Assembly: GCF_010731115.1 (NCBI RefSeq)
Contig: NZ_AP022616.1
Coordinates: 5,270,001 to 5,334,000, forward strand
Direction: 5' to 3'
Length of the DNA: 64,000 bases
Source: Mycolicibacterium phocaicum
GTDB taxonomy: Bacteria; Actinomycetota; Actinomycetes; Mycobacteriales; Mycobacteriaceae
This document shows positions 1 to 64,000 of the stretch, piece after piece. A model generated the notes under the pieces. The model was not told the origin of the DNA and did not search any database. It was given only the letters and a program-made list of their open reading frames with translations. The translations under genes were made by a program, and so were the position numbers. How positions within the stretch are numbered: the stretch's first letter is position 1; each line of letters opens with the position of its first letter.

Positions 1-182
1 GCAGCCGACAACCGCGCACTGTGCTGAAGAACGGTGAGTGCGGTGTACTGCGGGGCCGTGATGCCGTACGGGCGCAACAGCGCGTCCAGGTGCGACCGGA
101 TTCCCAACTCAACCTGCTTTATCGCGTACAACAGCGACGGATTATGTTGTTGTCCAACACTTTCAAGTTCCATAGCAGGCAT
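1..182 (-). CDS. MarR-family transcriptional regulator, N-terminal part (runs off window)
   Basis: Only the first 60 or so residues are present; the gene continues beyond the left edge. The visible segment (NPSLLYAIKQVELGIR, then RPYGITAPQYTALTVL) has the helix pattern and wording of the N-terminal dimerisation and first DNA-binding helices of actinobacterial MarR proteins. I chose the ATG at 182 because GGAG lies about 9 bases upstream; an in-frame ATG at 173 is the alternative. The gene diverges from the aldehyde dehydrogenase at 371, with a perfect inverted repeat between them, so it is the likely local repressor. MarR regulators such as CouR control phenylpropanoid catabolism in Rhodococcus, which fits the downstream genes. 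The effector cannot be read from the sequence. Confidence 0.75.
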   Translation of the reverse strand, partial: MPAMELESVGQQHNPSLLYAIKQVELGIRSHLDALLRPYGITAPQYTALTVLQHSARLSA

Positions 183-292
183 GATGCTGGGCTCCAATTC
201 GTGCCAGGAGTGTCAGGTTCCCTGCCTACTTTAGCGGGCCGCCAAGCAATGGGCGACAAGTGCACCCCGCAGGCCCTGACCACACGACTCCG

Positions 293-321
293 CCGACCGG
301 CGTGCGTACACCGCCGGTCGG
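293..321. promoter_or_regulatory. Candidate MarR operator: perfect 10-bp inverted repeat
   Basis: CCGACCGGCG at 293-302 and its exact reverse complement CGCCGGTCGG at 312-321 are separated by 9 bases. The repeat lies between the divergent MarR and aldehyde dehydrogenase starts, 50 bases upstream of the latter. Length and placement suit a MarR dimer site. A function as a transcript hairpin is the alternative. Confidence 0.5.
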
Positions 322-370
322 TGTGCAAACCCGCCGGCATACCCGCCTCCCGCCTGTCAGTGAAGGAACG

Positions 371-1858
371 ATGATGACCGCCACTACTGCGAGTCCGACG
401 ACCGTCGCCCGCCCAGTGCTTGCCAACGAATACGGCCTTTTTGTCGATGGGCAGCGACGCCCGGCCAGCGATGGCGGACTTACCGACGTACTCGACCCCG
501 CGACCGGCGCTGTAGTCACCCATGTGGCCTCTGCGCAGGCGGTGGACGTCGATGACGCCGTCGCCGCCGCACGCGCCGCCTTCGACGACGGCCGCTGGGC
601 GAACCTTCCCGCGCGCGAACGGGCCCGAGTGCTGACGCGCGCTGCTGAGCTGATCCGGACCCGAGCCGACGAATTGGTCGCCACCGAGAGTATCGATGTT
701 GGCAAACCAGTATCGCTCTGTAGGCCAGTCGATGTCTTGACCGCGGCCGACCAGTACGAGTACGCCGCGGCGTTGGCGCACACTCTGGGCGGACATACGC
801 GTCCCACTCCGCTGCCTGCCCATGCCTACACCTGTCGTGAGCCCCTCGGTGTGGTCGCCGCGATCACTCCATTCAACTTCCCGTTGATTCTGTCGAGCAC
901 CAAATTGGCGCCGGCGTTGGCTGCGGGTAACACTGTCGTGCACAAGCCCTCTGACGAGACACCGCTCAGTGCCCTGGTGATGGCCGAAATCCTCACCGAG
1001 GCAGGAGTTCCGGCGGGCGTGCTCAACGTGGTGACTGGCCCTGGGCAGGTTGTCGGGGAAGCGCTGCTTCGTCACCCTAACGTCGACAAAATCGCCTTTA
1101 CCGGTTCGACGGGGATAGGCCGTCACGCCGGTGCGCTCGCGGGGGAGGGCCTCAAGCCGATCACATTGGAGCTGGGTGGCAACGCGGCCAACATTGTTTT
1201 CGCTGACGCCGATCTCGACCGTGCGATCCCGGCGATCATCAAGGCTTTCACCTTCAACGCGGGCCAGTTCTGCATGGGCGGGCCGCGGCTGCTTGTCGCG
1301 GCCGAAATCTATGAGACGGTGCTGGCGATACTCGCCGAGGCGGTGCCGACGGTACCTGTTGGTGATCCGTTTGATCCCAGCACGTTGATGGGGCCCATGG
1401 TCGGTGAGCGGCATTTGCGCAAAGTCGAGGAGTACGTGGCTTTGGCCCGTACCGAGGGCGCGCGGATCATCGCCGGTGGCCACCGCATTGACGCCGGTGG
1501 CGGATTCTTCCACGCACCCACAGTTATTGCCGATCTGGACAACGGTAGTGCGGTGGTTCAGGAAGAGATTTTCGGACCGGTCCTGACTGTGCAGCCTTTC
1601 GCCGATGAAGCGGAGGCGGTCGCCCTTGCGAATAGCACACCGTACGGCTTGGCATCGGGATTGCAGACGTCCGACATCGGCCGCGCGCACCGAGTGGCTG
1701 CTGCCCTGCACGCCGGGATCGTCTGGGTCAACGATTGGGCCCTGTTGGACCCCTCGATCCCGTTCGGAGGAGTCAAGCAGTCCGGGTTCGGCCGGGAGTA
1801 CGGCGCCGAGGTGCTCGAGTCCTACACCAAGACCAAGTCCGTCGTCATCGCGCTGTAA
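371..1858 (+). CDS. Aldehyde dehydrogenase, NAD(P)-dependent (495 aa)
   Basis: This soluble enzyme oxidises an aldehyde to the carboxylic acid. Length is normal for the ALDH superfamily. The general base Glu267 sits in ELGGN and the nucleophile Cys301 in FNAGQFCMGG; the TPFNFP and FTGSTGIGR cofactor segments are also present. The start at ATG 371 follows GAAGGA at 362; a second ATG at 374 is equally possible. It opens a same-strand run with an alcohol dehydrogenase 25 bases downstream, so the pair probably turns an alcohol into an acid that the ligase at 4830 then activates. An aromatic or allylic substrate is inferred from context only. Regulation is probably by the divergent MarR protein through the repeat at 293-321. 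Confidence 0.9.
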   Translation: MMTATTASPTTVARPVLANEYGLFVDGQRRPASDGGLTDVLDPATGAVVTHVASAQAVDVDDAVAAARAAFDDGRWANLPARERARVLTRAAELIRTRADELVATESIDVGKPVSLCRPVDVLTAADQYEYAAALAHTLGGHTRPTPLPAHAYTCREPLGVVAAITPFNFPLILSSTKLAPALAAGNTVVHKPSDETPLSALVMAEILTEAGVPAGVLNVVTGPGQVVGEALLRHPNVDKIAFTGSTGIGRHAGALAGEGLKPITLELGGNAANIVFADADLDRAIPAIIKAFTFNAGQFCMGGPRLLVAAEIYETVLAILAEAVPTVPVGDPFDPSTLMGPMVGERHLRKVEEYVALARTEGARIIAGGHRIDAGGGFFHAPTVIADLDNGSAVVQEEIFGPVLTVQPFADEAEAVALANSTPYGLASGLQTSDIGRAHRVAAALHAGIVWVNDWALLDPSIPFGGVKQSGFGREYGAEVLESYTKTKSVVIAL

Positions 1859-1883
1859 TCCACCGCGAGAACAGGAACCTCCC

Positions 1884-2990
1884 ATGACGATCACCACGAC
1901 CGCCGCAGTTGTCGAAAACGGCGGTGCCGCATTCGAACTCGAAGAAGTGCAACTCGACCAGCCGCGCCCCAACGAGGTGCTGGTGCGTCTCGTGGCCGCC
2001 GGCGTGTGCCACACCGACCTCGGGGTAGCCTCCGGTGCGCTGCCGTTTCCATTGCCCGGTGTGCTCGGCCACGAAGGCGCCGGAATCGTTGAACGCGTCG
2101 GGGAGTCGGTCAACGCTGTAGTCCCCGGCGATCACGTTCTGTGCAGTTTCGCCTCATGCGGTGGCTGCGACAACTGCCGGCAGGGCCACCCCGCCTACTG
2201 TCGAACATGGTTACCGCTCAATCTGATTGGGGGAAGCCGCCCCGATGGCACCAGCCCAGTGACTCGCGCTGGCCGTGAGCTCGGCGGGCATTTCTTCGGG
2301 CAGTCGTCGTTCGCGCGTTTCGCCGTCGTCGCCGAACGCAGTCTCGTCAAGGTTGATTCGGCCGCACCACTGGACCTCCTAGCGCCCCTGGGTTGCGGCG
2401 TCCAGACCGGAGCAGGGGCGGTGTGGAACGTACTCAAACCGCGCCCCGGAGAGCACGTCCTGGTAACCGGGGCAGGAGCCGTTGGGCTGTCGGCCGTCAT
2501 GGCCGCCCGCCTCACGCCCGCGGCCACCATCATCGTCGTCGATCGAGTACCTGAACGACTGGAACTGGCCAAGGTTTTGGGAGCCACTGACACCATCGAC
2601 GCGACCAACTCTGATGTCGGCGAGCGCGTCGCCGCCATCACCGGCGGACTCGGCGTGCACGGGGCCGTGGAGACCACCGGCAATGTCGGTGTCCTGCGTA
2701 CGACGGTGGAGGCGCTGGCACCACGCGGAACTTCGGTCATCGTGGGCGCACCACCCTTCGGCACCACCGTCGCACTCGACGTGAACGCGATGATTCCGGG
2801 ACGCACAGTCACCGGATTGACATTGGGTGACAGCGAGATTCGAACGTTGATACCGGTCCTGGTTGACCTTGTCGTCTCTGGCAGGTTTCCCCTCGACAAG
2901 CTGATCAGCTTCTACGACTTCGCCGATATCAATACCGCGGTCGCCGACATGACCAGCGGTGCGGCAATCAAGCCGGTACTGCGATTTTGA
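1884..2990 (+). CDS. Zn-dependent alcohol dehydrogenase, MDR superfamily (368 aa)
   Basis: This is an NAD-linked alcohol to aldehyde oxidation enzyme. The catalytic-zinc Cys42 lies in GVCHTD and the second ligand in the GHEGAG segment. The structural-zinc lobe is CGGCDNCRQGHPAYC with four cysteines, and the Rossmann motif is VTGAGAVGLSA. The overall layout and the single-domain length match benzyl/aryl alcohol dehydrogenases (XylB/AdhC type). The ATG at 1884 follows the upstream stop by 25 bases, with AGGAAC as the ribosome site. It stands between the aldehyde dehydrogenase and the SDR, so it probably supplies the aldehyde for the preceding gene product. The exact alcohol is unknown. Confidence 0.9.
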   Translation: MTITTTAAVVENGGAAFELEEVQLDQPRPNEVLVRLVAAGVCHTDLGVASGALPFPLPGVLGHEGAGIVERVGESVNAVVPGDHVLCSFASCGGCDNCRQGHPAYCRTWLPLNLIGGSRPDGTSPVTRAGRELGGHFFGQSSFARFAVVAERSLVKVDSAAPLDLLAPLGCGVQTGAGAVWNVLKPRPGEHVLVTGAGAVGLSAVMAARLTPAATIIVVDRVPERLELAKVLGATDTIDATNSDVGERVAAITGGLGVHGAVETTGNVGVLRTTVEALAPRGTSVIVGAPPFGTTVALDVNAMIPGRTVTGLTLGDSEIRTLIPVLVDLVVSGRFPLDKLISFYDFADINTAVADMTSGAAIKPVLRF

Positions 2991-3028
2991 CCGAGAACAC
3001 CACGACAACGAAAAGGAACGCAAGCATC

Positions 3029-3946
3029 ATGGATCTGAACGACAAGGTCGCCATCGTCACTGGCAGCGGACGCGGCCTCGGACTGTCTTACGCCCAGGCT
3101 CTCGCAGCAGCAGGAGCTGCGGTGGTGGTCAACGACGTCAGCGAAGACGTCGCCCAGACGGCCGCCGACTCGATCACCGCGGCCGGCGGGCGCGCGGTCG
3201 CCCACACGGTGGCCGTGGGTACCGAGGAGGCCGCTGCCGGCTTGGTCGAATGCGCCATCAGCGAGTTCGGTCGCCTGGACGCGGTGGTCACCAACGCCGG
3301 CATCCTGCGCGACAAGGTCCTGTGGAACATGACCGCCGAGGATTTCGACGCCGTCATCGCGGTACATCTGCGCGGAACGTTCCTGTGCGCGCGGGAAGCG
3401 GTGCGGCACTTCCGCAATGCCAAGGAGGGCGGGCGCCTCATCCTGGCCGGGTCCCCTGCCGGGCAGCGCGGCAACTTCGGCCAGACCAACTACGCTGCCG
3501 CCAAAGCCGGCATCGCCGCCATGGCGCGTACGTGGGCCATGGAGTGCGCCAAGGCAGGTGTCACGGTGAACGCGATCATTCCCAACGCAGCCACTGCGAT
3601 GACCGAAACCATCCCCTTCCTCGCGCCCTACGTCGAGGACCTCAAGGCCGGCAACCCGATCCCGTCGGTCGTGCGCCGCGCGGCATCGTTCGGTACCGCT
3701 GAGGACGTTGCCGGCCTGGTGGTCTACCTCGCATCCGATGCCTCCGCCCACGTCACCGGCCAGTGCATCGGCATCGGCGGCGATCGCCTGGCGATGTGGT
3801 CCCATCCCGCCGAGATCGCGTCGGCCTTCCATGACGGCGGTTGGCGCGCAGATGACATCGCTGAGGCTTTCGACTCCAGCATCGGCGAGCAGCTGCAGAC
3901 CTACGGCATCGCACTGCCGCAGATCCCGACCACCGTTAACGCGTGA
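3029..3946 (+). CDS. Short-chain dehydrogenase, probable 3-hydroxyacyl-CoA dehydrogenase (305 aa)
   Basis: This is a classical SDR with the cofactor motif TGSGRGLG at residues 11-18, TNAGIL, and the catalytic Tyr-Lys in NYAAAKAG. The GRGLGLSYA opening and the C-terminal extension of about 50 residues resemble the (R)-3-hydroxyacyl-CoA dehydrogenase part of bacterial MFE-2-like enzymes. In the cou pathway of Rhodococcus jostii an SDR (CouN) oxidises the beta-hydroxyacyl-CoA to the beta-keto form. The SDR, amidohydrolase and ligase here are adjacent and nearly overlapping, and a MaoC hydratase follows the IS110 element, so the same role is proposed. The start at ATG 3029 follows AAAAGGAA. The substrate is inference. 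Confidence 0.8.
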   Translation: MDLNDKVAIVTGSGRGLGLSYAQALAAAGAAVVVNDVSEDVAQTAADSITAAGGRAVAHTVAVGTEEAAAGLVECAISEFGRLDAVVTNAGILRDKVLWNMTAEDFDAVIAVHLRGTFLCAREAVRHFRNAKEGGRLILAGSPAGQRGNFGQTNYAAAKAGIAAMARTWAMECAKAGVTVNAIIPNAATAMTETIPFLAPYVEDLKAGNPIPSVVRRAASFGTAEDVAGLVVYLASDASAHVTGQCIGIGGDRLAMWSHPAEIASAFHDGGWRADDIAEAFDSSIGEQLQTYGIALPQIPTTVNA

Positions 3947-4833
3947 CCATGAGCGACACCGCATTGGACCTCGACCGCATCGTCGCAATCGACGTGCACA
4001 CGCACGCCGAAACCGACGGATGCGGGCACTATTCGCTGCCTGAGCCGCTGCGTGCCGGCGCCGACAAATATTTCGGCGCGGAATCGGGGCCGCCCAGCCT
4101 CGACGAGCTGGCCGACTACTATCGCCAGCGCAACATGGCCGCAGTGGTGTTCACCGTCGATGCCGAATCAGCGCTAGGCCACAGGCGACTTCGCAACGAG
4201 GACATCGCGGCCGCCGCACGTCGGCATCCTGACGTGCTCATCCCGTTCGGCAGCGTGGATCCCGCCAAGGGCGCCGCGGGAGTAGAGGAGGCGCGCGCAC
4301 TGGTCAGCGACCACGGCGTACGCGGCTTCAAATTCCATCCCAGCCTGCAGGCGTTCTGGCCGGACGACCCGGCGGTGTTCCCGCTCTACGAGGCACTCGA
4401 AGAACTGGGCATGGTGGCACTGTTCCATTCAGGCCAGACTGGAATCGGCGCCGGACTTCCCGGCGGTGGCGGAATCCGGTTGCGGTACAGCAACCCGATG
4501 GCACTCGACGAGGTCGCCGCCCGATTCCCGGGCTTGACCATCATCATCGCCCACCCGTCCTTCCCCTGGCAGGACGAAGCCCTCGCCGTGGCCACACACA
4601 AACCCAACGTCTACATCGATCTGTCAGGGTGGTCGCCGAAGTACTTCCCGCCTCAGCTGGTCCAATACGCCAACAGCCTTCTCAAGCACAAAGTGCTCTT
4701 CGGCTCGGACTTCCCATTGATCAGCCCCGACCGGTGGATGCAGGACTTCACCGACCTGCCGATCAAAGATGCGGTGCGGCCGTTGATCCTCAAGGACAAC
4801 GCCGTCGCTGCGCTGAAGCTGCGTACACAGTGA
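3943..4833 (+). CDS. Metal-dependent amidohydrolase (amidohydrolase_2), possible CouO-like beta-ketoacyl-CoA hydrolase
   Basis: This is a TIM-barrel amidohydrolase of about 296 residues. Metal-ligand motifs are visible: HTH in DVHTHAE near the N-terminus, His in KFHPSLQ, His in IIAHPSFPW, and Asp in FGSDFPL near the C-terminus. The GTG start overlaps the SDR stop (GTGA); ATG 3949 is the alternative. Family members include decarboxylases and C-C or C-O hydrolases. In p-coumarate catabolism CouO, a protein of this superfamily, performs a retro-Claisen hydrolysis of the aryl beta-ketopropionyl-CoA. Placement between an SDR and a CoA ligase makes that role the best guess. The ligase start overlaps its stop. 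Confidence 0.8.
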   Translation: MTMSDTALDLDRIVAIDVHTHAETDGCGHYSLPEPLRAGADKYFGAESGPPSLDELADYYRQRNMAAVVFTVDAESALGHRRLRNEDIAAAARRHPDVLIPFGSVDPAKGAAGVEEARALVSDHGVRGFKFHPSLQAFWPDDPAVFPLYEALEELGMVALFHSGQTGIGAGLPGGGGIRLRYSNPMALDEVAARFPGLTIIIAHPSFPWQDEALAVATHKPNVYIDLSGWSPKYFPPQLVQYANSLLKHKVLFGSDFPLISPDRWMQDFTDLPIKDAVRPLILKDNAVAALKLRTQ

Positions 4834-6452
4834 GCGATAGGGCAACGGCCGGACTGGATGCGGCCTACTACGACGGCGGCCAGAACTACGGGTTGGGCAG
4901 CTGGCCGTGGCGCCGCGCGCGAATCGACGCCGGCGCCATCGCCCTGGCACAGGACGATCGGCAGCTCACCTACGGCCAATTAGCTACGCGCACTGCGCAA
5001 TTAGCGGCGAGTCTGATCGCCAGCGGGCTGCCAAAAGGCGGACGCGTCGCCTACCTCGGACCCAACGACATCAGCGCATTCGAAGCTCTTTTCGCCACGG
5101 GACTGGCTGGGGCAGTATTCGTTCCGCTCAATACCCGGCTGGCCGCCCGTGAGATCGCCTACATGCTGGACGACAGCGCCAGCAGCGTGTTGATCGTCGC
5201 GCCCAGTCACCACCAGACGATCAACGAGATCGAAACGTTCCCAACGTCATTGACGACGATTCTGAGTGTCAACGACAGTGGCTTCGAGCCGGCCAATACG
5301 CTGAGCGTGGCCCACCTGCACTATGAATCATTCATGGCCACGGGCCGGCCAGCGGGCACATTTCCCTCCGTCGGGTTCGACGATCCGTGCCTGATCCTCT
5401 ACACCTCGGGGACCACCGGTGCTCCCAAGGGAGCCGTGCTGACTCACAGCAACGTCATGTTCAACACGATCAATCAGCTCGCGCATTTCGACGTGACTTC
5501 GACTGACCGAACCTTGTGCATCGCACCAATTTTCCACGTGACGGGCCTCGGCCAGGTGACCCTGCCCACCTTGTTCAAAGGCGGCCAGGTGCTGCCGGTC
5601 GGCCGTTTCGACCCGGCGGCGGTGCTCAGCGCTATCGCCACCGACAGGATCACCGGCTTTTCGGCAGTGCCCACGATCCTTCAGATGCTGTGCGATCACC
5701 CGGACTGGCCGGACACTGATCTGTCCTCGCTGCGCACGGTGGTTTACGGCGGCTCCCCGGTCCAGGAACGTGTCGCGGTGGAATGGCTGCGCCGCGGTGT
5801 GCCGCTGCTGCAGGGCTACGGCATGACTGAGGCCGCAGCCGGGGTGTACATGGCTACCGAACAGACCGCGGCCGTTCGTCCCACCGCGATTGGTGTACCG
5901 CACTTCTTCACCGACGTTGCGATGATCGACAACGGCCGCGCTCTACCCCCGCGGCCCGGCCAGTCCGGCGAACTCGTGGTGCGCGGACCGCACATGTTCA
6001 CCGGGTACTGGCACCGTCAAGACGACACTGCCGCCGCGTTCACCGACGGCGGTTGGTACCGCTCCGGGGACGTCATCGCCACCGGTGACGACGGTCTCGC
6101 CGCTGTCGTCGACCGTGTCAAGGACATCATCATTTCGGGGGGAGAGAACATCTATCCCGTCGAGGTCGAAGCAGCGCTTGAGCGAATTCCCGGAATAGCG
6201 TCGGCTGCGGTCGTGGGTGTGCCCGACGACAAGTGGGGAGAGGTGGGGCTGGCCTACATCGTGGCTCAGGCCCCCGGCTTCGACGAGGCCACCGTCCGCA
6301 CAGCGCTGGGCGCAGAGTTGGCGCGCTACAAGATCCCGAAGTACTTCGAGGTGATCGAGGCCATTCCGCGCAATGCCACCGGCAAAATCCGCCGTACTGA
6401 ATTGCGCCGCAGCGCAACCGAAGCCACCACAACCTCAACCAGTAAACCCTGA
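4830..6452 (+). CDS. AMP-forming acyl-CoA ligase, ANL superfamily (540 aa)
   Basis: The enzyme activates a carboxylic acid with ATP and CoA. The P-loop-like motif is YTSGTTGAPKG, the adenine-binding motif is GYGMTEA, the hinge region is YRSGD then DRVKDIIISGGENIYP, and the catalytic lysine lies in PRNATGKIRR near the C-terminus. The GTG at 4830 overlaps the previous stop in the usual GTGA form, which marks translational coupling. It is FadD/4-coumarate-ligase-like and complete. With the SDR, amidohydrolase and MaoC genes it forms a chain-shortening module. It ends 20 bases before the IS110 transposase stop, so genes beyond the insertion may be under a different promoter. Confidence 0.9.
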   Translation: MSDRATAGLDAAYYDGGQNYGLGSWPWRRARIDAGAIALAQDDRQLTYGQLATRTAQLAASLIASGLPKGGRVAYLGPNDISAFEALFATGLAGAVFVPLNTRLAAREIAYMLDDSASSVLIVAPSHHQTINEIETFPTSLTTILSVNDSGFEPANTLSVAHLHYESFMATGRPAGTFPSVGFDDPCLILYTSGTTGAPKGAVLTHSNVMFNTINQLAHFDVTSTDRTLCIAPIFHVTGLGQVTLPTLFKGGQVLPVGRFDPAAVLSAIATDRITGFSAVPTILQMLCDHPDWPDTDLSSLRTVVYGGSPVQERVAVEWLRRGVPLLQGYGMTEAAAGVYMATEQTAAVRPTAIGVPHFFTDVAMIDNGRALPPRPGQSGELVVRGPHMFTGYWHRQDDTAAAFTDGGWYRSGDVIATGDDGLAAVVDRVKDIIISGGENIYPVEVEAALERIPGIASAAVVGVPDDKWGEVGLAYIVAQAPGFDEATVRTALGAELARYKIPKYFEVIEAIPRNATGKIRRTELRRSATEATTTSTSKP

Positions 6453-6472
6453 AAGGACTCTCAATGACCGTG

Positions 6473-7681
6473 TCAAGCCGCCGCAGTGGCGATTTGGGGC
6501 GTGTCGGGATGCCAGGTCCGGTTGTCACGGATGAGGGCGTAAAGGACGTTGACGCGTCGGCGGGCCAGGCAGATGGTGGCCGGGATAGGGCGTTTGCCTT
6601 GGTCTCGTTTGCGCTGGTAGTACGCCTTCGACGTGGGATCGCAGCGGATCGCGGTCAGCGCGGACATGTACATCACCCGGCGCAGGCGGCGGCTGTAGCG
6701 CTTGGGCGTGTGCAGCCGGCCGGTGCGTTTGCCGGAGTCTTTGGATACCGGCGCCAGGCCGGCCCAGGCGGCGAGCTGGTCAGGCGATTGGAGCAGTGCG
6801 GGATCGCCGACCACGGCAAGGAATTCGGCGCCGAGTCGGAAGCCGATGCCGGGCAGGCTGGTGATCACCTCGGCGAGCGGATGGCGGCGAAATCGTTCCT
6901 CGATGTCCGCGTCGGTGTGTTTGATGCGCTCATCGAGGTTGATCACCCCCTGGGCCAGCTCGGCGACCAATCCGGCGCCAACATCTTCACCCGCGAGGCG
7001 GACGGTCTGAGCTTTGGCCGCTGTCACCGCGGCAGCCGCGATCGTGGCGGCGTTGCGCACCCCGGCCGCTGCCAGAACTTTGGTCAGCCGCGAAACACCC
7101 GTTCGGCGAATCGCTTTCGGCCGTTGATAGTGCGCCAGCAGCACCGCCCAACCCCGGTCTTGGCTGAGCTCGGCGACGCGTTCGAGGCCCGGGCATACGG
7201 CCAGCAGTTGTTGGCGCAGACGGTTGATGGTGCGGGTGCGATCGGCCACCAGATCGGCGCGGTGGGCGGTGAGCATGCGCAGCTCGGTGATCAGGTCATC
7301 GCCGGGACGCAGGACCGGCAGGTCCGCACCGCGCATCCGGGATTGATCGGCAATCACCCGGGCGTCTTTGGCGTCGGTCTTGGATTCACCACCCCGGTAG
7401 GTGGCCGATGCTTGCCACACCTGCCGGCCCGCAAGGTAACGCACCGTCTTGCCTTCATCGGCCAGCACCGTGAGGACCAGGGCGGCGTACGCGTTGCTCA
7501 AGTCCACCGCCCAGGACACCTCACCGGCAAGCTTTTCGACCTCGGCGACCAGGTCGCGGATCGTGCGCTCGTCGTTGACCACCTTGCGCGAGAACACCAT
7601 GTTGCCGTTGCCGTCCACGACGCACACCCAGTGATGTTCTTTGCCGACGTCGACGCCAGCCCATACCTGGTCTTCGGTCAC
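6473..7681 (-). CDS. IS110-family transposase (DEDD recombinase, 402 aa)
   Basis: The N-terminal RuvC-like domain begins VWAGVDVGKEHHW and contains ESKTDAKDARVIAD, which supply acidic residues of the DEDD set. The C-terminal Tnp_IS116 domain contains SLPGIGFRLGAEFLAVVGD, AAWAGLAP and a serine-bearing YMSALTA segment. The length is complete. The gene opposes the surrounding catabolic genes. Members recombine through a bridge RNA made from the non-coding end of the element, here expected upstream of this gene. No truncation or frameshift is seen, so the element may be active. Confidence 0.93.
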   Translation of the reverse strand: MTEDQVWAGVDVGKEHHWVCVVDGNGNMVFSRKVVNDERTIRDLVAEVEKLAGEVSWAVDLSNAYAALVLTVLADEGKTVRYLAGRQVWQASATYRGGESKTDAKDARVIADQSRMRGADLPVLRPGDDLITELRMLTAHRADLVADRTRTINRLRQQLLAVCPGLERVAELSQDRGWAVLLAHYQRPKAIRRTGVSRLTKVLAAAGVRNAATIAAAAVTAAKAQTVRLAGEDVGAGLVAELAQGVINLDERIKHTDADIEERFRRHPLAEVITSLPGIGFRLGAEFLAVVGDPALLQSPDQLAAWAGLAPVSKDSGKRTGRLHTPKRYSRRLRRVMYMSALTAIRCDPTSKAYYQRKRDQGKRPIPATICLARRRVNVLYALIRDNRTWHPDTPQIATAAA

Positions 7682-7910
7682 CGGACCTCTTTTCGCTTGT
7701 CTGCCAACAGAATCCCCAAGGACGACCTCGCCGGCATTTCCTTAAACAAGCGATCGCATCGCAGATCTCAATCAGCGGCCCGAGGAAGTCCAGGCAGGCC
7801 GGGCGGCCAGTCCTTTCAAGCCGCACCACCAGGGCCGGCACCAACATGGCAGCCATACCCGACCCACCCGGGTCACAGCCAAACGTAACGCTCAGCAATA
7901 CGAAGTAACT
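7682..7910 (-). ncRNA. Candidate IS110 bridge-RNA region
   Basis: About 230 non-coding bases lie upstream of the IS110 transposase start, with no credible gene. In the IS110 group the left-end non-coding segment encodes a structured bridge RNA that pairs with target and donor DNA. Position and length fit; the loops themselves have not been identified by me. Confidence 0.35.
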
Positions 7911-7933
7911 GCAACTACAAACTTAAGGACACC

Positions 7934-8395
7934 ATGACCACGACCACGATCACTTCTCCGCACGAACTGCCTAGCCTCGCAGGCACTGACCTGGGCCACA
8001 GCGATTGGCTGGCTGTTCCCCAGGCGGACATCAACCTGTTCGCCGAGGCCACACACGACCACCAATGGATCCACGTCGACCCCGAGAAGGCCAAGACCGG
8101 GCCGTTCAAGGAGACCATCGCGCACGGTTACCTGACCCTGTCGCTGCTGATCCCTCTGTGGTCGGAGCTCTTGGAGATCAAAGAGTTGGGCATGGCGATC
8201 AACTATGGCCTGAACAAGGTGCGCTTTCCGGCCCCGGTCCCAGCAGGCGCCAAGGTGCGCTTGGCGGCTACCGTGGCCGCGGTCGAAGAGGTCTCCGGCG
8301 GTGGCTACCAGGTGACCGTCAACGGCACGATGGAATGCAACCGCAGCGAAAAGCCAGCCGTGGTCGCTGAGATGGTGTACCGCTACTACGCCTGA
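7934..8395 (+). CDS. MaoC-like hydratase/dehydratase (153 aa)
   Basis: A single hot-dog-fold enoyl-CoA hydratase. The hydratase-2 motif is present as FAEATHDHQWIHVDPEKA followed by GPFKETIAHGYLTLSL, giving the catalytic Asp and His. It hydrates an enoyl-CoA to the 3-hydroxyacyl-CoA, the step that feeds the SDR at 3029. In the cou scheme this is the CouM position. TAAGGACACC immediately precedes the ATG. The IS110 insertion separates it from the ligase, so expression may now depend on a promoter in or near the element. A convergent AraC gene follows. Confidence 0.88.
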   Translation: MTTTTITSPHELPSLAGTDLGHSDWLAVPQADINLFAEATHDHQWIHVDPEKAKTGPFKETIAHGYLTLSLLIPLWSELLEIKELGMAINYGLNKVRFPAPVPAGAKVRLAATVAAVEEVSGGGYQVTVNGTMECNRSEKPAVVAEMVYRYYA

Positions 8396-8441
8396 GCAGG
8401 TCCGCGCCGGACCAGTACCGCACCCGCGCGACGCTTCGTCA

Positions 8442-9470
8442 CTAAGGGTGGGATACGTCCAGCGAATCGACAATCATCCGCGAGCCGTGGAGTGCGTTGG
8501 ATGGAGATTCGCCGAACGCGTCGCGGTACTGGCCGGCGAACCGGCCCAAGTGGGTGAACCCCCAGCGCATCGCAATCTGGGCCACACCCTCCGAACCGGG
8601 ATCGGCGGCCACCAGATCCCGCCGAGCCTGACGCAGCCGTAGATCGCGGACATAACGCATTGGGGTTGTGCCCAACGCGCTCTGGAATCCCTCCTGCAGG
8701 GACCGCACGCTGAGGCGCACGTGCCTGGCGATGGTGGCCACGTCCAGCGGATCAGCCAGGTGCTCTTCGATGTACTCCACAGCCCGCTGGATTGTGGCCG
8801 GACGCGCCGGCAGAGCATCGGCGTCGAGTTCCTCCCGATAATTGTGCCGGGCGGAGAGCAGCAAACCAGTCATCACGCTTCCCGCCAGGCTGGCCGACAT
8901 CATCGGGTGCCGGCACAGGGCGTCTGGGGTGCTGACCTGGTTGGCAAGATCGCGTAGGAACGCCCACCACTGCTGAGCGCGGACGTCAGTCAGATCCAGT
9001 GGCAGAGCGAACTGGATGGGCCCCTCGACCGGGCGGTTGAGCAATGCCGACAGTTGCTCCTCGAGAGCAGGGCGGGCGATCTTGACCGCCAGCATCCGAC
9101 ATCCGTCGTCCCGCCACCCGCGCATCACCGTGGGCCGGTCACAGCGGTAAACCGCCGCGCGCATCGAGGTCGCGATCACGCGATCAACACCCGAGCCAGT
9201 TCTCAACTCCCCGCGCACCGGCACGTTGACGTGATACGCCGTCGTCAGCGCACCTGTACCGACCTGCACTTCGGTGTCGTACGACAGCCAACCCATGGTC
9301 ACCGGCCCGAGCTGGGCTGCGTCGATGTGCATCGAGAAATCCGACGTCTGGCCCAGCACATCGACCCGGTGCGGATAGTAGATCGCCCCGCCGATCGTCT
9401 GCGCCTCATCGACGTCCCGGCTGCACATCGACATCGATTGCCGCTCGGGTAAAGCCAAGTCACTTGCCAC
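8442..9470 (-). CDS. AraC-family transcriptional regulator (342 aa)
   Basis: The N-terminal part is an AraC-binding-like sensor region (IGGAIYYPHRVDVLG onward). The C-terminal 100 residues hold two helix-turn-helix motifs (PLDVATIARHVRLSVRSLQEGF and GVAQIAMRWGFTHLGRFAGQYR). It diverges from the P450 at 9652 with 181 bases between. A close paralogue stands at 13408, on the other side of the P450 operon. ThcR and EthR, which control P450 operons in Rhodococcus, are AraC-type regulators in the same relative position. It is probably an activator responding to the P450 substrate. Confidence 0.9.
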   Translation of the reverse strand: MASDLALPERQSMSMCSRDVDEAQTIGGAIYYPHRVDVLGQTSDFSMHIDAAQLGPVTMGWLSYDTEVQVGTGALTTAYHVNVPVRGELRTGSGVDRVIATSMRAAVYRCDRPTVMRGWRDDGCRMLAVKIARPALEEQLSALLNRPVEGPIQFALPLDLTDVRAQQWWAFLRDLANQVSTPDALCRHPMMSASLAGSVMTGLLLSARHNYREELDADALPARPATIQRAVEYIEEHLADPLDVATIARHVRLSVRSLQEGFQSALGTTPMRYVRDLRLRQARRDLVAADPGSEGVAQIAMRWGFTHLGRFAGQYRDAFGESPSNALHGSRMIVDSLDVSHP

Positions 9471-9651
9471 AAGTCCATGAGACCAGAGTCACACCCGAAA
9501 ATGCAAGGAACCCTGATAACTGTCGCCGCTGAAAACTCCCGCGTTAACGGGATAGACCGGCGCGCTCGCCGGATCGACGGTGCCCTGTGGCCAGGCCTAA
9601 TTTCACCTGCAAGGAAGTGCCAGAGATCACATCAGTCCCATCGGAGAGACC
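9471..9651. promoter_or_regulatory. Divergent promoter region between AraC regulator and P450
   Basis: The 181 non-coding bases contain short dyads (for example CCCG-N6-CGGG near 9538 and CCGGCG-N4-CGCCGG near 9558) and a GGAGAG ribosome site just before the P450 ATG at 9652. The AraC sites are presumably here, but I cannot fix their boundaries. Confidence 0.45.
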
Positions 9652-10992
9652 ATGACCGCTCAATCTGACGCAGCCCCCGCCACCGCAGGCTGCCCCGTGT
9701 CGCACGCCCTGACGCCCACCGGTTGCCCGGTGTCGTCAATGGCCGCTCAGTTCGATCCCTTCAAAGGCGCTTACCAGGTGAATCCGGCTGACAGCCTGGC
9801 CAGCGCACGTCGGGACGAACCGGTCTTCTACAGCCCGGTACTGGACTACTGGGTGGTCACCCGCTACGACGACATCAAGGCGATTTTCCGTGACCCCGAG
9901 ACCTTCTCGGCGGCGATCACCCTGGAGCAGATCACCCCCATCAGCGAGGAAGCCATCGAGATCCTCGACAAGTACGACTTTGCGCCGGGGCCGACCATCG
10001 TCAACGAGGACGAACCGATGCACACCGCTCACCGCCGGGCCTTGATGGAGCCCTTCGAACTGGACTCGGTGAACGTCCTGGCGCCGCGCATCCGTGAGGT
10101 GATCACCGAGTACGTCGACCGGTTCGTCAAGCGCGGCCGAGCCGACCTGATCGATGACCTGATCTACGAGGTGCCGTGCATCGTGGCATTGATGTTCCTC
10201 GGGGTTCCCGATGAGGACATCGAGACCTGCCGTCAGTTCGGTATGCAGCAGACCCTCTTCACGTGGGGTCGGCCTGACGAGTCCGAGCAGGAGCGGGTGG
10301 CCACTGGCATGGGCCTGTTCTGGGAGTTCGCGGGCAAACTCGTCCAGCGACTCAAGCAGACCCCCGACGCGCCCGGCTGGATTCCGCACGCGATCCGTGC
10401 CCAGGCGGTCAACCCCGAACTGATCACCGACAACTACTTGCAGAACATCATGATGAGCGGCATTTTGGCTGCGCACGAGACCACGACCAACGCCACCGCC
10501 AACGCGTTCCGCACCCTACTGGAGAACCGGACGGCCTGGGACGAACTGTGCAACGACCTGTCGTTGATCCCCAAGGTGGTCGAAGAGTGTCTGCGCTACG
10601 CCGGCTCGGTGGTGGCCTGGCGCCGCATGACCACCGACGACGTGACCGTCGGCGGCGTCGACATCCCCGCCGGTTCACGCATGCTGATTGTCACTGCGTC
10701 GGCCAACCGCGACGACACCATCTTCGATGAACCTGACACGTTCGACATCCACCGGCCCAACTCGCGCAAACACCTGACCTTCGGACTGGGCACACACACC
10801 TGCATGGGCGCCACACTGGCGCGCACCGAGATGAAGATCTTCCTGGAGATCTTGGCGACCCGACTGCCGCACATGCACCTGATCGCGGAGCAGGAGTACA
10901 CCTACCTTCCCAACACGTCCTTCCGTGGTCCCGAACACGTACTCGTGCAATGGGATCCCGCTGCCAACCCACTGCCGGCCGACCGGCCCTGA
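9652..10992 (+). CDS. Cytochrome P450, CYP116-like (446 aa)
   Basis: All class I P450 landmarks are present: I-helix AAHETTTN (residues 273-280), ExxR at Glu312-Arg315, and heme Cys384 in [10 protein letters not shown]. The segments SVVAWRRMT and [13 protein letters not shown] resemble CYP116 proteins, which include ThcB (thiocarbamate and atrazine oxidation). Electrons should come from the 2Fe-2S ferredoxin and reductase encoded downstream. An odd feature is the N-terminus, which carries two GCPVS repeats (residues 13-17 and 24-28), a Cys-Pro arrangement not needed for catalysis. The substrate is unknown. The family call is from remembered motif similarity, not an alignment. Confidence 0.9.
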
Positions 10993-11012
10993 ATCAGAAA
11001 GGGGCCACCGCC

Positions 11013-11324
11013 ATGTACCGCGTACTGATCAGCTACGGCCATCCCGACGACCCATCGGCATTTGACAACTACTACGCCAACACCCATCTGCCGCTGGCGG
11101 CACAGATCCCCGGCGTAACGCACTTCGCCGCCGGCCGGTGCGAATCGTTCGACGGCACAACGCCATCGTCCTACATGCTCGCCGACATCGGCTTCGCCAC
11201 CCGTGAAGACGCCCACGCCGGACTGAGCTCACCGCAAGGTCAGGCCGCCGCCGCCGACATCGCGAACTTCGCCACCGGTGGCGCGACGATGGCCTTCCGC
11301 AACGACGACTTTTCCACTCCCTGA
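11013..11324 (+). CDS. EthD-family small protein (103 aa)
   Basis: A dimeric alpha+beta barrel protein of the EthD type: MYRVLISYGHPDDPSAFDNYY, then THLPLAAQIPGV, with a late FAT-rich strand. EthD is required for ether degradation by the EthB P450 system of Rhodococcus ruber, though its chemistry is not settled. The start ATG 11013 follows AGAAAGGGG, 20 bases after the P450 stop. Its presence directly behind a P450 and ahead of the ferredoxin gives this operon an eth-like composition. Confidence 0.85.
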   Translation: MYRVLISYGHPDDPSAFDNYYANTHLPLAAQIPGVTHFAAGRCESFDGTTPSSYMLADIGFATREDAHAGLSSPQGQAAAADIANFATGGATMAFRNDDFSTP

Positions 11325-11339
11325 AAGGATTTGAACCCC

Positions 11340-11750
11340 ATGGCCAAGTACTCCGATTCCTCAGAGCTGCGCCGATTCGTTGGCGGCATCTTCGAAAAGG
11401 CTTACCAGGACCCGGATCTGGGACCCAAGCTGTCCGCCACCGGCGCGGTGCTCCTGGTCGCCTGCACCGACCCGGACAGCTCGGTGGTCCTCGACATGCC
11501 CAACAAAGCGGTCTATACCACCGCAGAAGAAGGGGGAGTAACCCCCAACGCGACATTGAAGATGGACACCGACACCGCCAACCGATTCTGGCAAGGCAAG
11601 GTCAACATGACCCTGGCGATGGCTAAGGGACAGGTCAAGGCCGAGGGCGCCATCATGAAGGTGCTCAAGCTGGTGCCCAACACCAAGTTTCTCTACCCCC
11701 TCTACATCCAGGACCTCAAAGACGCCGGGCGCGAGGACCTGCTGGCCTAA
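11340..11750 (+). CDS. SCP2 sterol-transfer-domain protein (136 aa)
   Basis: The whole protein is one SCP2-like lipid-binding domain; the core pattern of an acidic strand, PNATLKMDTDTANRFWQGKVN and a final KFLYPLY segment is typical. Such domains hold hydrophobic ligands or acyl-CoAs. The ATG at 11340 has GAAAGGA 12 bases upstream; an in-frame TTG at 11331 is less likely. It sits between the EthD-like gene and the ferredoxin in the P450 operon, which suggests handling of a poorly soluble P450 substrate or product. This placement is unusual. Confidence 0.82.
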   Translation: MAKYSDSSELRRFVGGIFEKAYQDPDLGPKLSATGAVLLVACTDPDSSVVLDMPNKAVYTTAEEGGVTPNATLKMDTDTANRFWQGKVNMTLAMAKGQVKAEGAIMKVLKLVPNTKFLYPLYIQDLKDAGREDLLA

Positions 11751-11787
11751 CAGCCCCCAATACCGCTTCATTACATAAGGATTCACG

Positions 11788-12111
11788 ATGCCTACCATCA
11801 CTTTCGTCCACCCCGACGGCACCAAGCAAGACGTCAACGTCGTCGCCGGCAAGCGCATTATGCAATCGGCGATCGCCAATGACGTCGACGGCATCGTCGG
11901 CGAATGCGGCGGGCAGGCCATGTGTGCGACCTGCCACGTCTACCTCGACCCGACTTGGGCAGACCGCGTTCCGCCGATCACCGACGAGGAGGACGAGATG
12001 CTCGAAGGCACCGCTAGTCCTCGTACCGCCGAGAGTCGCCTGTCGTGCCAGATACCGGTGACCGACGAACTCGACGGCATCGTCGTTCGGTTGCCCGAAG
12101 AGCAGGCCTGA
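11788..12111 (+). CDS. 2Fe-2S ferredoxin, putidaredoxin/rhodocoxin type (107 aa)
   Basis: It carries single electrons from the reductase at 12117 to the P450 at 9652. The cluster ligands are visible as the three cysteines of CGGQAMCATC and a fourth in SRLSCQIPV. Length and the MPTITFVHPDG start are those of P450-partner ferredoxins such as ThcC and EthC. AAGGATTC precedes the ATG. It is in the same transcription unit as the P450 and the reductase. Confidence 0.93.
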   Translation: MPTITFVHPDGTKQDVNVVAGKRIMQSAIANDVDGIVGECGGQAMCATCHVYLDPTWADRVPPITDEEDEMLEGTASPRTAESRLSCQIPVTDELDGIVVRLPEEQA

Positions 12112-12116
12112 TCACC

Positions 12117-13361
12117 ATGGCTGCCCCCGTCGTCATCGTGGGAGCCGGCCAGGCCGGCATCGAAACGGCAGTCGCATTGCGCAGCAAAGGATTCCAGGAC
12201 GGCATCATCATCTACGGCGATGAGCCCTGTGCCCCTTACCAGAGGCCGCCGCTGTCCAAAGAATTCCTCAAGGCGTCAACCGACAGCGACGACATCGCGC
12301 TACGGCCCGCCGCTTACTTCGATCGCCACCAGATCGAACTGCGCTGCGGCGTCACCGTCGCAGAAATCGACCGCGCGGCACATCGTGTAATGCTCTCGGA
12401 CGGCACCACCCAGGACTACCAGCACCTTGTGCTCGCCACGGGGACCCGCAACCGCCGCATTGCGGTGCCAGGCGCCGATTCGGGCCGGGTGCACTACCTA
12501 CGCACGCTCGCTGAGGCGAATGCATTGACGGCGCACTTGACCTCATGCGCGTCCGTTGTGGTGATCGGCGCGGGCTTCATCGGCCTGGAAGTGGCCGCAG
12601 CTGCGCGAGCCCACGGTGCGAGCGTCACCGTTGTCGAAGCCACCGAACGGCCGATGGGGCGTGCAATTAGTCAGGAGATGTCGCACTACTTCGCCAGTTT
12701 GCATCGCCGCCACCAAGTGCGCTTGCTGCTCAACACGGCCGTCGCCGAGATTGTCGAAAATGATTGCGCTGCAGCCACAGTAGTGACGGCCAGTGGCGAC
12801 CGGATCGATGCCGACCTGATCGTCGTCGGCATCGGGGTGATCCCCAACACCGAAATTGCCAGTGCGGCAGGCCTGGCAGTCGACAACGGCATCGTGGTCG
12901 ATGCCCGACTGAGCACAGCGGACCCGCACGTCTCGGCGATCGGGGACTGCGCGGCCTACCCGCATCCGAGCGGCCTGGGCCTCGTGCGCCTTGAATCAGT
13001 ACAGAACGCAGTAGATCACGCCCGCTGCGTAGCTGCCCGACTCACAGGGCAGCCTTGCGCCTATGACAAGGTGCCGTGGTTCTGGACCGAACAGTTCGTC
13101 GCGAAGTTGCAGATGGCCGGCTTGCTCGGCGACTACGACCACACCGTGGTCCGCGGTGAACCGGAACGAGACTCGTTCTCGGTGTTCTGCTTCCGCGGTG
13201 ACACCCTGCTCGCAGTCGAGTCGGTCAACGCCGCACGAGACCACATGACGGCACGGAAGTTGCTGGCCGCGCGCCTGACGATAACGCCTGAGCAGGCGGC
13301 CGACAGCACGGTGGATCTGAAAGCGGCACTTGAGGGCGCTTCCCGGGCTTTCGCTGAGTGA
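12117..13361 (+). CDS. FAD-dependent NAD(P)H-ferredoxin reductase (414 aa)
   Basis: A putidaredoxin-reductase-type flavoprotein. The FAD Rossmann motif is IVGAGQAGIETA at the N-terminus, the NAD motif is VVIGAGFIGLEVAAAA mid-protein, and the FAD-binding segment VSAIGDCAAYP lies before the C-terminal reductase domain. It follows the ferredoxin stop by 5 bases. It corresponds to ThcD/EthA in the related clusters and completes a three-component P450 system. No defects seen. Confidence 0.93.
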   Translation: MAAPVVIVGAGQAGIETAVALRSKGFQDGIIIYGDEPCAPYQRPPLSKEFLKASTDSDDIALRPAAYFDRHQIELRCGVTVAEIDRAAHRVMLSDGTTQDYQHLVLATGTRNRRIAVPGADSGRVHYLRTLAEANALTAHLTSCASVVVIGAGFIGLEVAAAARAHGASVTVVEATERPMGRAISQEMSHYFASLHRRHQVRLLLNTAVAEIVENDCAAATVVTASGDRIDADLIVVGIGVIPNTEIASAAGLAVDNGIVVDARLSTADPHVSAIGDCAAYPHPSGLGLVRLESVQNAVDHARCVAARLTGQPCAYDKVPWFWTEQFVAKLQMAGLLGDYDHTVVRGEPERDSFSVFCFRGDTLLAVESVNAARDHMTARKLLAARLTITPEQAADSTVDLKAALEGASRAFAE

Positions 13362-13407
13362 AAGTCGCGGCGAGACGCCAGGACGTGCGCTGCGGTGTGC
13401 TGTAGCT

Positions 13408-14481
13408 ATGTTCGGTGAATCAGTCGTCGACACACATCGCGGTGTGTCCGTTCACAGTTGCCAGGTCGAGGAAGCCCGCATCGTTGGTGGGGCGATGTTC
13501 TACCCCCACACTGTCGAAGTACTCGGACCTGAGTCGCGATTCGCGCTGCATATCAACGGCATCGACCTTGGCGCAATGGTCTTGGGATGGCTGTGGTGGG
13601 ACACCGGGGTGCAGATCAACACCGCCGAGCTCGAAGACGCCTATCAGTTGAACATCCCGATACACGGATCGCTGCAGACCAGTTCGGGGGACGAACGTAT
13701 GGTGGCGACGCCATCGCGGGGAGCGGTATACCGGCACGACCGACCGACGACGATGCGGGGCTGGTGCGGCGGGCACGAACGCGTGTTGGCCGTCAAGATC
13801 TGTCGCGCTGCTGCAGAAGCGCACCTCTCCGCCATGTTGAACCGACCGATCACCGATCCAATCCAGTTCGACCTGAATCTGGACCTCACAGATGCGGCTT
13901 CCGCGCAGTGGGTTTCCCTTCTGCGCGACTTGGCGATTCAGCTGCACCGCCCGCAATCGGTCAGCCTGCATCCGCTGATGGCTCAAAGTTTAGCGGCGAG
14001 CGTGATGACCGGCCTGATGCTGGGCGCACGCCACAATTACACCGACGACCTCATCGCCGACTCCAGCCGAACGCGGACCCCAACCATCCAACGTGCTGTC
14101 GACTACATCGAGGAGCATCTAGGCGAGCCGCTTGAGGTAAGCGCGATCGCCGGGCACGCGCATCTGAGTGTGCGCGCCCTTCAAGAAGGATTCCAATCGG
14201 CGCTGGGCACCACGCCGATGCGCTACGTACGTGAGGCCCGGTTGCAACGCGCTCGGACTGACCTACGAACCGCCACCGGGGCCGAGGGGGTCGCTGAGAT
14301 CGCCTTTCGTTGGGGGTTCACCCATTTGGGCCGCTTCTCGAGCATGTACCGGCAGGCGTTCGGTGAAAGTCCCTCGGCCGCGCTGCAGGCACGAGACAGC
14401 CACAGAATCCACCCGCGGCAGCCGCGGGTGGGTCAGGCGTTCCGGGGTACCGACCATCGCGCACGTGCGATGCTGTCCTGA
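13408..14481 (+). CDS. AraC-family transcriptional regulator, paralogue of the one at 8442 (357 aa)
   Basis: Closely related to the regulator at 8442: both share GGA-YPH-V-VLG near the N-terminus, AVYR-DRPT-MRGW in the sensor region and SVRALQEGFQSALGTTPMRYVR in the DNA-binding domain. The pair brackets the P450 operon, one on each strand. I chose ATG 13408; an in-frame ATG at 13330 would overlap the reductase gene. Its stop overlaps the IclR start as ATGA, so both are translated together. A second activator for the CYP199 unit, or a heterologous pair with different inducers, are both possible. Confidence 0.88.
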   Translation: MFGESVVDTHRGVSVHSCQVEEARIVGGAMFYPHTVEVLGPESRFALHINGIDLGAMVLGWLWWDTGVQINTAELEDAYQLNIPIHGSLQTSSGDERMVATPSRGAVYRHDRPTTMRGWCGGHERVLAVKICRAAAEAHLSAMLNRPITDPIQFDLNLDLTDAASAQWVSLLRDLAIQLHRPQSVSLHPLMAQSLAASVMTGLMLGARHNYTDDLIADSSRTRTPTIQRAVDYIEEHLGEPLEVSAIAGHAHLSVRALQEGFQSALGTTPMRYVREARLQRARTDLRTATGAEGVAEIAFRWGFTHLGRFSSMYRQAFGESPSAALQARDSHRIHPRQPRVGQAFRGTDHRARAMLS

Positions 14482-15254
14482 TGGCCAGGTCCGCCTCCGG
14501 GGAATCGGTCCTCGAGAGGGCCGTGCGGATCCTGGAAGTGTTCGATTCGGACACCGTCGCGGTGTCGGTGTCCGATATCGCCCACCGCGCCGGATTGCCT
14601 CTGTCCACGGCGTCCCGGTTGGTTGACGACCTCGTCGAGCACGGTCTACTGCGGCGCGATCCGCAGCGACGTATCCGCATCGGAATGCGGCTGTGGGAGT
14701 TGGCATCCCGCGCCTCACCCACCCGCAGTCTGCGTGATGCCGCGATGCCTTTTATGGAGGATCTGCACGCCGTCGTCGGGCACCATGTACAGCTTGGCGT
14801 ACTCGACGGCGACGACGTCTTGTTCATCGAACGGCTCAGTGCTCCGGGTGCGGTGATCAACGTGACGCGTATTGCCGGCCGTCTGCCTATCCACGCGTCT
14901 TCCTCTGGGCTAGTGCTTCTTGCCCATGCACCGGTAGCCATGCAGGAGCGCATCGCCGCTGGCGAGCTGACCCGGCTCACTGACCAGACCATCGCCGACG
15001 GCCAACAGCTTCGCAGCGTCCTGGCCGAGATCCGTCGAGTCGGTTATGCGCTGTGCCCCGGCCACATTCACCTCGATGCGACAGGTATCGCAGTCCCACT
15101 GCGCGGTCCCGGCGACCGGGTGGTCGGGGCACTGTCGGCCATCGTCCCGCGCGATGACCACGCGATAAGTCGCGTACCCACTTTGATCGCCACCGCGCGT
15201 GGAATCCGCCGTGCGCTCAGCACACCGCTGATTCCTCCGGTACCCCCGCCCTAG
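14481..15254 (+). CDS. IclR-family transcriptional regulator (257 aa)
   Basis: An N-terminal winged helix (VSVSDIAHRAGLPLSTASRLVDDLVEHGLL, residues 27-56) is followed by an IclR effector domain with VLDGDDVLFIERL, ending in a proline tail. IclR proteins often control aromatic acid catabolism (PcaR/PobR types). It overlaps the AraC gene by ATGA and stands 61 bases before the reductase and CYP199-like genes, which are its likely targets. Confidence 0.9.
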   Translation: MARSASGESVLERAVRILEVFDSDTVAVSVSDIAHRAGLPLSTASRLVDDLVEHGLLRRDPQRRIRIGMRLWELASRASPTRSLRDAAMPFMEDLHAVVGHHVQLGVLDGDDVLFIERLSAPGAVINVTRIAGRLPIHASSSGLVLLAHAPVAMQERIAAGELTRLTDQTIADGQQLRSVLAEIRRVGYALCPGHIHLDATGIAVPLRGPGDRVVGALSAIVPRDDHAISRVPTLIATARGIRRALSTPLIPPVPPP

Positions 15255-15315
15255 CGAGGTCGCTTTCATTCAATGGGAACGGCGTTGTGAGGCATGACAC
15301 TCAAGCGAGATCGTC

Positions 15316-16311
15316 ATGATCATGACCACAACGGTTTCCGCGTCGGAGCGAATCCACAGCGTTCACGCCGCGACCGACCTCACGCTGCGGGTGGAAGCCG
15401 CAGACCTGGTCGCCGAGGGCGTGCGCCGCCTGGTGCTGCGCAAGCCCAACGGAGCACGACTGCCCGACTGGGCCCCAGGAGCGCACATCGATCTATTCCT
15501 GCCGGGCGAACGCGTGCGCCAGTACTCGCTGTGCGGCGACCGGTGGGACGCACACACCTATCAGGTTGCGGTCCTGCGTGAGGCCAACGGACGCGGTGGC
15601 TCCGCCTACATTCACGACACGCTCGCCGTCGGCGACACGATCGGTGTGGGCGGGCCACGCAACAACTTCGCAATGGCGCCGGCTGGCCAGTACCTCTTCA
15701 TCGCGGGGGGCATCGGCATCACTCCGATCCTGCCGATGATTCACCAAGCTCAGATGCTCGACGTTCCATGGACCCTGCTCTATGGAGGGCGAACCGCAGC
15801 CTCGATGGCATTTGTCGATGAGCTGTCCCGCTACGGCGAGCAGGTTCACACCTGGCCGCAGGACACCCACGGCCTACTTCCGCTAAAAGCAGCGTTCGAC
15901 GCGCTTCCCGCCGCAGGCAAGATCTACTGCTGCGGGCCGGCGCCGCTGCTCACAGCGGTGCAGGCCGTGGGAGCTGACCGAGCACCAGGCACTGTGCGCA
16001 TCGAGCGCTTCGTGGCCGAACCGCTTGCGGCGCCGGTCCGTACGACGGCGTTCGAGGTGCAGTTGCAACGCTCGGGGCTCAGTGTCATCGTGCACCCGAA
16101 TCAGTCGATCCTCGACGCAGTCTGCACCGCCGGCGTTCCCGTGCTCTCCTCATGCGGTCGCGGACTGTGCGGTACCTGTGAGGCAACGGTCGTCGACGGC
16201 ATTCCCGACCACCGTGACTCACTGCTCAACGACGCCGAGCGCGCCAGCAACACCACCATGTTGCCGTGCGTCTCACGCGCGTGTTCTGACCGACTCGTCC
16301 TGGACCTCTGA
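15316..16311 (+). CDS. Phthalate-dioxygenase-reductase-type oxidoreductase with C-terminal 2Fe-2S domain (331 aa)
   Basis: The order is an FMN-binding ferredoxin-reductase domain (RQYSLCGD, then GGSAYIHD), an NAD domain (AGGIGITPILPM and YCCGPAPLL), and a plant-type ferredoxin domain whose cysteines lie in SSCGRGLCGTC and a later MLPCVSR. This is a VanB/PDR-type single-protein NADH-to-electron carrier. It lies 4 bases upstream of the CYP199-like gene and is therefore its probable redox partner, replacing the usual separate ferredoxin and reductase. Starts at 15316 and 15322 are both possible. Confidence 0.9.
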   Translation: MIMTTTVSASERIHSVHAATDLTLRVEAADLVAEGVRRLVLRKPNGARLPDWAPGAHIDLFLPGERVRQYSLCGDRWDAHTYQVAVLREANGRGGSAYIHDTLAVGDTIGVGGPRNNFAMAPAGQYLFIAGGIGITPILPMIHQAQMLDVPWTLLYGGRTAASMAFVDELSRYGEQVHTWPQDTHGLLPLKAAFDALPAAGKIYCCGPAPLLTAVQAVGADRAPGTVRIERFVAEPLAAPVRTTAFEVQLQRSGLSVIVHPNQSILDAVCTAGVPVLSSCGRGLCGTCEATVVDGIPDHRDSLLNDAERASNTTMLPCVSRACSDRLVLDL

Positions 16312-16315
16312 GGCA

Positions 16316-17545
16316 ATGACCGTGATACCCAGCGCCACCACCCACCTGCTCGCCCAACTGGACGACGATCCGTTCGGATCAACGATCCTGGAAGATCCGG
16401 GCGATTTCCACAGAGCGTTACGTGACACCGGATCGGTGGTCTACCTGTCGCGCTACGACGTATACGGAATGGGCCGATACGCGGACGTACACAGCGCCCT
16501 CATCGACTGGCAATCTTTCGAATCGGCAGCAGGCGTCGGCTTGAGTAACTTCCGATATGAAAAGCCCTGGCGCCCACCAAGTCTGCTCCTGGAGAGCAAC
16601 CCCCCGCACCATGATGCGCCTCGCGGGGTTCTCACTTCCATTCTCAACGTTCGGTCATTAAAAGGCCTGCGGGACAAGTGGATCGCCGACGCAAACCTCC
16701 TTGTCGAAGAGCTGGCCCAACGGCGTGAAATCGACGCGGTTGCCGACATTGCCCGGGTGTTCCCTCTGCGGGTTTTCCCCGACGCCGTTGGCATCGGACG
16801 GCTGGGACGCGAGAACCTCCTGCCCTACGGGGACCACCTGTTCAACGCCTTCGGCCCGCACAACTCGTTGGTCGCCAAGGGCGAGAATCGGATTGGCGAG
16901 TTGTCGGCTTGGGTGATGGCGCAATGCGAGCGAGCCGTCCTCGCCGAGGAAGTGCTCGACGGCCAACCCACGTTCGGAGCGCAAATCTGGGCGGCTGCAG
17001 ACCGTGGCGACATCACCTACGAGCAGGCTCCGCTGCTGGTGCGGTCGCTGCTATCGGCTGGAGTGGACACTACGGTCCTCGGGATTTCCGCCGTGCTCGC
17101 CGCGTTCGCGCACCACCCCGAGCAGTGGCAGGCGGTCCGCGACAATCCGGCGCTGGCGCGGGTGGCTTTCGACGAAGCCGTCCGCTGGGAATCGCCTGTG
17201 CAGACTTTCTTTCGCACTGCGACCCGTGACATCACCATTGGCGACGTCACAGTGCCCGACGGCAAGAAGATTCTGATGTTCCTCGGGGCGGCCAACCGCG
17301 ACCCGCGGCGCTGGAGCCACCCCGACCAGTTCGATCTGCAGCGTAATCCCTCCGGTCACGTCGGATTCGGCATGGGCATCCACCAATGCATCGGACAACA
17401 CGTCGCGAGGCTGGAAGCCGAGGCCCTTCTCGTTGCCCTCACTCAGCGATTCGCCTCGATTGCCGTCGTCGGCGAACCTCGCAGGCACCACAACAACACA
17501 CTGCGCGCCTGGGAATCCCTACCCATCGCCCTGACTCCCGCCTGA
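16316..17545 (+). CDS. Cytochrome P450, CYP199A-like (para-substituted benzoate oxidation or O-demethylation; 409 aa)
   Basis: Long stretches match my memory of CYP199A2 of Rhodopseudomonas palustris, including KPWRPPSL, PLLVRSLLSAG and SPVQTFFR. The carboxylate-binding residues known there are kept: Arg86 and Ser89 (RPPS) and Arg243-Ser244. The oxygen-activation pair is Asp251-Thr252, ExxR is Glu287-Arg290, and heme Cys358 is in FGMGIHQCIG. CYP199A enzymes oxidise 4-methoxybenzoate, 4-alkylbenzoates and some cinnamates. The gene is immediately downstream of the PDR-type reductase. It would act on the aromatic acid released by the upstream side-chain pathway. Exact substrate unknown. Confidence 0.92.
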   Translation: MTVIPSATTHLLAQLDDDPFGSTILEDPGDFHRALRDTGSVVYLSRYDVYGMGRYADVHSALIDWQSFESAAGVGLSNFRYEKPWRPPSLLLESNPPHHDAPRGVLTSILNVRSLKGLRDKWIADANLLVEELAQRREIDAVADIARVFPLRVFPDAVGIGRLGRENLLPYGDHLFNAFGPHNSLVAKGENRIGELSAWVMAQCERAVLAEEVLDGQPTFGAQIWAAADRGDITYEQAPLLVRSLLSAGVDTTVLGISAVLAAFAHHPEQWQAVRDNPALARVAFDEAVRWESPVQTFFRTATRDITIGDVTVPDGKKILMFLGAANRDPRRWSHPDQFDLQRNPSGHVGFGMGIHQCIGQHVARLEAEALLVALTQRFASIAVVGEPRRHHNNTLRAWESLPIALTPA

Positions 17546-17571
17546 TCGCCGTCTGAAGGAGAACCGCGACC

Positions 17572-19011
17572 ATGACGACATACCACCAGCTATTCATCGG
17601 CGGCGACTGGGTGACACCAGCCACCGAGGAGACCTACGAACTCATCTCGGCCAGCACCGAGGAACCCATCGGTTCAGTGCCCGCCGCGAGCGAAATCGAC
17701 GTTGACGTCGCTGTCAGTGAAGCGCGCCGCGCGTTCGACGATCCGACCGGGTGGGCCACCTGGCACCCGACGCGCCGCGCCCAGGCGATCGACGAATTGG
17801 CCGACCAACTGGAACTGCGTGCAGATGAGATGGCGCGCCGTGTCGCGGCGCAGAACGGCATGCCGATCACGATCGCCACGCAACTCGAAGGGCGCTTCCC
17901 TCTGCTCGTGCTCCGGTACTACGCAAATCTGTTGGGCAACACTGAATTTGAAACACGCCAGCCTCACCTGTTGGGCGGAACCAGCACGATTCGACGTGAA
18001 CCGATGGGCGTCGTCGCGGCGATCTCGCCATGGAATTACCCGCAGACGCTGGCCTCGTTCAAAATCGCGCCGGCCCTAGCGTCGGGGTGCACGATAGTTC
18101 TCAAGCCGTCACCAGAGACTCTGCTGGATGCGTTCCTGTTCGCCGAAGCCGTTGCCGCGACGTCGATTCCGGCCGGAGTGGTGAACGTCGTGCCCGGCGG
18201 CCGCGAGGTGGGCGCCTACCTGATTGGCCACCCAGGTGTCGACAAGGTCGCGTTTACAGGCTCCACCGCGTCCGGCCGGCTGATCGCCGAGACCTGTGGT
18301 CGGCTGCTGCGCCCGGTAACCCTAGAGCTCGGCGGCAAATCGGCAGCGATTGTCCTCGACGATGCCGACCTCAATCTGGAGTCGGTCGGCGAACGCCTCT
18401 TCGAGAGCCTGTTGGTCAACAACGGCCAAACTTGCTACCTCGGCACACGCGTACTCGCACCCGACAATCGCTATGACGAGGTCGTCGACACGCTCGGAGC
18501 GTTTGTGTCGAGCTTGCCGGTCGGCGATGCGATGGATCCCCAAACGATGGTCGGGCCGATGGCATCGGCACTACACCGAGACCGCGTCGAGGGATTCATC
18601 GAAAAAGGGCGCGCTGACGGCGCCCGCATCGTGACCGGCGGGTGTCGCAGCGAGCGGGACAGAGGGTGGTTCGTCACCCCCACGGTGTTCGCAGATGTCG
18701 ACAACAAATCGGTTCTCGCCCAGGAAGAAATCTTCGGCCCCGTCTTGGCAGTGATTCGTTACCGCGATGTCGACGATGCCGTGCGCATCGCGAACGACTC
18801 CCGATACGGCCTCGGTGGCACCGTGTGGACATCCGATCCCGAACGTGGCACTGCAGTCGCTCGGCGCATTCACACCGGGACGATCGGCATCAACCGATAT
18901 CTGCCCGACCCGAGTGCGCCATTCGGCGGCGTCAAAGACAGTGGCCTGGGCCGTGAACTGGGGCCCGAGGGTCTCAACGCCTACCTGAATGTCAAGACAA
19001 TCTATTCCTGA
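17572..19011 (+). CDS. Aldehyde dehydrogenase (479 aa)
   Basis: A second complete ALDH. The base is in TLELGGKSAAIV and the nucleophile cysteine in NNGQTCYLGTR; ISPWNYPQ and FTGSTASGR complete the core. It is closer to betaine/benzaldehyde-type ALDHs than the enzyme at 371. AAGGAGAACC precedes the ATG, 26 bases after the CYP199-like gene. It may oxidise an aromatic aldehyde made by the P450 from an alkyl substituent. Substrate unproven. Confidence 0.88.
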   Translation: MTTYHQLFIGGDWVTPATEETYELISASTEEPIGSVPAASEIDVDVAVSEARRAFDDPTGWATWHPTRRAQAIDELADQLELRADEMARRVAAQNGMPITIATQLEGRFPLLVLRYYANLLGNTEFETRQPHLLGGTSTIRREPMGVVAAISPWNYPQTLASFKIAPALASGCTIVLKPSPETLLDAFLFAEAVAATSIPAGVVNVVPGGREVGAYLIGHPGVDKVAFTGSTASGRLIAETCGRLLRPVTLELGGKSAAIVLDDADLNLESVGERLFESLLVNNGQTCYLGTRVLAPDNRYDEVVDTLGAFVSSLPVGDAMDPQTMVGPMASALHRDRVEGFIEKGRADGARIVTGGCRSERDRGWFVTPTVFADVDNKSVLAQEEIFGPVLAVIRYRDVDDAVRIANDSRYGLGGTVWTSDPERGTAVARRIHTGTIGINRYLPDPSAPFGGVKDSGLGRELGPEGLNAYLNVKTIYS

Positions 19012-19036
19012 ACAATCCCGGAGAGGATCAAAGACG

Positions 19037-19915
19037 ATGAGCGCCAAGGGATACAAGTGGATCGCCAAGGAGATCGAACGGCTCGACCCCCAGGTGGATT
19101 TCGAGCGGATCTGGCAGCTATCGACGTGCTACTACGTCGGTGATTTCGAGATGAATGTGTTGTACTCGCTGGGTTTCCCGCATTTCATCCTGCCGCCGTG
19201 GGGCGGGGAAACCATCGCCCGCAAAGGCACGGGCAAGCTGATCCGGCATCAGAACAAGCGGGAAAAGGACACCGCCGATGCGTTCTGGCGGTGGTTTGAG
19301 CACGGACCTTCGAGCATGACGACCAAGGAGTCCGTCGAGGAGGTCAACCGCAAGCACATGGCCATGGAAAAGCGGATGCCGGGCAACTTCGCCCACAACG
19401 AGGACTTCGTGTACACGATGTGCTGGATCGGTGCGGACATGCACCGCCTGCGTGTGCGCATCGGCATGCCGGGCTACACCGACAACCAACAGATCGCCTG
19501 CCATCGCTACTGGGCCGAGATCGCCAAACTGATGTGGACAGCCAACGGGCCTGTGACCGACTTCCCATCCGATTTTGCCGGAATGCTGCAATACATGGCC
19601 ACGTACGAGGCCACCGACTGGGAGTACTCGCCCGAGGGCGGAATGACGTGCGAGGCGGTCATCGAGCAGTTCCAGAACCGTTGGTTCCCGGTAGGTGCTC
19701 GGTGGATCGGCCGCAAAATGATCATGGCGCTGTGGGACGAGCCGGTGCACCGCGTGCATCGGATCCCCAACGTCAACCTCGTGACCAGAAAGTTCTTTGA
19801 GTTCGGGCTCAAAATGACATTTCTCATGCAGGAGAAGGTCTTACCGGATCCGAAGCGCTCAACACCCGAGAAGAAGAAGATGCGCGCCCAGAAACCCAAG
19901 CTGGTCGCCGCCTAG
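19037..19915 (+). CDS. MpaB-like (DUF2236-type) putative oxygenase (292 aa)
   Basis: The protein is alpha-helical, without signal peptide. A central pattern of RHQNKREKDTADAFWRWF, later AMEKRMPGNF, and HRYW resembles the MpaB/latex-clearing-protein-like family, whose studied members use heme or metal to cleave C=C bonds; several actinobacterial members have no known substrate. It is the last gene of the catabolic run, 25 bases after the aldehyde dehydrogenase and just before a strong terminator. The lysine-rich C-terminus (KKKMRAQKPK) is noteworthy. The family assignment is moderate. Confidence 0.65.
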   Translation: MSAKGYKWIAKEIERLDPQVDFERIWQLSTCYYVGDFEMNVLYSLGFPHFILPPWGGETIARKGTGKLIRHQNKREKDTADAFWRWFEHGPSSMTTKESVEEVNRKHMAMEKRMPGNFAHNEDFVYTMCWIGADMHRLRVRIGMPGYTDNQQIACHRYWAEIAKLMWTANGPVTDFPSDFAGMLQYMATYEATDWEYSPEGGMTCEAVIEQFQNRWFPVGARWIGRKMIMALWDEPVHRVHRIPNVNLVTRKFFEFGLKMTFLMQEKVLPDPKRSTPEKKKMRAQKPKLVAA

Positions 19916-19940
19916 ACCCACATCCAAAATCTGGCAGGCC

Positions 19941-19974
19941 AACGCCCGCCGCGGGAGTGTCCGCGGCGGGCGTT
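19941..19974 (+). terminator. Rho-independent-type terminator of the catabolic operon
   Basis: A perfect 14-bp stem, 19941-19954 with 19961-19974, closes a 6-base loop (GAGTGT) and is followed by TTGTCTT. It lies 26 bases after the MpaB-like stop codon. It is strong even by high-GC standards. Confidence 0.85.
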
Positions 19975-19979
19975 TGTCT

Positions 19980-20466
19980 TGGCTGCGCTCGGCAATCGGC
20001 AGGTGGGGGAGCAGAGCAAGGCCAACAACGACAACGATTGCGCCGCCGCTGATTGGGTTCGCGTGACGCCAGATGCGCCCCGACCTGGTCCCGACAGCGA
20101 CCCTGCACCGCGCCATCTTCGGGATTTGTTCACAGAAATCCGCAGTAGAACCGCGGAAAGTCTTACCGCACTGGATATCTCGCCGAGTCGCTCTGCGGCG
20201 TGCCTCATGGCCGCCACGCTCCCGACCCAGCATTGCGGGCCACGCCACCCCGACTGCGCAGCCGTAACTCTGCATCGCGTCCGGGTGCGCCCGGCGGGGC
20301 CGCATCACTAGTGCTGTGTCAGCAGGTTGGGTTTGCTGCGCGACTCGGCCGGCGAACGACAACACTGACTAAATACGCATCGTCCGTTAATTTCCAGCAA
20401 TCGTCGTTCCGGCTAACTGATGTAGTGGCTAAGTCCCCTGGCGTGGTGGGGTTTCGGGAGCCGGGG
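19980..20466. other. Non-coding stretch between the catabolic terminator and the IS3 element
   Basis: I find no convincing gene in these 487 bases; open frames lack ribosome sites and family-like sequence. The part from about 20340 is poorer in GC and may be debris of older insertions. Confidence 0.5.
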
Positions 20467-20493
20467 TGAACCGCCCCAGGTTCTCCGCCGCTG

Positions 20494-21468
20494 CTATATG
20501 GGTTGACGCTCTCGGTTGAGGGCGTCGTAGTGGGCTTGCTCGTATTCGACTGGGGTGACCATGCCCAGAGTTGAGTGCAGCCGTCGGTTGTTGTACCACT
20601 CGACCCAGGCCGCTGTCGCGTACTCGACGTCGGCGACGGTGCGGAACGGGCCCGGCTGGAACACCGTGGTGCGGATGCATTCGGTCTTGTACAGGCCGTT
20701 GATGGTCTCCATCAACGCATTGTCATAGGCGTCTCCCACGCTGCCGATCGATGGTGAAATCCCTTCCAGTTCAAGGTGTTCGGTGAATCTGATCGACGTG
20801 TACTGGCTGCCCGCGTCGCTATGATGGATCAGTGCGCCGGCCGTGGTGGGGTGGCCTTCGTGGTCGCGTTGCCATACCGCCATGCGTAATGGGGTCATGA
20901 CCAGATCCGTGGCCTTGGACGTCGAGGCGTGCCAGGCCACGATCCGCTGGGCGAACACGTCCACGATGAACGCCACGTAGACAAATCCGGCCCAGCTGCG
21001 CACGTAGGTGAAGTCGGTGACCCACACCCGGTTCGGGGCATCGGCACAGAAGTTGCGGTTGAGCAGATCCGGCGCCCGAGAGCCGCCGGCGTCCGGGATC
21101 GTGGTGCGCACCTTCTTGGACCGCCGGATGCCCTGTAAACCCAATGTGCGCATAGCTCGGTCCACGGCCCCAGCGGATGCGTCCGGCAGGGCGGTACGGC
21201 GGATCAGGGCGGTCATTTTGCGCCGCCCGTAGAGCCCCTCGGGCGCCAGTACCTTCTGCCCGGCAGCGTTAGTCGACCAGGCGACCTCGTGGACGGCGTC
21301 GATGACCTGGGCGTCGGTGATGGTGCGGGCCGCTACGGCCCGGCCCGGTTGCTTCCAGGACCGGTAGGTGCGCGCGGCGATCTGGCAGCCCTGCTCGTGC
21401 AGGACCCGGCAGATCGACTCGACCGCGTGCCCGGCGGCGCGTTGATCGTCGATGAACGCGGCGATCAA
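20494..21468 (-). CDS. IS3-family transposase OrfB (DDE integrase, about 324 aa)
   Basis: An integrase-core protein with the DDE triad in VWVTDFTYV, HHSDAGSQYT and ALMETINGLYK, preceded by an HTH_21-like segment (EGLYGRRKMTALIRR). After intron removal its frame is -1 relative to orfA, as expected for programmed frameshifting to an OrfAB fusion. The listed start is TTG 21468; in nature it is mainly made as a fusion. In the unspliced DNA the intron frame runs open into orfB, giving an artificial long frame. Confidence 0.9.
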   Translation of the reverse strand: MIAAFIDDQRAAGHAVESICRVLHEQGCQIAARTYRSWKQPGRAVAARTITDAQVIDAVHEVAWSTNAAGQKVLAPEGLYGRRKMTALIRRTALPDASAGAVDRAMRTLGLQGIRRSKKVRTTIPDAGGSRAPDLLNRNFCADAPNRVWVTDFTYVRSWAGFVYVAFIVDVFAQRIVAWHASTSKATDLVMTPLRMAVWQRDHEGHPTTAGALIHHSDAGSQYTSIRFTEHLELEGISPSIGSVGDAYDNALMETINGLYKTECIRTTVFQPGPFRTVADVEYATAAWVEWYNNRRLHSTLGMVTPVEYEQAHYDALNRERQPI

Positions 21469-21483
21469 CGGTTGCGGGGGTCG
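21465..21483 (-). CDS. 3' exon end of IS3 orfA (after intron)
   Basis: Joining 23702 to 21483 restores the reading GAG CTC GAC CCC CGC AAC CGT TGA, that is ELDPRNR then stop, the standard end of OrfA in this IS3 subgroup. This fixes the intron's 3' border. Confidence 0.85.
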
Positions 21484-21548
21484 GTGAAAGTCGGCCCGGG
21501 ACGCGGTGACAACCGTTGGGGCTGTTCCGTTTTCCCGGGCCGCTTCCC

Positions 21549-21582
21549 GAACCCGGCGTGCACCTTTCAATGCACCGGGCTC
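21549..21582 (-). ncRNA. Group II intron domain V
   Basis: Thirty-four bases fold as the conserved catalytic hairpin: GAGCCCGGTGC at the 5' side, a GAAA tetraloop-type cap, and GCCGGGTTC closing the stem. It lies 15 bases beyond the end of the protein-coding part. Confidence 0.92.
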
Positions 21583-21596
21583 TCCACAAGACCCGG

Positions 21597-23058
21597 TCAG
21601 GCTGCTGTGGTGTCCTCCTCGGGGGTCGGCCAGGGCGAGGGGATGACCGCGCCGCGGTAGCGGTAGCGGGTGGTGCCGATCTTCTCCAGATCGATCAGCA
21701 TCCGGTCCTCGGTGGTTGGCCACCAGCCGCCGCCGCAGTAGCGGCGGCGCAACTGTTTCCAGGTCGATTTGCGGTGTTTTCGGCGCAGCCAACGCCACAC
21801 CGTCTGCCACGTAGTGGCTCAGGTAGGAGAAGGTCGCCGAGGACACCCCGGCCCGGAAATATCCCGCCCAGCCCTGCAGCGTCGAGTTGATCCGGCGCAG
21901 CAGGTCATCGAGCGGCTGGCTGGGTTCGACTGTTCGGCGCAGCGTCTTGATCTTCCGTTTGACCGCCAACACGGACTTCGTGGACGGATGAACGTAGACG
22001 TAGCTGCAGCTGGTGCCTCGTTTGCGGCGACGCTGGATGTGCCACCCGAGAAAGTCCAGCCCCTCGTCGATGTGGGTGATCAGGGTCTTATCCGGCGACA
22101 GACGCAACCCCATCGTCGCTAACACGGCGGCGATGTCCTCCCGTAGTGCTTCGGCCTGGGCTCTGGTGCCCCGCACCATCAGACACCAGTCATCGGCGTA
22201 GCGGACCAGCCGAAAGTTCGGCTGCCCGTGACGAAGTCGTCGAGCACGCTCCACCGAGCCGGTGGCCGGACCACCCGGCAACCCGGCGATGTGTTCGTCG
22301 AGCACCGACAACGCCACATTGGCCAACAACGGCGAAAGAATCCCACCCTGCGGGGTTCCGGCGGTGCTGTCCGCCAGCAGGCCGTCCTCGGTGAAGATGC
22401 CCGCCTTGAGGAACGCCTTCACCAATCCCAGGACACGGTTGTCCCCGACGCGTCGACGCACCCGGCCCATCAGGGCCGTGTGGTCGATCTCATCGAAACA
22501 GGCCTTGATGTCTCCCTCAACAACCCAGTCATAACACCGGGGACGTGTTGCGAGATAACGCACTTCGGCCACCGCATCATGAGCGCGGCGCTTCGGACGG
22601 AAACCGTAGGAACACGGCAGGAAATCCGCCTCAAAGATCGGCTCCAACACCAACTTCAACGATGCCTGGACCACCCGATCGGTCACGGTGGGAATCCCCA
22701 AGCGGCGCAACGCACCACCGGTTTTGGGGATCATCCGCTCGCGCACCGGCAACGGGCGGAAACTGCGGTCCCTTACCTGCGACCGCAGTTCATCGAGGAA
22801 CACCTCGATACCCTGCCCAGCCGTGATGGACGACGCGGTGCGCCGATCCACCCCGGCCGTGGCGGCACCCTTATTCCCGCTGACCCGATCCCACGCCACC
22901 AACACGAACGCGGGATCAGTGACGAGGTTGAACAGATCGTCGAACCGGCGATCAAGATCATCGCGTGCCCAACGGTGCAGCTTGGTCTGGATCTTCAGTA
23001 CCCGTTGCCGCGCCAGCATCAGCGCCAACTCCAGCTCGTCGGTATTCACCGGCGACAT
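21597..23058 (-). pseudogene. Group II intron reverse transcriptase/maturase (LtrA-like), frameshifted
   Basis: ATG 23058 follows AGGAGAGGAAGTT. The reverse transcriptase blocks are intact through the catalytic RYADDWCLMV, GTPQGGILSPLLAN and WAGYFRAGVSSATFSYLSHYV. At about 21805-21825 the frame shifts by one: the maturase end (WRWLRRKHRKSTWKQLRRRY, then TTRYRYRGAVIPSPWP) continues in another frame to a stop at 21597. In the original frame the sequence runs nonsensically through domains V-VI into orfB. It is either a true inactivating indel or a sequencing error. If real, the intron would need a maturase from elsewhere to splice and move. Confidence 0.88.
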
Positions 23059-23701
23059 AACTTCCTCTCCTGACCTTCCAATTTCCGCACTGCATGTCTT
23101 GCTGGCCCCCTTCGCCCTGTGACCGCCTTTCTCGGTCTCCACGACGGGCACGTCACCGCCCGCGACTACTACGAAGCCTCCGCCCCACCCGAATGCGGTT
23201 CCTTGACTCCGAACCCGAGTCGTCACACCCGCCCCGACTGGCTACCGGAAACGAAATGAACGGTCCCGCAAGGTGGTTCCCACGTTCACCAGGTCATCGA
23301 TTGGTCAGGGAGGCGCCCAGCTCTACTCCGGCAGCATCGCCACGGCTACGCCGCAGGCCTTCACCGTGGCCTCCCCACCGCTGGAACTAAACGGCTTCGG
23401 AGTCAAACCCCACCCGCTCGGGTTCGTGCACTGCACACCGGCCCATATCCACCAGATTGGAGCCGGCTTCGCGGTTACGGAGCGTCTGACACTGGTTCGC
23501 TTGCGCTGCACCTTCTGACCTTGCTCGACAAGCCCGCACCGTCTGGCAGTACCGGCACGGCTCGCCTTCTCGGGGCCGCTTGCCACCGCTCACCGTCGTT
23601 CCCGGCGATCGGCTGCCCCGATGCTTCCTCAGGCCGCTGCGACGACCCGAAGGAGACGGTCTCTCACCGCCTCTCGATATACCCAGCGCCTCGTGGCGCA
23701 C

Positions 23702-23994
23702 AGCTCCCCCGCGAAGAAAGTTGTCGCCGCTTTCAGAATCGCGACATCCTCACGTAGCCTTCGGTTTTCAGCTTTCAGTCGTTTGATTTCGTCGATTTCT
23801 TCGCTCGTTACACCCGGGCGTTGTCCGCCATCAATCTGGGCTTGGACCACCCAGCGACGCACCGATTCCTTGCCCACGCCGAGTTGGCGCGCGACCGCCT
23901 CGGAGGCCGCGGTCAACGACGAATACTCCTGCTGATGTTCGGTCACCAACCGCACCGCACGGTCACGCAACGCAGGATCGATCTTCTTAGGCAT
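23702..23994 (-). CDS. IS3-family OrfA, 5' exon (interrupted by group II intron)
   Basis: The sequence begins MPKKIDPALRDRAVRLVTEHQQ and contains the IS3 OrfA helix-turn-helix (LGVGKESVRRWVVQAQID) and the leucine-zipper-like part (EIDEIKRLKAENRRLREDVAILKAATTFFAGEL). The frame is cut after GAGCT by the intron; genomic translation past this point is intron sequence. With 21465-21483 it makes a normal OrfA of about 103 residues. Confidence 0.9.
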
Positions 23995-24109
23995 GCTGCT
24001 CATCCTTCCGGACTCAAACAGCAGCGGCATCAAACCTGGGGCGGTTCAGGGTGCGGGCCTGGGTGAGGGTGCTGGGGCTGTGTCGTTGCCGGTGTTGGGG
24101 TGGGCCATC

Positions 24110-25431
24110 GCGTAGTGATCAGTGAGTTACCGACCAAAGTGACTCACGAAAGGACCATCCACGCGATGACCCAGGATCATTCTGCCCTGCTCGCCCAGCT
24201 CGATGCGCTCAAGTCCGCGGACTCGGGGGCGGTGTTCGCCGAGCTGATCCGCGCCGGGCTGCAGGCGCTGATCGAGGCCGAGGCCACCGAGGCGATCGGC
24301 GCGGGCCGCTACGAGCGCTCTGATGGGCGCACGGTGCACCGCAACGGGCACCGGCCCAAGACGATCTCCACGACCGCCGGCGATATTGAGGTGGCGATCC
24401 CCAAGCTGCGGGCGGGGTCGTTCTTCCCGTCGCTGCTGGAGCCGCGCCGGCGGATCGACAAGGCGCTGCACGCGGTGATCATGGAGGCCTACGTGCATGG
24501 GGTGTCCACCCGCAGTGTCGATGACCTGGTCGCCGCGATGGGGGTGTCCTCGGGGGTATCCAAGTCGGAGGTGTCGCGGATCTGCGCTGCTCTGGATCGT
24601 GAGGTCGAGGCGTTCCGGACTCGGACGCTGACGCATACGAGCTTCCCGTACGTGTTCCTGGATGCCACCTATTGCAAGGTGCGGGTCGGGGCGCACGTGG
24701 TCTCTCAGGCCTTGGTGGTGGCCACCGGGGTGTCGATCGAGGGGACCCGGGAAGTGTTGGGGACCGCGGTCGGGGACAGTGAGTCGTTCGAGTTTTGGCG
24801 GGAGTTTCTGGCTTCGCTCAAGGCCCGGGGTTTGGCCGGGGTGCATCTGGTGACATCTGATGCCCATGCCGGTTTGAAAGCTGCTGTGGCGCACCAGTTT
24901 ACGAATGTGTCGTGGCAGCGGTGTCGGGTGCATTTCATGCGGAATCTGCATACCGCGGTGTCGGCGAAGAACGCGCCGGCGGTGACGGCGGCGGTCAAGA
25001 CGATCTTCGCACACACTGAACCCGATGATGTTGCGGCGCAATGGGAGCGGGTCGCGGACTCGTTGGCGGGGTCGTTTCCGAAAGTCGCGGCGATGATGCG
25101 CGACGCCAAGACCGATGTGTTGGCGTTCACCGCGTTCCCGAAGGCGCATTGGCAGAAGATCTGGTCCAACAATCCGATCGAGCGGCTCAACAAGGAGGTC
25201 AAACGCCGCGCCGATGTCGTGGAGATTTTCCCCAACCCCGCGGCATTTCTGCGGCTGGCGACCGCGGTGGTCATCGAAGCTCACGATGAATGGCAGGTCA
25301 CCCGCCGTTATCTGTCGGATGTGTCCATGGATGAACTCAAGGAGGTGATCGCCGAGAAAACCGCCGCCGCAGCACTTGCCAAACAACACCAAATCGCTTA
25401 GCGTTCAACATGACTCGTTGATCACGAAGCG
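24110..25431 (+). mobile_element. IS256-family insertion sequence, type 1
   Basis: One transposase gene lies between imperfect inverted ends (24110-24122 and 25419-25431, 11 of 13 positions matching, sharing GTGATCA). No target duplication is obvious, so the ends are provisional. The element begins 61 bases from the IS3 element. It is not the same IS256-type element as the pair at 42632 and 52734. Confidence 0.75.
24166..25401 (+). CDS. IS256-family (Mutator) transposase (411 aa)
   Basis: A Mutator-type DDE transposase: GRYERSDGRTVHRNGHRPK near the N-terminus, FPYVFLDATYCKVR (first Asp), LVTSDAHAGLKAAV (second Asp), WQRCRVHFMRN, and NNPIERLNKEVKRR (Glu). Start ATG 24166 is preceded by GAAAGGACC; an upstream in-frame ATG at 24100 lies outside the proposed element end and is rejected. 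It appears complete. Confidence 0.92.
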   Translation: MTQDHSALLAQLDALKSADSGAVFAELIRAGLQALIEAEATEAIGAGRYERSDGRTVHRNGHRPKTISTTAGDIEVAIPKLRAGSFFPSLLEPRRRIDKALHAVIMEAYVHGVSTRSVDDLVAAMGVSSGVSKSEVSRICAALDREVEAFRTRTLTHTSFPYVFLDATYCKVRVGAHVVSQALVVATGVSIEGTREVLGTAVGDSESFEFWREFLASLKARGLAGVHLVTSDAHAGLKAAVAHQFTNVSWQRCRVHFMRNLHTAVSAKNAPAVTAAVKTIFAHTEPDDVAAQWERVADSLAGSFPKVAAMMRDAKTDVLAFTAFPKAHWQKIWSNNPIERLNKEVKRRADVVEIFPNPAAFLRLATAVVIEAHDEWQVTRRYLSDVSMDELKEVIAEKTAAAALAKQHQIA

Positions 25432-25845
25432 TGAATCACGCCGATCCGAAGTCCACCACTTCATGGGACACTGCCGATGTAGTCACCGCCGGCGGGAAGC
25501 GCCCGCGGCGCAGACCGCGCTTTATGGATAGTGCATTCCTCTGCCAAAGGCCGGTCCGCCGCGCTGACGTGCAACAACGCGGCCAGAACCAGCACAAAAA
25601 CATGTCAGGTTGGGTGCGCACGGTGGATTGTCCGGGTGAGGCAACGCCGACACACTTGTCTGTGTCACGCGTCACGGTCAGTCCGCAAGGTGTTTTACAT
25701 CGCAAACCCGATGCGACCGAACGACCGCCCCTAACGCGCAAACACTCCAAAGGAGTCTTTACAGCATGGAATGCCACCAGGTGCAGAATGCGACGCGATC
25801 GTCGCGCATGCCGCGCCGCGTCATGCGCGACAGCGGAGGGACACG
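25432..25845 (+). promoter_or_regulatory. Leader region of the mce operon
   Basis: About 410 bases separate the IS256 end from yrbEA. Apart from the short ORF at 25766 I see no gene. The operon promoter should lie here; no -10/-35 pair or known lipid-regulator palindrome is clear to me. Confidence 0.5.
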
Positions 25846-25849
25846 ATGA
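25766..25849 (+). CDS. Possible 27-aa leader peptide coupled to yrbEA
   Basis: AAAGGAG at 25749-25755 stands 10 bases before ATG 25766. The frame (MECHQVQNATRSS...) is Arg-rich and ends in TGA at 25847, overlapping the yrbEA ATG at 25846 as ATGA. This arrangement is typical of translational coupling. It may instead be chance, since yrbEA also has its own GGAGGG site. Confidence 0.35.
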   Translation: MECHQVQNATRSSRMPRRVMRDSGGTR

Positions 25850-26658
25850 GCCCCGTGGCCTTCCTGCGGCGACGAAATCCCGCCGCCACCCCACTGTCGC
25901 AATCGGTGGTGACGGCGCCCTTGCGCAATGTGGGCGGCTTTTTTGCGTTCTCCCTTGACACGCTGGTCACGATGGTCCGGCCGCCCTACGCATGGCGAGA
26001 GTTCTTGGAGCAGACGGTATTTCTGGCGCGAGTGGCACTGATGCCTGCACTGATGCTGTCGATCCCGTATGTGGTTCTCACCGTATTCACGTTCAACGTA
26101 TTGCTGGTGGAGTTCGGCGCCGCTGACTTTTCCGGAACCGGTGCGGCCCTGGGTGCGGTCAACCAGATTGGGCCTTTCGTCACCGTTCTGGTGGTGGCAG
26201 GTGCAGGTGCCGCCGCCATGTGTGCTGACCTCGGTGCACGCACCATTCGTGAAGAACTCGACGCGCTGCGGGTGATGGGTATCGATCCCATTCAGGCACT
26301 CATCGCCCCGCGTGTGCTGGCAGCGACCGTCGTCGCGTTCCTGCTGTCATCGCTGGTTACGCTGACCGGTCTGGCCGGTGGCTTCTTCTTCTCGGTGTAC
26401 TTCCAACACGTCACCCCGGGCGCCTTCGTGGCCAGCTTGACTCTGATCACCCGACTGGGCGATGTGGTCGTGTCGATGGTCAAGGCGACCCTGTTCGGAT
26501 TGAGCGCTGGGCTCATCGCGTGTTACCAGGGTATCAGCGTCCGCACCGGTCCCGCTGGGGTCGGCAACGCGGTCAACGAGACCGTGGTGTTCTCGTTCGT
26601 GTTGCTGTTCGTGATCAACATTGTCGTGACAGCCATCGGATTCGAGGTCACCAAATGA
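25846..26658 (+). CDS. yrbEA: YrbE/MlaE-type permease A of Mce transporter (270 aa)
   Basis: An integral membrane permease of a Mce lipid or hydrophobic-substrate importer. It has several hydrophobic segments, and the MlaE signature region ADLGARTIREELDALRVMGIDPIQALIAPRV, which forms the coupling loop for the ATPase. ATG 25846 follows GGAGGGAC. Its stop overlaps yrbEB (ATGA). With yrbEB it should form the membrane core energised by the MceG protein encoded at 38786. Confidence 0.93.
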   Translation: MSPVAFLRRRNPAATPLSQSVVTAPLRNVGGFFAFSLDTLVTMVRPPYAWREFLEQTVFLARVALMPALMLSIPYVVLTVFTFNVLLVEFGAADFSGTGAALGAVNQIGPFVTVLVVAGAGAAAMCADLGARTIREELDALRVMGIDPIQALIAPRVLAATVVAFLLSSLVTLTGLAGGFFFSVYFQHVTPGAFVASLTLITRLGDVVVSMVKATLFGLSAGLIACYQGISVRTGPAGVGNAVNETVVFSFVLLFVINIVVTAIGFEVTK

Positions 26659-27509
26659 CGGCTACCATTCTGCGACAACGCTTTCCGCGCATCTTCGGCC
26701 AACTAACCGAGCTACGCGGACGGGTCCAGCAGGTCGGGGATCAGGCCCGTTTCTACGGTCTGACGCTGCGCTCGATCGCCGACGTCTTCGTGCACTACAA
26801 GGCCGAACTGCTACGTCAGATCGCCATCATGAGTCTTGGCACCGGCGCGCTGGCTGTCATCGGTGGCACCGTCGTGGTGATTACCTTCCTCAACATCTCC
26901 ACCGGCGCAATCGTTGCGGCCCAGGGCTTTAACCAATTCTCCGAACTCGGCGTCGAGGCGCTGACCGGCTTTGGGTCCGCATTCCTCTTCACCAGGCTCA
27001 TCGGTCTGGGCACCGCCGTCATCGCCTTCTCGGCGACGTTGGGTGCCGGTGCCACCGCCCAACTCGGGGCGATGCGTATCAACGAAGAGATCGATGCCCT
27101 AGAGGTGATGGGCATCCGATCAGTCGCCTACCTGGCCTCGACCCGTGTAGCCGCCGGAGTCATCGTCGTCGTACCGCTGTACTGCGTATCGCTGCTGATG
27201 GGGTACTTCGCGGCTCGGTTCGGCACGACCGTCCTCTACGGCCAATCCGCCGGTGTCTACGACCACTATTTCCGGACGTTCTTGATCCCCGGCGACGTCA
27301 TCAATTCGTTCATCACTGTCATGGTGCTGTGCGTGGTGGTGATGCTCATCCACACCTACTACGGGTTCAACGCTGCGGGTGGTCCTGCCGGTGTGGGTAG
27401 CGCTGTTGGTCAGGCCACTCGAACCTCGCTGGTGGCAGCGGGATTCGTGATTCTGTTCGTGACCCTGGCGCTCTATGGCCAGACCGGCAACTTCAATTTC
27501 TCGGGGTAG
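26655..27509 (+). CDS. yrbEB: YrbE/MlaE-type permease B of Mce transporter (284 aa)
   Basis: The second permease, with the same coupling-loop pattern (LGAMRINEEIDALEVMGIRSVAYLASTRV) and about five membrane segments; a cytosolic N-terminal stretch (residues 1-45) contains TELRGRVQQVG. ATG 26655 overlaps the yrbEA stop. mceA starts 5 bases after its stop. The A-B pair is standard for mycobacterial mce operons. Confidence 0.93.
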   Translation: MTATILRQRFPRIFGQLTELRGRVQQVGDQARFYGLTLRSIADVFVHYKAELLRQIAIMSLGTGALAVIGGTVVVITFLNISTGAIVAAQGFNQFSELGVEALTGFGSAFLFTRLIGLGTAVIAFSATLGAGATAQLGAMRINEEIDALEVMGIRSVAYLASTRVAAGVIVVVPLYCVSLLMGYFAARFGTTVLYGQSAGVYDHYFRTFLIPGDVINSFITVMVLCVVVMLIHTYYGFNAAGGPAGVGSAVGQATRTSLVAAGFVILFVTLALYGQTGNFNFSG

Positions 27510-27513
27510 GACA

Positions 27514-28869
27514 GTGTCAACCGAACGTAAGACCGGATACCGGATCGCCTCCGAATGGCTGGCGTTGGCACTCGCTGTCACGATCGTCGGCTTGGTTGCC
27601 CTGTGCGTTGCAGCCTTCAACCGCGACTTCAGCGACGGCCTGACCGTCACCCTGACCGCGGACCGCTCCGGTTTGGTGATGGAGCCCTACGCCAAGGTCA
27701 AGATGCGTGGCGTGCAGGTCGGTCACGTGGCCACCATCTCGGGTGATGACGACACCGCGAGGATCACCCTCGAGATCGACCACGACCAGGTAGCCAAAAT
27801 CCCAGCCAACGTCAAAGCTCGCATCAACGCGACCTCATTGTTCGGCTCCAAATACGTCGACCTGATCTACCCGGACGACCCCACCGCCCAGCGTATTGCG
27901 GCGGGCGCCGTTCTGCGGTCGCTGAACACCACCCTCGAGGTGAACACCGTCTTCCAGAACCTGGTGACATTGCTGAACCAGATCGACCCGGCAAAACTGA
28001 ACTCCATCCTGTCAGCCGTCCACGAGGCGGTCGCCGGCAAGGGCGAACGCATCGGGCAGGCCACGGAGGACACCAATGCTGTTCTACAGCAGGTGATCCC
28101 GCGCACCGAGACAGTGCGTCAGGACCTGCACGCGATACGTGACGTTGCCGAGGTCTACTCCGGCGCGGCGCAGAACATCATCAAGATTCTCGACGGCGTG
28201 GCCACGACCAGCTCCACGGTCTCCAGTCAGGCGCAACAGCTCGACGCGCTGCTGGTCGGTGTCGCCGGTCTATCGCGCAGCGGTATCGACGTCCTGGGGC
28301 CCAGCAAAGACAATCTCATCAAGACGGTGAACCTCCTGGAACCGACGACCAACCTCTTGCTCAAGTACAACCCGTCGTTGACTTGCATGTTGGTCGGCGC
28401 GAAGACCGCCCTCGACGACGGACTCGCCGACTACACCGGCGGAGCGAACGGCAAGTCGCTGATCATGGACGCTGCCCTCTTGTTCGGAGACGACCCCTAT
28501 CGCTACCCGGACAACTTGCCGATCAACGCTGCCAAGGGCGGCCCAGGTGGCAAGCCTGGCTGTGGGTCGTTGCCCGACGTGGCCAAGAACTGGCCGGTGC
28601 GCGCCTTGATCGCCAACACCGGATTCGGGACTGGCCTGGACTGGCGGCCCAACCCGGGCATCGGATTCCCCGGCTACGCCGACTATCTGCCCGTCACCCG
28701 GGCGGTGCCCGAACCTCCGAGTATCCGCTACCCCGGGCCGCCGGCACCCGGCCCGATCCCGTATCCCGGCGCCCCGCCGTACGGCGCACCTCAGTACGGG
28801 CCCGATGCCACACCTTTGTACCCCGGTGTTCCACCAGCACCGGCGGCCGAATCACCGGCCGGCAATTAG
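27514..28869 (+). CDS. mceA: MceA family substrate-binding/tunnel protein (451 aa)
   Basis: GTG start. One N-terminal membrane anchor (WLALALAVTIVGLVALCV), an MCE/MlaD beta domain around residues 40-115 (GVQVGHVATI), a long helical region, and a proline-rich C-terminus (repeated PYPGAPPYGAPQYG). In the mycobacterial model six Mce proteins form a hetero-hexamer with a tunnel across the periplasm. The protein is full length. Its substrate class cannot be told from the sequence alone. Confidence 0.93.
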   Translation: MSTERKTGYRIASEWLALALAVTIVGLVALCVAAFNRDFSDGLTVTLTADRSGLVMEPYAKVKMRGVQVGHVATISGDDDTARITLEIDHDQVAKIPANVKARINATSLFGSKYVDLIYPDDPTAQRIAAGAVLRSLNTTLEVNTVFQNLVTLLNQIDPAKLNSILSAVHEAVAGKGERIGQATEDTNAVLQQVIPRTETVRQDLHAIRDVAEVYSGAAQNIIKILDGVATTSSTVSSQAQQLDALLVGVAGLSRSGIDVLGPSKDNLIKTVNLLEPTTNLLLKYNPSLTCMLVGAKTALDDGLADYTGGANGKSLIMDAALLFGDDPYRYPDNLPINAAKGGPGGKPGCGSLPDVAKNWPVRALIANTGFGTGLDWRPNPGIGFPGYADYLPVTRAVPEPPSIRYPGPPAPGPIPYPGAPPYGAPQYGPDATPLYPGVPPAPAAESPAGN

Positions 28870-28911
28870 TCCGACACGATCCCACTAACGCACACAGAGA
28901 GGCCAACGACG

Positions 28912-29940
28912 TTGCGCGCGAAACTATCCGGGACGCTATGGCGGTTGGCGCTGTTCGTCACCTTATGCACCCTCGGTGCTTTCGCGCTGGTGTCGATGTT
29001 CGCGCAACTGCGATTTACACCGGAAAAGACCTACAACGCCACCTTCGCGACCGTAGGCGGGCTCGGCGAGGGCGACTTCGTGCGCATCGCCGGTGTCGAA
29101 GTCGGCAAGGTGAAGAAGCTCCAGGTGCGCGACGACTCCACCGTCCGAGTCGAATTCACCGCCGATGACTCGGTGGTGCTAACCGCAGGCAGCCACGCGG
29201 TGATCCGCTACGACAACCTCATCGGCGGTAGGTACCTAGCGCTCGAAGAGGGCGCCGGCGGCACCACCAGACTGGCACCCGGCGGAACCATTCCCATCGA
29301 CCACACCGCTCCCGCTTTGGACCTTGACGCTCTCATCGGCGGCTTCCGGCCGCTGTTCCGTGCCCTGGACCCCAACCAGGTCAACACGCTGACCAGCCAA
29401 CTGATTGCGGCATTCCAAGGTCAAGGCGCGACAATCGGCGCGGTCTTGGACCAGACGGCAGCATTGACCAACACGTTGGCCAATCGTGATCAACTGATCG
29501 GCGATGTGATCGGCAACCTCAACGCGGTGCTGGGATCGCTGGGAGATCACAGCGAGAAGTTCGGCAGCGCAGTCGATTCGCTGTCCCAACTCGTACATGG
29601 ACTGGAAGCACGTAAGCAGGACATGAGCAACGGTGTGGCCTACGCCAACGCCGCAGCTGGAACTATCGCCGATCTGCTTTCGCAGGCTCGACCGCCGTTG
29701 AAGAACGCGCTCGACCAAACTGATCGCGTTGCCAGCATCGTCGTCGCGGATCACGACTACTTCGACAACCTCCTGGCCACGCTGCCCGACGCGTATCGGA
29801 CATTGAACAGACAAGGACTCAGTGGCGACTTCTTCAGTTTCTACTTGTGCGATCTGGTGCTCAAGGTGAACGGCAAAGGCGGACAACCGGTTTACATCAA
29901 GGTCGCCGGCCAGGACTCAGGCAGGTGCACGCCCCGATGA
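28912..29940 (+). CDS. mceB: MceB family protein (342 aa)
   Basis: TTG start at 28912 with AGAGAGG upstream. It has an N-terminal membrane segment (LALFVTLCTLGAFALVSM) and an MCE domain with DFVRIAGVEVGKVKKLQV, then coiled helical parts and the conserved late FFSFYLCDLVLKV. It has no proline tail, as usual for MceB. Its TGA overlaps mceC. Confidence 0.92.
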   Translation: MRAKLSGTLWRLALFVTLCTLGAFALVSMFAQLRFTPEKTYNATFATVGGLGEGDFVRIAGVEVGKVKKLQVRDDSTVRVEFTADDSVVLTAGSHAVIRYDNLIGGRYLALEEGAGGTTRLAPGGTIPIDHTAPALDLDALIGGFRPLFRALDPNQVNTLTSQLIAAFQGQGATIGAVLDQTAALTNTLANRDQLIGDVIGNLNAVLGSLGDHSEKFGSAVDSLSQLVHGLEARKQDMSNGVAYANAAAGTIADLLSQARPPLKNALDQTDRVASIVVADHDYFDNLLATLPDAYRTLNRQGLSGDFFSFYLCDLVLKVNGKGGQPVYIKVAGQDSGRCTPR

Positions 29941-31292
29941 AACCTTTCCGCGAACGCAATCTCGCCGTGATCGGCGCCATTGGAATCGCCGTCGTTCTCG
30001 CCGCGGTGGTGATCGGGTTCAACTTCACTCGCATCCCGTTCCTATCGGCAACCGAGACCTACTCGGCCTATTTCGACGAACTTGGTGGACTGACTTCTGA
30101 TGCACCCGTGCAGGTTTCGGGTGCGCGCGCGGGACAGGTGCAGAAGGTCAGCTTGACGCAGAAAGGCGTTCTCGTCGAGTTTACGGTCAACGACAGCATT
30201 CGGCTCGGCGACCGGACCGAAGCCGCGATCAAGACAAAGAGCCTTCTGGGCAACAAGATCATCGAGGTCACGCCCCGCGGCGATGGACATCTGTCCGGGA
30301 CTATTCCGATTGAGCGTACCAAATCGCCCTACCAGTTGCCCGATGCGTTGGGCGACCTCACCTCGACGATCAGTGGGCTGAACACCAGCCAGCTCTCCGA
30401 TGCGCTGTCAACGCTGTCGGATACCTTGCGCGACACACCTCCTGAGATCCGTGCGGCCGTCGACGGCGTCGCACGGTTCTCCGACACGATCAACCAGCGT
30501 GACGCCCAGCTGCGTCACCTGCTGGAAAACGCAGGTAAAGCCACCACCGTGCTCGCGCAACGGACAGACGAAGTTGTGCGCTTGATCCGCGACACCAACA
30601 CCCTTCTCGCTCAGCTGCGTGCCCAAAACGCTGCGTTGGAACAGATCTCCGGCAATGTCTCGGCGCTGGCACAGCAGATCAAGGGATTCATCAGCGAGAA
30701 CCGGCAGAGCCTCAAACCCACCCTCGACAGGCTCAACGGCGTGTTGACCATCATCGACAACCGCAAAACCCAAGTGCAGGATTCGATCAAGGGATTCTCC
30801 ACCTACGCGATGGCGCTCGGCGAGCCGCTGGCCTCTGGCCCCTTTTTCAAGGCCTACCTGGCCAACCTCGTGCCCGGACAGTTCGCCCAACCCTTCATCG
30901 ACGCGGCCTTCTCCGATCTGGGGCTCGACCCGCATGTGCTCTCGCCCACCGCGCGCACGGACCCGCAGACGGGGCAGCCCGGCACTCCGGCTCTGCCAAT
31001 GCCGTTGCCGCGGACCGGACAAGGCGGCGCACCAAACATGACGCTGCCCGACGCCATCACCGGCCGTCCCGGCGACCACGAGTGCGGTTTGCCCGCAGTT
31101 CCCCTTCCCGGTCCGGGCTGCTACCCGTACCGCGAACCAGTACTGCCTGGCCCCGCTGGCGGCCCGCCGCCAGGACCACCGGCGCCAGGAACCGGTAACG
31201 ACCCGAACGCCACCGTGATACCGCCGGTGTTTCAACCCGCACCCGGCGAAGTACCCGCGGCGCCACACCACGATCAGGAGTCCGGTCGATGA
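29937..31292 (+). CDS. mceC: MceC family protein (451 aa)
   Basis: ATG overlaps the mceB stop (ATGA). Membrane anchor near residues 10-28, MCE domain with APVQVSGARAGQVQKVSL, a helical stretch, and a proline/glycine-rich tail (PGPAGGPPPGPPAPG). It is a full-length component of the Mce tunnel complex. Confidence 0.92.
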   Translation: MKPFRERNLAVIGAIGIAVVLAAVVIGFNFTRIPFLSATETYSAYFDELGGLTSDAPVQVSGARAGQVQKVSLTQKGVLVEFTVNDSIRLGDRTEAAIKTKSLLGNKIIEVTPRGDGHLSGTIPIERTKSPYQLPDALGDLTSTISGLNTSQLSDALSTLSDTLRDTPPEIRAAVDGVARFSDTINQRDAQLRHLLENAGKATTVLAQRTDEVVRLIRDTNTLLAQLRAQNAALEQISGNVSALAQQIKGFISENRQSLKPTLDRLNGVLTIIDNRKTQVQDSIKGFSTYAMALGEPLASGPFFKAYLANLVPGQFAQPFIDAAFSDLGLDPHVLSPTARTDPQTGQPGTPALPMPLPRTGQGGAPNMTLPDAITGRPGDHECGLPAVPLPGPGCYPYREPVLPGPAGGPPPGPPAPGTGNDPNATVIPPVFQPAPGEVPAAPHHDQESGR

Positions 31293-32617
31293 TGAGCAGA
31301 CGCAATCTCTACATCGCTGGGGCAGCGGCCCTGGTCGCGGTCCTTGTCGGTGGCTACTTCCTGGTCTCCGCCACGCAGGCCAGCTCCCGCAAGCAGGTCG
31401 TGGCCTACTTCGAAAACAGCAATGGCGTCTTCGTCGGCGACGACGTTCGCATCCGCGGCGTGAACGTCGGAAAGATCGAATCCATTGTGCCCGAACCGAC
31501 TCGAGTCAAGATCGGATTCTGGATCGACGACCAGTACTCGGTACCCGCCGACGTCAAGGCGGCGATCCTGTCGCCGACGCTGGTCAGCTCACGCGCCATC
31601 CAGCTCACTCCGCCCTTTACCGGCGGAGCCAAGCTCGCAAACGCTGCCGTCATTCCAGAGAACCGCACCGCGGTGCCGGTGGAATTCGACGATTTCCGTG
31701 CCCAATTGGAAAAGCTCACGAACAGTTTGCAACCGACCAGGCCCGGGGGCGTGAGTGCGCTCGGGGATTTCGTCAACACCACCGCTAACAACTTGCGCGG
31801 ACAAGGTCCGGCTATCCGTGATGCGATAATCAAACTGTCGCAGACGGTTTCAGCACTCGGTGATCACAGCCACGACACTTTCGCGAGTATCAAGAACTTG
31901 TCGATGCTCGTGTCCGCGCTGCAAGGCAGCACCGATTTGATCCGCGAGCTCAACCAAAACTTGGCCTCGGTCACCGGTGCACTGTCCAACAACCCCGGCG
32001 CGGTCGGCAACGCGGTACGCGATTTGAACTCTGTAGTCGCGGATGTGCAGGCGTTCGTCGCGGAGAACCGAGAGGCCCTAGGTACGACCACAGACAAGTT
32101 GGCGTCCGTGTCCCAAGCCGCCCATGACAGCCTCGACGATCTCAAGCAGCTGTTGCACATCGCGCCGACCACGCTCGCCAACTTCATCAACATCTATCAA
32201 CCGGCCCAGGGCACGCTCACAGGTGCGTTGGCACTGAACAACTTTGCCAACCCCATCAGCTTCCTTTGTGGGGCAATCCAGGCCGCGTCGCGTCTGAACG
32301 CCGAGCAGTCTTCGAAGCTGTGCGTGCAGTACCTGGCGCCGATCGTGAAGAACCGCCAGTACAACTTCCTACCCCTGGGCCTGAACCCGTTCGTCGGGCC
32401 GAGCGCACGTCCCAATGAAGTCACCTATAGCGAGGATTGGATGAGACCGGACTTTGTGCCGCCGCAACCGGCTTCACCGCCACCGGCTGGCGCGATGCGC
32501 ACACCCGATGCCGCGCCGCTTCCGGCTGAAGCGCCGATGCCTGCGTCGCCGGCCACCGCCACTGATCCGGCTGCCGGGCTGACCGGGATGATGGTGCCCC
32601 AGGGCGGTGGATCATGA
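31289..32617 (+). CDS. mceD: MceD family protein (442 aa)
   Basis: Overlaps mceC by ATGA; tandem ATGs at 31289 and 31292 leave the start open. N-terminal anchor (AALVAVLVGGYFLV), MCE domain with DVRIRGVNVGKIESI, a long helical segment, the conserved FANPISFLCGAIQAAS, and a Pro/Ala-rich C-terminus. Standard MceD position and length. Confidence 0.92.
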   Translation: MMSRRNLYIAGAAALVAVLVGGYFLVSATQASSRKQVVAYFENSNGVFVGDDVRIRGVNVGKIESIVPEPTRVKIGFWIDDQYSVPADVKAAILSPTLVSSRAIQLTPPFTGGAKLANAAVIPENRTAVPVEFDDFRAQLEKLTNSLQPTRPGGVSALGDFVNTTANNLRGQGPAIRDAIIKLSQTVSALGDHSHDTFASIKNLSMLVSALQGSTDLIRELNQNLASVTGALSNNPGAVGNAVRDLNSVVADVQAFVAENREALGTTTDKLASVSQAAHDSLDDLKQLLHIAPTTLANFINIYQPAQGTLTGALALNNFANPISFLCGAIQAASRLNAEQSSKLCVQYLAPIVKNRQYNFLPLGLNPFVGPSARPNEVTYSEDWMRPDFVPPQPASPPPAGAMRTPDAAPLPAEAPMPASPATATDPAAGLTGMMVPQGGGS

Positions 32618-33756
32618 GCCGCGGTAGGCGTCGCGCCACGGCGTTCCTCACCGCCGCCGTCACCGCGCTTGCGCTGTCGGGCTGCAGCGAATGGCGGGGT
32701 CTCAACACGCTGCCGTTGCCGGGCGCCCAAGGCGGCGGCGAGGGAGCGTTCACGATACAGGCTCAGCTGCCCGACGTGAACAATATCCAGCCGAATTCCC
32801 GCGTGCGGGTAGGTGATGTCAATGTTGGCACTGTCACCAAGATTGAGCGGCAGGGCTGGCACGCTCTGCTGACCATTCGACTCAACGGTGACGTCCAACT
32901 GCCGGCCAATGCGACTGTGGCGGTGGGACAGACGAGCCTGCTCGGCTCGTTGCACATCGAGCTGGCTCCGCCGAAGAGCACTGCGCCCCGCGGCCGACTT
33001 CAACAGGGCTCGCTCATCCCGCTGGCGGATGGGAGCGCCTATCCCTCCACCGAACAGACCTTGGCTGCAGCGTCCCTGTTGCTCAACGGTGGCGGAATCG
33101 GGGAAGTCCAAGACATCACCACTGCGGTCAACACGGCGTTCGGTGGTCAGCGGCAAGACCAGCTGAGGACCTTGCTCAATCAACTGCAGACCTTCACGGC
33201 CCGAGTCAACGAGCAGACCCAGGACATCATCGAGGCCACTGACAGCATCAATAAGCTGGCCGGTCAGTTCGCTGACAAGAAACCCGTGCTCGATCGTGCA
33301 CTCGACACCCTCCCGTCGGCCCTCAAGGTGCTGAACGATCAACGCGACACCCTCGTCGACGCGGTCGATCAGCTCGGCAAGTTCAGCGCATTGGCCGCGG
33401 ATTCGGTCAACCAGACCAAGTCCGCACTCGTCACCGAACTCAAGGATCTCGGCCCAGTCCTCAAATCTCTGGCCGATGCCGGGCCGGCGCTGACTCGGTC
33501 GCTCAGCCTGTTGACCACATACCCATTCGCCAAAGAGAACCTCAACAAGTGGTTCCGCGGCGACTACGCCAACATCAGCGTGATCGCCGACCTGACTCTC
33601 AGCCGACTGGATTCGTCGTTCTTCACCGGCACAAAGTGGGAGGGCAATCTCACCGAACTGGAGATGCAGTGGGGCCGCACGATCGGCCAGCTCCCCAGTC
33701 CGTACACCACGGCGAACCCAATTTTGGCGCCGTACAACCTCAACCAGGGGCCGTGA
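32614..33756 (+). CDS. mceE: MceE lipoprotein (380 aa)
   Basis: A lipoprotein signal peptide with lipobox ALSGC places the acylated cysteine at residue 23, as in LprK-type MceE proteins. The MCE domain follows (SRVRVGDVNVGTVTKI), then helices with many Gln/Asp/Leu repeats. It overlaps mceD by ATGA and stops 3 bases before mceF. Confidence 0.93.
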   Translation: MSRGRRRATAFLTAAVTALALSGCSEWRGLNTLPLPGAQGGGEGAFTIQAQLPDVNNIQPNSRVRVGDVNVGTVTKIERQGWHALLTIRLNGDVQLPANATVAVGQTSLLGSLHIELAPPKSTAPRGRLQQGSLIPLADGSAYPSTEQTLAAASLLLNGGGIGEVQDITTAVNTAFGGQRQDQLRTLLNQLQTFTARVNEQTQDIIEATDSINKLAGQFADKKPVLDRALDTLPSALKVLNDQRDTLVDAVDQLGKFSALAADSVNQTKSALVTELKDLGPVLKSLADAGPALTRSLSLLTTYPFAKENLNKWFRGDYANISVIADLTLSRLDSSFFTGTKWEGNLTELEMQWGRTIGQLPSPYTTANPILAPYNLNQGP

Positions 33757-33759
33757 GAG

Positions 33760-35223
33760 ATGCACCTTGACAGACGCTTCAAACTCCAACTGGCGTTCTT
33801 TGCCATCGTCACACTGGTCTCAGGGACGATCATGGCCGCGTTTGTATTGCACGTGCCCAGCCGGTTCTTCGGTATTGGCGAATACCGAGTAACGGTGAAT
33901 CTGCCGGTGGCCGCAGGCCTATACAAGAACGCCAACGTCACGTACCGAGGTACCGAGGTCGGCCGGGTACAGGACATGGACTTGACCCCGACAGGCGTAA
34001 ACGCCGTGCTCGCACTGGATTCCGACCGGAAGATACCAGCGGACGTGGCAGTGCAGGTGCACAGTACGAACGCGGTCGGTGAGCAGTACATCGAACTCAT
34101 CCCGCGCAGCGGGAATGGCCCGGCATTGAAGAACACAGATGTCATCCCGGTTGACCGCACCACGGTGCCGCCCGACATTAACGCACTCCTCACCGCAACA
34201 AACCGTGGCTTGCAAGCGATTCCGAACGACAACTTGCGTACTGCCATCGACGAGGCGTACACCGCCGTCGGCGGTCTCGGCCCCGAACTGTCACGCATCG
34301 TTGATGGCACAACGAAACTGGCCGCCGATGCTCGGAGCAACCTCGACTCGCTCACCACATTGATCGATCAGTCCAAGCCGGTGCTCGATACGCAGACCGA
34401 CAGCGCCGGGTCCATCCAGCGGTGGGCGGCCAACGTCGCCAACATCACGGGACAACTGCACGACCATGACGGCGACCTGCGTGGTGTCCTCAACAACGGT
34501 CCCGGTGCTGTCGCAGAGGCACGCGCCTTGTTGGACCGCGTGAGACCGACAGTGCCGGTGTTGTTGAGCAATCTGGTCAGCGTCGCCGACGTGGCCGTCA
34601 CCTACCAACCCAACCTTGAACAACTGCTGGTCCTGCTCCCTCCCGGCATCGAAGTCCTGCAGGGCGCAGGGCTGGCCAACCGACACACCAAGCAGGCCTA
34701 CAAAGGCTTCTTCCTGTCGTTCAACCTGAACCTCAACCTGCCGCCGCCATGCACGACCGGTTACCTGCCGGCGACGCAACAGCGTCCTCCAGCGGCGGTG
34801 GATTACCCAGACCGTATCGCCGGCGACTTGTATTGCCGGGTTCCAGCGGACTCGATGCTCGCGGTTCGCGGGGCACGCAACCTGCCGTGTGAGACCCACC
34901 CCGGAAAGCGGGCACCGACAGTCAAGATGTGCGAAAGCGACGAGAACTACGTGCCGCTCAACGACGGGTTCAACTGGAAGGGCGACCCCAACGCGACGCT
35001 GACAGGGCAAGCAATCCCGCAGCCGCCTCCGGGTACCCCGGGCTCAACCGCGATACCGCCACCGGCACCGCCGATCGCTGTAGCCGAATACGACCCGGCA
35101 AGCGGCACCTACATCGGGCCTGATGGAAAGCAATACACCCAGGCAAATCTGGCCCGGGACGCCAAACCGCCGACGTGGCAGGAACTTATGACACCAGCGA
35201 AGGGAGCAGACGGTGGCCACTAG
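33760..35223 (+). CDS. mceF: MceF family protein (487 aa)
   Basis: N-terminal anchor (LQLAFFAIVTLVSGTIMAAFVL), MCE domain (ANVTYRGTEVGRVQDM), a helical stretch, cysteine-containing LPPPCTTGYLP, and a proline-rich segment. The C-terminal YDPASGTYIGPDGKQYTQ box is characteristic of MceF. It overlaps the Mce-associated gene that follows. Last of the six Mce subunits. Confidence 0.92.
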   Translation: MHLDRRFKLQLAFFAIVTLVSGTIMAAFVLHVPSRFFGIGEYRVTVNLPVAAGLYKNANVTYRGTEVGRVQDMDLTPTGVNAVLALDSDRKIPADVAVQVHSTNAVGEQYIELIPRSGNGPALKNTDVIPVDRTTVPPDINALLTATNRGLQAIPNDNLRTAIDEAYTAVGGLGPELSRIVDGTTKLAADARSNLDSLTTLIDQSKPVLDTQTDSAGSIQRWAANVANITGQLHDHDGDLRGVLNNGPGAVAEARALLDRVRPTVPVLLSNLVSVADVAVTYQPNLEQLLVLLPPGIEVLQGAGLANRHTKQAYKGFFLSFNLNLNLPPPCTTGYLPATQQRPPAAVDYPDRIAGDLYCRVPADSMLAVRGARNLPCETHPGKRAPTVKMCESDENYVPLNDGFNWKGDPNATLTGQAIPQPPPGTPGSTAIPPPAPPIAVAEYDPASGTYIGPDGKQYTQANLARDAKPPTWQELMTPAKGADGGH

Positions 35224-35827
35224 CACAACCGAACTAGTCGGGGATACCGCCGACTGGCCAACCGAAGACGGGGTCGCAGAGCAGCCCGACTCCAACGAGG
35301 ACGGAGCTCCAGAGCCGTCTGAAGAACCACGTGCCCGGCGACGGGTGCCGCCGAAACGACTGGCGGCCATCGCATTAGCTGTGGTGATCCTCGCTCTCGG
35401 TGGACTCGTCGGATGGTTCGGAACACAGTTCAAGCACGCGCAGCAGACGGCGGACCGGCGTGCTGAATTCCTTCAGTCCGCTCGTCAAGGCGCGGTCAAC
35501 TTGACCACCATCGACTGGCAGCACGTCGACAGCGATGTCAAACGCATCCTCGACTCGGCCACCGGCACCTTCTATGCCGACTTTTCCAAGCGCGCACAGC
35601 CATTCGTCGATGTCGTCAAGCAAGTGCAGTCCAAGACCACTGGCACGGTCACCATGGCCGGGCTGGAATCGATGTCCGGTGATCAGGCCCAAGCGTTGAT
35701 TGCCGTCACCGTACAGACAACGAATGCTGGTGCGCCGCAACCTACGTCAAAAGCCTGGCGGATGCGCATCGATGTTCAGAAGGTAGGGAATGACGTGAAA
35801 GTTGACAACGTGGAGTTCGTGCCATGA
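35213..35827 (+). CDS. Mce-associated membrane protein 1 (204 aa)
   Basis: The acidic cytosolic N-terminus is followed by a basic patch (RARRRVPPKRLAAIAL), one membrane helix (residues 45-65) and an extracytoplasmic domain of the Mam/Mas kind, related to the VirB8-like fold. GTG start overlaps mceF. Mas proteins stabilise or assist Mce complexes in mycobacteria. Confidence 0.85.
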   Translation: MATSTTELVGDTADWPTEDGVAEQPDSNEDGAPEPSEEPRARRRVPPKRLAAIALAVVILALGGLVGWFGTQFKHAQQTADRRAEFLQSARQGAVNLTTIDWQHVDSDVKRILDSATGTFYADFSKRAQPFVDVVKQVQSKTTGTVTMAGLESMSGDQAQALIAVTVQTTNAGAPQPTSKAWRMRIDVQKVGNDVKVDNVEFVP

Positions 35828-36486
35828 GCACCACCAGCATCGACACCGAAACCAGCACCGCGGAAACGGATTCGATACATGCCGACCCCGCAGACACGAT
35901 TCCGACCACCGATACGGCCACCGGCGAAAACGATGAAGGCGACGCGGACAACGGGGACGGCGACGCGGTCGCAGACTCCGCCAAAGAACCTCGGTCCCGG
36001 CGATTGTCGTGGTCTGGGCTGGTTGTGTTCGGCGTGCTGCCTCTGATCGTGGTGACGCTTGCCGCCGGTGCCGGATACTTGAAATTCCGCGACGGCGCTA
36101 TCCGGGGTTCCGACCTTGCACGCACCGGGTCCGTCCAGGCGGCCACCGAGGCCACGGTGGCAATGCTGTCCTACAACCCCAATAACGTCGATGCAGCACT
36201 GCATAGTGCTCAAGACAGGCTGACCGGCTCCTTCCGGGAGTCCTACCGGGCCCTCGTCGACGATGTCGTTATCCCAGGGGCCAAACAGAAGAAGATCGCC
36301 GCAGCAGCCACGGTTCCGGCCGCAGCATCCATCACGGCAACTGACACCCACGCGACTGTCATGGTCTTCGTCAACCAGAGCACCATCGTCGGAAACGATG
36401 CCCCGACCGCCTCCGCATCGGCAGTCGAGGTAACCCTGGACAAGGTCAATCAGCGTTGGCTCGTCTCGGGATTCGAGCCGAAGTAA
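35824..36486 (+). CDS. Mce-associated membrane protein 2 (220 aa)
   Basis: Same plan as the previous gene: Asp/Thr-rich cytosolic head, RSRRLSWSG, one membrane helix (LVVFGVLPLIVVTLAAGAGYL), and an outer domain ending in LDKVNQRWLVSGFEPK. ATG overlaps the previous stop. Two consecutive Mas genes are normal after mceF. Confidence 0.85.
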   Translation: MSTTSIDTETSTAETDSIHADPADTIPTTDTATGENDEGDADNGDGDAVADSAKEPRSRRLSWSGLVVFGVLPLIVVTLAAGAGYLKFRDGAIRGSDLARTGSVQAATEATVAMLSYNPNNVDAALHSAQDRLTGSFRESYRALVDDVVIPGAKQKKIAAAATVPAAASITATDTHATVMVFVNQSTIVGNDAPTASASAVEVTLDKVNQRWLVSGFEPK

Positions 36487-36881
36487 TGTTCAGCCACACG
36501 CCTATTGCGACCACCACGCGCCGCAGGACGCGGTTGGTCATCGGCGCGAGCGTCTGTCTTGGTATAGCGATCGCCACCGTATCAATCGCGCCTGCGTCGC
36601 CCGCATATGCGGATACCGTGGCCTATCTGGTCAACGTCACCGTGAGGCCCGGCTACAACTTCCCGAACGCCGACGCGGCAATCAGCTATGGGAACGAAAT
36701 CTGCGACAAAGTTGAAGCCGCGCGTGGTTACGCAGATCTGAAAAGCGACGTGATCGCCGACTTCAGCAACGCTGACGACTACCAGGCCGCCTATTTGATC
36801 AATCAGGCGGTGGGGGAGCTGTGCCCCACGGAGATCTGGCAGCTCCGTCAGCTGGCCGCGACACACTACGGGAGAACATAG
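36486..36881 (+). CDS. Secreted DUF732-family protein (131 aa)
   Basis: It has a signal peptide (basic RRRTRLVIGASVCLGIAIATVSI, cleavage near AYA-DT). The mature part has the DUF732 plan of two conserved cysteines (GNEICDKVE and VGELCPTE) and the NADAAISYG segment. It overlaps the previous stop (TAATG). DUF732 proteins are small secreted mycobacterial proteins of unknown function. Confidence 0.8.
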   Translation: MFSHTPIATTTRRRTRLVIGASVCLGIAIATVSIAPASPAYADTVAYLVNVTVRPGYNFPNADAAISYGNEICDKVEAARGYADLKSDVIADFSNADDYQAAYLINQAVGELCPTEIWQLRQLAATHYGRT

Positions 36882-37367
36882 ATGATCGTGAAACCTACTG
36901 CTGCGGCGATGATCTCATGTGCAACCCTCACCGTGAGCCTTGCGGTGGCTCCGTTCGCGTCCGCCGATAATAAGCGACTCAACAACAGTGTCGTCGCCAA
37001 CGTTTACACCATCCAACACGACGCCGGTTGCGCCAATGACGTGACGATGAATCCTCAGCTGCAGCTCGCCGCGCAGTGGCACACCGACGACGTGCTCAAC
37101 GACCGCTCTCTGGACGCCGACATCGGATCCGATGGTTCCAGTGCGCAAGACCGTGCGCGCGCGGCCGGCTACACCGGGGCTGTTGCCGAAACTGTCGCAA
37201 TCAATCCAGCACTGGCCATCAACGGCATCGAAATCCTCAACCAGTGGTACTACCGGCCGGACTACAAAGCGATCATGTCGAACTGCGCGTACACGCAAAT
37301 GGGCGTCTGGTCGGAAAACCGCCTCGACCGAAGCGTTGTTGTTGCGGTATACGGAAAGCCGGCTTGA
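36882..37367 (+). CDS. Secreted CAP-domain protein (161 aa)
   Basis: Signal peptide ending near PFASA-DN, then a short CAP/SCP-like domain: NVYTIQHDAGC, LQLAAQWHTDDVLNDR, GAVAETVAINP, YRPDYKAIMSNCAYTQMGVWSE. It starts directly after the DUF732 stop. CAP proteins of this size accompany several mce operons; ligand binding is suspected but unproven. Confidence 0.8.
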   Translation: MIVKPTAAAMISCATLTVSLAVAPFASADNKRLNNSVVANVYTIQHDAGCANDVTMNPQLQLAAQWHTDDVLNDRSLDADIGSDGSSAQDRARAAGYTGAVAETVAINPALAINGIEILNQWYYRPDYKAIMSNCAYTQMGVWSENRLDRSVVVAVYGKPA

Positions 37368-37398
37368 TACAGCCCCTCCGATGAAAGGAGCCATCGTA

Positions 37399-37503
37399 GT
37401 GGACCCCGATTACGACATCAGCGACGAAGTCGAGTACTTCATGAACTGGCTGCCATGGGCGCTCCGCGGTGTTTATCCTCCGCCAGCCAATCCACCTGTA
37501 TAG
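37399..37503 (+). CDS. Possible small protein (34 aa) in the mce operon
   Basis: GTG 37399 stands 9 bases after AAAGGAG (37384-37390). The product reads VDPDYDISDEVEYFMNWLP, then a Pro-rich end; it is acidic and has no signal peptide. The good ribosome site and position in an otherwise dense operon support it, but a chance frame cannot be excluded. Confidence 0.4.
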   Translation: MDPDYDISDEVEYFMNWLPWALRGVYPPPANPPV

Positions 37504-37558
37504 CAACATGATTCGACAACAAGGAAATCCTTGCATCACCGAAAGCGACGTACCCGTC

Positions 37559-38458
37559 ATGACCGAACCTGGCAAGATCGCCGTCCGATTACTTCGCACC
37601 GCGCTCATCGGAATTCTGGTTCTGATCCTGTGGAACTCGGTACGCGCCAAGGCCGACACCGTCGAGCAACTCTTAGTGCCCTCCGCTGCAATGGGCCGCG
37701 ACATCCCGGTGACGTTCGCACCGGGTGGCCGCCATGCCGTGGTGTTGCTGGACGCGTTCAACGCCGCGCCAGACGTGAGCAACTGGATCACCGCTGGTAA
37801 CGCAGTGAAAACCCTTGCTGGGAGGGGTGTATCGGTTGTCGCCCCGGCGGGCGGCGCATGGAGCATGTATACCGACTGGGAGATGGACGGCAGCAAGCAG
37901 TGGGAGACCTTCTTGTCGACCGAGCTGCCGAACTGGCTGGTCGCCAACAAGGGACTGGCGCCCGGTGGCCACGCCATCGTTGGCGCCGCTCAAGGCGGAA
38001 CTGCCGCGCTCACGTTGGCGGCCTTCCACCCCGATCGGTACCGGTACGCCGGCTCGATGTCAGGTTTCCTCACTCCGTCCAACACATTTCTCAACGGTGC
38101 GATCGCGGCAGGCTTGGCGCAATTCGGCGGCGTCAACACTCAGACAATGTGGGGCGCCGCCCAATTAGGGCGATGGAAGTGGCACGATCCCGATGCGCAC
38201 ATACAACTGTTGAACGACAACAACACTCGCCTATGGATCTACAGCCCGGCGACCCTGACCTGTAGCGACCCCGCCGCGATGATCGGATACTGCGATCAAG
38301 CGCAAGGCAGCAATCGCAGTTTCTACGGCCACTACCGCTCGGTTGGCGGGCACAATGGGCACTTTGACATCCCCCCTGACGGACAGCACGACTGGAGTAG
38401 TTGGGGCCCTCAGCTTGCGGCAATGTCCGCCGATGTATCAGCGACCCTCGCGTCATGA
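37559..38458 (+). CDS. Antigen-85/MPT51-like secreted protein lacking the nucleophile serine (299 aa)
   Basis: N-terminal signal segment (LLRTALIGILVLILW, cleavage near AKA-DT) and an alpha/beta-hydrolase fold typical of FbpA-C: VPSAAMGRDIPVTF, GGAWSMYTDWE, and GQHDWSSWGPQL with the catalytic-type His. At the nucleophile elbow, where Ag85 has VGLSMAG, this protein has VGAAQGG, so Ser is replaced by Ala144. It is therefore probably non-catalytic, like MPT51, perhaps binding mycolates or sugars. ATG 37559 is the best start; ATG 37508 is in frame upstream. Confidence 0.8.
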   Translation: MTEPGKIAVRLLRTALIGILVLILWNSVRAKADTVEQLLVPSAAMGRDIPVTFAPGGRHAVVLLDAFNAAPDVSNWITAGNAVKTLAGRGVSVVAPAGGAWSMYTDWEMDGSKQWETFLSTELPNWLVANKGLAPGGHAIVGAAQGGTAALTLAAFHPDRYRYAGSMSGFLTPSNTFLNGAIAAGLAQFGGVNTQTMWGAAQLGRWKWHDPDAHIQLLNDNNTRLWIYSPATLTCSDPAAMIGYCDQAQGSNRSFYGHYRSVGGHNGHFDIPPDGQHDWSSWGPQLAAMSADVSATLAS

Positions 38459-38736
38459 ACACCCGGCAAGTGCGTGAAATCCGCCGCGTAGCCGGATTGT
38501 TGGCTGTTGCCGTAGGAACCTGCATCACAGCGGGCCTCAGCAGCGCCAACGCCGCGGCAGACCCGGGCACTGACCCCTGCGCCAACTCAACCTTTCTCTT
38601 TTGCAGGATGATGCCGATCTCGCCCGAGCTTGACCACGACATCGATCTCACCACAGCTACTGCAGACACAACTGCGGCCACGGCGCCAACCGGGCTTGCT
38701 CCCCGTAACGACATACGAGCCGACCAGGGGCAATGA
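38455..38736 (+). CDS. Small secreted protein of unknown function (93 aa)
   Basis: ATG overlaps the previous stop. A signal peptide (VAGLLAVAVGTCITAGLSSANA) is followed by a 60-residue mature region with two cysteines in DPCANSTFLFCRMMP and an acidic LDHDIDLT motif. Small proteins with DPC...FLC and a DHDIDLT-like box recur at the ends of mce clusters. Function unknown. Confidence 0.65.
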   Translation: MNTRQVREIRRVAGLLAVAVGTCITAGLSSANAAADPGTDPCANSTFLFCRMMPISPELDHDIDLTTATADTTAATAPTGLAPRNDIRADQGQ

Positions 38737-38785
38737 CCGTGCGCACTGCACCTCGACACCCACTGACTGAAAGAAGGGCCTCCCC

Positions 38786-39874
38786 ATGGGCGTTCAAATT
38801 GATGTGACGGGGCTGAGCAAGTCCTTTGGGTCGTCGAAGATCTGGGAGGACGTCACGTTGACGATCCCTGCCGGTGAGGTCAGCGTGATGCTGGGCCCGT
38901 CCGGTACCGGTAAGTCGGTGTTCTTGAAGTCGCTGATCGGTCTACTCAAGCCGGAGCGGGGTTCGATCGTGATCGACGGCACGGACATTCTGCAGTGTTC
39001 GGCCAAGGAGTTGTACGAGATCCGGACCCTGTTCGGTGTGTTGTTCCAGGACGGTGCGCTGTTCGGCTCGATGAACATCTATGACAACACAGCCTTTCCG
39101 CTGCGCGAGCACACCAAGAAGTCCGAGTCCGAGATCCGCAAGATCGTGATGGAGAAGCTCGACATTGTGGGTATGCCCAACGACGGGCACAAGTTCCCAG
39201 GTGAGATTTCCGGTGGTATGCGCAAGCGTGCGGGGCTGGCGCGGGCGTTGGTGCTCGACCCGAAGATCATCCTGGTCGATGAGCCGGACTCGGGTCTGGA
39301 CCCCGTTCGTACCGCCTACCTGTCGCAGCTGCTGATCGACATCAACGCCCAGATCGACGCGACGATCTTGATCGTGACGCACAACATCAATGTGGTGCGT
39401 ACCGTGCCGGACAACATCGGCATGCTCTACCGCAAGCATCTGGTGATGTTCGGCCCGCGGGAGGTGTTGTTGACCAGTGAGGAGCCGGCGGTCAAGCAGT
39501 TCCTCAATGGTCGTCGTATCGGTCCGATCGGTATGTCCGAGGAGAAGGACGCCGCGACCGCTGCTGCCGAGCAGGCCGCTCTGGATGCCGGGCATGCCGA
39601 TGGTGGTGTGGATGAGATCGAGGGCGTGCCGCCGCAGATCGTGGTGACGCCGGGTATGCCGGTGCGTCAGGGCGTGGCGCGGCGTCAGGCTCGGGTGCGC
39701 TCGATCCTGCACACCCTGCCGCCCGCCGCGCAGGCGGCGATCCTAGAAGACCTCAACAACAACCCAGCCGCAGGCGGGGAGCCGACGGAACCCGTTGTTG
39801 GTAGGCACATTGCCAGGAGTCCGGCGATGGCGACCAGCGGCGGATTGAATGGGACACCCTGGGGCACAACATGA
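38786..39874 (+). CDS. mceG: MceG/Mkl-type ATPase of the Mce importer (362 aa)
   Basis: An ABC ATPase of the MlaF group: Walker A GPSGTGKS, Q-loop in LFQDGALFG, signature SGGMRKR, Walker B IILVDEPDSGLDP, and H-loop in VTHNINVV. After the nucleotide domain comes the mycobacterial MceG extension ending in LHTLPPAAQAAILEDL. The last 35 residues (NNNPAAGGEPTEPV onwards) look unlike that family and may be read into foreign DNA. In M. tuberculosis mceG stands alone; here it closes the mce operon, 49 bases after the previous gene. Confidence 0.93.
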   Translation: MGVQIDVTGLSKSFGSSKIWEDVTLTIPAGEVSVMLGPSGTGKSVFLKSLIGLLKPERGSIVIDGTDILQCSAKELYEIRTLFGVLFQDGALFGSMNIYDNTAFPLREHTKKSESEIRKIVMEKLDIVGMPNDGHKFPGEISGGMRKRAGLARALVLDPKIILVDEPDSGLDPVRTAYLSQLLIDINAQIDATILIVTHNINVVRTVPDNIGMLYRKHLVMFGPREVLLTSEEPAVKQFLNGRRIGPIGMSEEKDAATAAAEQAALDAGHADGGVDEIEGVPPQIVVTPGMPVRQGVARRQARVRSILHTLPPAAQAAILEDLNNNPAAGGEPTEPVVGRHIARSPAMATSGGLNGTPWGTT

Positions 39875-40017
39875 TCGCTGGACCTATTGAGGCTGTGTTT
39901 GGTTGCGAGCAGTGTGTGCCGGTGTCGCGGACCGGTGTCGGCGTGTTGAGCCGGGTTGGGGTGACGTGGGCGGTGGAGGGAAGCGACGGGGAACAGGAGA
40001 AGTAGGCAGGGATAGAT
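39875..40017. other. Non-coding gap after mceG
   Basis: About 140 G-rich bases with no gene or terminator that I can support. The change of composition after mceG suggests the border of the mce block with IS-derived DNA. Confidence 0.4.
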
Positions 40018-40093
40018 ATGGAAGTTATGGTGCACCTTCCGGACCGTGCTGGTTCGGAACATCGCCGCCGTCGCGGTGGCAATCAGCTACCTA
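40018..40093 (+). pseudogene. 5' part of a small ORF split by the IS630 element
   Basis: ATG 40018 opens MEVMVHLPDRAGSEHRRRR..., cut by the IS630 insertion at the TA of 40092-40093. Removing the element and one TA joins it in frame with 41229-41437, giving about 95 residues. No family recognised. Whether it is a real gene is uncertain. Confidence 0.35.
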
Positions 40094-41226
40094 GTGTCCT
40101 GCGCCGTAAATTAGTTGATTAATTGTAGAATTGGCGGGTGGGAACCAGGGGTAGGCCGGTAGTCGAGTTGGTGTTGACCGACGACGAACGTGAGACGTTG
40201 CAGCGGTGGGCCCGTCGATCGAAGTCCTCGCAGGCGTTGGCCCAACGTTGTCGGATCGTGTTGGGTTGCGCGGCAGGGAAATCCAACAAGGAAGTCGCCG
40301 CTGATGAAGGTGTGTGGCCGCAAACGGTCGGCAAATGGCGTGGACGGTTCCTGGAGGCGCGACTGGAGGGTCTGGCCGATGAGCCGCGTCCTGGTGCGCC
40401 GCGCAAGATCACCGACGAGGCGGTCGAGCAGCTGATCGTGGCCACGTTGGAGCGTCAACCCAAAGGCGCCACGCACTGGTCGCGGTCTTCGATGGCGGCT
40501 GAGACCGGGTTGTCGAAGTCAACGGTCGGACGGATCTGGAAGTCGTTCGGCCTCAAGCCGCATCAGGTGGACACCTTCAAGATCAGCAACGACCCGCAGT
40601 TCGTCGACAAGGTCCGTGACGTCGTGGGGTTGTATCTGGACCCGCCGGAGAAGGCACTGGTGCTCTGCGTCGATGAAAAATCGCAGATCCAGGCCTTGGA
40701 TCGCAGCGCGCCGGTGCTGCCGATGATGCCCGGCATGCCCGAGCGCCGCACCCATGACTACGTGCGGCACGGAATCACCACCTTGTTCGCCGCCCTGGAT
40801 GTGGCCACCGGCGAGGTCTACGGCTCGATTCACCGCCGGCACCGCGCGATCGAGTTCAAGAAGTTCTTGACCAAGTTGGACAACACCGTGCCCGCTGACC
40901 TGGACGTCCATCTGATCTGCGACAACTACTCGACGCACAAATCGCCGACAGTAACCAAATGGCTTGCCGCCCATCCCCGATTCCACATGCACTTCACCCC
41001 GACCTACTCGTCGTGGCTCAACCAGGTCGAGCGGTGGTTCGGGTTACTCACCGACCAGAAACTGCGCCGCGGCGTTCACCGCTCAATTCAGGCCCTCGAG
41101 AAGGACATTCGCGAGTGGATCGCAGACTGGAACGACAACCCCCGCCCGTTCAACTGGACCAAGACCGCCGACGAGATCTTCGAACGACTCGGTTCATATC
41201 TTCAACGAATTCCCGGCGCAGGACAC
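40094..41226 (+). mobile_element. IS630-family insertion sequence with TA target duplication
   Basis: Perfect 13-bp inverted repeats GTGTCCTGCGCCG lie at 40094-40106 and, inverted, at 41214-41226. Both are flanked by TA (40092-40093 and 41227-41228), the target duplicated by the IS630/Tc1 group. The single transposase is intact. Confidence 0.93.
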
Positions 41227-41229
41227 TAG
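40138..41229 (+). CDS. IS630-family transposase (363 aa)
   Basis: The N-terminal helix-turn-helix (SSQALAQRCRIVLGCAAGKSNKEVA) is followed by a DDE domain: LCVDEKSQIQALDR, LICDNYSTHKS and WLNQVERWFGLL supply D, D and E. GTG start. The stop codon TAG is made from the duplicated TA target plus the first flanking G, so the reading frame depends on the insertion site for its end. Confidence 0.93.
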   Translation: MGTRGRPVVELVLTDDERETLQRWARRSKSSQALAQRCRIVLGCAAGKSNKEVAADEGVWPQTVGKWRGRFLEARLEGLADEPRPGAPRKITDEAVEQLIVATLERQPKGATHWSRSSMAAETGLSKSTVGRIWKSFGLKPHQVDTFKISNDPQFVDKVRDVVGLYLDPPEKALVLCVDEKSQIQALDRSAPVLPMMPGMPERRTHDYVRHGITTLFAALDVATGEVYGSIHRRHRAIEFKKFLTKLDNTVPADLDVHLICDNYSTHKSPTVTKWLAAHPRFHMHFTPTYSSWLNQVERWFGLLTDQKLRRGVHRSIQALEKDIREWIADWNDNPRPFNWTKTADEIFERLGSYLQRIPGAGH

Positions 41230-41437
41230 TTCGCGCAGCATGTCGATGGCAGACCCATTGCAAACTTGCGCGGATCTGATTGCCTCTACGATCGCCGCGC
41301 GCATCCGTGAGCTTGGCGGCACGGACCTCGATGTTAGACATCTTGCGAGCTCGGCGGCCTACGCAGTCTTGTGTCATCAGCAGATCACTTCAGTGGCGTG
41401 GGCCGGTGGTTGTGATGTGGACGCTAATTACCAGTGA
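41229..41437 (+). pseudogene. 3' part of the small ORF split by IS630 (possible new start at 41240)
   Basis: It continues the frame of 40018-40093. A usable ATG at 41240 would give MSMADPLQTCADLIAST..., 65 aa, with Cys-bearing VLCHQQ. No family recognised. It overlaps the next ORF by about 25 bases, a sign of a compact operon. Confidence 0.4.
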
Positions 41438-41603
41438 CGGGCGGCGGCTAACGAACCTTGGTTCGGAGGAGACCGCGCGCCGTACCGTCCACGCGCTGGG
41501 TGCCACCCAATGGCGGGGGCCGTTTTCGTGGGACGTCATCGACTACGAGGGACACCGATTCGTCGCCGAGATTCGGCACCGGCTAGAGGCGGGCCGGTCA
41601 TGA
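41412..41603 (+). CDS. Hypothetical small protein (about 62-63 aa)
   Basis: GTG 41412 or ATG 41415 starts VMWTLITSDGRRLTNLG, with ATQWRGPFSWDVIDYEGHRF later. The strand-rich pattern resembles small DUF proteins of mycobacterial accessory regions, but I cannot name one. Overlaps at both ends with neighbouring ORFs suggest translational coupling. Confidence 0.45.
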   Translation: MMWTLITSDGRRLTNLGSEETARRTVHALGATQWRGPFSWDVIDYEGHRFVAEIRHRLEAGRS

Positions 41604-41806
41604 TCGTCGGACGCCATCCGCGCACGCCGGTGGTCGGCGACACCGTGTTGTCCAAGGCTGACTATCGACGCGGCACGGGCATCATCGTTGACTCTGATGC
41701 TGTTCGCTACCGGGTCTACTGGCAGGACGGCAAGGGCACGCTCTGTTGGCACGCGCGCCGCGAATTGGCCATCCCGCGGCTGGAATACGAACGCCAATGG
41801 ACATGA
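41600..41806 (+). CDS. Hypothetical small basic protein (68 aa)
   Basis: ATG 41600 overlaps the previous stop (ATGA). The product (MIVGRHPRTPVVGDTVLSK, then YRVYWQDGKGTLCW) looks like a single small SH3-like or KOW-like beta-barrel. No family named. Part of the same compact run. Confidence 0.45.
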   Translation: MIVGRHPRTPVVGDTVLSKADYRRGTGIIVDSDAVRYRVYWQDGKGTLCWHARRELAIPRLEYERQWT

Positions 41807-41991
41807 CGGCTCGATTCCACATTGGTGATGTGGTGCTCAATGGCACGCACATCGGCACAGTGACTGACGTAGGAACGGTGCTGGTCGCGGTCACGACGGC
41901 GACTGGCGCGCCTCGGATGGTGTGCCCGTGGGAGTTGGTGAAGTTGAGAACTTCACCTGTGGAACCCGGCGCTGGCGCCGGACCTCAGTGA
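41797..41991 (+). CDS. Hypothetical small protein (64 aa)
   Basis: ATG 41797 overlaps the previous ORF by 10 bases. MDMTARFHIGDVVLNGTHIGTVTDVG is again a beta-rich pattern, similar in style to the previous product; they may be related small barrel proteins. Function unknown. Confidence 0.45.
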   Translation: MDMTARFHIGDVVLNGTHIGTVTDVGTVLVAVTTATGAPRMVCPWELVKLRTSPVEPGAGAGPQ

Positions 41992-42015
41992 AACGACGAG
42001 TTGGCGGTCACCGCG

Positions 42016-42405
42016 ATGCAACACATACAAGAAAACAATCTGGCCTGGTCTCTCATCGACATGGCCAAACCCCAATTGGACGCCCGAGAGCGTAGCCACG
42101 TCTTCATCAGCGTCGGTGCCGGCGACTCGTTCACTGCGATCCGCATACTGCTCAAACTGATTGCCGACAAACAGATCCCGCTACCGCCACAGCTGGTGCA
42201 GCTGTGTACGGGGTGGCTGGAAGCGTACTCGCTGCATGAGGACCATGAGCGCCTCCATCTAATCATTGAAGGGTTGACCGTGGTGGCCATCAATCGTCGG
42301 CCGCGGACGATTGTCAGATCGGTGACCTGTACGCGACAACTGGCGACCTCGGTAGATTCCGTTGATGTCCTTCAAGCGAACCCAGTTGGAGCAGCTTCGT
42401 GCTGA
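42016..42405 (+). CDS. Hypothetical helical protein (129 aa)
   Basis: ATG 42016 (TTG 42001 is in frame). The product is mostly helical: FISVGAGDSFTAIRILLKLIADKQIPLPPQLV and LCTGWLEAYSLHEDHERL. The C-terminal 40 residues lose this character. It is the last of the small-ORF run. No family recognised; a mobile-element cargo gene is plausible. Confidence 0.45.
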   Translation: MQHIQENNLAWSLIDMAKPQLDARERSHVFISVGAGDSFTAIRILLKLIADKQIPLPPQLVQLCTGWLEAYSLHEDHERLHLIIEGLTVVAINRRPRTIVRSVTCTRQLATSVDSVDVLQANPVGAASC

Positions 42406-42573
42406 CTCGCCGTCGTTCGAGTCGTTGGGTCAGGTTCCTTCTGTGAGAGGTCTTGTAGTGCAATGAAGATGGGCGCTGCATCGCGCAAATAGGTGGATTA
42501 TCGGAGCATCGATGCCGGGATCTGCAGCCGCGGTTGTGGACACGCGGGGAGCCCTGCTCAGAGTTGGATGATC

Positions 42574-42607
42574 TGGCGGTAGCCGCCAGGCCCGCTATTT
42601 CCGGGCC
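42574..42607. terminator. Two tandem small hairpins
   Basis: TGGCGG-TAG-CCGCCA (42574-42588) is followed at once by GGCCCG-N7-CGGGCC (42589-42607). They lie in a 226-base stretch without genes between the small-ORF run and IS256 copy 1. They could end transcription from either side. There is no clear T-run. Confidence 0.4.
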
Positions 42608-42631
42608 GACGCGGTCGCCCGGCGCACTCAT

Positions 42632-44113
42632 GAGCAATTGTCAATACCTGTGGATCGGGGTGTTTCAGGCGACCTCCGTTTCGGTGTGTTGATCGCCGTC
42701 TGACGGTGGTGTCGGTGGGGTGATGTCGGTGGGCCGTTCGAGCAGTTTGCCTTTGTGGAAGACCGCTCCGGCGCGGACGAGGGCGACCAGATGTGGGGCG
42801 TTGACGGCCCGCCAACGGGCTTGGGCTGCGTCGATCAGCTTGTAGGCCATGGCCAATCCAGCGGCCCGCGATCCCGGACCCTTGGTGACCTTCGTTCTCA
42901 AACGCACTGTGGCGAAGGTGGATTCGATCGGATTCGTGGTACGCAGATGGATCCAGTGCTCGGCGGGGTAGTGGTAGAACTCCAGCAGGACATCGAGGTC
43001 GTCGACGATCTTGGCGACCACTTTCGGGTACTTCGCGCCGAAGGCAACCGCGAAGGCCTTGACCGCGACCTGAGCTTTGTCGATGTCTTCGGCGTTGTAG
43101 ATGTCCTTGATGGCCGCCAGCGCGGCCGGATGCGCTGACTTCGGCAGTGCGGAAAGGACGTTGGCCTGCTTGTGGAACCAGCAGCGCTGCTCTCGGGTCT
43201 TCGGGAATACCTCCCGCACCGCCTTCCAGAACCCGAGCGCGCCATCGCCGACGGCCAGCACTGGGGCGGTCATGCCGCGTCGTTTGCAGTCGCGCAGCAG
43301 ATCCGCCCACGACTCGCATGACTCCCGATAGCCGTCGGTGATCGCCACGAGCTCTTTGCGGCCGTCAGCGCGCACGCCGAGCATCACCAGCAGGCACAGC
43401 TTCTCCTGGTCCAGGCGGACCTTGAGGTGAATGCCGTCGACCCACAGGTAGACGTAGTCGCTGCCGGACAGGTCCCGGGCAGCGAACGTACGGGCTTCGT
43501 CTTGCCACTGCGCGGTCAGACGGGTGATCGTGGTGGCCGACAACCCGGCACCCGAGCCGAGGAACTGCTCGAGTGCGGGCCCGAAGTCGCTGGTCGATAG
43601 GCCGTGCAGATACAGCAGCGGCAGCACCTCACTCATCTGCGGGGACTTGCGTGCCCAGGCCGGCAGGATCGCCGAGGAAAACCGCTGCCGCTCACCAGAA
43701 TCGGGGTCGACACGGCGATCGTTGACCCGCGGCGCCTTCACCTGCACGGCACCGGCCGCGGTCAGCACCTCACGCGGCTGGTGATAGCCGTTGCGGACCA
43801 CCAGTCGGTGACCGTTCTCGTCGAGCTGATCAGCGAATGCGGCCACGTACGCGGCGACCTCGGCCTGCAGGGCAGCGGCCAACATCTGCCGGGCTCCGTC
43901 GCGGACGATCTCGTCCAACAACGACCGGCCGGCCTCGCCGCCGTTGGCCTCCTCGGCATCGTGAACTACGGTGAGCATGGGCGTACCTTCCCAACCAGCG
44001 CGCCAACGCCGGTCTTGATCGAATACCTGATTCCGTGATGATCATCCTCGGGAAGGTGCGCCCACTTTCAGGCCGCCTCCTCGGGCCTCATCCACAGGTA
44101 TTGATCATTGCTC
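42632..44113 (-). mobile_element. IS256-family element, type 2, copy 1 (1482 bp)
   Basis: The ends are inverted repeats of about 24 bp with two mismatches (GAGCAATTGTC... and GAGCAATGATC...). A 9-bp target duplication CGCACTCAT flanks it (42623-42631 and 44114-44122). The transposase it encodes is identical to that of copy 2 at 52734-54215, which lies in the opposite orientation. Confidence 0.95.
42665..43978 (-). CDS. IS256-family (Mutator) transposase, copy 1 (437 aa)
   Basis: DDE transposase with VYLWVDGIHLKVR (Asp), VLAVGDGALGFWKAV (Asp), EQRCWFHKQANVL and TNPIESTFATVRLRT (Glu). The protein is identical in all 437 residues to that of copy 2. Complete, so likely active. It differs from the type 1 transposase at 24166. 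Confidence 0.95.
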   Translation of the reverse strand: MLTVVHDAEEANGGEAGRSLLDEIVRDGARQMLAAALQAEVAAYVAAFADQLDENGHRLVVRNGYHQPREVLTAAGAVQVKAPRVNDRRVDPDSGERQRFSSAILPAWARKSPQMSEVLPLLYLHGLSTSDFGPALEQFLGSGAGLSATTITRLTAQWQDEARTFAARDLSGSDYVYLWVDGIHLKVRLDQEKLCLLVMLGVRADGRKELVAITDGYRESCESWADLLRDCKRRGMTAPVLAVGDGALGFWKAVREVFPKTREQRCWFHKQANVLSALPKSAHPAALAAIKDIYNAEDIDKAQVAVKAFAVAFGAKYPKVVAKIVDDLDVLLEFYHYPAEHWIHLRTTNPIESTFATVRLRTKVTKGPGSRAAGLAMAYKLIDAAQARWRAVNAPHLVALVRAGAVFHKGKLLERPTDITPPTPPSDGDQHTETEVA

Positions 44114-44118
44114 CGCAC

Positions 44119-45192
44119 TCATTGCCCGATCGTCGTTAGCGGTAGGTCCACGATGGTCTGGGATGACCACGAATGAATGGCGATTTGGCGAAGGTGCTTG
44201 ACTTCTAGTCCCTTCCCGCCTGGCTGAAAATCTGGGTTCTCCTCTAACAAGAACCGGGCAGTCGTCTCCTCCTCGGGGTAACAGCATGCATCTTTATCGG
44301 GGCCACCCGCGGTGATTAGGAGTTGCTGATTACAAGGTTTGTCGTGGTCCGTGACGAGTTTGGTCAGGCGCACCAGTAGCTCACTGACCAGATCGCAGGT
44401 GTGCATGTCAAGTGCTATCTCGAAGCCGAGACCTGAAGGTAGAAGGTGGCTTTCGGACTCTGAACAGATCACGTTGGCATAGAATCCCGCGCCGTTTGGA
44501 AGAGATACCTGGTCACCGAGGTCTGGCCAATGGCGGAGGAGTCGGTCGGGGTCGTCTGCAATCTCGGCGTTCAGCTGGGCCCAAGCCTCGCGGTCGTATC
44601 GGCATGTCGCCATTGCATCAAGCAGCGATTCGATGACCGCGTCCTGGTCGCTGACTTTCGGCGGCAGAGCGTCCATTGAATCGCTGAACCGTACGGCAAG
44701 CTGGCAACCCTGTATTCCTGTGAAGTTTCGACTGCCGACTGACTGCTGCAAGCTCCGACGAAAGCGTCGCATCATCGCGGCCGCTCGTCTGCGGGACGAG
44801 TCCGCGAACACGACGCAATCCAGTCCCCACTCGCCGTCGGGGCCTGTGACCACGAAGTCCGGCGGATCGTTACCGATAACCACGCTGTCAAATGGGAATG
44901 CACCACGCTGGGTCAAGTAGTCGTGGCGGTAGCGGTCTAGGTGGTGTGCTTCCATTTCCGATTTGGACATGCAATGGGGAAACCCGGGAACCTTGTAGGC
45001 AGTTTCTGCTCCCACCTGAATGAACTTCTCGCCGGTCTCGGCCGCGGTGGCGATCAAGTACGGACCCCCAAGCATGTCTGAACGTTGCCACAGCTTCGCC
45101 ACGGCGGGACATAGTTGGGTGTTATCGGTACGCGGCTGTAGCCGCGATGTCATCGTCCGGGTATCGATACTCGACGGGAAATCAAGGCTCAA
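44119..45192 (-). CDS. Protein of unknown function (up to 357 aa), end of the accessory operon
   Basis: No family recognised. It contains PPDFVVTGPDGEWGLDCVVF, vaguely like a PD-(D/E)XK core but without the lysine, and several tryptophan and histidine-rich parts. The longest start (45192) overlaps the upstream gene by 11 bases; ATG 45153 is an alternative. The stop lies within the 9-bp target duplication of IS256 copy 1, so the insertion just missed the gene. It is the last gene of the run that diverges from bilABCD. Confidence 0.6.
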   Translation of the reverse strand: MSLDFPSSIDTRTMTSRLQPRTDNTQLCPAVAKLWQRSDMLGGPYLIATAAETGEKFIQVGAETAYKVPGFPHCMSKSEMEAHHLDRYRHDYLTQRGAFPFDSVVIGNDPPDFVVTGPDGEWGLDCVVFADSSRRRAAAMMRRFRRSLQQSVGSRNFTGIQGCQLAVRFSDSMDALPPKVSDQDAVIESLLDAMATCRYDREAWAQLNAEIADDPDRLLRHWPDLGDQVSLPNGAGFYANVICSESESHLLPSGLGFEIALDMHTCDLVSELLVRLTKLVTDHDKPCNQQLLITAGGPDKDACCYPEEETTARFLLEENPDFQPGGKGLEVKHLRQIAIHSWSSQTIVDLPLTTIGQ

Positions 45193-46849
45193 GCAGATCG
45201 ACTAGATGCCGACCGTCGGATGAACCAACCAGTTCGAGGTTGAGTTTGGCGCGTGCAGCGAGTTGCAGGGGGGTTATGCCTTCTACTAGTGCGGCATGGG
45301 TGATGCGATCAAGACCGGCGCTGACAAGTGGAGCAGCAGTGCGTAGCGCTGTGCTCAACGCGATGGAATTGGTTGTCCCACCGTGCATCAGGATGTTTCG
45401 CTGTCGGTAGAAGCGGCGCAGGGCAGTTCGCATGTGTGCGTTGACATCTTCAAGCGTGGGCCTGGGATTGGCGATTAGGTGGGCCATGCGGCTCTCAGAC
45501 GCTCTGTCCGTCGCTTTCTTTAGTGAAAGCTTGCGGCCTGACCGAATTGCTTCGGCAGTTATGCGGGCCCGCTCACTGTTCACTTCGTTGGTCTTTAGTT
45601 CCAAGCTCAGCCGGTCTGGGACTGGCGGGGTATGCCGCCTGGACAGGGTGGTCAGTTCGCCTCGGGGCCAGGACGCCGCCACCAGCGCCGCCATTCGGTC
45701 GACGGCGACTACGCCACGACCGTCTCGCGCGTCGTCTGCATCTGGTGTCGTGAGCAACGCTTCAATCGCCGCCCAGCCACCAGAGACAGCGGGGCCGGGG
45801 GGCCCGTAGTTCAGCGGTGCCGCGAGCTCAAGTGCGTCGTCGACTGCAGTTGGTGTGCTGACCTGGTATACCTTGCGCTCTGCCTCGAGAGACAAAACGA
45901 ACGCGGCACGCGATTCCTTGGCGAGTGCGATCGTCTGGATGCGGCCGTCGCCCTTCACCCAAACGTCGCCTGACGGCTGCGGACCTCTTCGTCCGATCCT
46001 GCGTCCATGATTGCTTCTGGCTTTGAGGCGATCGATCGTATTGATGACTTGTTCAGCCGCCGCGAAACCGTCCTTGGCGCAGACTGAGTAGCGAAATCCG
46101 CCATTCAAACGCAGACCGTCAACTAAGGCCGATGCTGGCTCTAGCCAATCGCGCATCTGGCCGACAGACATCCAGTTGTCAATCGGCACAGCAAGTTCTT
46201 TGTACTTGGGCAGCGACGCGAATGGAACAACGACGTCGTATGTGCGGGCTGTCCCATTGGCGAGTTCCTGTGCGCTGTCGAATAAATCGGCGAGCGTGGC
46301 TCCGTTGGAGCTGCGAAGAGCTCCGACCCATGTCCTGAGGTAGCGCATGCTGTATCCGCAGTCAAGCAAGTGCGAAGCGATTGCGCGGGCGCAACGCTCC
46401 GGTGACGCCGGGGTCGTGGCTTCGACGGCACGTTCCCAACCTGACATGTAGTCGCGATTAACGAATGCGATGAGTTCGGACAGGTGCCGATAGTGACGGC
46501 TCCCGTGTGGCACGTTGCTTCTGAGCACCTTGGTGAGTTGAGTGCGAACCTCGCGCTCCCCGACGCCTCGATCTCTTCCGGCGAGGCGCTCGGCATCCTT
46601 TGCTAGCCATGCGACGGTTCCTGTGGAGAGCACGCCATTCGCGCACCAATCGGCAGCTTCCAGCAACTCTCTTAGAGTTAGGACCGTGCCCGCGTCCCAG
46701 AGGCGTCTTTGCCACGGGGTCATCTCGCTGAAGAAGTCGCTGAGCCTTGCGACGATGTGCTCAGCGTATGAAGAGCCAACTAGGGGGCTCGCTAGATGAC
46801 AGCCTGACGGATTGCTCACCGGCACATCTTCGCGTACAGTCGCTATCAC
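45182..46849 (-). CDS. HEPN-motif protein, candidate RNase effector (up to 555 aa)
   Basis: A large soluble protein. The C-terminal quarter has the HEPN pattern: an early helix with GGWAAIEALL, and RNILMH (Arg484-N-I-L-M-His489), the RX4H motif of HEPN ribonucleases, followed by a hydrophobic helix. ApeA-like and other abortive-infection proteins carry such domains. The N-terminal 300 residues are unknown. The start is uncertain (46849, or ATG 46723). It is in one operon with the unknown gene downstream and lies near the bil operon, suggesting a defence role. This is inference. Confidence 0.6.
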   Translation of the reverse strand: MIATVREDVPVSNPSGCHLASPLVGSSYAEHIVARLSDFFSEMTPWQRRLWDAGTVLTLRELLEAADWCANGVLSTGTVAWLAKDAERLAGRDRGVGEREVRTQLTKVLRSNVPHGSRHYRHLSELIAFVNRDYMSGWERAVEATTPASPERCARAIASHLLDCGYSMRYLRTWVGALRSSNGATLADLFDSAQELANGTARTYDVVVPFASLPKYKELAVPIDNWMSVGQMRDWLEPASALVDGLRLNGGFRYSVCAKDGFAAAEQVINTIDRLKARSNHGRRIGRRGPQPSGDVWVKGDGRIQTIALAKESRAAFVLSLEAERKVYQVSTPTAVDDALELAAPLNYGPPGPAVSGGWAAIEALLTTPDADDARDGRGVVAVDRMAALVAASWPRGELTTLSRRHTPPVPDRLSLELKTNEVNSERARITAEAIRSGRKLSLKKATDRASESRMAHLIANPRPTLEDVNAHMRTALRRFYRQRNILMHGGTTNSIALSTALRTAAPLVSAGLDRITHAALVEGITPLQLAARAKLNLELVGSSDGRHLVDLLEP

Positions 46850-46911
46850 GCAAGCAGCGTGGAGACTAGAGACCGGGAACCGCCTCGACAGAGGCCGTTC
46901 CCGGTTTTTTC
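46813..46911 (+). ncRNA. Candidate short plus-strand RNA with promoter and terminator
   Basis: TTGCTC (46813-46818), a 17-base spacer and TACAGT (46836-46841) resemble a sigma-70-type promoter. About 30 bases later a stem ACCGGGAAC/GTTCCCGGT (46873-46881 with 46898-46906) with an inner GCCTC/GAGGC stem is followed by six T. Both flanking genes are on the minus strand, so a plus-strand terminator here needs another transcript. Predicted length about 60 nt. Confidence 0.45.
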
Positions 46912-46957
46912 ATGAGAACCGCTGGTCAGTCGGCGATGACGAGTTGACCTCGCGGAA

Positions 46958-48088
46958 CTATCCCAATTCTTCGGTGGCGATCATCTCCAGCTTGGTGACA
47001 TCCGCGTCGGTGATCTTGCCCCGAAGCGAGCTCGTCAGCTTCCAATCCTTGGTCTGGTTGGCGAAGTTCCCTGCGACCACGGATACCCCGACGCCGAGTT
47101 GTGCGGCTAGCAGCAGGAGTTCTTGTCGGTTGGTAGCGCGGGCAATGCGTTCCCGCGCATCACCTGGAAACAGGGTGTCGGCGGCAAACGCATCCGCTTC
47201 CGTTTCGGCGGGGTCTTGGCTTGCTTTCTCGCGATCGATGTCGAGGAAAGTTGTGCGACGTGGGTGCTTAATGATGTGGCCCAGTTCGTGCGCGAGGTTG
47301 AACCAGAAGATGTCTGGTTTGCGATGACGTTCAGTGATGCCGATAACAGGGCGATCGGCATCAAGCCACCATGTCGCAGCGTTCATCCTGGTACCCGGCA
47401 CTTCTCGCACGAACGTGAGGACGACGCCCGCGCGTATCAAGGCGGTGCGCGCAGCAAGGAACCCGTCCGTAATCGGCATGGCGGTCATCGCAGGCAGAGT
47501 GCGCGAGACCTTGCGTAGCTCTCGTAGGCTTAACGGTGCAATGTCGCCGTGTTGTTCTGCTGACTGTTCGACGAGCCGAAGCCACAGCGCAGTGTTATTT
47601 AGGTCGACAGTAAACGCTTGACTACGACGGAACGAAACGCGCCGGCGAATCCAGTTGTGTTCGAATGCATCCGGCGACGCTACTTGAAAGAATTTGAGAA
47701 TCTTGTCAACGGTCGTCGCGTCGTCATCGCCGTCCGAAATGATCTCGTTCCGACGCATGGTCGCCATGTCGAACTGCCGAGCCCATGTAATATGCTCTTG
47801 GAGAGCAAGTTTCGACTTCCGAGTGCTTTCAAACGCCTGATACTCGGCGTCCGCCCGCGTCCAAAATGCTGCTGCGACACCTAAGGTCCGTTCGAAGCGG
47901 ACGGCTACGTCGCCGGTAATCCCAATTGAACCGTTGACGATCTGGTTGACGTGTTTCGGCGAGAGGCTCGCGCGCTCGGCCAAGTCGGACTGTCGCCATT
48001 TCCTCGCCGCGAGAATCTCCCTGAGGATCTCGCCGGGGTGTATTGACCACGCGGGGACGAACTCCGCGGGAGTGCGTGTCGCAGTCAT
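46958..48088 (-). CDS. XRE-family HTH + ImmA/IrrE metallopeptidase fusion (376 aa)
   Basis: The N-terminal HigA-like helix-turn-helix (HPGEILREILAARKWRQSDLAERASLSPKHVNQIV, residues 17-51) is followed by a linker and an IrrE/ImmA peptidase domain with the zinc motif HELGH at residues 267-271 and a downstream acidic ETEADAFAADTLFP. Proteins of this kind are antitoxins, repressors or stress proteases; RosmerTA-type defence pairs also use them. It overlaps the 126-aa gene by ATGA, so the two form a likely pair. It diverges from the ubiquitin-like operon and may control it. Confidence 0.85.
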   Translation of the reverse strand: MTATRTPAEFVPAWSIHPGEILREILAARKWRQSDLAERASLSPKHVNQIVNGSIGITGDVAVRFERTLGVAAAFWTRADAEYQAFESTRKSKLALQEHITWARQFDMATMRRNEIISDGDDDATTVDKILKFFQVASPDAFEHNWIRRRVSFRRSQAFTVDLNNTALWLRLVEQSAEQHGDIAPLSLRELRKVSRTLPAMTAMPITDGFLAARTALIRAGVVLTFVREVPGTRMNAATWWLDADRPVIGITERHRKPDIFWFNLAHELGHIIKHPRRTTFLDIDREKASQDPAETEADAFAADTLFPGDARERIARATNRQELLLLAAQLGVGVSVVAGNFANQTKDWKLTSSLRGKITDADVTKLEMIATEELG

Positions 48089-48465
48089 CCAATCTTCCTG
48101 ATCGCAGAACGGCCATCTACCGCTACATCGTGCAGTTCGAGCATCGTGACCTCCTCTGGTCGCGTGTGCGGCGCGGTTACCGGTTCCTTCGTCTTGCGAT
48201 TCAGGGCCATTGCGGTCAGCGCGGCACTTCGATGCGTGAGGCCGATTAGCGATGAGTTGGTGTCAGTGCCTACCGGGATCATTGCCACTAGTCCGACGGC
48301 CAAAGCGTCACGCACTGAGGGCTCCGCCATGCGGAGGATGTGCAGAAGCATCATCACTTCACGTTCGCTACCTGGCCATGTCTGCGTCAAATGGGCGGGC
48401 GACATCAGTAGGGCTGCCAAATCCCCGTCGGGGACGGTCATGAGCACCCTCGCATTATCCCTCAT
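48085..48465 (-). CDS. Unknown small protein paired with the XRE-ImmA/IrrE gene (126 aa)
   Basis: Mostly helical; LLHILRMAEPSVRDALAVGLVAMIPV is the hydrophobic core. An alternative ATG at 48441 gives 118 residues. Its stop overlaps the start of the XRE-peptidase gene. Its position suits a toxin, a target protein or a co-regulator. I recognise no family. The divergent bilA ORF begins 78 bases away. Confidence 0.55.
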   Translation of the reverse strand: MRDNARVLMTVPDGDLAALLMSPAHLTQTWPGSEREVMMLLHILRMAEPSVRDALAVGLVAMIPVGTDTNSSLIGLTHRSAALTAMALNRKTKEPVTAPHTRPEEVTMLELHDVAVDGRSAIRKIG

Positions 48466-48542
48466 TCGGGGAAGGGTTACAACCGATCCAAGCCTGTAAT
48501 GGCCAAAACATCTTTACCATTGACGCGATAAAATGGCGGTGT
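48466..48542. promoter_or_regulatory. Divergent promoter region of the bil operon and the XRE-peptidase operon
   Basis: Seventy-seven AT-richer bases separate the two operons. TAAAAT at 48531 is a possible -10 toward bilA. A shared operator for the XRE protein would be expected here; no perfect dyad is evident. Confidence 0.45.
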
Positions 48543-49070
48543 ATGGTTGAGCTATTGATTGCTCTGATGAACGCCAATCGACCAAGTGTCGGGGAAGTAG
48601 GACAACTACCCATGCGGATTCATACGTATGCCGGCGGTGGCGACGTGCAGACTCATCCCGATGTAGCGCCTGGAGCGCCGTTGCGGGAGTGCATCGTCGT
48701 CGAGGTCGATGAGCTCGTCTACCGAGTGGGGGACGAGGCGGCGCTCGACATCGAGCAGACGGTCTTTGCGCTGTTCGGCGAGGAGCCTGGGCATGTGATC
48801 CGGCATCACTGCCGAGAGATCGCCGTCACGGTTAGCTACGCCGGGCAGGACCAGAAATTTAGCGTCCACCCTGCCGAACACGTCAAGCGGTTGCAGAAGC
48901 GGGCGGCGAAGGCGTTTCAGCTGGATGCTGCGACGTCAGCGGACCTTGCTATGCGGCTGCCAGGCGCGACCACTGATCTGGTGGCCTCGTATCCGATTGG
49001 CGCCTACGTCCCGCGGGGCACGTGTGCCGTCACCGTCGACCTGATTCACGTGACGCGTCCTCAAGGCTGA
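48543..49070 (+). CDS. bilA: Bacterial ubiquitin-like protein, BilA-type (up to 175 aa)
   Basis: The C-terminal half reads as a beta-grasp Ubl: KFSVHPAEHVKRLQKRAAKAF, LPGATTDLV, SYPIGAYVPRGTC and AVTVDLIHVTR; the N-terminal half (CIVVEVDELVYRVG and a second strand set) is plausibly another. It ends in Gly with no extension (VTRPQG), so the C-terminus could be adenylated directly. ATG 48543, 48567 and 48612 are possible starts. It is the first gene of an Ubl-E2-JAMM-E1 operon, the bilABCD order. In Bil systems the Ubl is conjugated to phage tail proteins. Identification rests on pattern plus gene context. Confidence 0.8.
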   Translation: MVELLIALMNANRPSVGEVGQLPMRIHTYAGGGDVQTHPDVAPGAPLRECIVVEVDELVYRVGDEAALDIEQTVFALFGEEPGHVIRHHCREIAVTVSYAGQDQKFSVHPAEHVKRLQKRAAKAFQLDAATSADLAMRLPGATTDLVASYPIGAYVPRGTCAVTVDLIHVTRPQG

Positions 49071-49075
49071 TCGGG

Positions 49076-49558
49076 ATGGTATGCCCCGGTGCCGACCCCG
49101 CGAAGACGCGGTTGGAACGTGATCTTGCGCGTGGTGACGTTGAATGTGGAGTCGAAGCCGGCATGTGGCGAGTGGTCTCCCTGCGGTGGCCGGAGCTGAT
49201 CGTTGCGATCACCGCAGGGGACGGCAACGAGGTGGCGATGCGGCTGCTGGTCGACGACTATCCCGTGCAAGCGCCGGCGGGCGAGCCGTGGAGCATCGCG
49301 GACGGGGGGCCACTGCCTCAGGCGCGGTGGCCCACTAGTCCGCTGGACGTCGCGACATTCCGGAAGGACTGGTCGCCGTCGAACGGTAACGCGCCGTACG
49401 TTGCTTGTGACCGGACATGCCTTCGTACCCACCCGGATTGGGCGACGGCGCACCCTGATCGAGCGTGGAATCCCGGCCGCACTATCGCGTTTTATCTACA
49501 AGAGATGCACCGCGAACTCCAATGCGCGTCGGTTCCTCAGCTGGATACGGTGCAATGA
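49076..49558 (+). CDS. bilB: E2-like ubiquitin-conjugating protein, BilB-type (160 aa)
   Basis: ATG 49076, 5 bases after bilA. The N-terminal strands (WRVVSLRWPELIVAITAG, MRLLVDDYPVQAPA) suit a UBC fold. The active-site region is YVACDRTCLRTHPDW, with Cys111 the likely thioester cysteine and Cys115 the alternative, then a C-terminal helix (TIAFYLQEMHREL). Such short E2s lack classical HPN but keep Cys and His. The next gene overlaps by ATGA. Function inferred from motif and operon. Confidence 0.78.
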   Translation: MVCPGADPAKTRLERDLARGDVECGVEAGMWRVVSLRWPELIVAITAGDGNEVAMRLLVDDYPVQAPAGEPWSIADGGPLPQARWPTSPLDVATFRKDWSPSNGNAPYVACDRTCLRTHPDWATAHPDRAWNPGRTIAFYLQEMHRELQCASVPQLDTVQ

Positions 49559-50148
49559 CGGACACCAATCGGCGACTGCAGATCACCAAGCGGCAATTCG
49601 ACGACCTCATGACGGAGTTGGCTCGCCGCGGCCGAGGTCACCGTGAATCGGGCGCGTTCTTGCTTGCCCGGCGTGTATCGGCAAGCGCATCGGCCGAGGA
49701 CGGCCCCTTAGACGTCGTGGCCATCGCGTACTACGACGACCTTGATCCGGACTGCCTGACCGGCGCGATCGCGTTCAGCGGCTCAGGGTATGCGGTCCTG
49801 AACGCGCGTTGCCGTGCCGATGACCTACGCGTCGTCGGTGACATTCATACGCACCCATCAACATGGGTGCAGCAGAGCGCGATTGACGCCGCGCACCCGA
49901 TGGTGGCGAAATCTGGCCATGTCGCGTTGATTGCACCGAACTACGGCCGAGGTCGGATTGCGTTGGAAGACATCGGTGCCCACGTATTCGAAGGTCCCGG
50001 ATGGACATCATTTTTCGGTGATCAAGTATCCACCGTTGTTTCCGTCACTGGATTGACTGCTACTGCTTGGTTCGCCATTTGGGTGCGTACCGCCGTGGAT
50101 CGAGTCCGGGTTGCGCTGACAAGGAGGGGGTCGAACCGGCATGCTTGA
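49555..50148 (+). CDS. bilC: JAB/JAMM-domain deubiquitinase-like peptidase, BilC-type (197 aa)
   Basis: A complete JAMM metalloprotease motif is visible: Glu31 (ESGAFLL), then His98-x-His100-x7-Ser108-x2-Asp111 in DIHTHPSTWVQQSAID. It should process the Ubl or remove it from targets. A hydrophobic stretch near the C-terminus (VSVTGLTATAWFAIWV) is an extra feature. The start overlaps bilB and the end overlaps bilD, so all three are translationally coupled. Confidence 0.9.
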   Translation: MTDTNRRLQITKRQFDDLMTELARRGRGHRESGAFLLARRVSASASAEDGPLDVVAIAYYDDLDPDCLTGAIAFSGSGYAVLNARCRADDLRVVGDIHTHPSTWVQQSAIDAAHPMVAKSGHVALIAPNYGRGRIALEDIGAHVFEGPGWTSFFGDQVSTVVSVTGLTATAWFAIWVRTAVDRVRVALTRRGSNRHA

Positions 50149-51550
50149 TGCTGACCAAATTGACCGGACCGTACTGCTCGCGGTCCACGATGGGCGGGCG
50201 GCCACGCTTGAGGAAGCTCAAGCTGCGCACGAAGCGACTGGCATCATCGTCGTCGCTGACGACCACGTTTGTCATTCAGTGTGCGGACAAGCCGCACTCC
50301 TGACCGCCGTAGCCACCGCGGTGCGCGCATTCGGAAACGTGCGAGTTGTCGCCGAGGGTCCCGAGGCAGCACTCCTTGCCGGGATAGGGCGAGGATCGAC
50401 GGTCGAATCATTTGTGGAAGCGGAGGGGGCGCAAGTGATTTCGCCCCTCGATGCGAGCATCGATGCTGAGAAGTGGCCGGTTCTCCTCCTCGGGCCGACT
50501 GCAGTTGCTCCCGAATCGAAGGCCGGTACGGCGCCGGTCCTCAGGGCAAAATGGGGAACGTGGATCGCAGCTGTCGAACCCGCATCCCCGCCTGCGAAAT
50601 CAAGGTACGCACAGGACTGCGGCGCCGTTCTGGCGCCCATCGCAGCCGCCGCGCTAGGCATCAGCGAGGTGTTCCAATCGCAACTGGCTCGCCCAGGTAA
50701 CGACGCTGGCTACCGAACTGTCACTCTAAATCTTTGGAATCCGGGGGCATTCGATGATGGCCCGCCGCTTCGTTATGCACCTGCACAGTGGTGGTTAGTG
50801 GGGCTCGGGCACCTCGGCCAGGCTTACGGGTGGGTGCTCAGTTGGCTGAACTACGCCGATCCAACCCAAGTGCAGGTAGTCCTACAAGACACAGACAAGA
50901 CGGCGATTGCCAACCGCAGCACCGGAGTCCTTACCCCAGCTGCCTCACACGACCTCATGAAGACCAGGCTGGTTGCCGCCGCACTCGACTCAATTGGTTA
51001 TGACACCCGGATTGTCGAACGCAGCCTCGACGACAATCTGAAGATCTCGGCCGCCGATGTCCATGTCGCCCTCATCGGTGTCGATAATCTCCCAGCGCGC
51101 CGGGCGATCTCAAATGTAGGTTGGAAGCTCGCGATCGACACTGGATTAGGTGCCGGCGCCACCGACTTCTGCTCGATCCTTCTACGACGATTCCCCAGCA
51201 ATACTTCGAGCACGCAAGTCGTCGGTTGGACTGATCCCGTCGTGGGTGGAGCCCCTGTACCCGATACACCAGCGTTCGCCGACCTCAGCGAGCGCATGGA
51301 CAGGTGCGGGCTGGTCGTGCTCGCAGGCAAAGCAGTCGGAGCATCGTTCGTCGGCATCGTGGCCGCTACGCTTGCTGTGGCCGAAGCGGTGCGAGAGCTT
51401 CATGGCGGACGCGGCACAGATGTCACGAACCTGAACCTGGACAGCGTCGAACTCCATCTCGCGCCTTCAACGGCTGAAGGTGACGTTATTCCATTGCCGC
51501 TCCGGACATTAGGCGACGCGGCGGACAAGTCGGTGGACCTGTCGCAATGA
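50141..51550 (+). CDS. bilD: E1-like ThiF-family adenylyltransferase, BilD-type (469 aa)
   Basis: The C-terminal ThiF/E1 domain carries the ATP motif VGLGHLGQ (residues 220-227), an Arg and Lys further on (Arg259, Lys274) and Asp315. A catalytic-type Cys389 lies in RMDRCGLVVLAGKAVGASFVG. The first 200 residues form a separate alpha/beta region, possibly an inactive Rossmann domain. It would adenylate the BilA glycine and pass it to E2. Last gene of the operon; the frame is complete. Confidence 0.88.
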   Translation: MLDADQIDRTVLLAVHDGRAATLEEAQAAHEATGIIVVADDHVCHSVCGQAALLTAVATAVRAFGNVRVVAEGPEAALLAGIGRGSTVESFVEAEGAQVISPLDASIDAEKWPVLLLGPTAVAPESKAGTAPVLRAKWGTWIAAVEPASPPAKSRYAQDCGAVLAPIAAAALGISEVFQSQLARPGNDAGYRTVTLNLWNPGAFDDGPPLRYAPAQWWLVGLGHLGQAYGWVLSWLNYADPTQVQVVLQDTDKTAIANRSTGVLTPAASHDLMKTRLVAAALDSIGYDTRIVERSLDDNLKISAADVHVALIGVDNLPARRAISNVGWKLAIDTGLGAGATDFCSILLRRFPSNTSSTQVVGWTDPVVGGAPVPDTPAFADLSERMDRCGLVVLAGKAVGASFVGIVAATLAVAEAVRELHGGRGTDVTNLNLDSVELHLAPSTAEGDVIPLPLRTLGDAADKSVDLSQ

Positions 51551-52046
51551 CGGTACGTACACCACGTGTGACGCCAGGGTGCGAACATCCTCGGATCGTG
51601 CCAGGTCCATCGTGGAGCTGATCGGGCGTGTCAATGTCTCTACGGCTGGCGAAGGCGGCCGGTGTCGAAACGCGGATTTATGCACAACCGTACCGTTCTA
51701 GGATTCGCCATCCAGAATGCAAAAACCCGTCCGCCAAACCTGATGCAATCCGACGAAAGTGCAGGTCAGGGCATCGCGATATGCCACGGAGTTCTGCAAC
51801 CTACAGTGGAGTGGTGGAGGGGGTGGGCGCATTTCTCCGTGGCGAATTGCATTACGGAATGTCGAATGATGGCGAATTCGACATTTGGAAATGCAAAGGT
51901 CTGCCCTGCAACAACGACCGGGTGTGGAACCTCGGCACAACTAGTCAACGCCTCAGATTCGACGCCCGCACCGCCATCGATCAGTCTGGCGAATCGCTAT
52001 TCGGTCGGCAGTAACAGCGAACCCGCGTCCGCCCGAAGAACACCGG
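51551..52046. other. Gap between the bil operon and the ankyrin gene, with a long imperfect palindrome
   Basis: Open frames here lack ribosome sites and any family-like sequence, and I accept none. The stretch is less GC-rich than its surroundings. Its main feature is the dyad at 51847-51896. Confidence 0.45.
51847..51896. repeat. Imperfect palindrome downstream of bilD
   Basis: TTGCATT-N4-AATGTCGAAT, an 8-base loop, then ATTCGACATT-N4-AATGCAA: 17 paired bases around a 4-by-4 internal mismatch. No T-run follows. It may be a terminator, a protein site or a recombination site. Confidence 0.6.
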
Positions 52047-52430
52047 CTATCGGCGAGGCCGTTCGAAAACTGTTAAGTAGTCCGATTTTTGAAGACGTTG
52101 CGCCAGTTTCATTGGGCTGGTCCCACTGCCGTTCTCGATCGCGGGATCTGCGTCGTGGTCGATGAGCAGCTCAACGAGTTGGACTGTGCCGTCTTTGCCG
52201 AAGACAGCGCGACTGAGCGGCGTGTTACCCCACTTGTCTTGCGGGTCGACATGGGCGCCGGCTTCGAGGAGTGTTTTTGCGGCGCCGTAGTTCTTGTTGA
52301 TGCAGGCCATGTGCAGTGGGGTGAGGCCGTCGGCGTCGGGCTCGTTGATGTCGAAGCCCTCGTCGAGCATCTGTTGGATGCTGTCCGGGCCGCCCCGGAC
52401 GGCCGCCTGATGCAGGGGGGTGCGAGCCAT
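52047..52430 (-). CDS. Ankyrin-repeat protein, candidate toxin immunity (127 aa)
   Basis: About three ankyrin repeats: ARTPLHQAAVRGG, DGLTPLHMACINKNYGAAKTLLEAGAHV and WGNTPLSRAVFGKDGTVQLVELLIDHDAD. ATG 52430 follows AAGGAGAG. It lies immediately downstream of the lysine-rich end of the toxin gene on the same strand. Ankyrin proteins are known immunity partners of polymorphic toxins, so that is the likely role. Confidence 0.8.
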   Translation of the reverse strand: MARTPLHQAAVRGGPDSIQQMLDEGFDINEPDADGLTPLHMACINKNYGAAKTLLEAGAHVDPQDKWGNTPLSRAVFGKDGTVQLVELLIDHDADPAIENGSGTSPMKLAQRLQKSDYLTVFERPRR

Positions 52431-52511
52431 CACAACTCTCCTTGTCCATCTAGGTTTGTAGCACTCTGACACGTGGCTCCCGCTGCCACCACCCGGCACC
52501 GCCGCGTCCGG

Positions 52512-52733
52512 CTAGTGGTGCTGACTGCTTTTCTTCCTCTTGCGCTTGTTCTTGTTCTTACTGTTCGATTTCCTCTTGCCTGACTTGCCGTTTCCGGTTC
52601 CATCATGACCTTCCGATGAGGACTGCTTGCCGCTGCCTCGGGCGGCCTGATCGGCTGACTGTCGCGCGGCATCACGTTGCCCGTCGGTGCTCTGCCGGAC
52701 GCTCGCCTCTTGGGCCTGACGTTGCTCAGCCGC
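52512..52733 (-). pseudogene. 3' end of the toxin gene, cut off by IS256 copy 2
   Basis: Removing the IS and one target copy joins ...PTGAAE to QRQAQEASVRQ in frame, continuing through a Gln/Ser-rich stretch to a strongly basic Lys/Arg/Asn tail (KSGKRKSNSKNKNKRKRKK) and a stop at 52512. The tail could bind nucleic acid. It has no start of its own. Confidence 0.85.
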
Positions 52734-54215
52734 GAGCAATGATCAATACCTGTGGATGAGGCCCGAGGAGGCGGCCTGAAAGTGGGCGCACCTTCCCGAG
52801 GATGATCATCACGGAATCAGGTATTCGATCAAGACCGGCGTTGGCGCGCTGGTTGGGAAGGTACGCCCATGCTCACCGTAGTTCACGATGCCGAGGAGGC
52901 CAACGGCGGCGAGGCCGGCCGGTCGTTGTTGGACGAGATCGTCCGCGACGGAGCCCGGCAGATGTTGGCCGCTGCCCTGCAGGCCGAGGTCGCCGCGTAC
53001 GTGGCCGCATTCGCTGATCAGCTCGACGAGAACGGTCACCGACTGGTGGTCCGCAACGGCTATCACCAGCCGCGTGAGGTGCTGACCGCGGCCGGTGCCG
53101 TGCAGGTGAAGGCGCCGCGGGTCAACGATCGCCGTGTCGACCCCGATTCTGGTGAGCGGCAGCGGTTTTCCTCGGCGATCCTGCCGGCCTGGGCACGCAA
53201 GTCCCCGCAGATGAGTGAGGTGCTGCCGCTGCTGTATCTGCACGGCCTATCGACCAGCGACTTCGGGCCCGCACTCGAGCAGTTCCTCGGCTCGGGTGCC
53301 GGGTTGTCGGCCACCACGATCACCCGTCTGACCGCGCAGTGGCAAGACGAAGCCCGTACGTTCGCTGCCCGGGACCTGTCCGGCAGCGACTACGTCTACC
53401 TGTGGGTCGACGGCATTCACCTCAAGGTCCGCCTGGACCAGGAGAAGCTGTGCCTGCTGGTGATGCTCGGCGTGCGCGCTGACGGCCGCAAAGAGCTCGT
53501 GGCGATCACCGACGGCTATCGGGAGTCATGCGAGTCGTGGGCGGATCTGCTGCGCGACTGCAAACGACGCGGCATGACCGCCCCAGTGCTGGCCGTCGGC
53601 GATGGCGCGCTCGGGTTCTGGAAGGCGGTGCGGGAGGTATTCCCGAAGACCCGAGAGCAGCGCTGCTGGTTCCACAAGCAGGCCAACGTCCTTTCCGCAC
53701 TGCCGAAGTCAGCGCATCCGGCCGCGCTGGCGGCCATCAAGGACATCTACAACGCCGAAGACATCGACAAAGCTCAGGTCGCGGTCAAGGCCTTCGCGGT
53801 TGCCTTCGGCGCGAAGTACCCGAAAGTGGTCGCCAAGATCGTCGACGACCTCGATGTCCTGCTGGAGTTCTACCACTACCCCGCCGAGCACTGGATCCAT
53901 CTGCGTACCACGAATCCGATCGAATCCACCTTCGCCACAGTGCGTTTGAGAACGAAGGTCACCAAGGGTCCGGGATCGCGGGCCGCTGGATTGGCCATGG
54001 CCTACAAGCTGATCGACGCAGCCCAAGCCCGTTGGCGGGCCGTCAACGCCCCACATCTGGTCGCCCTCGTCCGCGCCGGAGCGGTCTTCCACAAAGGCAA
54101 ACTGCTCGAACGGCCCACCGACATCACCCCACCGACACCACCGTCAGACGGCGATCAACACACCGAAACGGAGGTCGCCTGAAACACCCCGATCCACAGG
54201 TATTGACAATTGCTC
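52734..54215 (+). mobile_element. IS256-family element, type 2, copy 2 (1482 bp), inside the toxin gene
   Basis: Same length and transposase as copy 1, opposite orientation. A 9-bp target duplication CTCAGCCGC flanks it (52725-52733 and 54216-54224). The toxin reading frame is open across the restored site, which proves the insertion point. Confidence 0.95.
52869..54182 (+). CDS. IS256-family (Mutator) transposase, copy 2 (437 aa)
   Basis: Identical to the product at 42665-43978, with the same three acidic motifs. ATG 52869. Identity of the two copies indicates recent transposition in this strain. Confidence 0.95.
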   Translation: MLTVVHDAEEANGGEAGRSLLDEIVRDGARQMLAAALQAEVAAYVAAFADQLDENGHRLVVRNGYHQPREVLTAAGAVQVKAPRVNDRRVDPDSGERQRFSSAILPAWARKSPQMSEVLPLLYLHGLSTSDFGPALEQFLGSGAGLSATTITRLTAQWQDEARTFAARDLSGSDYVYLWVDGIHLKVRLDQEKLCLLVMLGVRADGRKELVAITDGYRESCESWADLLRDCKRRGMTAPVLAVGDGALGFWKAVREVFPKTREQRCWFHKQANVLSALPKSAHPAALAAIKDIYNAEDIDKAQVAVKAFAVAFGAKYPKVVAKIVDDLDVLLEFYHYPAEHWIHLRTTNPIESTFATVRLRTKVTKGPGSRAAGLAMAYKLIDAAQARWRAVNAPHLVALVRAGAVFHKGKLLERPTDITPPTPPSDGDQHTETEVA

Positions 54216-56012
54216 CTCAGCCGCACCGGTCGGACGGGACTGGGCTTGAAGGTTCGCCAGGCGCCGCTGGGCGGTCGGGTCCTGAGCCAGGCGCGGATTG
54301 GTCTCCATGTTCTTTTGCAGCCAGTCCTTGTAATCGTCCTCATACATGCTGGTGGCGCTGCGCGGGTTCTCGAACTGGTGAGATCGGTTCGGACCGCGCG
54401 CCTCGAGCTGGTAATGGCTCGGATCATTGGACCATTCGAGCTTCTCCCGACGCGACAGCCCGTACTGCGTGGCCATGTCGTTGGTGGTCTTCTCTTCAAA
54501 ACCCGGCTTATGCCCGATATCCGGCGTGCCTTTGATGGGTTCGTACGTGTTCGGGTCCAGTGGAAGCCCGCTCTCGGGATCACGTTCGGCAGCGGCATGG
54601 ATGTCTTGTTTGGTTCCCTGCCGTAGCGGCGCCCGGCTGGTGATGTTGGTAGTGAGCCGCTGATCAGCAGCAGAGGGCGGCAACGCATGACTGAGCTCCC
54701 CACCGGGAATCACATCCCCAGCCGGCGGCCCATTCGGTGCCTTGGGCGTCTCGACGCCGGGCAGCGGCGGTTTCCCGGCGGTGCCGGCGGCGGCGATCTC
54801 CTCGCGTACCTGTGCTGGGTTGGGGACGGCCTTGGCGGCGTCAATGATCTCGTCGGTGTGCGTAACGACCTGTTTGGCGGCCAGTTCGGCGCCTTCTTCG
54901 GCGATCTTCTTGGCCGCCCCGGTGGGGGTGAACATGGTCGCCGCGTTGGCCACCGTCGACATCGCCCCGAGGGTTTGGTTGTCCGGCATGGCTTCTGAAG
55001 CGATCTGCAACCCGGCTGCGCCAACGTTGGCGACCGCCGCAGCGATCGCGGCGGCGCCGGCTGGCCCACCCACACCGGTCACTGCGACCGCGGCCCCCGC
55101 GACAATGACCGCTGTTTCCACCGGGTTGTTCTTCACGAACGTGAATACCGCTTTGCCGCCCGACGCCGTCGCTGAGGCCGCACTCGACACCGCGCTGCCG
55201 ACCGCGTTCGCTGCGCTGGACACGGTGCTGGTGATCGAGTCGAACAACCCCGCCGGTAGCGGTCCGCCGCCGGAGCCACCGACATGCAGCGGCGGATCCA
55301 CGTACACCGGCCACTTGGTGTCTGGGCGTGGGTCGATGACCTCAGAGAGCTGATACAAACCCGGACGCAGCTGACGCGCCACGTACGATGACGGCACCAA
55401 TTTGCCTGCGGCATCGCGGGTTTCGGCCGGGGCGAACATGCCGACGGTTTCCGCGGCCGGTGTGGCGCGGTTGATGGTCAAAAATCCGTTGGTGTGGGCC
55501 AACATCACGGTGTCGACCGGCGTGCGCACAAAGGTGGTGACCATGCGTACGCCGGTCGCGCTGGCGATGCGGGCAACCGTGCGCGTCCCAGTACCGGTGT
55601 TCTCAGCCAAGAAATCAAACCCTGCACCACGATCGGGATAGACGACGGATCCGCTGCTGGTGCGTTGGGCCGCACCGAGGCCGTCGGGTAAGACCTGCTG
55701 CACCGGCCCGGCGGGTGTCATCGAGGTCAGTCCGGCGACCGGGTCGGTGGGTAGTCCCGCGGCCCGTTGATCGGGTGTCGCTGCCGGATTGGGGATCGCG
55801 ACGGTGGTCGATCCGCTGAACGCTGCCATCGCTGCATCGGCGAATTCCTGCGCAGTCGATCCAGCGGCCGCAGCTACAGCCCCCGACCGGTTCGAACTGG
55901 CAAACCAGTACTGCCCGCCCGCGGTGAGCGCGACGGTGAGCACCATCGCAACCAAAGCCGGCCACCAACGAGCGACACGCCATGGCCGGTCACCCGGCAA
56001 AAAGTCCCCCAC
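54216..56012 (-). pseudogene. Membrane-anchored polymorphic toxin with GH-E-type nuclease domain, interrupted by IS256
   Basis: GTG 56012 follows CAGGGGGAA. The product has a basic N-terminus, one membrane helix (WWPALVAMVLTVALTAGGQYWF), an extracytoplasmic region, Ala/Gly-rich hydrophobic segments (residues about 310-370), then a C-terminal domain with DIGHKPGFEEKTTNDMATQYGL and SHQFENP, resembling GH-E/HNH-like toxin nucleases. The frame enters the IS after GAAEE and picks up about 20 foreign residues. The true end lies at 52512. The nuclease motif is upstream of the break, so a truncated toxin may still be active. Confidence 0.78.
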
Positions 56013-56032
56013 GACGATTCCCCCTGAATACG

Positions 56033-56464
56033 TCAGTTCTGATGTCCGACAGCAATGTCGGACGCGTTATGCAGGGTGTAGTCGGCAGACCGGCGGCAAA
56101 CCGAATGCGGCCCCGTCGGTGATCTACGACACAGCAAACAGTGACCCGCTATCGGGCCGGTCTGGGCGGCCAACGCCGAACCGGCAGTCGCTTCTGCCGC
56201 CGCGGCGGCAGAAGCGTCGCTCGCCAATCGCGCGAGGTGAGGTCCGTACAGCTCGTTCGCGTAGTGGTCGTCGATCACTGCGTGGAGTGACCCGGCCAGG
56301 TCGCCGAGTTTCTCGGCCATCTTCGCCGCGCTCTCGCTGATCGAGAGGGTGTAGAAGTCCCCGCCCAACGTCACGGCGTCGGCCAGCCCTCGGCTGTCGC
56401 CGTCCCAGAGCTTGGCCCGGATCACCGCCTTGCCGCATTGCCCGAACACTTCGCGGATGCGCAC
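56033..56464 (-). pseudogene. Fragment of a pyridoxamine-5'-phosphate-oxidase-like protein
   Basis: The visible part REVFGQCGKAVIRAKLWDGDSRG resembles the C-terminal region of PNPOx-like flavoproteins; the N-terminus is missing. After about residue 105 the sequence (LLCRRSPTGPHSVCRR) loses family character. A decayed remnant abutting a TetR remnant. Family call is weak. Confidence 0.4.
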
Positions 56465-57088
56465 GACGGTGGCCTACACCGCGGGTTTGCCGTCGGCACT
56501 GAGCATCTCGAGCAATTCGGCGTCGTCGATGACGAATGAATCGCTGACCATGCGCCGGCTGGCCGACCGGCTGCCGGCCCACCTACCGACGATCTACCGC
56601 CTGGTCGATGGCAAGGACGCCCTCTTCGACGAGATGGCCGAGGCGATTCTGGCGAAGGCGCTCGACGATGCGCCCACCGCTCCCCAGGATTGGGCCGATC
56701 GCGTCAAAAGCCTTGCCGCGGGGCCGCGTTCGGCTCTGCTGTCGCGGCGCGACGGCGCGCGAATCGTCGGCGGAAATTACGCTGCCAAACGGGCCAACCT
56801 GACCTTCATCGATACGCTGGTCGGCAGTGTGCAGGCCGGCGGTTTGGCGCACGAGCATGCGTTGTGGGCGGCGAGCTCGCTGCTCTGCTCGTACGTCCTG
56901 GGTGAGGTCCTCGAGCAGCAGGGTGCCGCCGGCGGCGAGACCGAGACGCTCGAGGGGTGCTTCGCTCCGGGGACTACCCACACCTCGCGTCCGGCCCCGT
57001 CGTGCAGCTGCTCGACTTCGACGCGCGATTCGCCTTCGGCTTGAATCTGCTCATGGCCGGAATGCGTTCCGGCGCAGATCGTTTATGA
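56454..57088 (+). pseudogene. Degraded TetR-family regulator
   Basis: TetR wording is clear in LTMRRLADRLPAHLPTIYRLVDGKDALFDEMAEAILA and in the C-terminal domain (LLSRRDGARIVGGNY onward). The start is disturbed: the first helix is split between frames. After ETLEG the frame changes; the true end (DYPHLASGPVVQLLDF, then FGLNLLMAGM) is in another frame and stops at 57088. At least two frameshifts, so probably inactive. Confidence 0.7.
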
Positions 57089-57106
57089 CGTGCCGATCCG
57101 ACACGA

Positions 57107-58492
57107 CTAAAGGCGACGCCCCGCTTCGCTGAGGACGTTGTGCAGGATGTCGTAGATCGCGTCGAACTCCTTCTGGCCGCTGATCAGTGGCGGAGCCAGC
57201 TGGATCACTGGGTCGCCACGATCGTCGGCGCGGCAATACAGACCCGCCTCCCACAGTGCGGGGGTCAGGAAGCCGCGCAACAGGCGCTCGGACTCTTCGC
57301 TGTTGAAGGTCTCCCTGGTGGCTTTGTCCTTGACCAGTTCGATGCCGTAGAAGAACCCCTCGCCGCGGACATCGCCGACGATCGGAAGGTCGTACAGCTT
57401 TTCCAGTGTTGCCCGGAATGCCGGGGCGGTCGCCTTCACGTGGGCGTTGATGCCCTCGCGCTCGAAGATGTCGAGGTTGGCCAGCGCCACCGCGGACGAC
57501 ACCGGGTGTCCACCGAAGGTGTAGCCATGGGCGAACATCGTCTTGCCGTCGTTGAAGGGTTCGAACAGGCGGTCGCTGGCGATCATCGCCCCGATCGGGG
57601 AGTAGCCGGACGTCAAACCCTTTGCGCTGGTGATGATGTCGGGGATGTAGCCGAAATCGTCGCAGGCGAACATCGAGCCGATGCGGCCGTAGGCGCAGAT
57701 CACCTCGTCGGACACCAGGAGTACGTCGTACCGGTCGCAGATCTCACGGACGCGCTGGAAGTACCCCGGTGGTGGTGGGAAGCATCCGCCCGCGTTCTGC
57801 ACCGGCTCCAGGAACACCGCGGCGACGGTATCGGGACCCTCGAACTCGATGGCTTCGGCGATGCGGTCCGCGCAGTACCGGCCGAACGCCTCCGGGTCGT
57901 GCGCGTAGGCGTCGGGCGCGCGGTAGAAGTTGGTGTTCGGTGCGCGGAAGCCACCGGGCGTGAGTGGTTCGAACGGCGCCTTGAACGCCGGGATCCCGGT
58001 GATCGCCAGTGCACCCTGAGGGGTGCCGTGGTAGGCGATGGACCGCGAAATCACCTTGTGCTTACCGGGTTTCCCGGTCAGCTTGAAGAACTGCTTGGCC
58101 AGCTTCCAGGCACTCTCCACCGCTTCGCCGCCGCCGGTGGTGAAGAAGACGCGATTCAGGTCGCCCGGCGCATAGTTGGCGATGCGTTCGGCCAGCTCGA
58201 TCGCGGGCGGAGACGCGTAGGACCACAGTGGGAAGAACGACAGCTGCTCGGCCTGGCGCGCAGCCGCCGCCGCGAGTTCCTCGCGGCCGTGCCCGACCTG
58301 CACGACGAACAGGCCCGACAGCCCGTCGATATAGCTTTTGCCCCGGTCGTCGAAGATGGTGACGCCTTCACCGCGGGTGATGATGGGCGGGGCGATATCG
58401 GCCCCGTGACGGGCGAAATGACCCCACAGATGCCGTTTGGCCTTGGCCGACAAGTCGGTTGAAAGTTGTTGTGCTGCATTGATTGTTGTCAT
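57107..58492 (-). CDS. Class III PLP aminotransferase (461 aa)
   Basis: Full-length omega-type aminotransferase: VQVGHGREELAAAAARQAEQL, TTGGGEAVESAWKLAKQFF, the Asp of LLVSDEVICAYGRIG, and the PLP lysine in ITSAKGLTSGYSPIGA. ATG 58492 overlaps the Lrp-family stop. Such enzymes use putrescine, beta-alanine or GABA-like amines with pyruvate or 2-oxoglutarate. With the aminobutyraldehyde dehydrogenase across the divergent promoter and the permease beyond, a diamine or amino-acid catabolic unit is likely. Confidence 0.9.
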   Translation of the reverse strand: MTTINAAQQLSTDLSAKAKRHLWGHFARHGADIAPPIITRGEGVTIFDDRGKSYIDGLSGLFVVQVGHGREELAAAAARQAEQLSFFPLWSYASPPAIELAERIANYAPGDLNRVFFTTGGGEAVESAWKLAKQFFKLTGKPGKHKVISRSIAYHGTPQGALAITGIPAFKAPFEPLTPGGFRAPNTNFYRAPDAYAHDPEAFGRYCADRIAEAIEFEGPDTVAAVFLEPVQNAGGCFPPPPGYFQRVREICDRYDVLLVSDEVICAYGRIGSMFACDDFGYIPDIITSAKGLTSGYSPIGAMIASDRLFEPFNDGKTMFAHGYTFGGHPVSSAVALANLDIFEREGINAHVKATAPAFRATLEKLYDLPIVGDVRGEGFFYGIELVKDKATRETFNSEESERLLRGFLTPALWEAGLYCRADDRGDPVIQLAPPLISGQKEFDAIYDILHNVLSEAGRRL

Positions 58493-59022
58493 CGCGTGCC
58501 CCAGTTGTATTGCTGTTTGACGAGTTTGAGGTAGACCAGTGTTTCGGTGGACAGCACCCCCGGTACGGCTCGAATCTTGCGGTTGAGCAGGTCGAGCAGG
58601 TGGCTGTCGTCTTCGCAGACGACTTCGATGATGATGTCGAAGGTCCCGGCGGTCAGCACGACATAGTCGACGGACTCGATGGCGGCCAGTTTGTCGGCGA
58701 CCTGGGTGGTGTCCCCCGTGCATCGAACGCCGATCATGGCCTGGCGTCCGAAGCCCATTTGAACCGGGTCGGTCACGGCGACGATCTGCATGACGCCGCC
58801 GTCGACCATGCGCTGGACACGTTGGCGCACGGCCGCTTCCGACAGCTCGACCGCTTTACCGATGGCGGCATAGGACTGCCTGCCGTCCTGCTGCAGTTTC
58901 TCGATGATCGCTTTCGACAGTTCGTCGAGTTGGCAGGCGGCGCCACCCCGAGACGGATTACTTCGCCCAGGAATCGCGGCGGCATCGGGCGGGGCATCTG
59001 GGATGGCCATGCCGTCAATCAT
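58489..59022 (-). CDS. Lrp/AsnC-family transcriptional regulator (177 aa)
   Basis: Helix-turn-helix (DELSKAIIEKLQQDGRQSYAAIGKAVELSEAAVRQRVQRMV) then an AsnC/RAM ligand domain (GTFDIIIEVVCEDDSHLLDLL). The start is at 59022 or ATG 59010. It overlaps the aminotransferase gene and diverges from the aldehyde dehydrogenase, so it probably controls both by sensing an amino acid or amine. Confidence 0.92.
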   Translation of the reverse strand: MIDGMAIPDAPPDAAAIPGRSNPSRGGAACQLDELSKAIIEKLQQDGRQSYAAIGKAVELSEAAVRQRVQRMVDGGVMQIVAVTDPVQMGFGRQAMIGVRCTGDTTQVADKLAAIESVDYVVLTAGTFDIIIEVVCEDDSHLLDLLNRKIRAVPGVLSTETLVYLKLVKQQYNWGTR

Positions 59023-59124
59023 GCACGGATTTCGTTGTTGAACACAACCGGTACGACGGAATCAATCGTCTGTAGCTCGATTTCAAGTGGAATCCGCATC
59101 GGTGTTGGGGTAGCGTGCATCAGC
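59023..59124. promoter_or_regulatory. Divergent promoter region, Lrp gene and aminobutyraldehyde dehydrogenase
   Basis: About 100 bases between divergent starts, relatively AT-rich around 59020-59090. Lrp-type sites are expected; I do not see a clear repeat. Confidence 0.45.
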
Positions 59125-60621
59125 GTGAGCGCAGGTGCAGGCCAGGTCGTCGCCGGGAGTTTCATCAACGGAAAGTCCGTGACAACGGCGGGGAGTCCGT
59201 TCGAAGTCATCAACCCGGCCACGGGTGATGTCGTGGCGTCGTATGCGCTGGCGACGCCGGCTGATGTCGACGTTGCGGTGGCCGCGGCCCGCGCCGCGCA
59301 GCCGGGCTGGGCTCGGGCAACTCCGGCCGAGCGAGCCACGGTGCTGGCGCGGTTGGCGCAACTGGTCGCCGAGAACGCTGACGAGTTCGTGGATCAGGAG
59401 GTGAGCCAGACCGGTAAACCGGTCCGCCTGGCGGCGAACTTCGATGTCCCCGGCAGCGTCGACAACATCGACTTTTTTGCCGGTGCCGCCCGGCACCTCG
59501 AAGGCAAGGCCACTGCCGAGTACTCGGCCGATCACACGTCGAGCATCCGGCGCGAGGCGGTCGGCGTGGTCGCCACCATCACGCCGTGGAACTACCCGCT
59601 GCAGATGGCGGTCTGGAAGGCCTTGCCCGCGTTGGCGGCCGGTTGTGCCGTGGTGATCAAGCCTGCCGAGATCACCCCGCTGACCACCCTCACGCTGGCC
59701 CGATTGGCCGGCGAAGCCGGGCTGCCCGAAGGTGTGTTCAATGTGGTGACCGGGCTGGGCGCGGACGTCGGCGCCGCCCTTGCCGGGCACCGTGATGTCG
59801 ACATGGTGACGTTCACCGGCTCGACGTCAGTCGGGCGACGAGTGATGACAGCGGCAGCAGTCCACGGCCACCGCACTCAGCTCGAGCTCGGCGGCAAGGC
59901 TCCGTTCGTGGTCTTCGACGACGCGGACTTGGAAGCCGCTATACATGGGGCAGTGGCGGCATCACTGATCAACACTGGCCAGGACTGCACCGCGGCGACC
60001 CGCGCCATCGTGGCGCAGCCGTTGTACGACGATTTTGTGGCGGGAGTTGCCGAGCTGTTCGGCAAGGTCGTCACCGGCGATCCGTATGACCCGAATACCG
60101 ATCTGGGACCGGTGATCTCGACGCCGCACCGGACCAAGGTCGCCGGCATGGTGCAGCGGGCACAGCAGCAGGGCGGGCGGATCGTGACGGGCGGAGCAAT
60201 GCCCGAGGGCCCGGGCATGTTCTACCCGCCGACATTGATTGCCGATGTCGCGGAAGACTCCGAGATCTACCGCGACGAGATTTTCGGCCCTGTGCTCACC
60301 GTGCGGCCATTCACCGACGACGATGACGCACTGCGGCAGGCCAACGACACCGAGTACGGGCTGGCGGCCTCGGCATGGACCCGCGACGTGTACCGGGCCC
60401 AGCGGGCAGGGCGCGAAATCCAGGCCGGCTGCGTGTGGATCAACGACCACATCCCGATCATCTCCGAAATGCCACATGGCGGTATCGGCGCTTCCGGGTT
60501 CGGTAAAGACATGAGCGCCTATTCGTTTGAGGAATACCTGACCATCAAACATGTGATGAGCGATATCACCTCGGTTGCGGAAAAGGATTGGCACCGAATC
60601 ATCTTCGCCAATAGAAAGTAG
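59125..60621 (+). CDS. Gamma-aminobutyraldehyde dehydrogenase-like ALDH (498 aa)
   Basis: Core motifs are ITPWNYPLQ, FTGSTSVGR, LELGGKAPFVV (Glu) and NTGQDCTAATR (Cys). The ending EMPHGGIGASGFGKDMSAYSFEEY is typical of PatD/YdcW-type aminobutyraldehyde dehydrogenases. GTG 59125 is my start; no ATG fits better. It would finish the oxidation of an amino-aldehyde made by the aminotransferase at 57107. Complete. Confidence 0.88.
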   Translation: MSAGAGQVVAGSFINGKSVTTAGSPFEVINPATGDVVASYALATPADVDVAVAAARAAQPGWARATPAERATVLARLAQLVAENADEFVDQEVSQTGKPVRLAANFDVPGSVDNIDFFAGAARHLEGKATAEYSADHTSSIRREAVGVVATITPWNYPLQMAVWKALPALAAGCAVVIKPAEITPLTTLTLARLAGEAGLPEGVFNVVTGLGADVGAALAGHRDVDMVTFTGSTSVGRRVMTAAAVHGHRTQLELGGKAPFVVFDDADLEAAIHGAVAASLINTGQDCTAATRAIVAQPLYDDFVAGVAELFGKVVTGDPYDPNTDLGPVISTPHRTKVAGMVQRAQQQGGRIVTGGAMPEGPGMFYPPTLIADVAEDSEIYRDEIFGPVLTVRPFTDDDDALRQANDTEYGLAASAWTRDVYRAQRAGREIQAGCVWINDHIPIISEMPHGGIGASGFGKDMSAYSFEEYLTIKHVMSDITSVAEKDWHRIIFANRK

Positions 60622-61165
60622 TTCGCGCGGTCGCCGTCGCCAAGCGCAGCTGTCAAAGACCTGTGGAGCATTTCGTTCGATAATTTCGAGGGAAATCAGA
60701 GTTCGCGAATAGGCGTTACCAAACATTGCGCCGGGCTCATCTGTCATCGGGTGTTCCGAAGCTGTGTGAAACCTGTACGGATGTTCCTGGATGCACTGTG
60801 CTGCAGCGGTATTCGGCGTACCGTCGTGAACGACGGTCAGGCTCGCTGATTCCAGAACCGGGCGATAGCCGGCATTTCTGTATCTGCAGACACGTGCGCC
60901 GGCGCGCTGCGAAACACATCTACTCGACGCCGATATCCGATGTCCAATTCCGGGTCATTCAGCGTGAATGCCAGATTAGTCTTGTCGTTGTTTTTAACAT
61001 TCGTTGCCACTGCTGGTAACAACTCGACTCTAAAGTTGCCTGGTGAACCGAAAGCGGTTGTCCCGCTAGGTCATTTCGCCCATGCACATCTGCCGTCGGC
61101 ACCGTAGCCGGCATGCGTCCATGCCGTGTTCGTGGACCGACCAATCACATCGAGGAGGCCGATCA
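60622..61165. other. Non-coding region upstream of the permease
   Basis: About 540 bases of lower GC with no acceptable gene. The permease promoter should lie in the right half. GAGGAGG just before 61166 is its ribosome site. Confidence 0.5.
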
Positions 61166-62623
61166 ATGCCGTCTATATCCAATGTCGAGCGGCTCGATGA
61201 ACTCAGAGAAGATACCGGACTGGCGGCTGCCAGCATGAGCGGTGTCGAGCTCGTCGCGCAGTCGACCGCCGGCATCGCGCCAAGTGCCGTGATGGTTTCC
61301 GGCGCAACGCTTGTCGCTGCCAGCGCCAGCGCGGGCACCCTGTGTTCCTACGCCGTCTCCTTGTGTGTGCTGCTCTTGGTGGGCTGGTGCGTATCCCGCG
61401 CCGCGCGATTGCGGCCGGGCGAGGACCTGCTCTCACATATCACCGCCGCGTTCGGTCGAGCGGTCGGGTTCGTCGGGTCGACCGGTCTCGCTCTCGGCTA
61501 CCTGCTCATCTCCGTCGGCTGCGTCGCCCAATTCTCGCAGTACACCAAACCCCTTCTCGGAGTGGCTCCGCCGGTGAGCGCCGGAGTGCCCGCCACCTCG
61601 ATTTCGGTCACGGTGGTTTTGGAAATCCTGTGTGTGGTGGGCGCGGCATGGATGATGATCCGCGGCGTCCGGATCTCCGCATGGACCGGTGTGGTGCTCG
61701 AGGTGCTCTCCATCGGAGCAATTCTGTTGGTGTGCACCATGGTTCTGCTTCATCATGGGGTCAGTCTCGCGCCGCTCATGCCCACTGGAATCACGGTGCA
61801 ACAGGTGGTCAGCGGGATGGTGCTGGCGACCCTGGGTTTCGTCGGGTTCGAGTCGGCTGCGTGTTTGTCCGTCGAGGCCAAGGACCCACAGCGGACAATC
61901 CCACGGGCCGTCACCGGTAGTGCGCTCCTGGCCGGCGCGCTCTACCTGTATGCGTCTTACGCGCAGATTGTCGGATTCGGCGGTGCCGACAACCTGGCCG
62001 CCGATGCAACGCCGTTGAACACCTTGGCCGATGGCCTCGGCTTTCACTGGCTTGCGTTGGGCATCGATCTGGGCGCGGTGGCCTCGAACTTCGCTTGCGT
62101 GTCCGGCTCGCTCACAGCGGCCAGTCGGGTGTTGCGATCGATGGGGGAGTCGCAGTTGGTGCACCGCAAGATGGCGGCGACGCATCCCACCCGCAAGACC
62201 CCGCATATTGCGATCCTCTTGCTCAGTGCGGCTGCCCTGATCGCGGCACTTGGCTTGGGGCTCAGCGGAATCAACGAGCTCGACGTGTATTCCTACACCG
62301 GAACGCTGGGAACCTTCGGCTACATGGTCGCCTACATGCTGATGGGTTTGGGTATCCCGATCCTGGTGCGGCGCCTGGCGCCACAGGCCAGCATCGGCGC
62401 CGCCGTCATCATCGGGATGACCGTCACAGGCTCCCTCGGGTATGTCTTCTACCGCAACGTGTATCCGCTCCCGGCCTGGCCCGCAGCCTTGATGCCGTGG
62501 ATCTTCCTGGCAGTGCTGCTTGCCGCGGCCGCGTGGTATTTCGCCGGACCGGCCCGTATCGCACGCAGGCAGACTCGCGAATCGTCGTTGGCCGAGGAGC
62601 CGGCGCCCGAGCCTGCGAGGTGA
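61166..62623 (+). CDS. APC-superfamily amino-acid/polyamine permease (485 aa)
   Basis: About 12 hydrophobic segments. The first has the APC signature (MSGVELVAQSTAGIAPSAVMVSGATLVAAS) and the sixth region GFVGFESAACLSVEAKDPQRTIPRAV is typical of this family. ATG 61166 follows GAGGAGG. It probably imports the amine or amino acid used by the aminotransferase and dehydrogenase. A convergent PAS-ANTAR gene follows. Confidence 0.9.
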   Translation: MPSISNVERLDELREDTGLAAASMSGVELVAQSTAGIAPSAVMVSGATLVAASASAGTLCSYAVSLCVLLLVGWCVSRAARLRPGEDLLSHITAAFGRAVGFVGSTGLALGYLLISVGCVAQFSQYTKPLLGVAPPVSAGVPATSISVTVVLEILCVVGAAWMMIRGVRISAWTGVVLEVLSIGAILLVCTMVLLHHGVSLAPLMPTGITVQQVVSGMVLATLGFVGFESAACLSVEAKDPQRTIPRAVTGSALLAGALYLYASYAQIVGFGGADNLAADATPLNTLADGLGFHWLALGIDLGAVASNFACVSGSLTAASRVLRSMGESQLVHRKMAATHPTRKTPHIAILLLSAAALIAALGLGLSGINELDVYSYTGTLGTFGYMVAYMLMGLGIPILVRRLAPQASIGAAVIIGMTVTGSLGYVFYRNVYPLPAWPAALMPWIFLAVLLAAAAWYFAGPARIARRQTRESSLAEEPAPEPAR

Positions 62624-62700
62624 GGCTGAGGGCATCCGAGTAGACGCGGAGACAAGCAGACCTCCGGCCGACGGCGTGACCAAGCCCATTGCCGCCCGTT

Positions 62701-62739
62701 GCCACGGAAGGGTCCAGAGTCAAAGGACCCTTCCGTGGC
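62701..62739. terminator. Perfect 15-bp hairpin between convergent genes
   Basis: GCCACGGAAGGGTCC (62701-62715), a 9-base loop and its exact complement (62725-62739). It lies between the permease (plus) and the PAS-ANTAR gene (minus), so it likely stops both. T-runs are absent. Confidence 0.75.
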
Positions 62740-62791
62740 ATGCTCACGCATTGCATGTGGGCACATCGAAAATTGCCATACCCCAAGGGGT

Positions 62792-63469
62792 TCAATCGCC
62801 GGCGGCGTCGTCCCTGAGCAGCAGGCGATCGATGGTGGCGACACTGTCGGCAGAGAGGCCTTCCTGCATCAACCTGTTGACGAAGTCCGCTGCAACGTCC
62901 TTGAGTTTGCGCTGGGTGGCCTGCGAACGCCAGGTGAGGATGCCGAACGCCTGCTCGGCGCTCACGCCGTACGCGACCATCAGCGCACCCTTCGCCTGGT
63001 CGATGATCTCGCGGGACTCGACCACCGTGGCCATCGCCTTTGTCAGATCGGCCTGTAAGCCGGCGCTGACGTCGATGTAGTAGCCCTGAGTGCCTACCGT
63101 GCGGCCGGTGTCGTCGGTCAGGTGATCACTGACGACCACCACCCAGCGGGTATTCCCCGCCGCGTCGATTATGCGGTGTCGGCTGCTGAACAGCCCGCCC
63201 GCTGTGACCCGCCGAAGAATCTCGGCCACTTCGGCTCGATCGTCGGGGTGCTTGTGGCTCAGCAGCAACTCAGTAGTGGGCTCAACCTGCCCGGGTTTGT
63301 AGCCGTGCATGCGGGCGACCTCATCGGACCACACCCACCGTTGGTCGGCGACGAAGTACTGAAACCTTCCGATCGTCTGTGCATAGCCGCCTGCCAGCAC
63401 AGCGGCGACCTCCCACGATTGGGCGCCGTGCGTCGCCGCTGCCGGCTCACCGCTGGATCCGTCGGGCAC
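62792..63469 (-). CDS. PAS + ANTAR domain RNA-binding regulator (225 aa)
   Basis: A PAS sensor (residues about 35-130, with WSDEVARMHGYKPGQVEPT and HRIIDAAGNTRWVVVVSDHL) precedes an ANTAR domain (VVESREIIDQAKGALMVAYGVSAEQAFGILTWRSQATQRKLKDVAADFV). ANTAR proteins act as antiterminators by binding paired hairpins in mRNA leaders. Mycobacteria have many such PAS-ANTAR proteins. Target unknown. Confidence 0.92.
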   Translation of the reverse strand: MPDGSSGEPAAATHGAQSWEVAAVLAGGYAQTIGRFQYFVADQRWVWSDEVARMHGYKPGQVEPTTELLLSHKHPDDRAEVAEILRRVTAGGLFSSRHRIIDAAGNTRWVVVVSDHLTDDTGRTVGTQGYYIDVSAGLQADLTKAMATVVESREIIDQAKGALMVAYGVSAEQAFGILTWRSQATQRKLKDVAADFVNRLMQEGLSADSVATIDRLLLRDDAAGD

Positions 63470-63794
63470 CGCTCACCTCGATCGCGCAGAAGCCACTGGA
63501 CGACAGCAACGCTGCCCCCCACACGAATACAACCTCAAGTGGACCACTGCCGTGGCGGAACGACCAAGACTGTCGCGGCAAGCGTGGGCAGGCGGTGCTC
63601 AAACCCACGTCATGTACCGACGGTCACGCTAAGTTATCAACGCCGCCAACGATATTGGCTTTGATCGTCGTCGCATCGATCGGCCCTTCGGCTAATCGGC
63701 GAAGAACTCCACCGGCAATGAAGGCAGATTTGATCGGAAATCGACCGGGTGAGCACCAGCGTCTCCTGCCGGATGTTGGCGATGCCTCCGCCCG
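63470..63794. other. Intergenic region without recognised features
   Basis: About 325 bases between the PAS-ANTAR start and the stop of the TetR gene at the window edge. I see no gene. The PAS-ANTAR promoter should be at the left end. Confidence 0.5.
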
Positions 63795-64000
63795 CTACTC
63801 CTTGAAGAAGCAGGATTCCGGCGGCGACGTGGTCATGGCGATCGCAGCCTGGTCTTCGTCAAGGGCCTCGACCGGCAGTGGGGCCTGCCCATCGCGATTG
63901 CGCAGACCGTCAAGAAAGATCGCCACGTAGCGTCGCCACAGTTCGGGGTCGACGTGCCCGGCGAATTCGCTGACGGTGCCGGCGAGCAGGCCCAGTATCG
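63795..64000 (-). CDS. TetR-family regulator, C-terminal part (runs off window)
   Basis: The last 68 codons are present: LGLLAGTVSEFAGHVDPELWRRYVAIFLDGLR is typical of the C-terminal helix pair of TetR proteins, and the frame ends TAG at 63795-63797. The DNA-binding part lies outside the window. Confidence 0.65.
   Translation of the reverse strand, partial: ILGLLAGTVSEFAGHVDPELWRRYVAIFLDGLRNRDGQAPLPVEALDEDQAAIAMTTSPPESCFFKE

Follow-up and report, generated by a model that had tools for sequence, protein, structure and literature searches.

The stretch of Mycolicibacterium phocaicum DNA analysed here (the window, 64,000 nucleotides) carries a four-gene operon, bilABCD, that is almost certainly a Bil system, together with a divergent two-gene cassette encoding a small protein (X) and an HTH-M78 protein. 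The operon itself is a known kind of system; the new part is the upstream cassette, which, judged by synteny, probably belongs to a Bil unit larger than bilABCD (divergent genes, 46958-48465). Taken as a whole, the locus is fairly probably a complete Bil antiphage system with the cassette as its control unit. The features of the locus are the following:

42632..44113, minus strand: left copy of an IS256/Mutator-type element, flanked by a 9-bp target duplication of its own; the transposase domain was seen on the identical right copy
46958..48088, minus strand: HTH-M78 gene, 376 aa, HigA-like N-terminus and IrrE/ImmA-type metallopeptidase (Pfam HTH_3 and Peptidase_M78)
48085..48465, minus strand: X, small protein predicted to fold like RelE/HigB; 120 aa from the likely start, GTG 48447
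48513..48528, plus strand: TTWACY-N5-CGCGA, candidate operator in the divergent promoter region, a de novo common 16-mer
48543..49070, plus strand: bilA, tandem ubiquitin-like protein with a C-terminal Gly (PADLOC BilA); likely start ATG 48612, 152 aa
49076..49558, plus strand: bilB, E2-like, 160 aa, candidate catalytic Cys111 (PADLOC BilB); likely start ATG 49076
49555..50148, plus strand: bilC, JAMM peptidase, 197 aa, basic C-terminal tail (PADLOC BilC); likely start ATG 49555
50141..51550, plus strand: bilD, E1-like ThiF protein, 469 aa, Cys389 (PADLOC BilD)
52734..54215, plus strand: right, inverted copy of the same IS256/Mutator-type element, carrying a transposase domain and a 9-bp target duplication that differs from the left one

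The first-pass annotation of this DNA had described a complete operon in the Bil gene order and proposed a search with Bil profiles. Both parts of that description are borne out: four intact same-strand genes span 48543-51550 in the order Ubl, E2, JAMM peptidase, E1, neighbours overlap or are separated by a few bases, and the PADLOC Bil models match all four products (BilA 101.5, BilB 161.1, BilC 174.4, and BilD 451.3 bits). Pfam adds DUF7665 on BilB (1.3e-36) and weak Prok-JAB and ThiF matches on BilC and BilD, both below cut-off. The bilA gene probably starts at ATG 48612 and not at 48543: a promoter-like -10 box (48542-48547, a consensus match alone) overlies the first ATG, and in the actinobacterial clade 9/12 relatives have a bilA ORF 152-160 aa long. 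E1-like, E2-like, and JAB genes likewise stand together, in some types with a Ubl, in the operon types 6a-6e of Iyer et al. 2006 (PMC1779556, as far as that text was available) and in later Bub systems. Type 6d differs in comprising a Ubl, JAB, E1, and E2 plus an alpha-helical protein, and the available part of the same paper mentions no upstream M78 gene for types 6a-6e (IrrE, 0 occurrences).

All of the residues named in the annotation are present, i.e., Glu31, His98, His100, Ser108, and Asp111 of BilC, Cys389 of BilD, and Cys111 of BilB. For each of the five BilC residues, 78 of the 79 rows have the column and 78/78 agree; BilD Cys389-Gly390 is found in 81/81 rows with its column (of 82) and in 36/36 of another set, and the BilD adenylation motif GLGHLGQA occurs in 82/82 rows. 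The column of BilB Cys111 holds Cys in 55/77 BilBs, and the predicted fold of BilB is E2/UBC-like, in keeping with the E2 assignment for which structure prediction had been suggested as a check. By sequence against the PDB, BilB and BilD have no matches with either single or profile queries, and BilC has a weak match to a solved BilC (E 0.091). The window BilA alone gives one chance-level PDB match and none to ubiquitin; a profile of 71 BilAs matches polyubiquitin (1.5e-19) and aligns with linear di-ubiquitin in one stretch (profile positions 4-116 of 160, E down to 2e-4). Judged from this family profile, BilA is composed of two predicted ubiquitin-like units.

BilA does end in Gly, as had been claimed, and the column of this Gly175 is Gly in 76/76 BilAs and the last residue in 69/76 across phyla, window included. 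A bare C-terminal Gly is thus the norm, and the proposal that the actinobacterial systems have their own Ubl architecture is not supported. The same applies to the unusual E2 site as a lineage trait, since the window motif Y-x-A/P-C-D-R is the commonest in the BilB family. By sequence, the lineage-specific traits are instead the upstream cassette and the basic C-terminal tail of BilC, which is 34-48 residues long in 13/13 members of the actinobacterial clade and at most 24 in the other 66. The locus therefore resembles the Bil antiphage system in its gene order, tandem-ubiquitin BilA, E2, JAMM peptidase, and E1 and differs from it in this BilC tail, in the HigB-fold/HTH-M78 cassette, and in a host genus that seldom carries Bil.

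The cassette diverges from bilA, and its two genes overlap by 4 nt. In the same orientation it adjoins bilABCD in five genera: Mycobacterium, Nonomuraea, Micromonospora, Actinomadura, and Amycolatopsis. All 50 proteins of alignment A2, the window's among them, keep the M78 zinc ligands His267, His271, and Glu295. X has no invariant His, Tyr, or Arg in its alignment, which makes a catalytic HigB site doubtful. An iterated HTH-M78 profile drifted to helicase fusions, so the counts given here derive from plain phmmer or from an M78-domain profile.

The five divergent intergenic regions share a candidate promoter element, TTWACY-N5-CGCGA, whose 16-mer is the best common one (23.0 bits, offset 64-68 in all five; 60 shuffles gave a mean of 19.5, s.d. 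0.38, and a maximum of 20.7). Across 1.14 Mb of window and loci the pattern, which was built from these five regions, has 6 sites, 5 being the cassette promoters and 1 a stray. In whole genomes it occurs less than once per Mb: the window's genome has 5 sites and six other genomes have 0 to 5 each, with no excess over a reversed-pattern control (8 and 0 to 11, respectively), so its weight as a putative operator lies in position and sharing rather than in genome-wide frequency. No exact palindrome (arms of at least 6, gap of at most 20) is shared by the five promoter regions; those of the Micromonospora halophytica locus (L016), L019, and L023 contain exact palindromes that differ between loci, and those of the window and L015 have none.

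Near-identical operons adjoin different modules within Micromonospora. M. lupini (L017) and M. inaquosa (L018) have near-identical bilABCD genes without the cassette and without the motif. The bilABCD DNA of M. halophytica is 89% identical to that of M. lupini, beginning 36 bp within bilA, and there is no similarity upstream of bilA; similarity also stops soon after bilD. Between M. lupini and M. inaquosa, it continues upstream through two divergent genes common to both, with weak matches to HATPase_c_2 (E 0.12 and 0.016) and a winged HTH (E 1.2e-4), all below the Pfam cut-off. Two histories would fit these alignments, an exchange of the cassette or a move of the four bil genes on their own, and both leave differing modules beside near-identical operons. 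Weak as its matches are, the kinase-like and winged-HTH pair resembles CapK and CapS, and in the accessible part of PMC13373217, CapH+CapP and CapK+CapS are described as regulators of immune operons and five Bil operons with capK and capS are reported. A CapK/CapS-like pair in the same place as the cassette fits a control role for the latter, while the loss of similarity after bilD as well as before bilA reduces confidence in it. On balance, control of the bil operon by the cassette is slightly favoured.

M78 genes stand near bilA across phyla. With a profile built from eight upstream proteins, an M78 gene is found upstream of bilA in 47/61 loci with at least 3.5 kb of sequence there, a count that includes several near-duplicates and relatives and is hence not one of independent events; in all 47 loci the nearest one ends at most 1.2 kb from bilA. 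None starts within 3.5 kb after bilD in 65 loci with at least 3.5 kb on that side. Pfam detects M78 at E 0.01 or better in 50/50 proteins scanned, namely that of the window, those of 46 more of the 47 loci, plus three from loci with a shorter upstream stretch, the second M78 genes of L026 and L092 having been dropped from this set. The 61 loci divide into (i) 29 with M78-UvrD fusions of ~1,100 aa on the bilA strand, (ii) 14 with small divergent M78 genes, (iii) 4 with small same-strand genes, and (iv) 14 without. Two fusions were scanned at full length: UvrD domains are present in each, and a PD-(D/E)XK nuclease domain in one of them; the remaining fusions were scanned over their first 330 residues.

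Among the loci without M78, the corresponding slot holds an Xre antitoxin and RES toxin gene in L085, an Xre antitoxin in L088, and an HTH and AbiEi-like gene in L080. Elsewhere, L045 encodes a protein that we tentatively take to be HigB-like and L020-L022 one that is presumably PIN-like, both without a family match in the PDB. Two observations concern the other end of the operon: L061 has a Pfam-confirmed M78 gene directly after bilD (this locus has too little sequence for the downstream count and was excluded from it), and L019 has a weak M78 match 5.2 kb after bilD.

A tentative reading, held at somewhat less than even confidence, is that Bil across phyla includes a fifth element that has been overlooked: at the bilA end, an M78 metallopeptidase module that would sense infection or DNA damage and switch the pathway on. 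Its form would be a small M78 protein, a ~1,100 aa M78-UvrD-helicase fusion, or an HTH-M78 protein whose toxin-like partner has a HigB fold or is of another kind, and these forms may have been exchanged as units. If the M78 association is true, Bil would include an infection sensor in most of the sampled lineages, a point that bears on heterologous Bil tests that use bilABCD alone. A literature search found no M78 gene beside Bil (PMC11354881, PMC13373217, PMC1779556, PMC12948488, PMC12926258, PMC10286901, and PMC12355090 included) and no published Bil system in a mycobacterium; these sources were available in part and the main Bil papers lay outside reach, which makes either absence weak evidence.

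In the work of Hor et al. 2024, Bil reportedly attaches BilA to a tail protein of the phage and blocks infection. The accessible text of PMC12948488 states the same for another Bil system, and by analogy the window operon very probably acts on phage by attaching BilA. BilD would adenylate the C-terminal Gly of BilA, take BilA onto Cys389, and hand it to the E2 BilB, probably at Cys111, for attachment to a target that, again by analogy, may be a phage tail protein. BilC would strip misplaced BilA and need not mature it, because BilA already ends in Gly. Upstream, we infer that the HTH-M78 protein, with HigB-fold X as a partner, would keep bilA repressed by binding the promoter region common to cassette and operon (candidate element at 48513-48528), until an infection or DNA-damage signal, acting via the M78 peptidase, releases it. 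In the literature covered, the switching on of Bil is known via the five operons beside capK and capS alone (PMC13373217); the five-genus cassette, its common promoter element, and the differing Micromonospora modules together offer a directly testable control region.

Alternatively, the cassette could be a self-standing toxin-antitoxin module of HigBA (or PD-Lambda-2) type that stabilises the island or simply happens to lie next to bilABCD. This is unlikely, although it accounts for several features: X has a HigB-type predicted fold, the toxin-type gene comes first with the 4-nt overlap, the HigA-like HTH protein scores 47.1 bits against the HigA model (cut-off 47.7), the PADLOC PD-Lambda-2_B model matches the same protein at 109 bits, and the L085 Bil locus has its Xre and RES pair in this position. 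However, X lacks a conserved catalytic-type residue, and the cassette keeps one orientation beside bilA in five genera, with one common motif at a fixed offset. The CapK/CapS-like pair occupying the same place beside near-identical operons also fits a control role. Compared with HigBA modules, the antitoxin-like protein of the window is fused to an M78 peptidase; compared with PD-Lambda-2, X has no match among the PADLOC models at E 0.01. CapH+CapP (PMC13373217, seen in part) offers a further parallel in that an HTH protein and an M78-type peptidase stand beside an immune operon; the PADLOC capP model gives a partial match of 35.5 bits. There the two are separate genes, whereas the window has HTH and M78 in one polypeptide plus X, and the CapP peptidase is ssDNA-activated and cleaves the repressor, a comparison that for the window extends to the zinc ligands, which are present.

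A guard function, in which a HigB-like toxin with an antitoxin supply dependent on Bil or its promoter would cause growth arrest when phage interferes with Bil, appears improbable. It would explain why toxin-antitoxin-like pairs of varied kinds are found beside bilA (RelE-fold with HTH-M78 in the window and four loci, Xre with RES in L085, and HTH with AbiEi in L080), but the toxicity of X is putative, its active-site-type residues are not conserved, and the 29 M78-helicase fusions, two of them scanned in full, are unlike toxin-antitoxin pairs. The four genes might also serve host protein modification or a stress response and not phage defence, given that the antiphage function of the window copy is putative, by analogy, and that related Bub operons were not shown to protect against phage in the accessible part of PMC13373217. 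This appears more improbable still, as the models that all four proteins match belong to a system with a described antiphage role and presence in the genus is patchy.

The BilD search returned 351 proteins at E <= 0.001 among 8000 scored candidates. Among the best 120 of these, the named relatives are mostly Actinomycetota and the closest is 73% identical. In a quick tree of 87 rows, with four loci left out, the window falls beside this 73% relative, within 23 rows that form an actinobacterial clade (SH-aLRT 100). A scan of genome contigs with the single protein found no relative, and the best 80 of 124 relatives were analysed from a scan with alignment A1. Within the window's genus, 2/297 sampled genomes have a Bil match, the other being a metagenome bin whose 19,678-base contig carries a BilD that groups with those of an Actinomycetes bin and an Acidimicrobiales bin, so that mis-binning is possible. 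Among 301 genomes of the family the window alone has a convincing match (three others, of 18.8-22.5 bits, were dropped as spurious), and in the order 5/397 genomes have one (three of ~20 bits were likewise dropped). By these searches many Actinomycetota carry Bil, which is very rare in mycobacteria, and from this rarity in genus, family, and order acquisition of bilABCD by transfer is most likely.

The description of the surroundings as an IS-rich island with conflict genes is partly right. The segment lies between two identical IS copies, and close by are a GH-E nuclease ORF and an ankyrin gene. The copies (1,482 bp, 100% identical, inverted) bracket 8.6 kb, an arrangement that would suit entry of the segment as one composite transposon carrying Bil. 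Such an origin is nevertheless highly improbable, as a single target duplication at the outer ends was sought and not found, each copy has its own, different 9-bp duplication, and the genome holds another four full, near-identical copies at other places; from the duplications, separate single insertions are most likely. The segment has a slightly lower GC content (0.58-0.65) than the DNA to its right (0.63-0.68), and the neighbours on either side of the island lie far apart in the relative G020.

Immediately upstream of bilA and on the same strand, 29 of the 61 Bil loci with at least 3.5 kb of sequence before this gene encode a ~1,100 aa fusion of an M78 metallopeptidase and a UvrD helicase. 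Two fusions were scanned at full length, and one of them contains a PD-(D/E)XK nuclease domain. Toxin-antitoxin-like genes, detected with Pfam or by eye only, also occur in the slot before bilA. Fusion examples and these other genes are as follows (L-numbers denote Bil loci of other genomes):

L029:1911-5387, bilA strand, M78-UvrD helicase fusion
L053:2020-5415, bilA strand, M78-UvrD helicase fusion
L085:4205-5306, slot before bilA, Xre and RES genes, toxin-antitoxin-like (Pfam)
L088:4901-5329, slot before bilA, Xre gene, toxin-antitoxin-like (Pfam)
L080:3605-5246, slot before bilA, HTH and AbiEi genes, toxin-antitoxin-like (Pfam)
L020:1553-2092, L045:3303-3602, L064:401-718 and L071:5120-5500, slot before bilA, PIN-like/HigB-like proteins (by eye only)

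Within the operon, the candidate catalytic Cys of the E2-like protein, in the column of residue 111 of the window BilB, is absent from 22 of 77 BilBs, and in three loci (L027, L054, and L087) the BilB core has no Cys at all. Either a different residue would be active in BilBs devoid of the candidate Cys or BilA may be transferred directly by the E1 in such systems. The JAMM peptidase BilC carries a basic C-terminal tail of 34-48 aa in all 13 members of the actinobacterial clade, compared with at most 24 aa in other BilCs. This lineage-specific tail and further window genes near the operon are located as follows:

window 50000-50148, basic tail at the BilC C-terminus
window 54144-56012 (-), GH-E nuclease-domain ORF, abutting the right IS copy
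window 52047-52499 (-), gene for an ankyrin-repeat protein, with a match to PADLOC candidate PDC-M72A
window 44119-46849 (-), two genes (357 and 555 aa) downstream of the HTH-M78 gene

The GH-E nuclease ORF resembles a polymorphic toxin. The 357 and 555 aa proteins gave zero family matches, and no counterpart of their genes was found in other Bil loci; an R-x4-H stretch was seen by eye in the 555 aa protein.

Farther from the operon, a single 910 aa ORF (window 20494-23226, (-)) appears, by eye only, to join reverse-transcriptase-like and IS3-integrase-like parts. Visual inspection also places an mce-type operon, including its ATPase, at window 25771-39874; a second copy of this ATPase lies at genome position 4981692, with a DNA identity of 89%.
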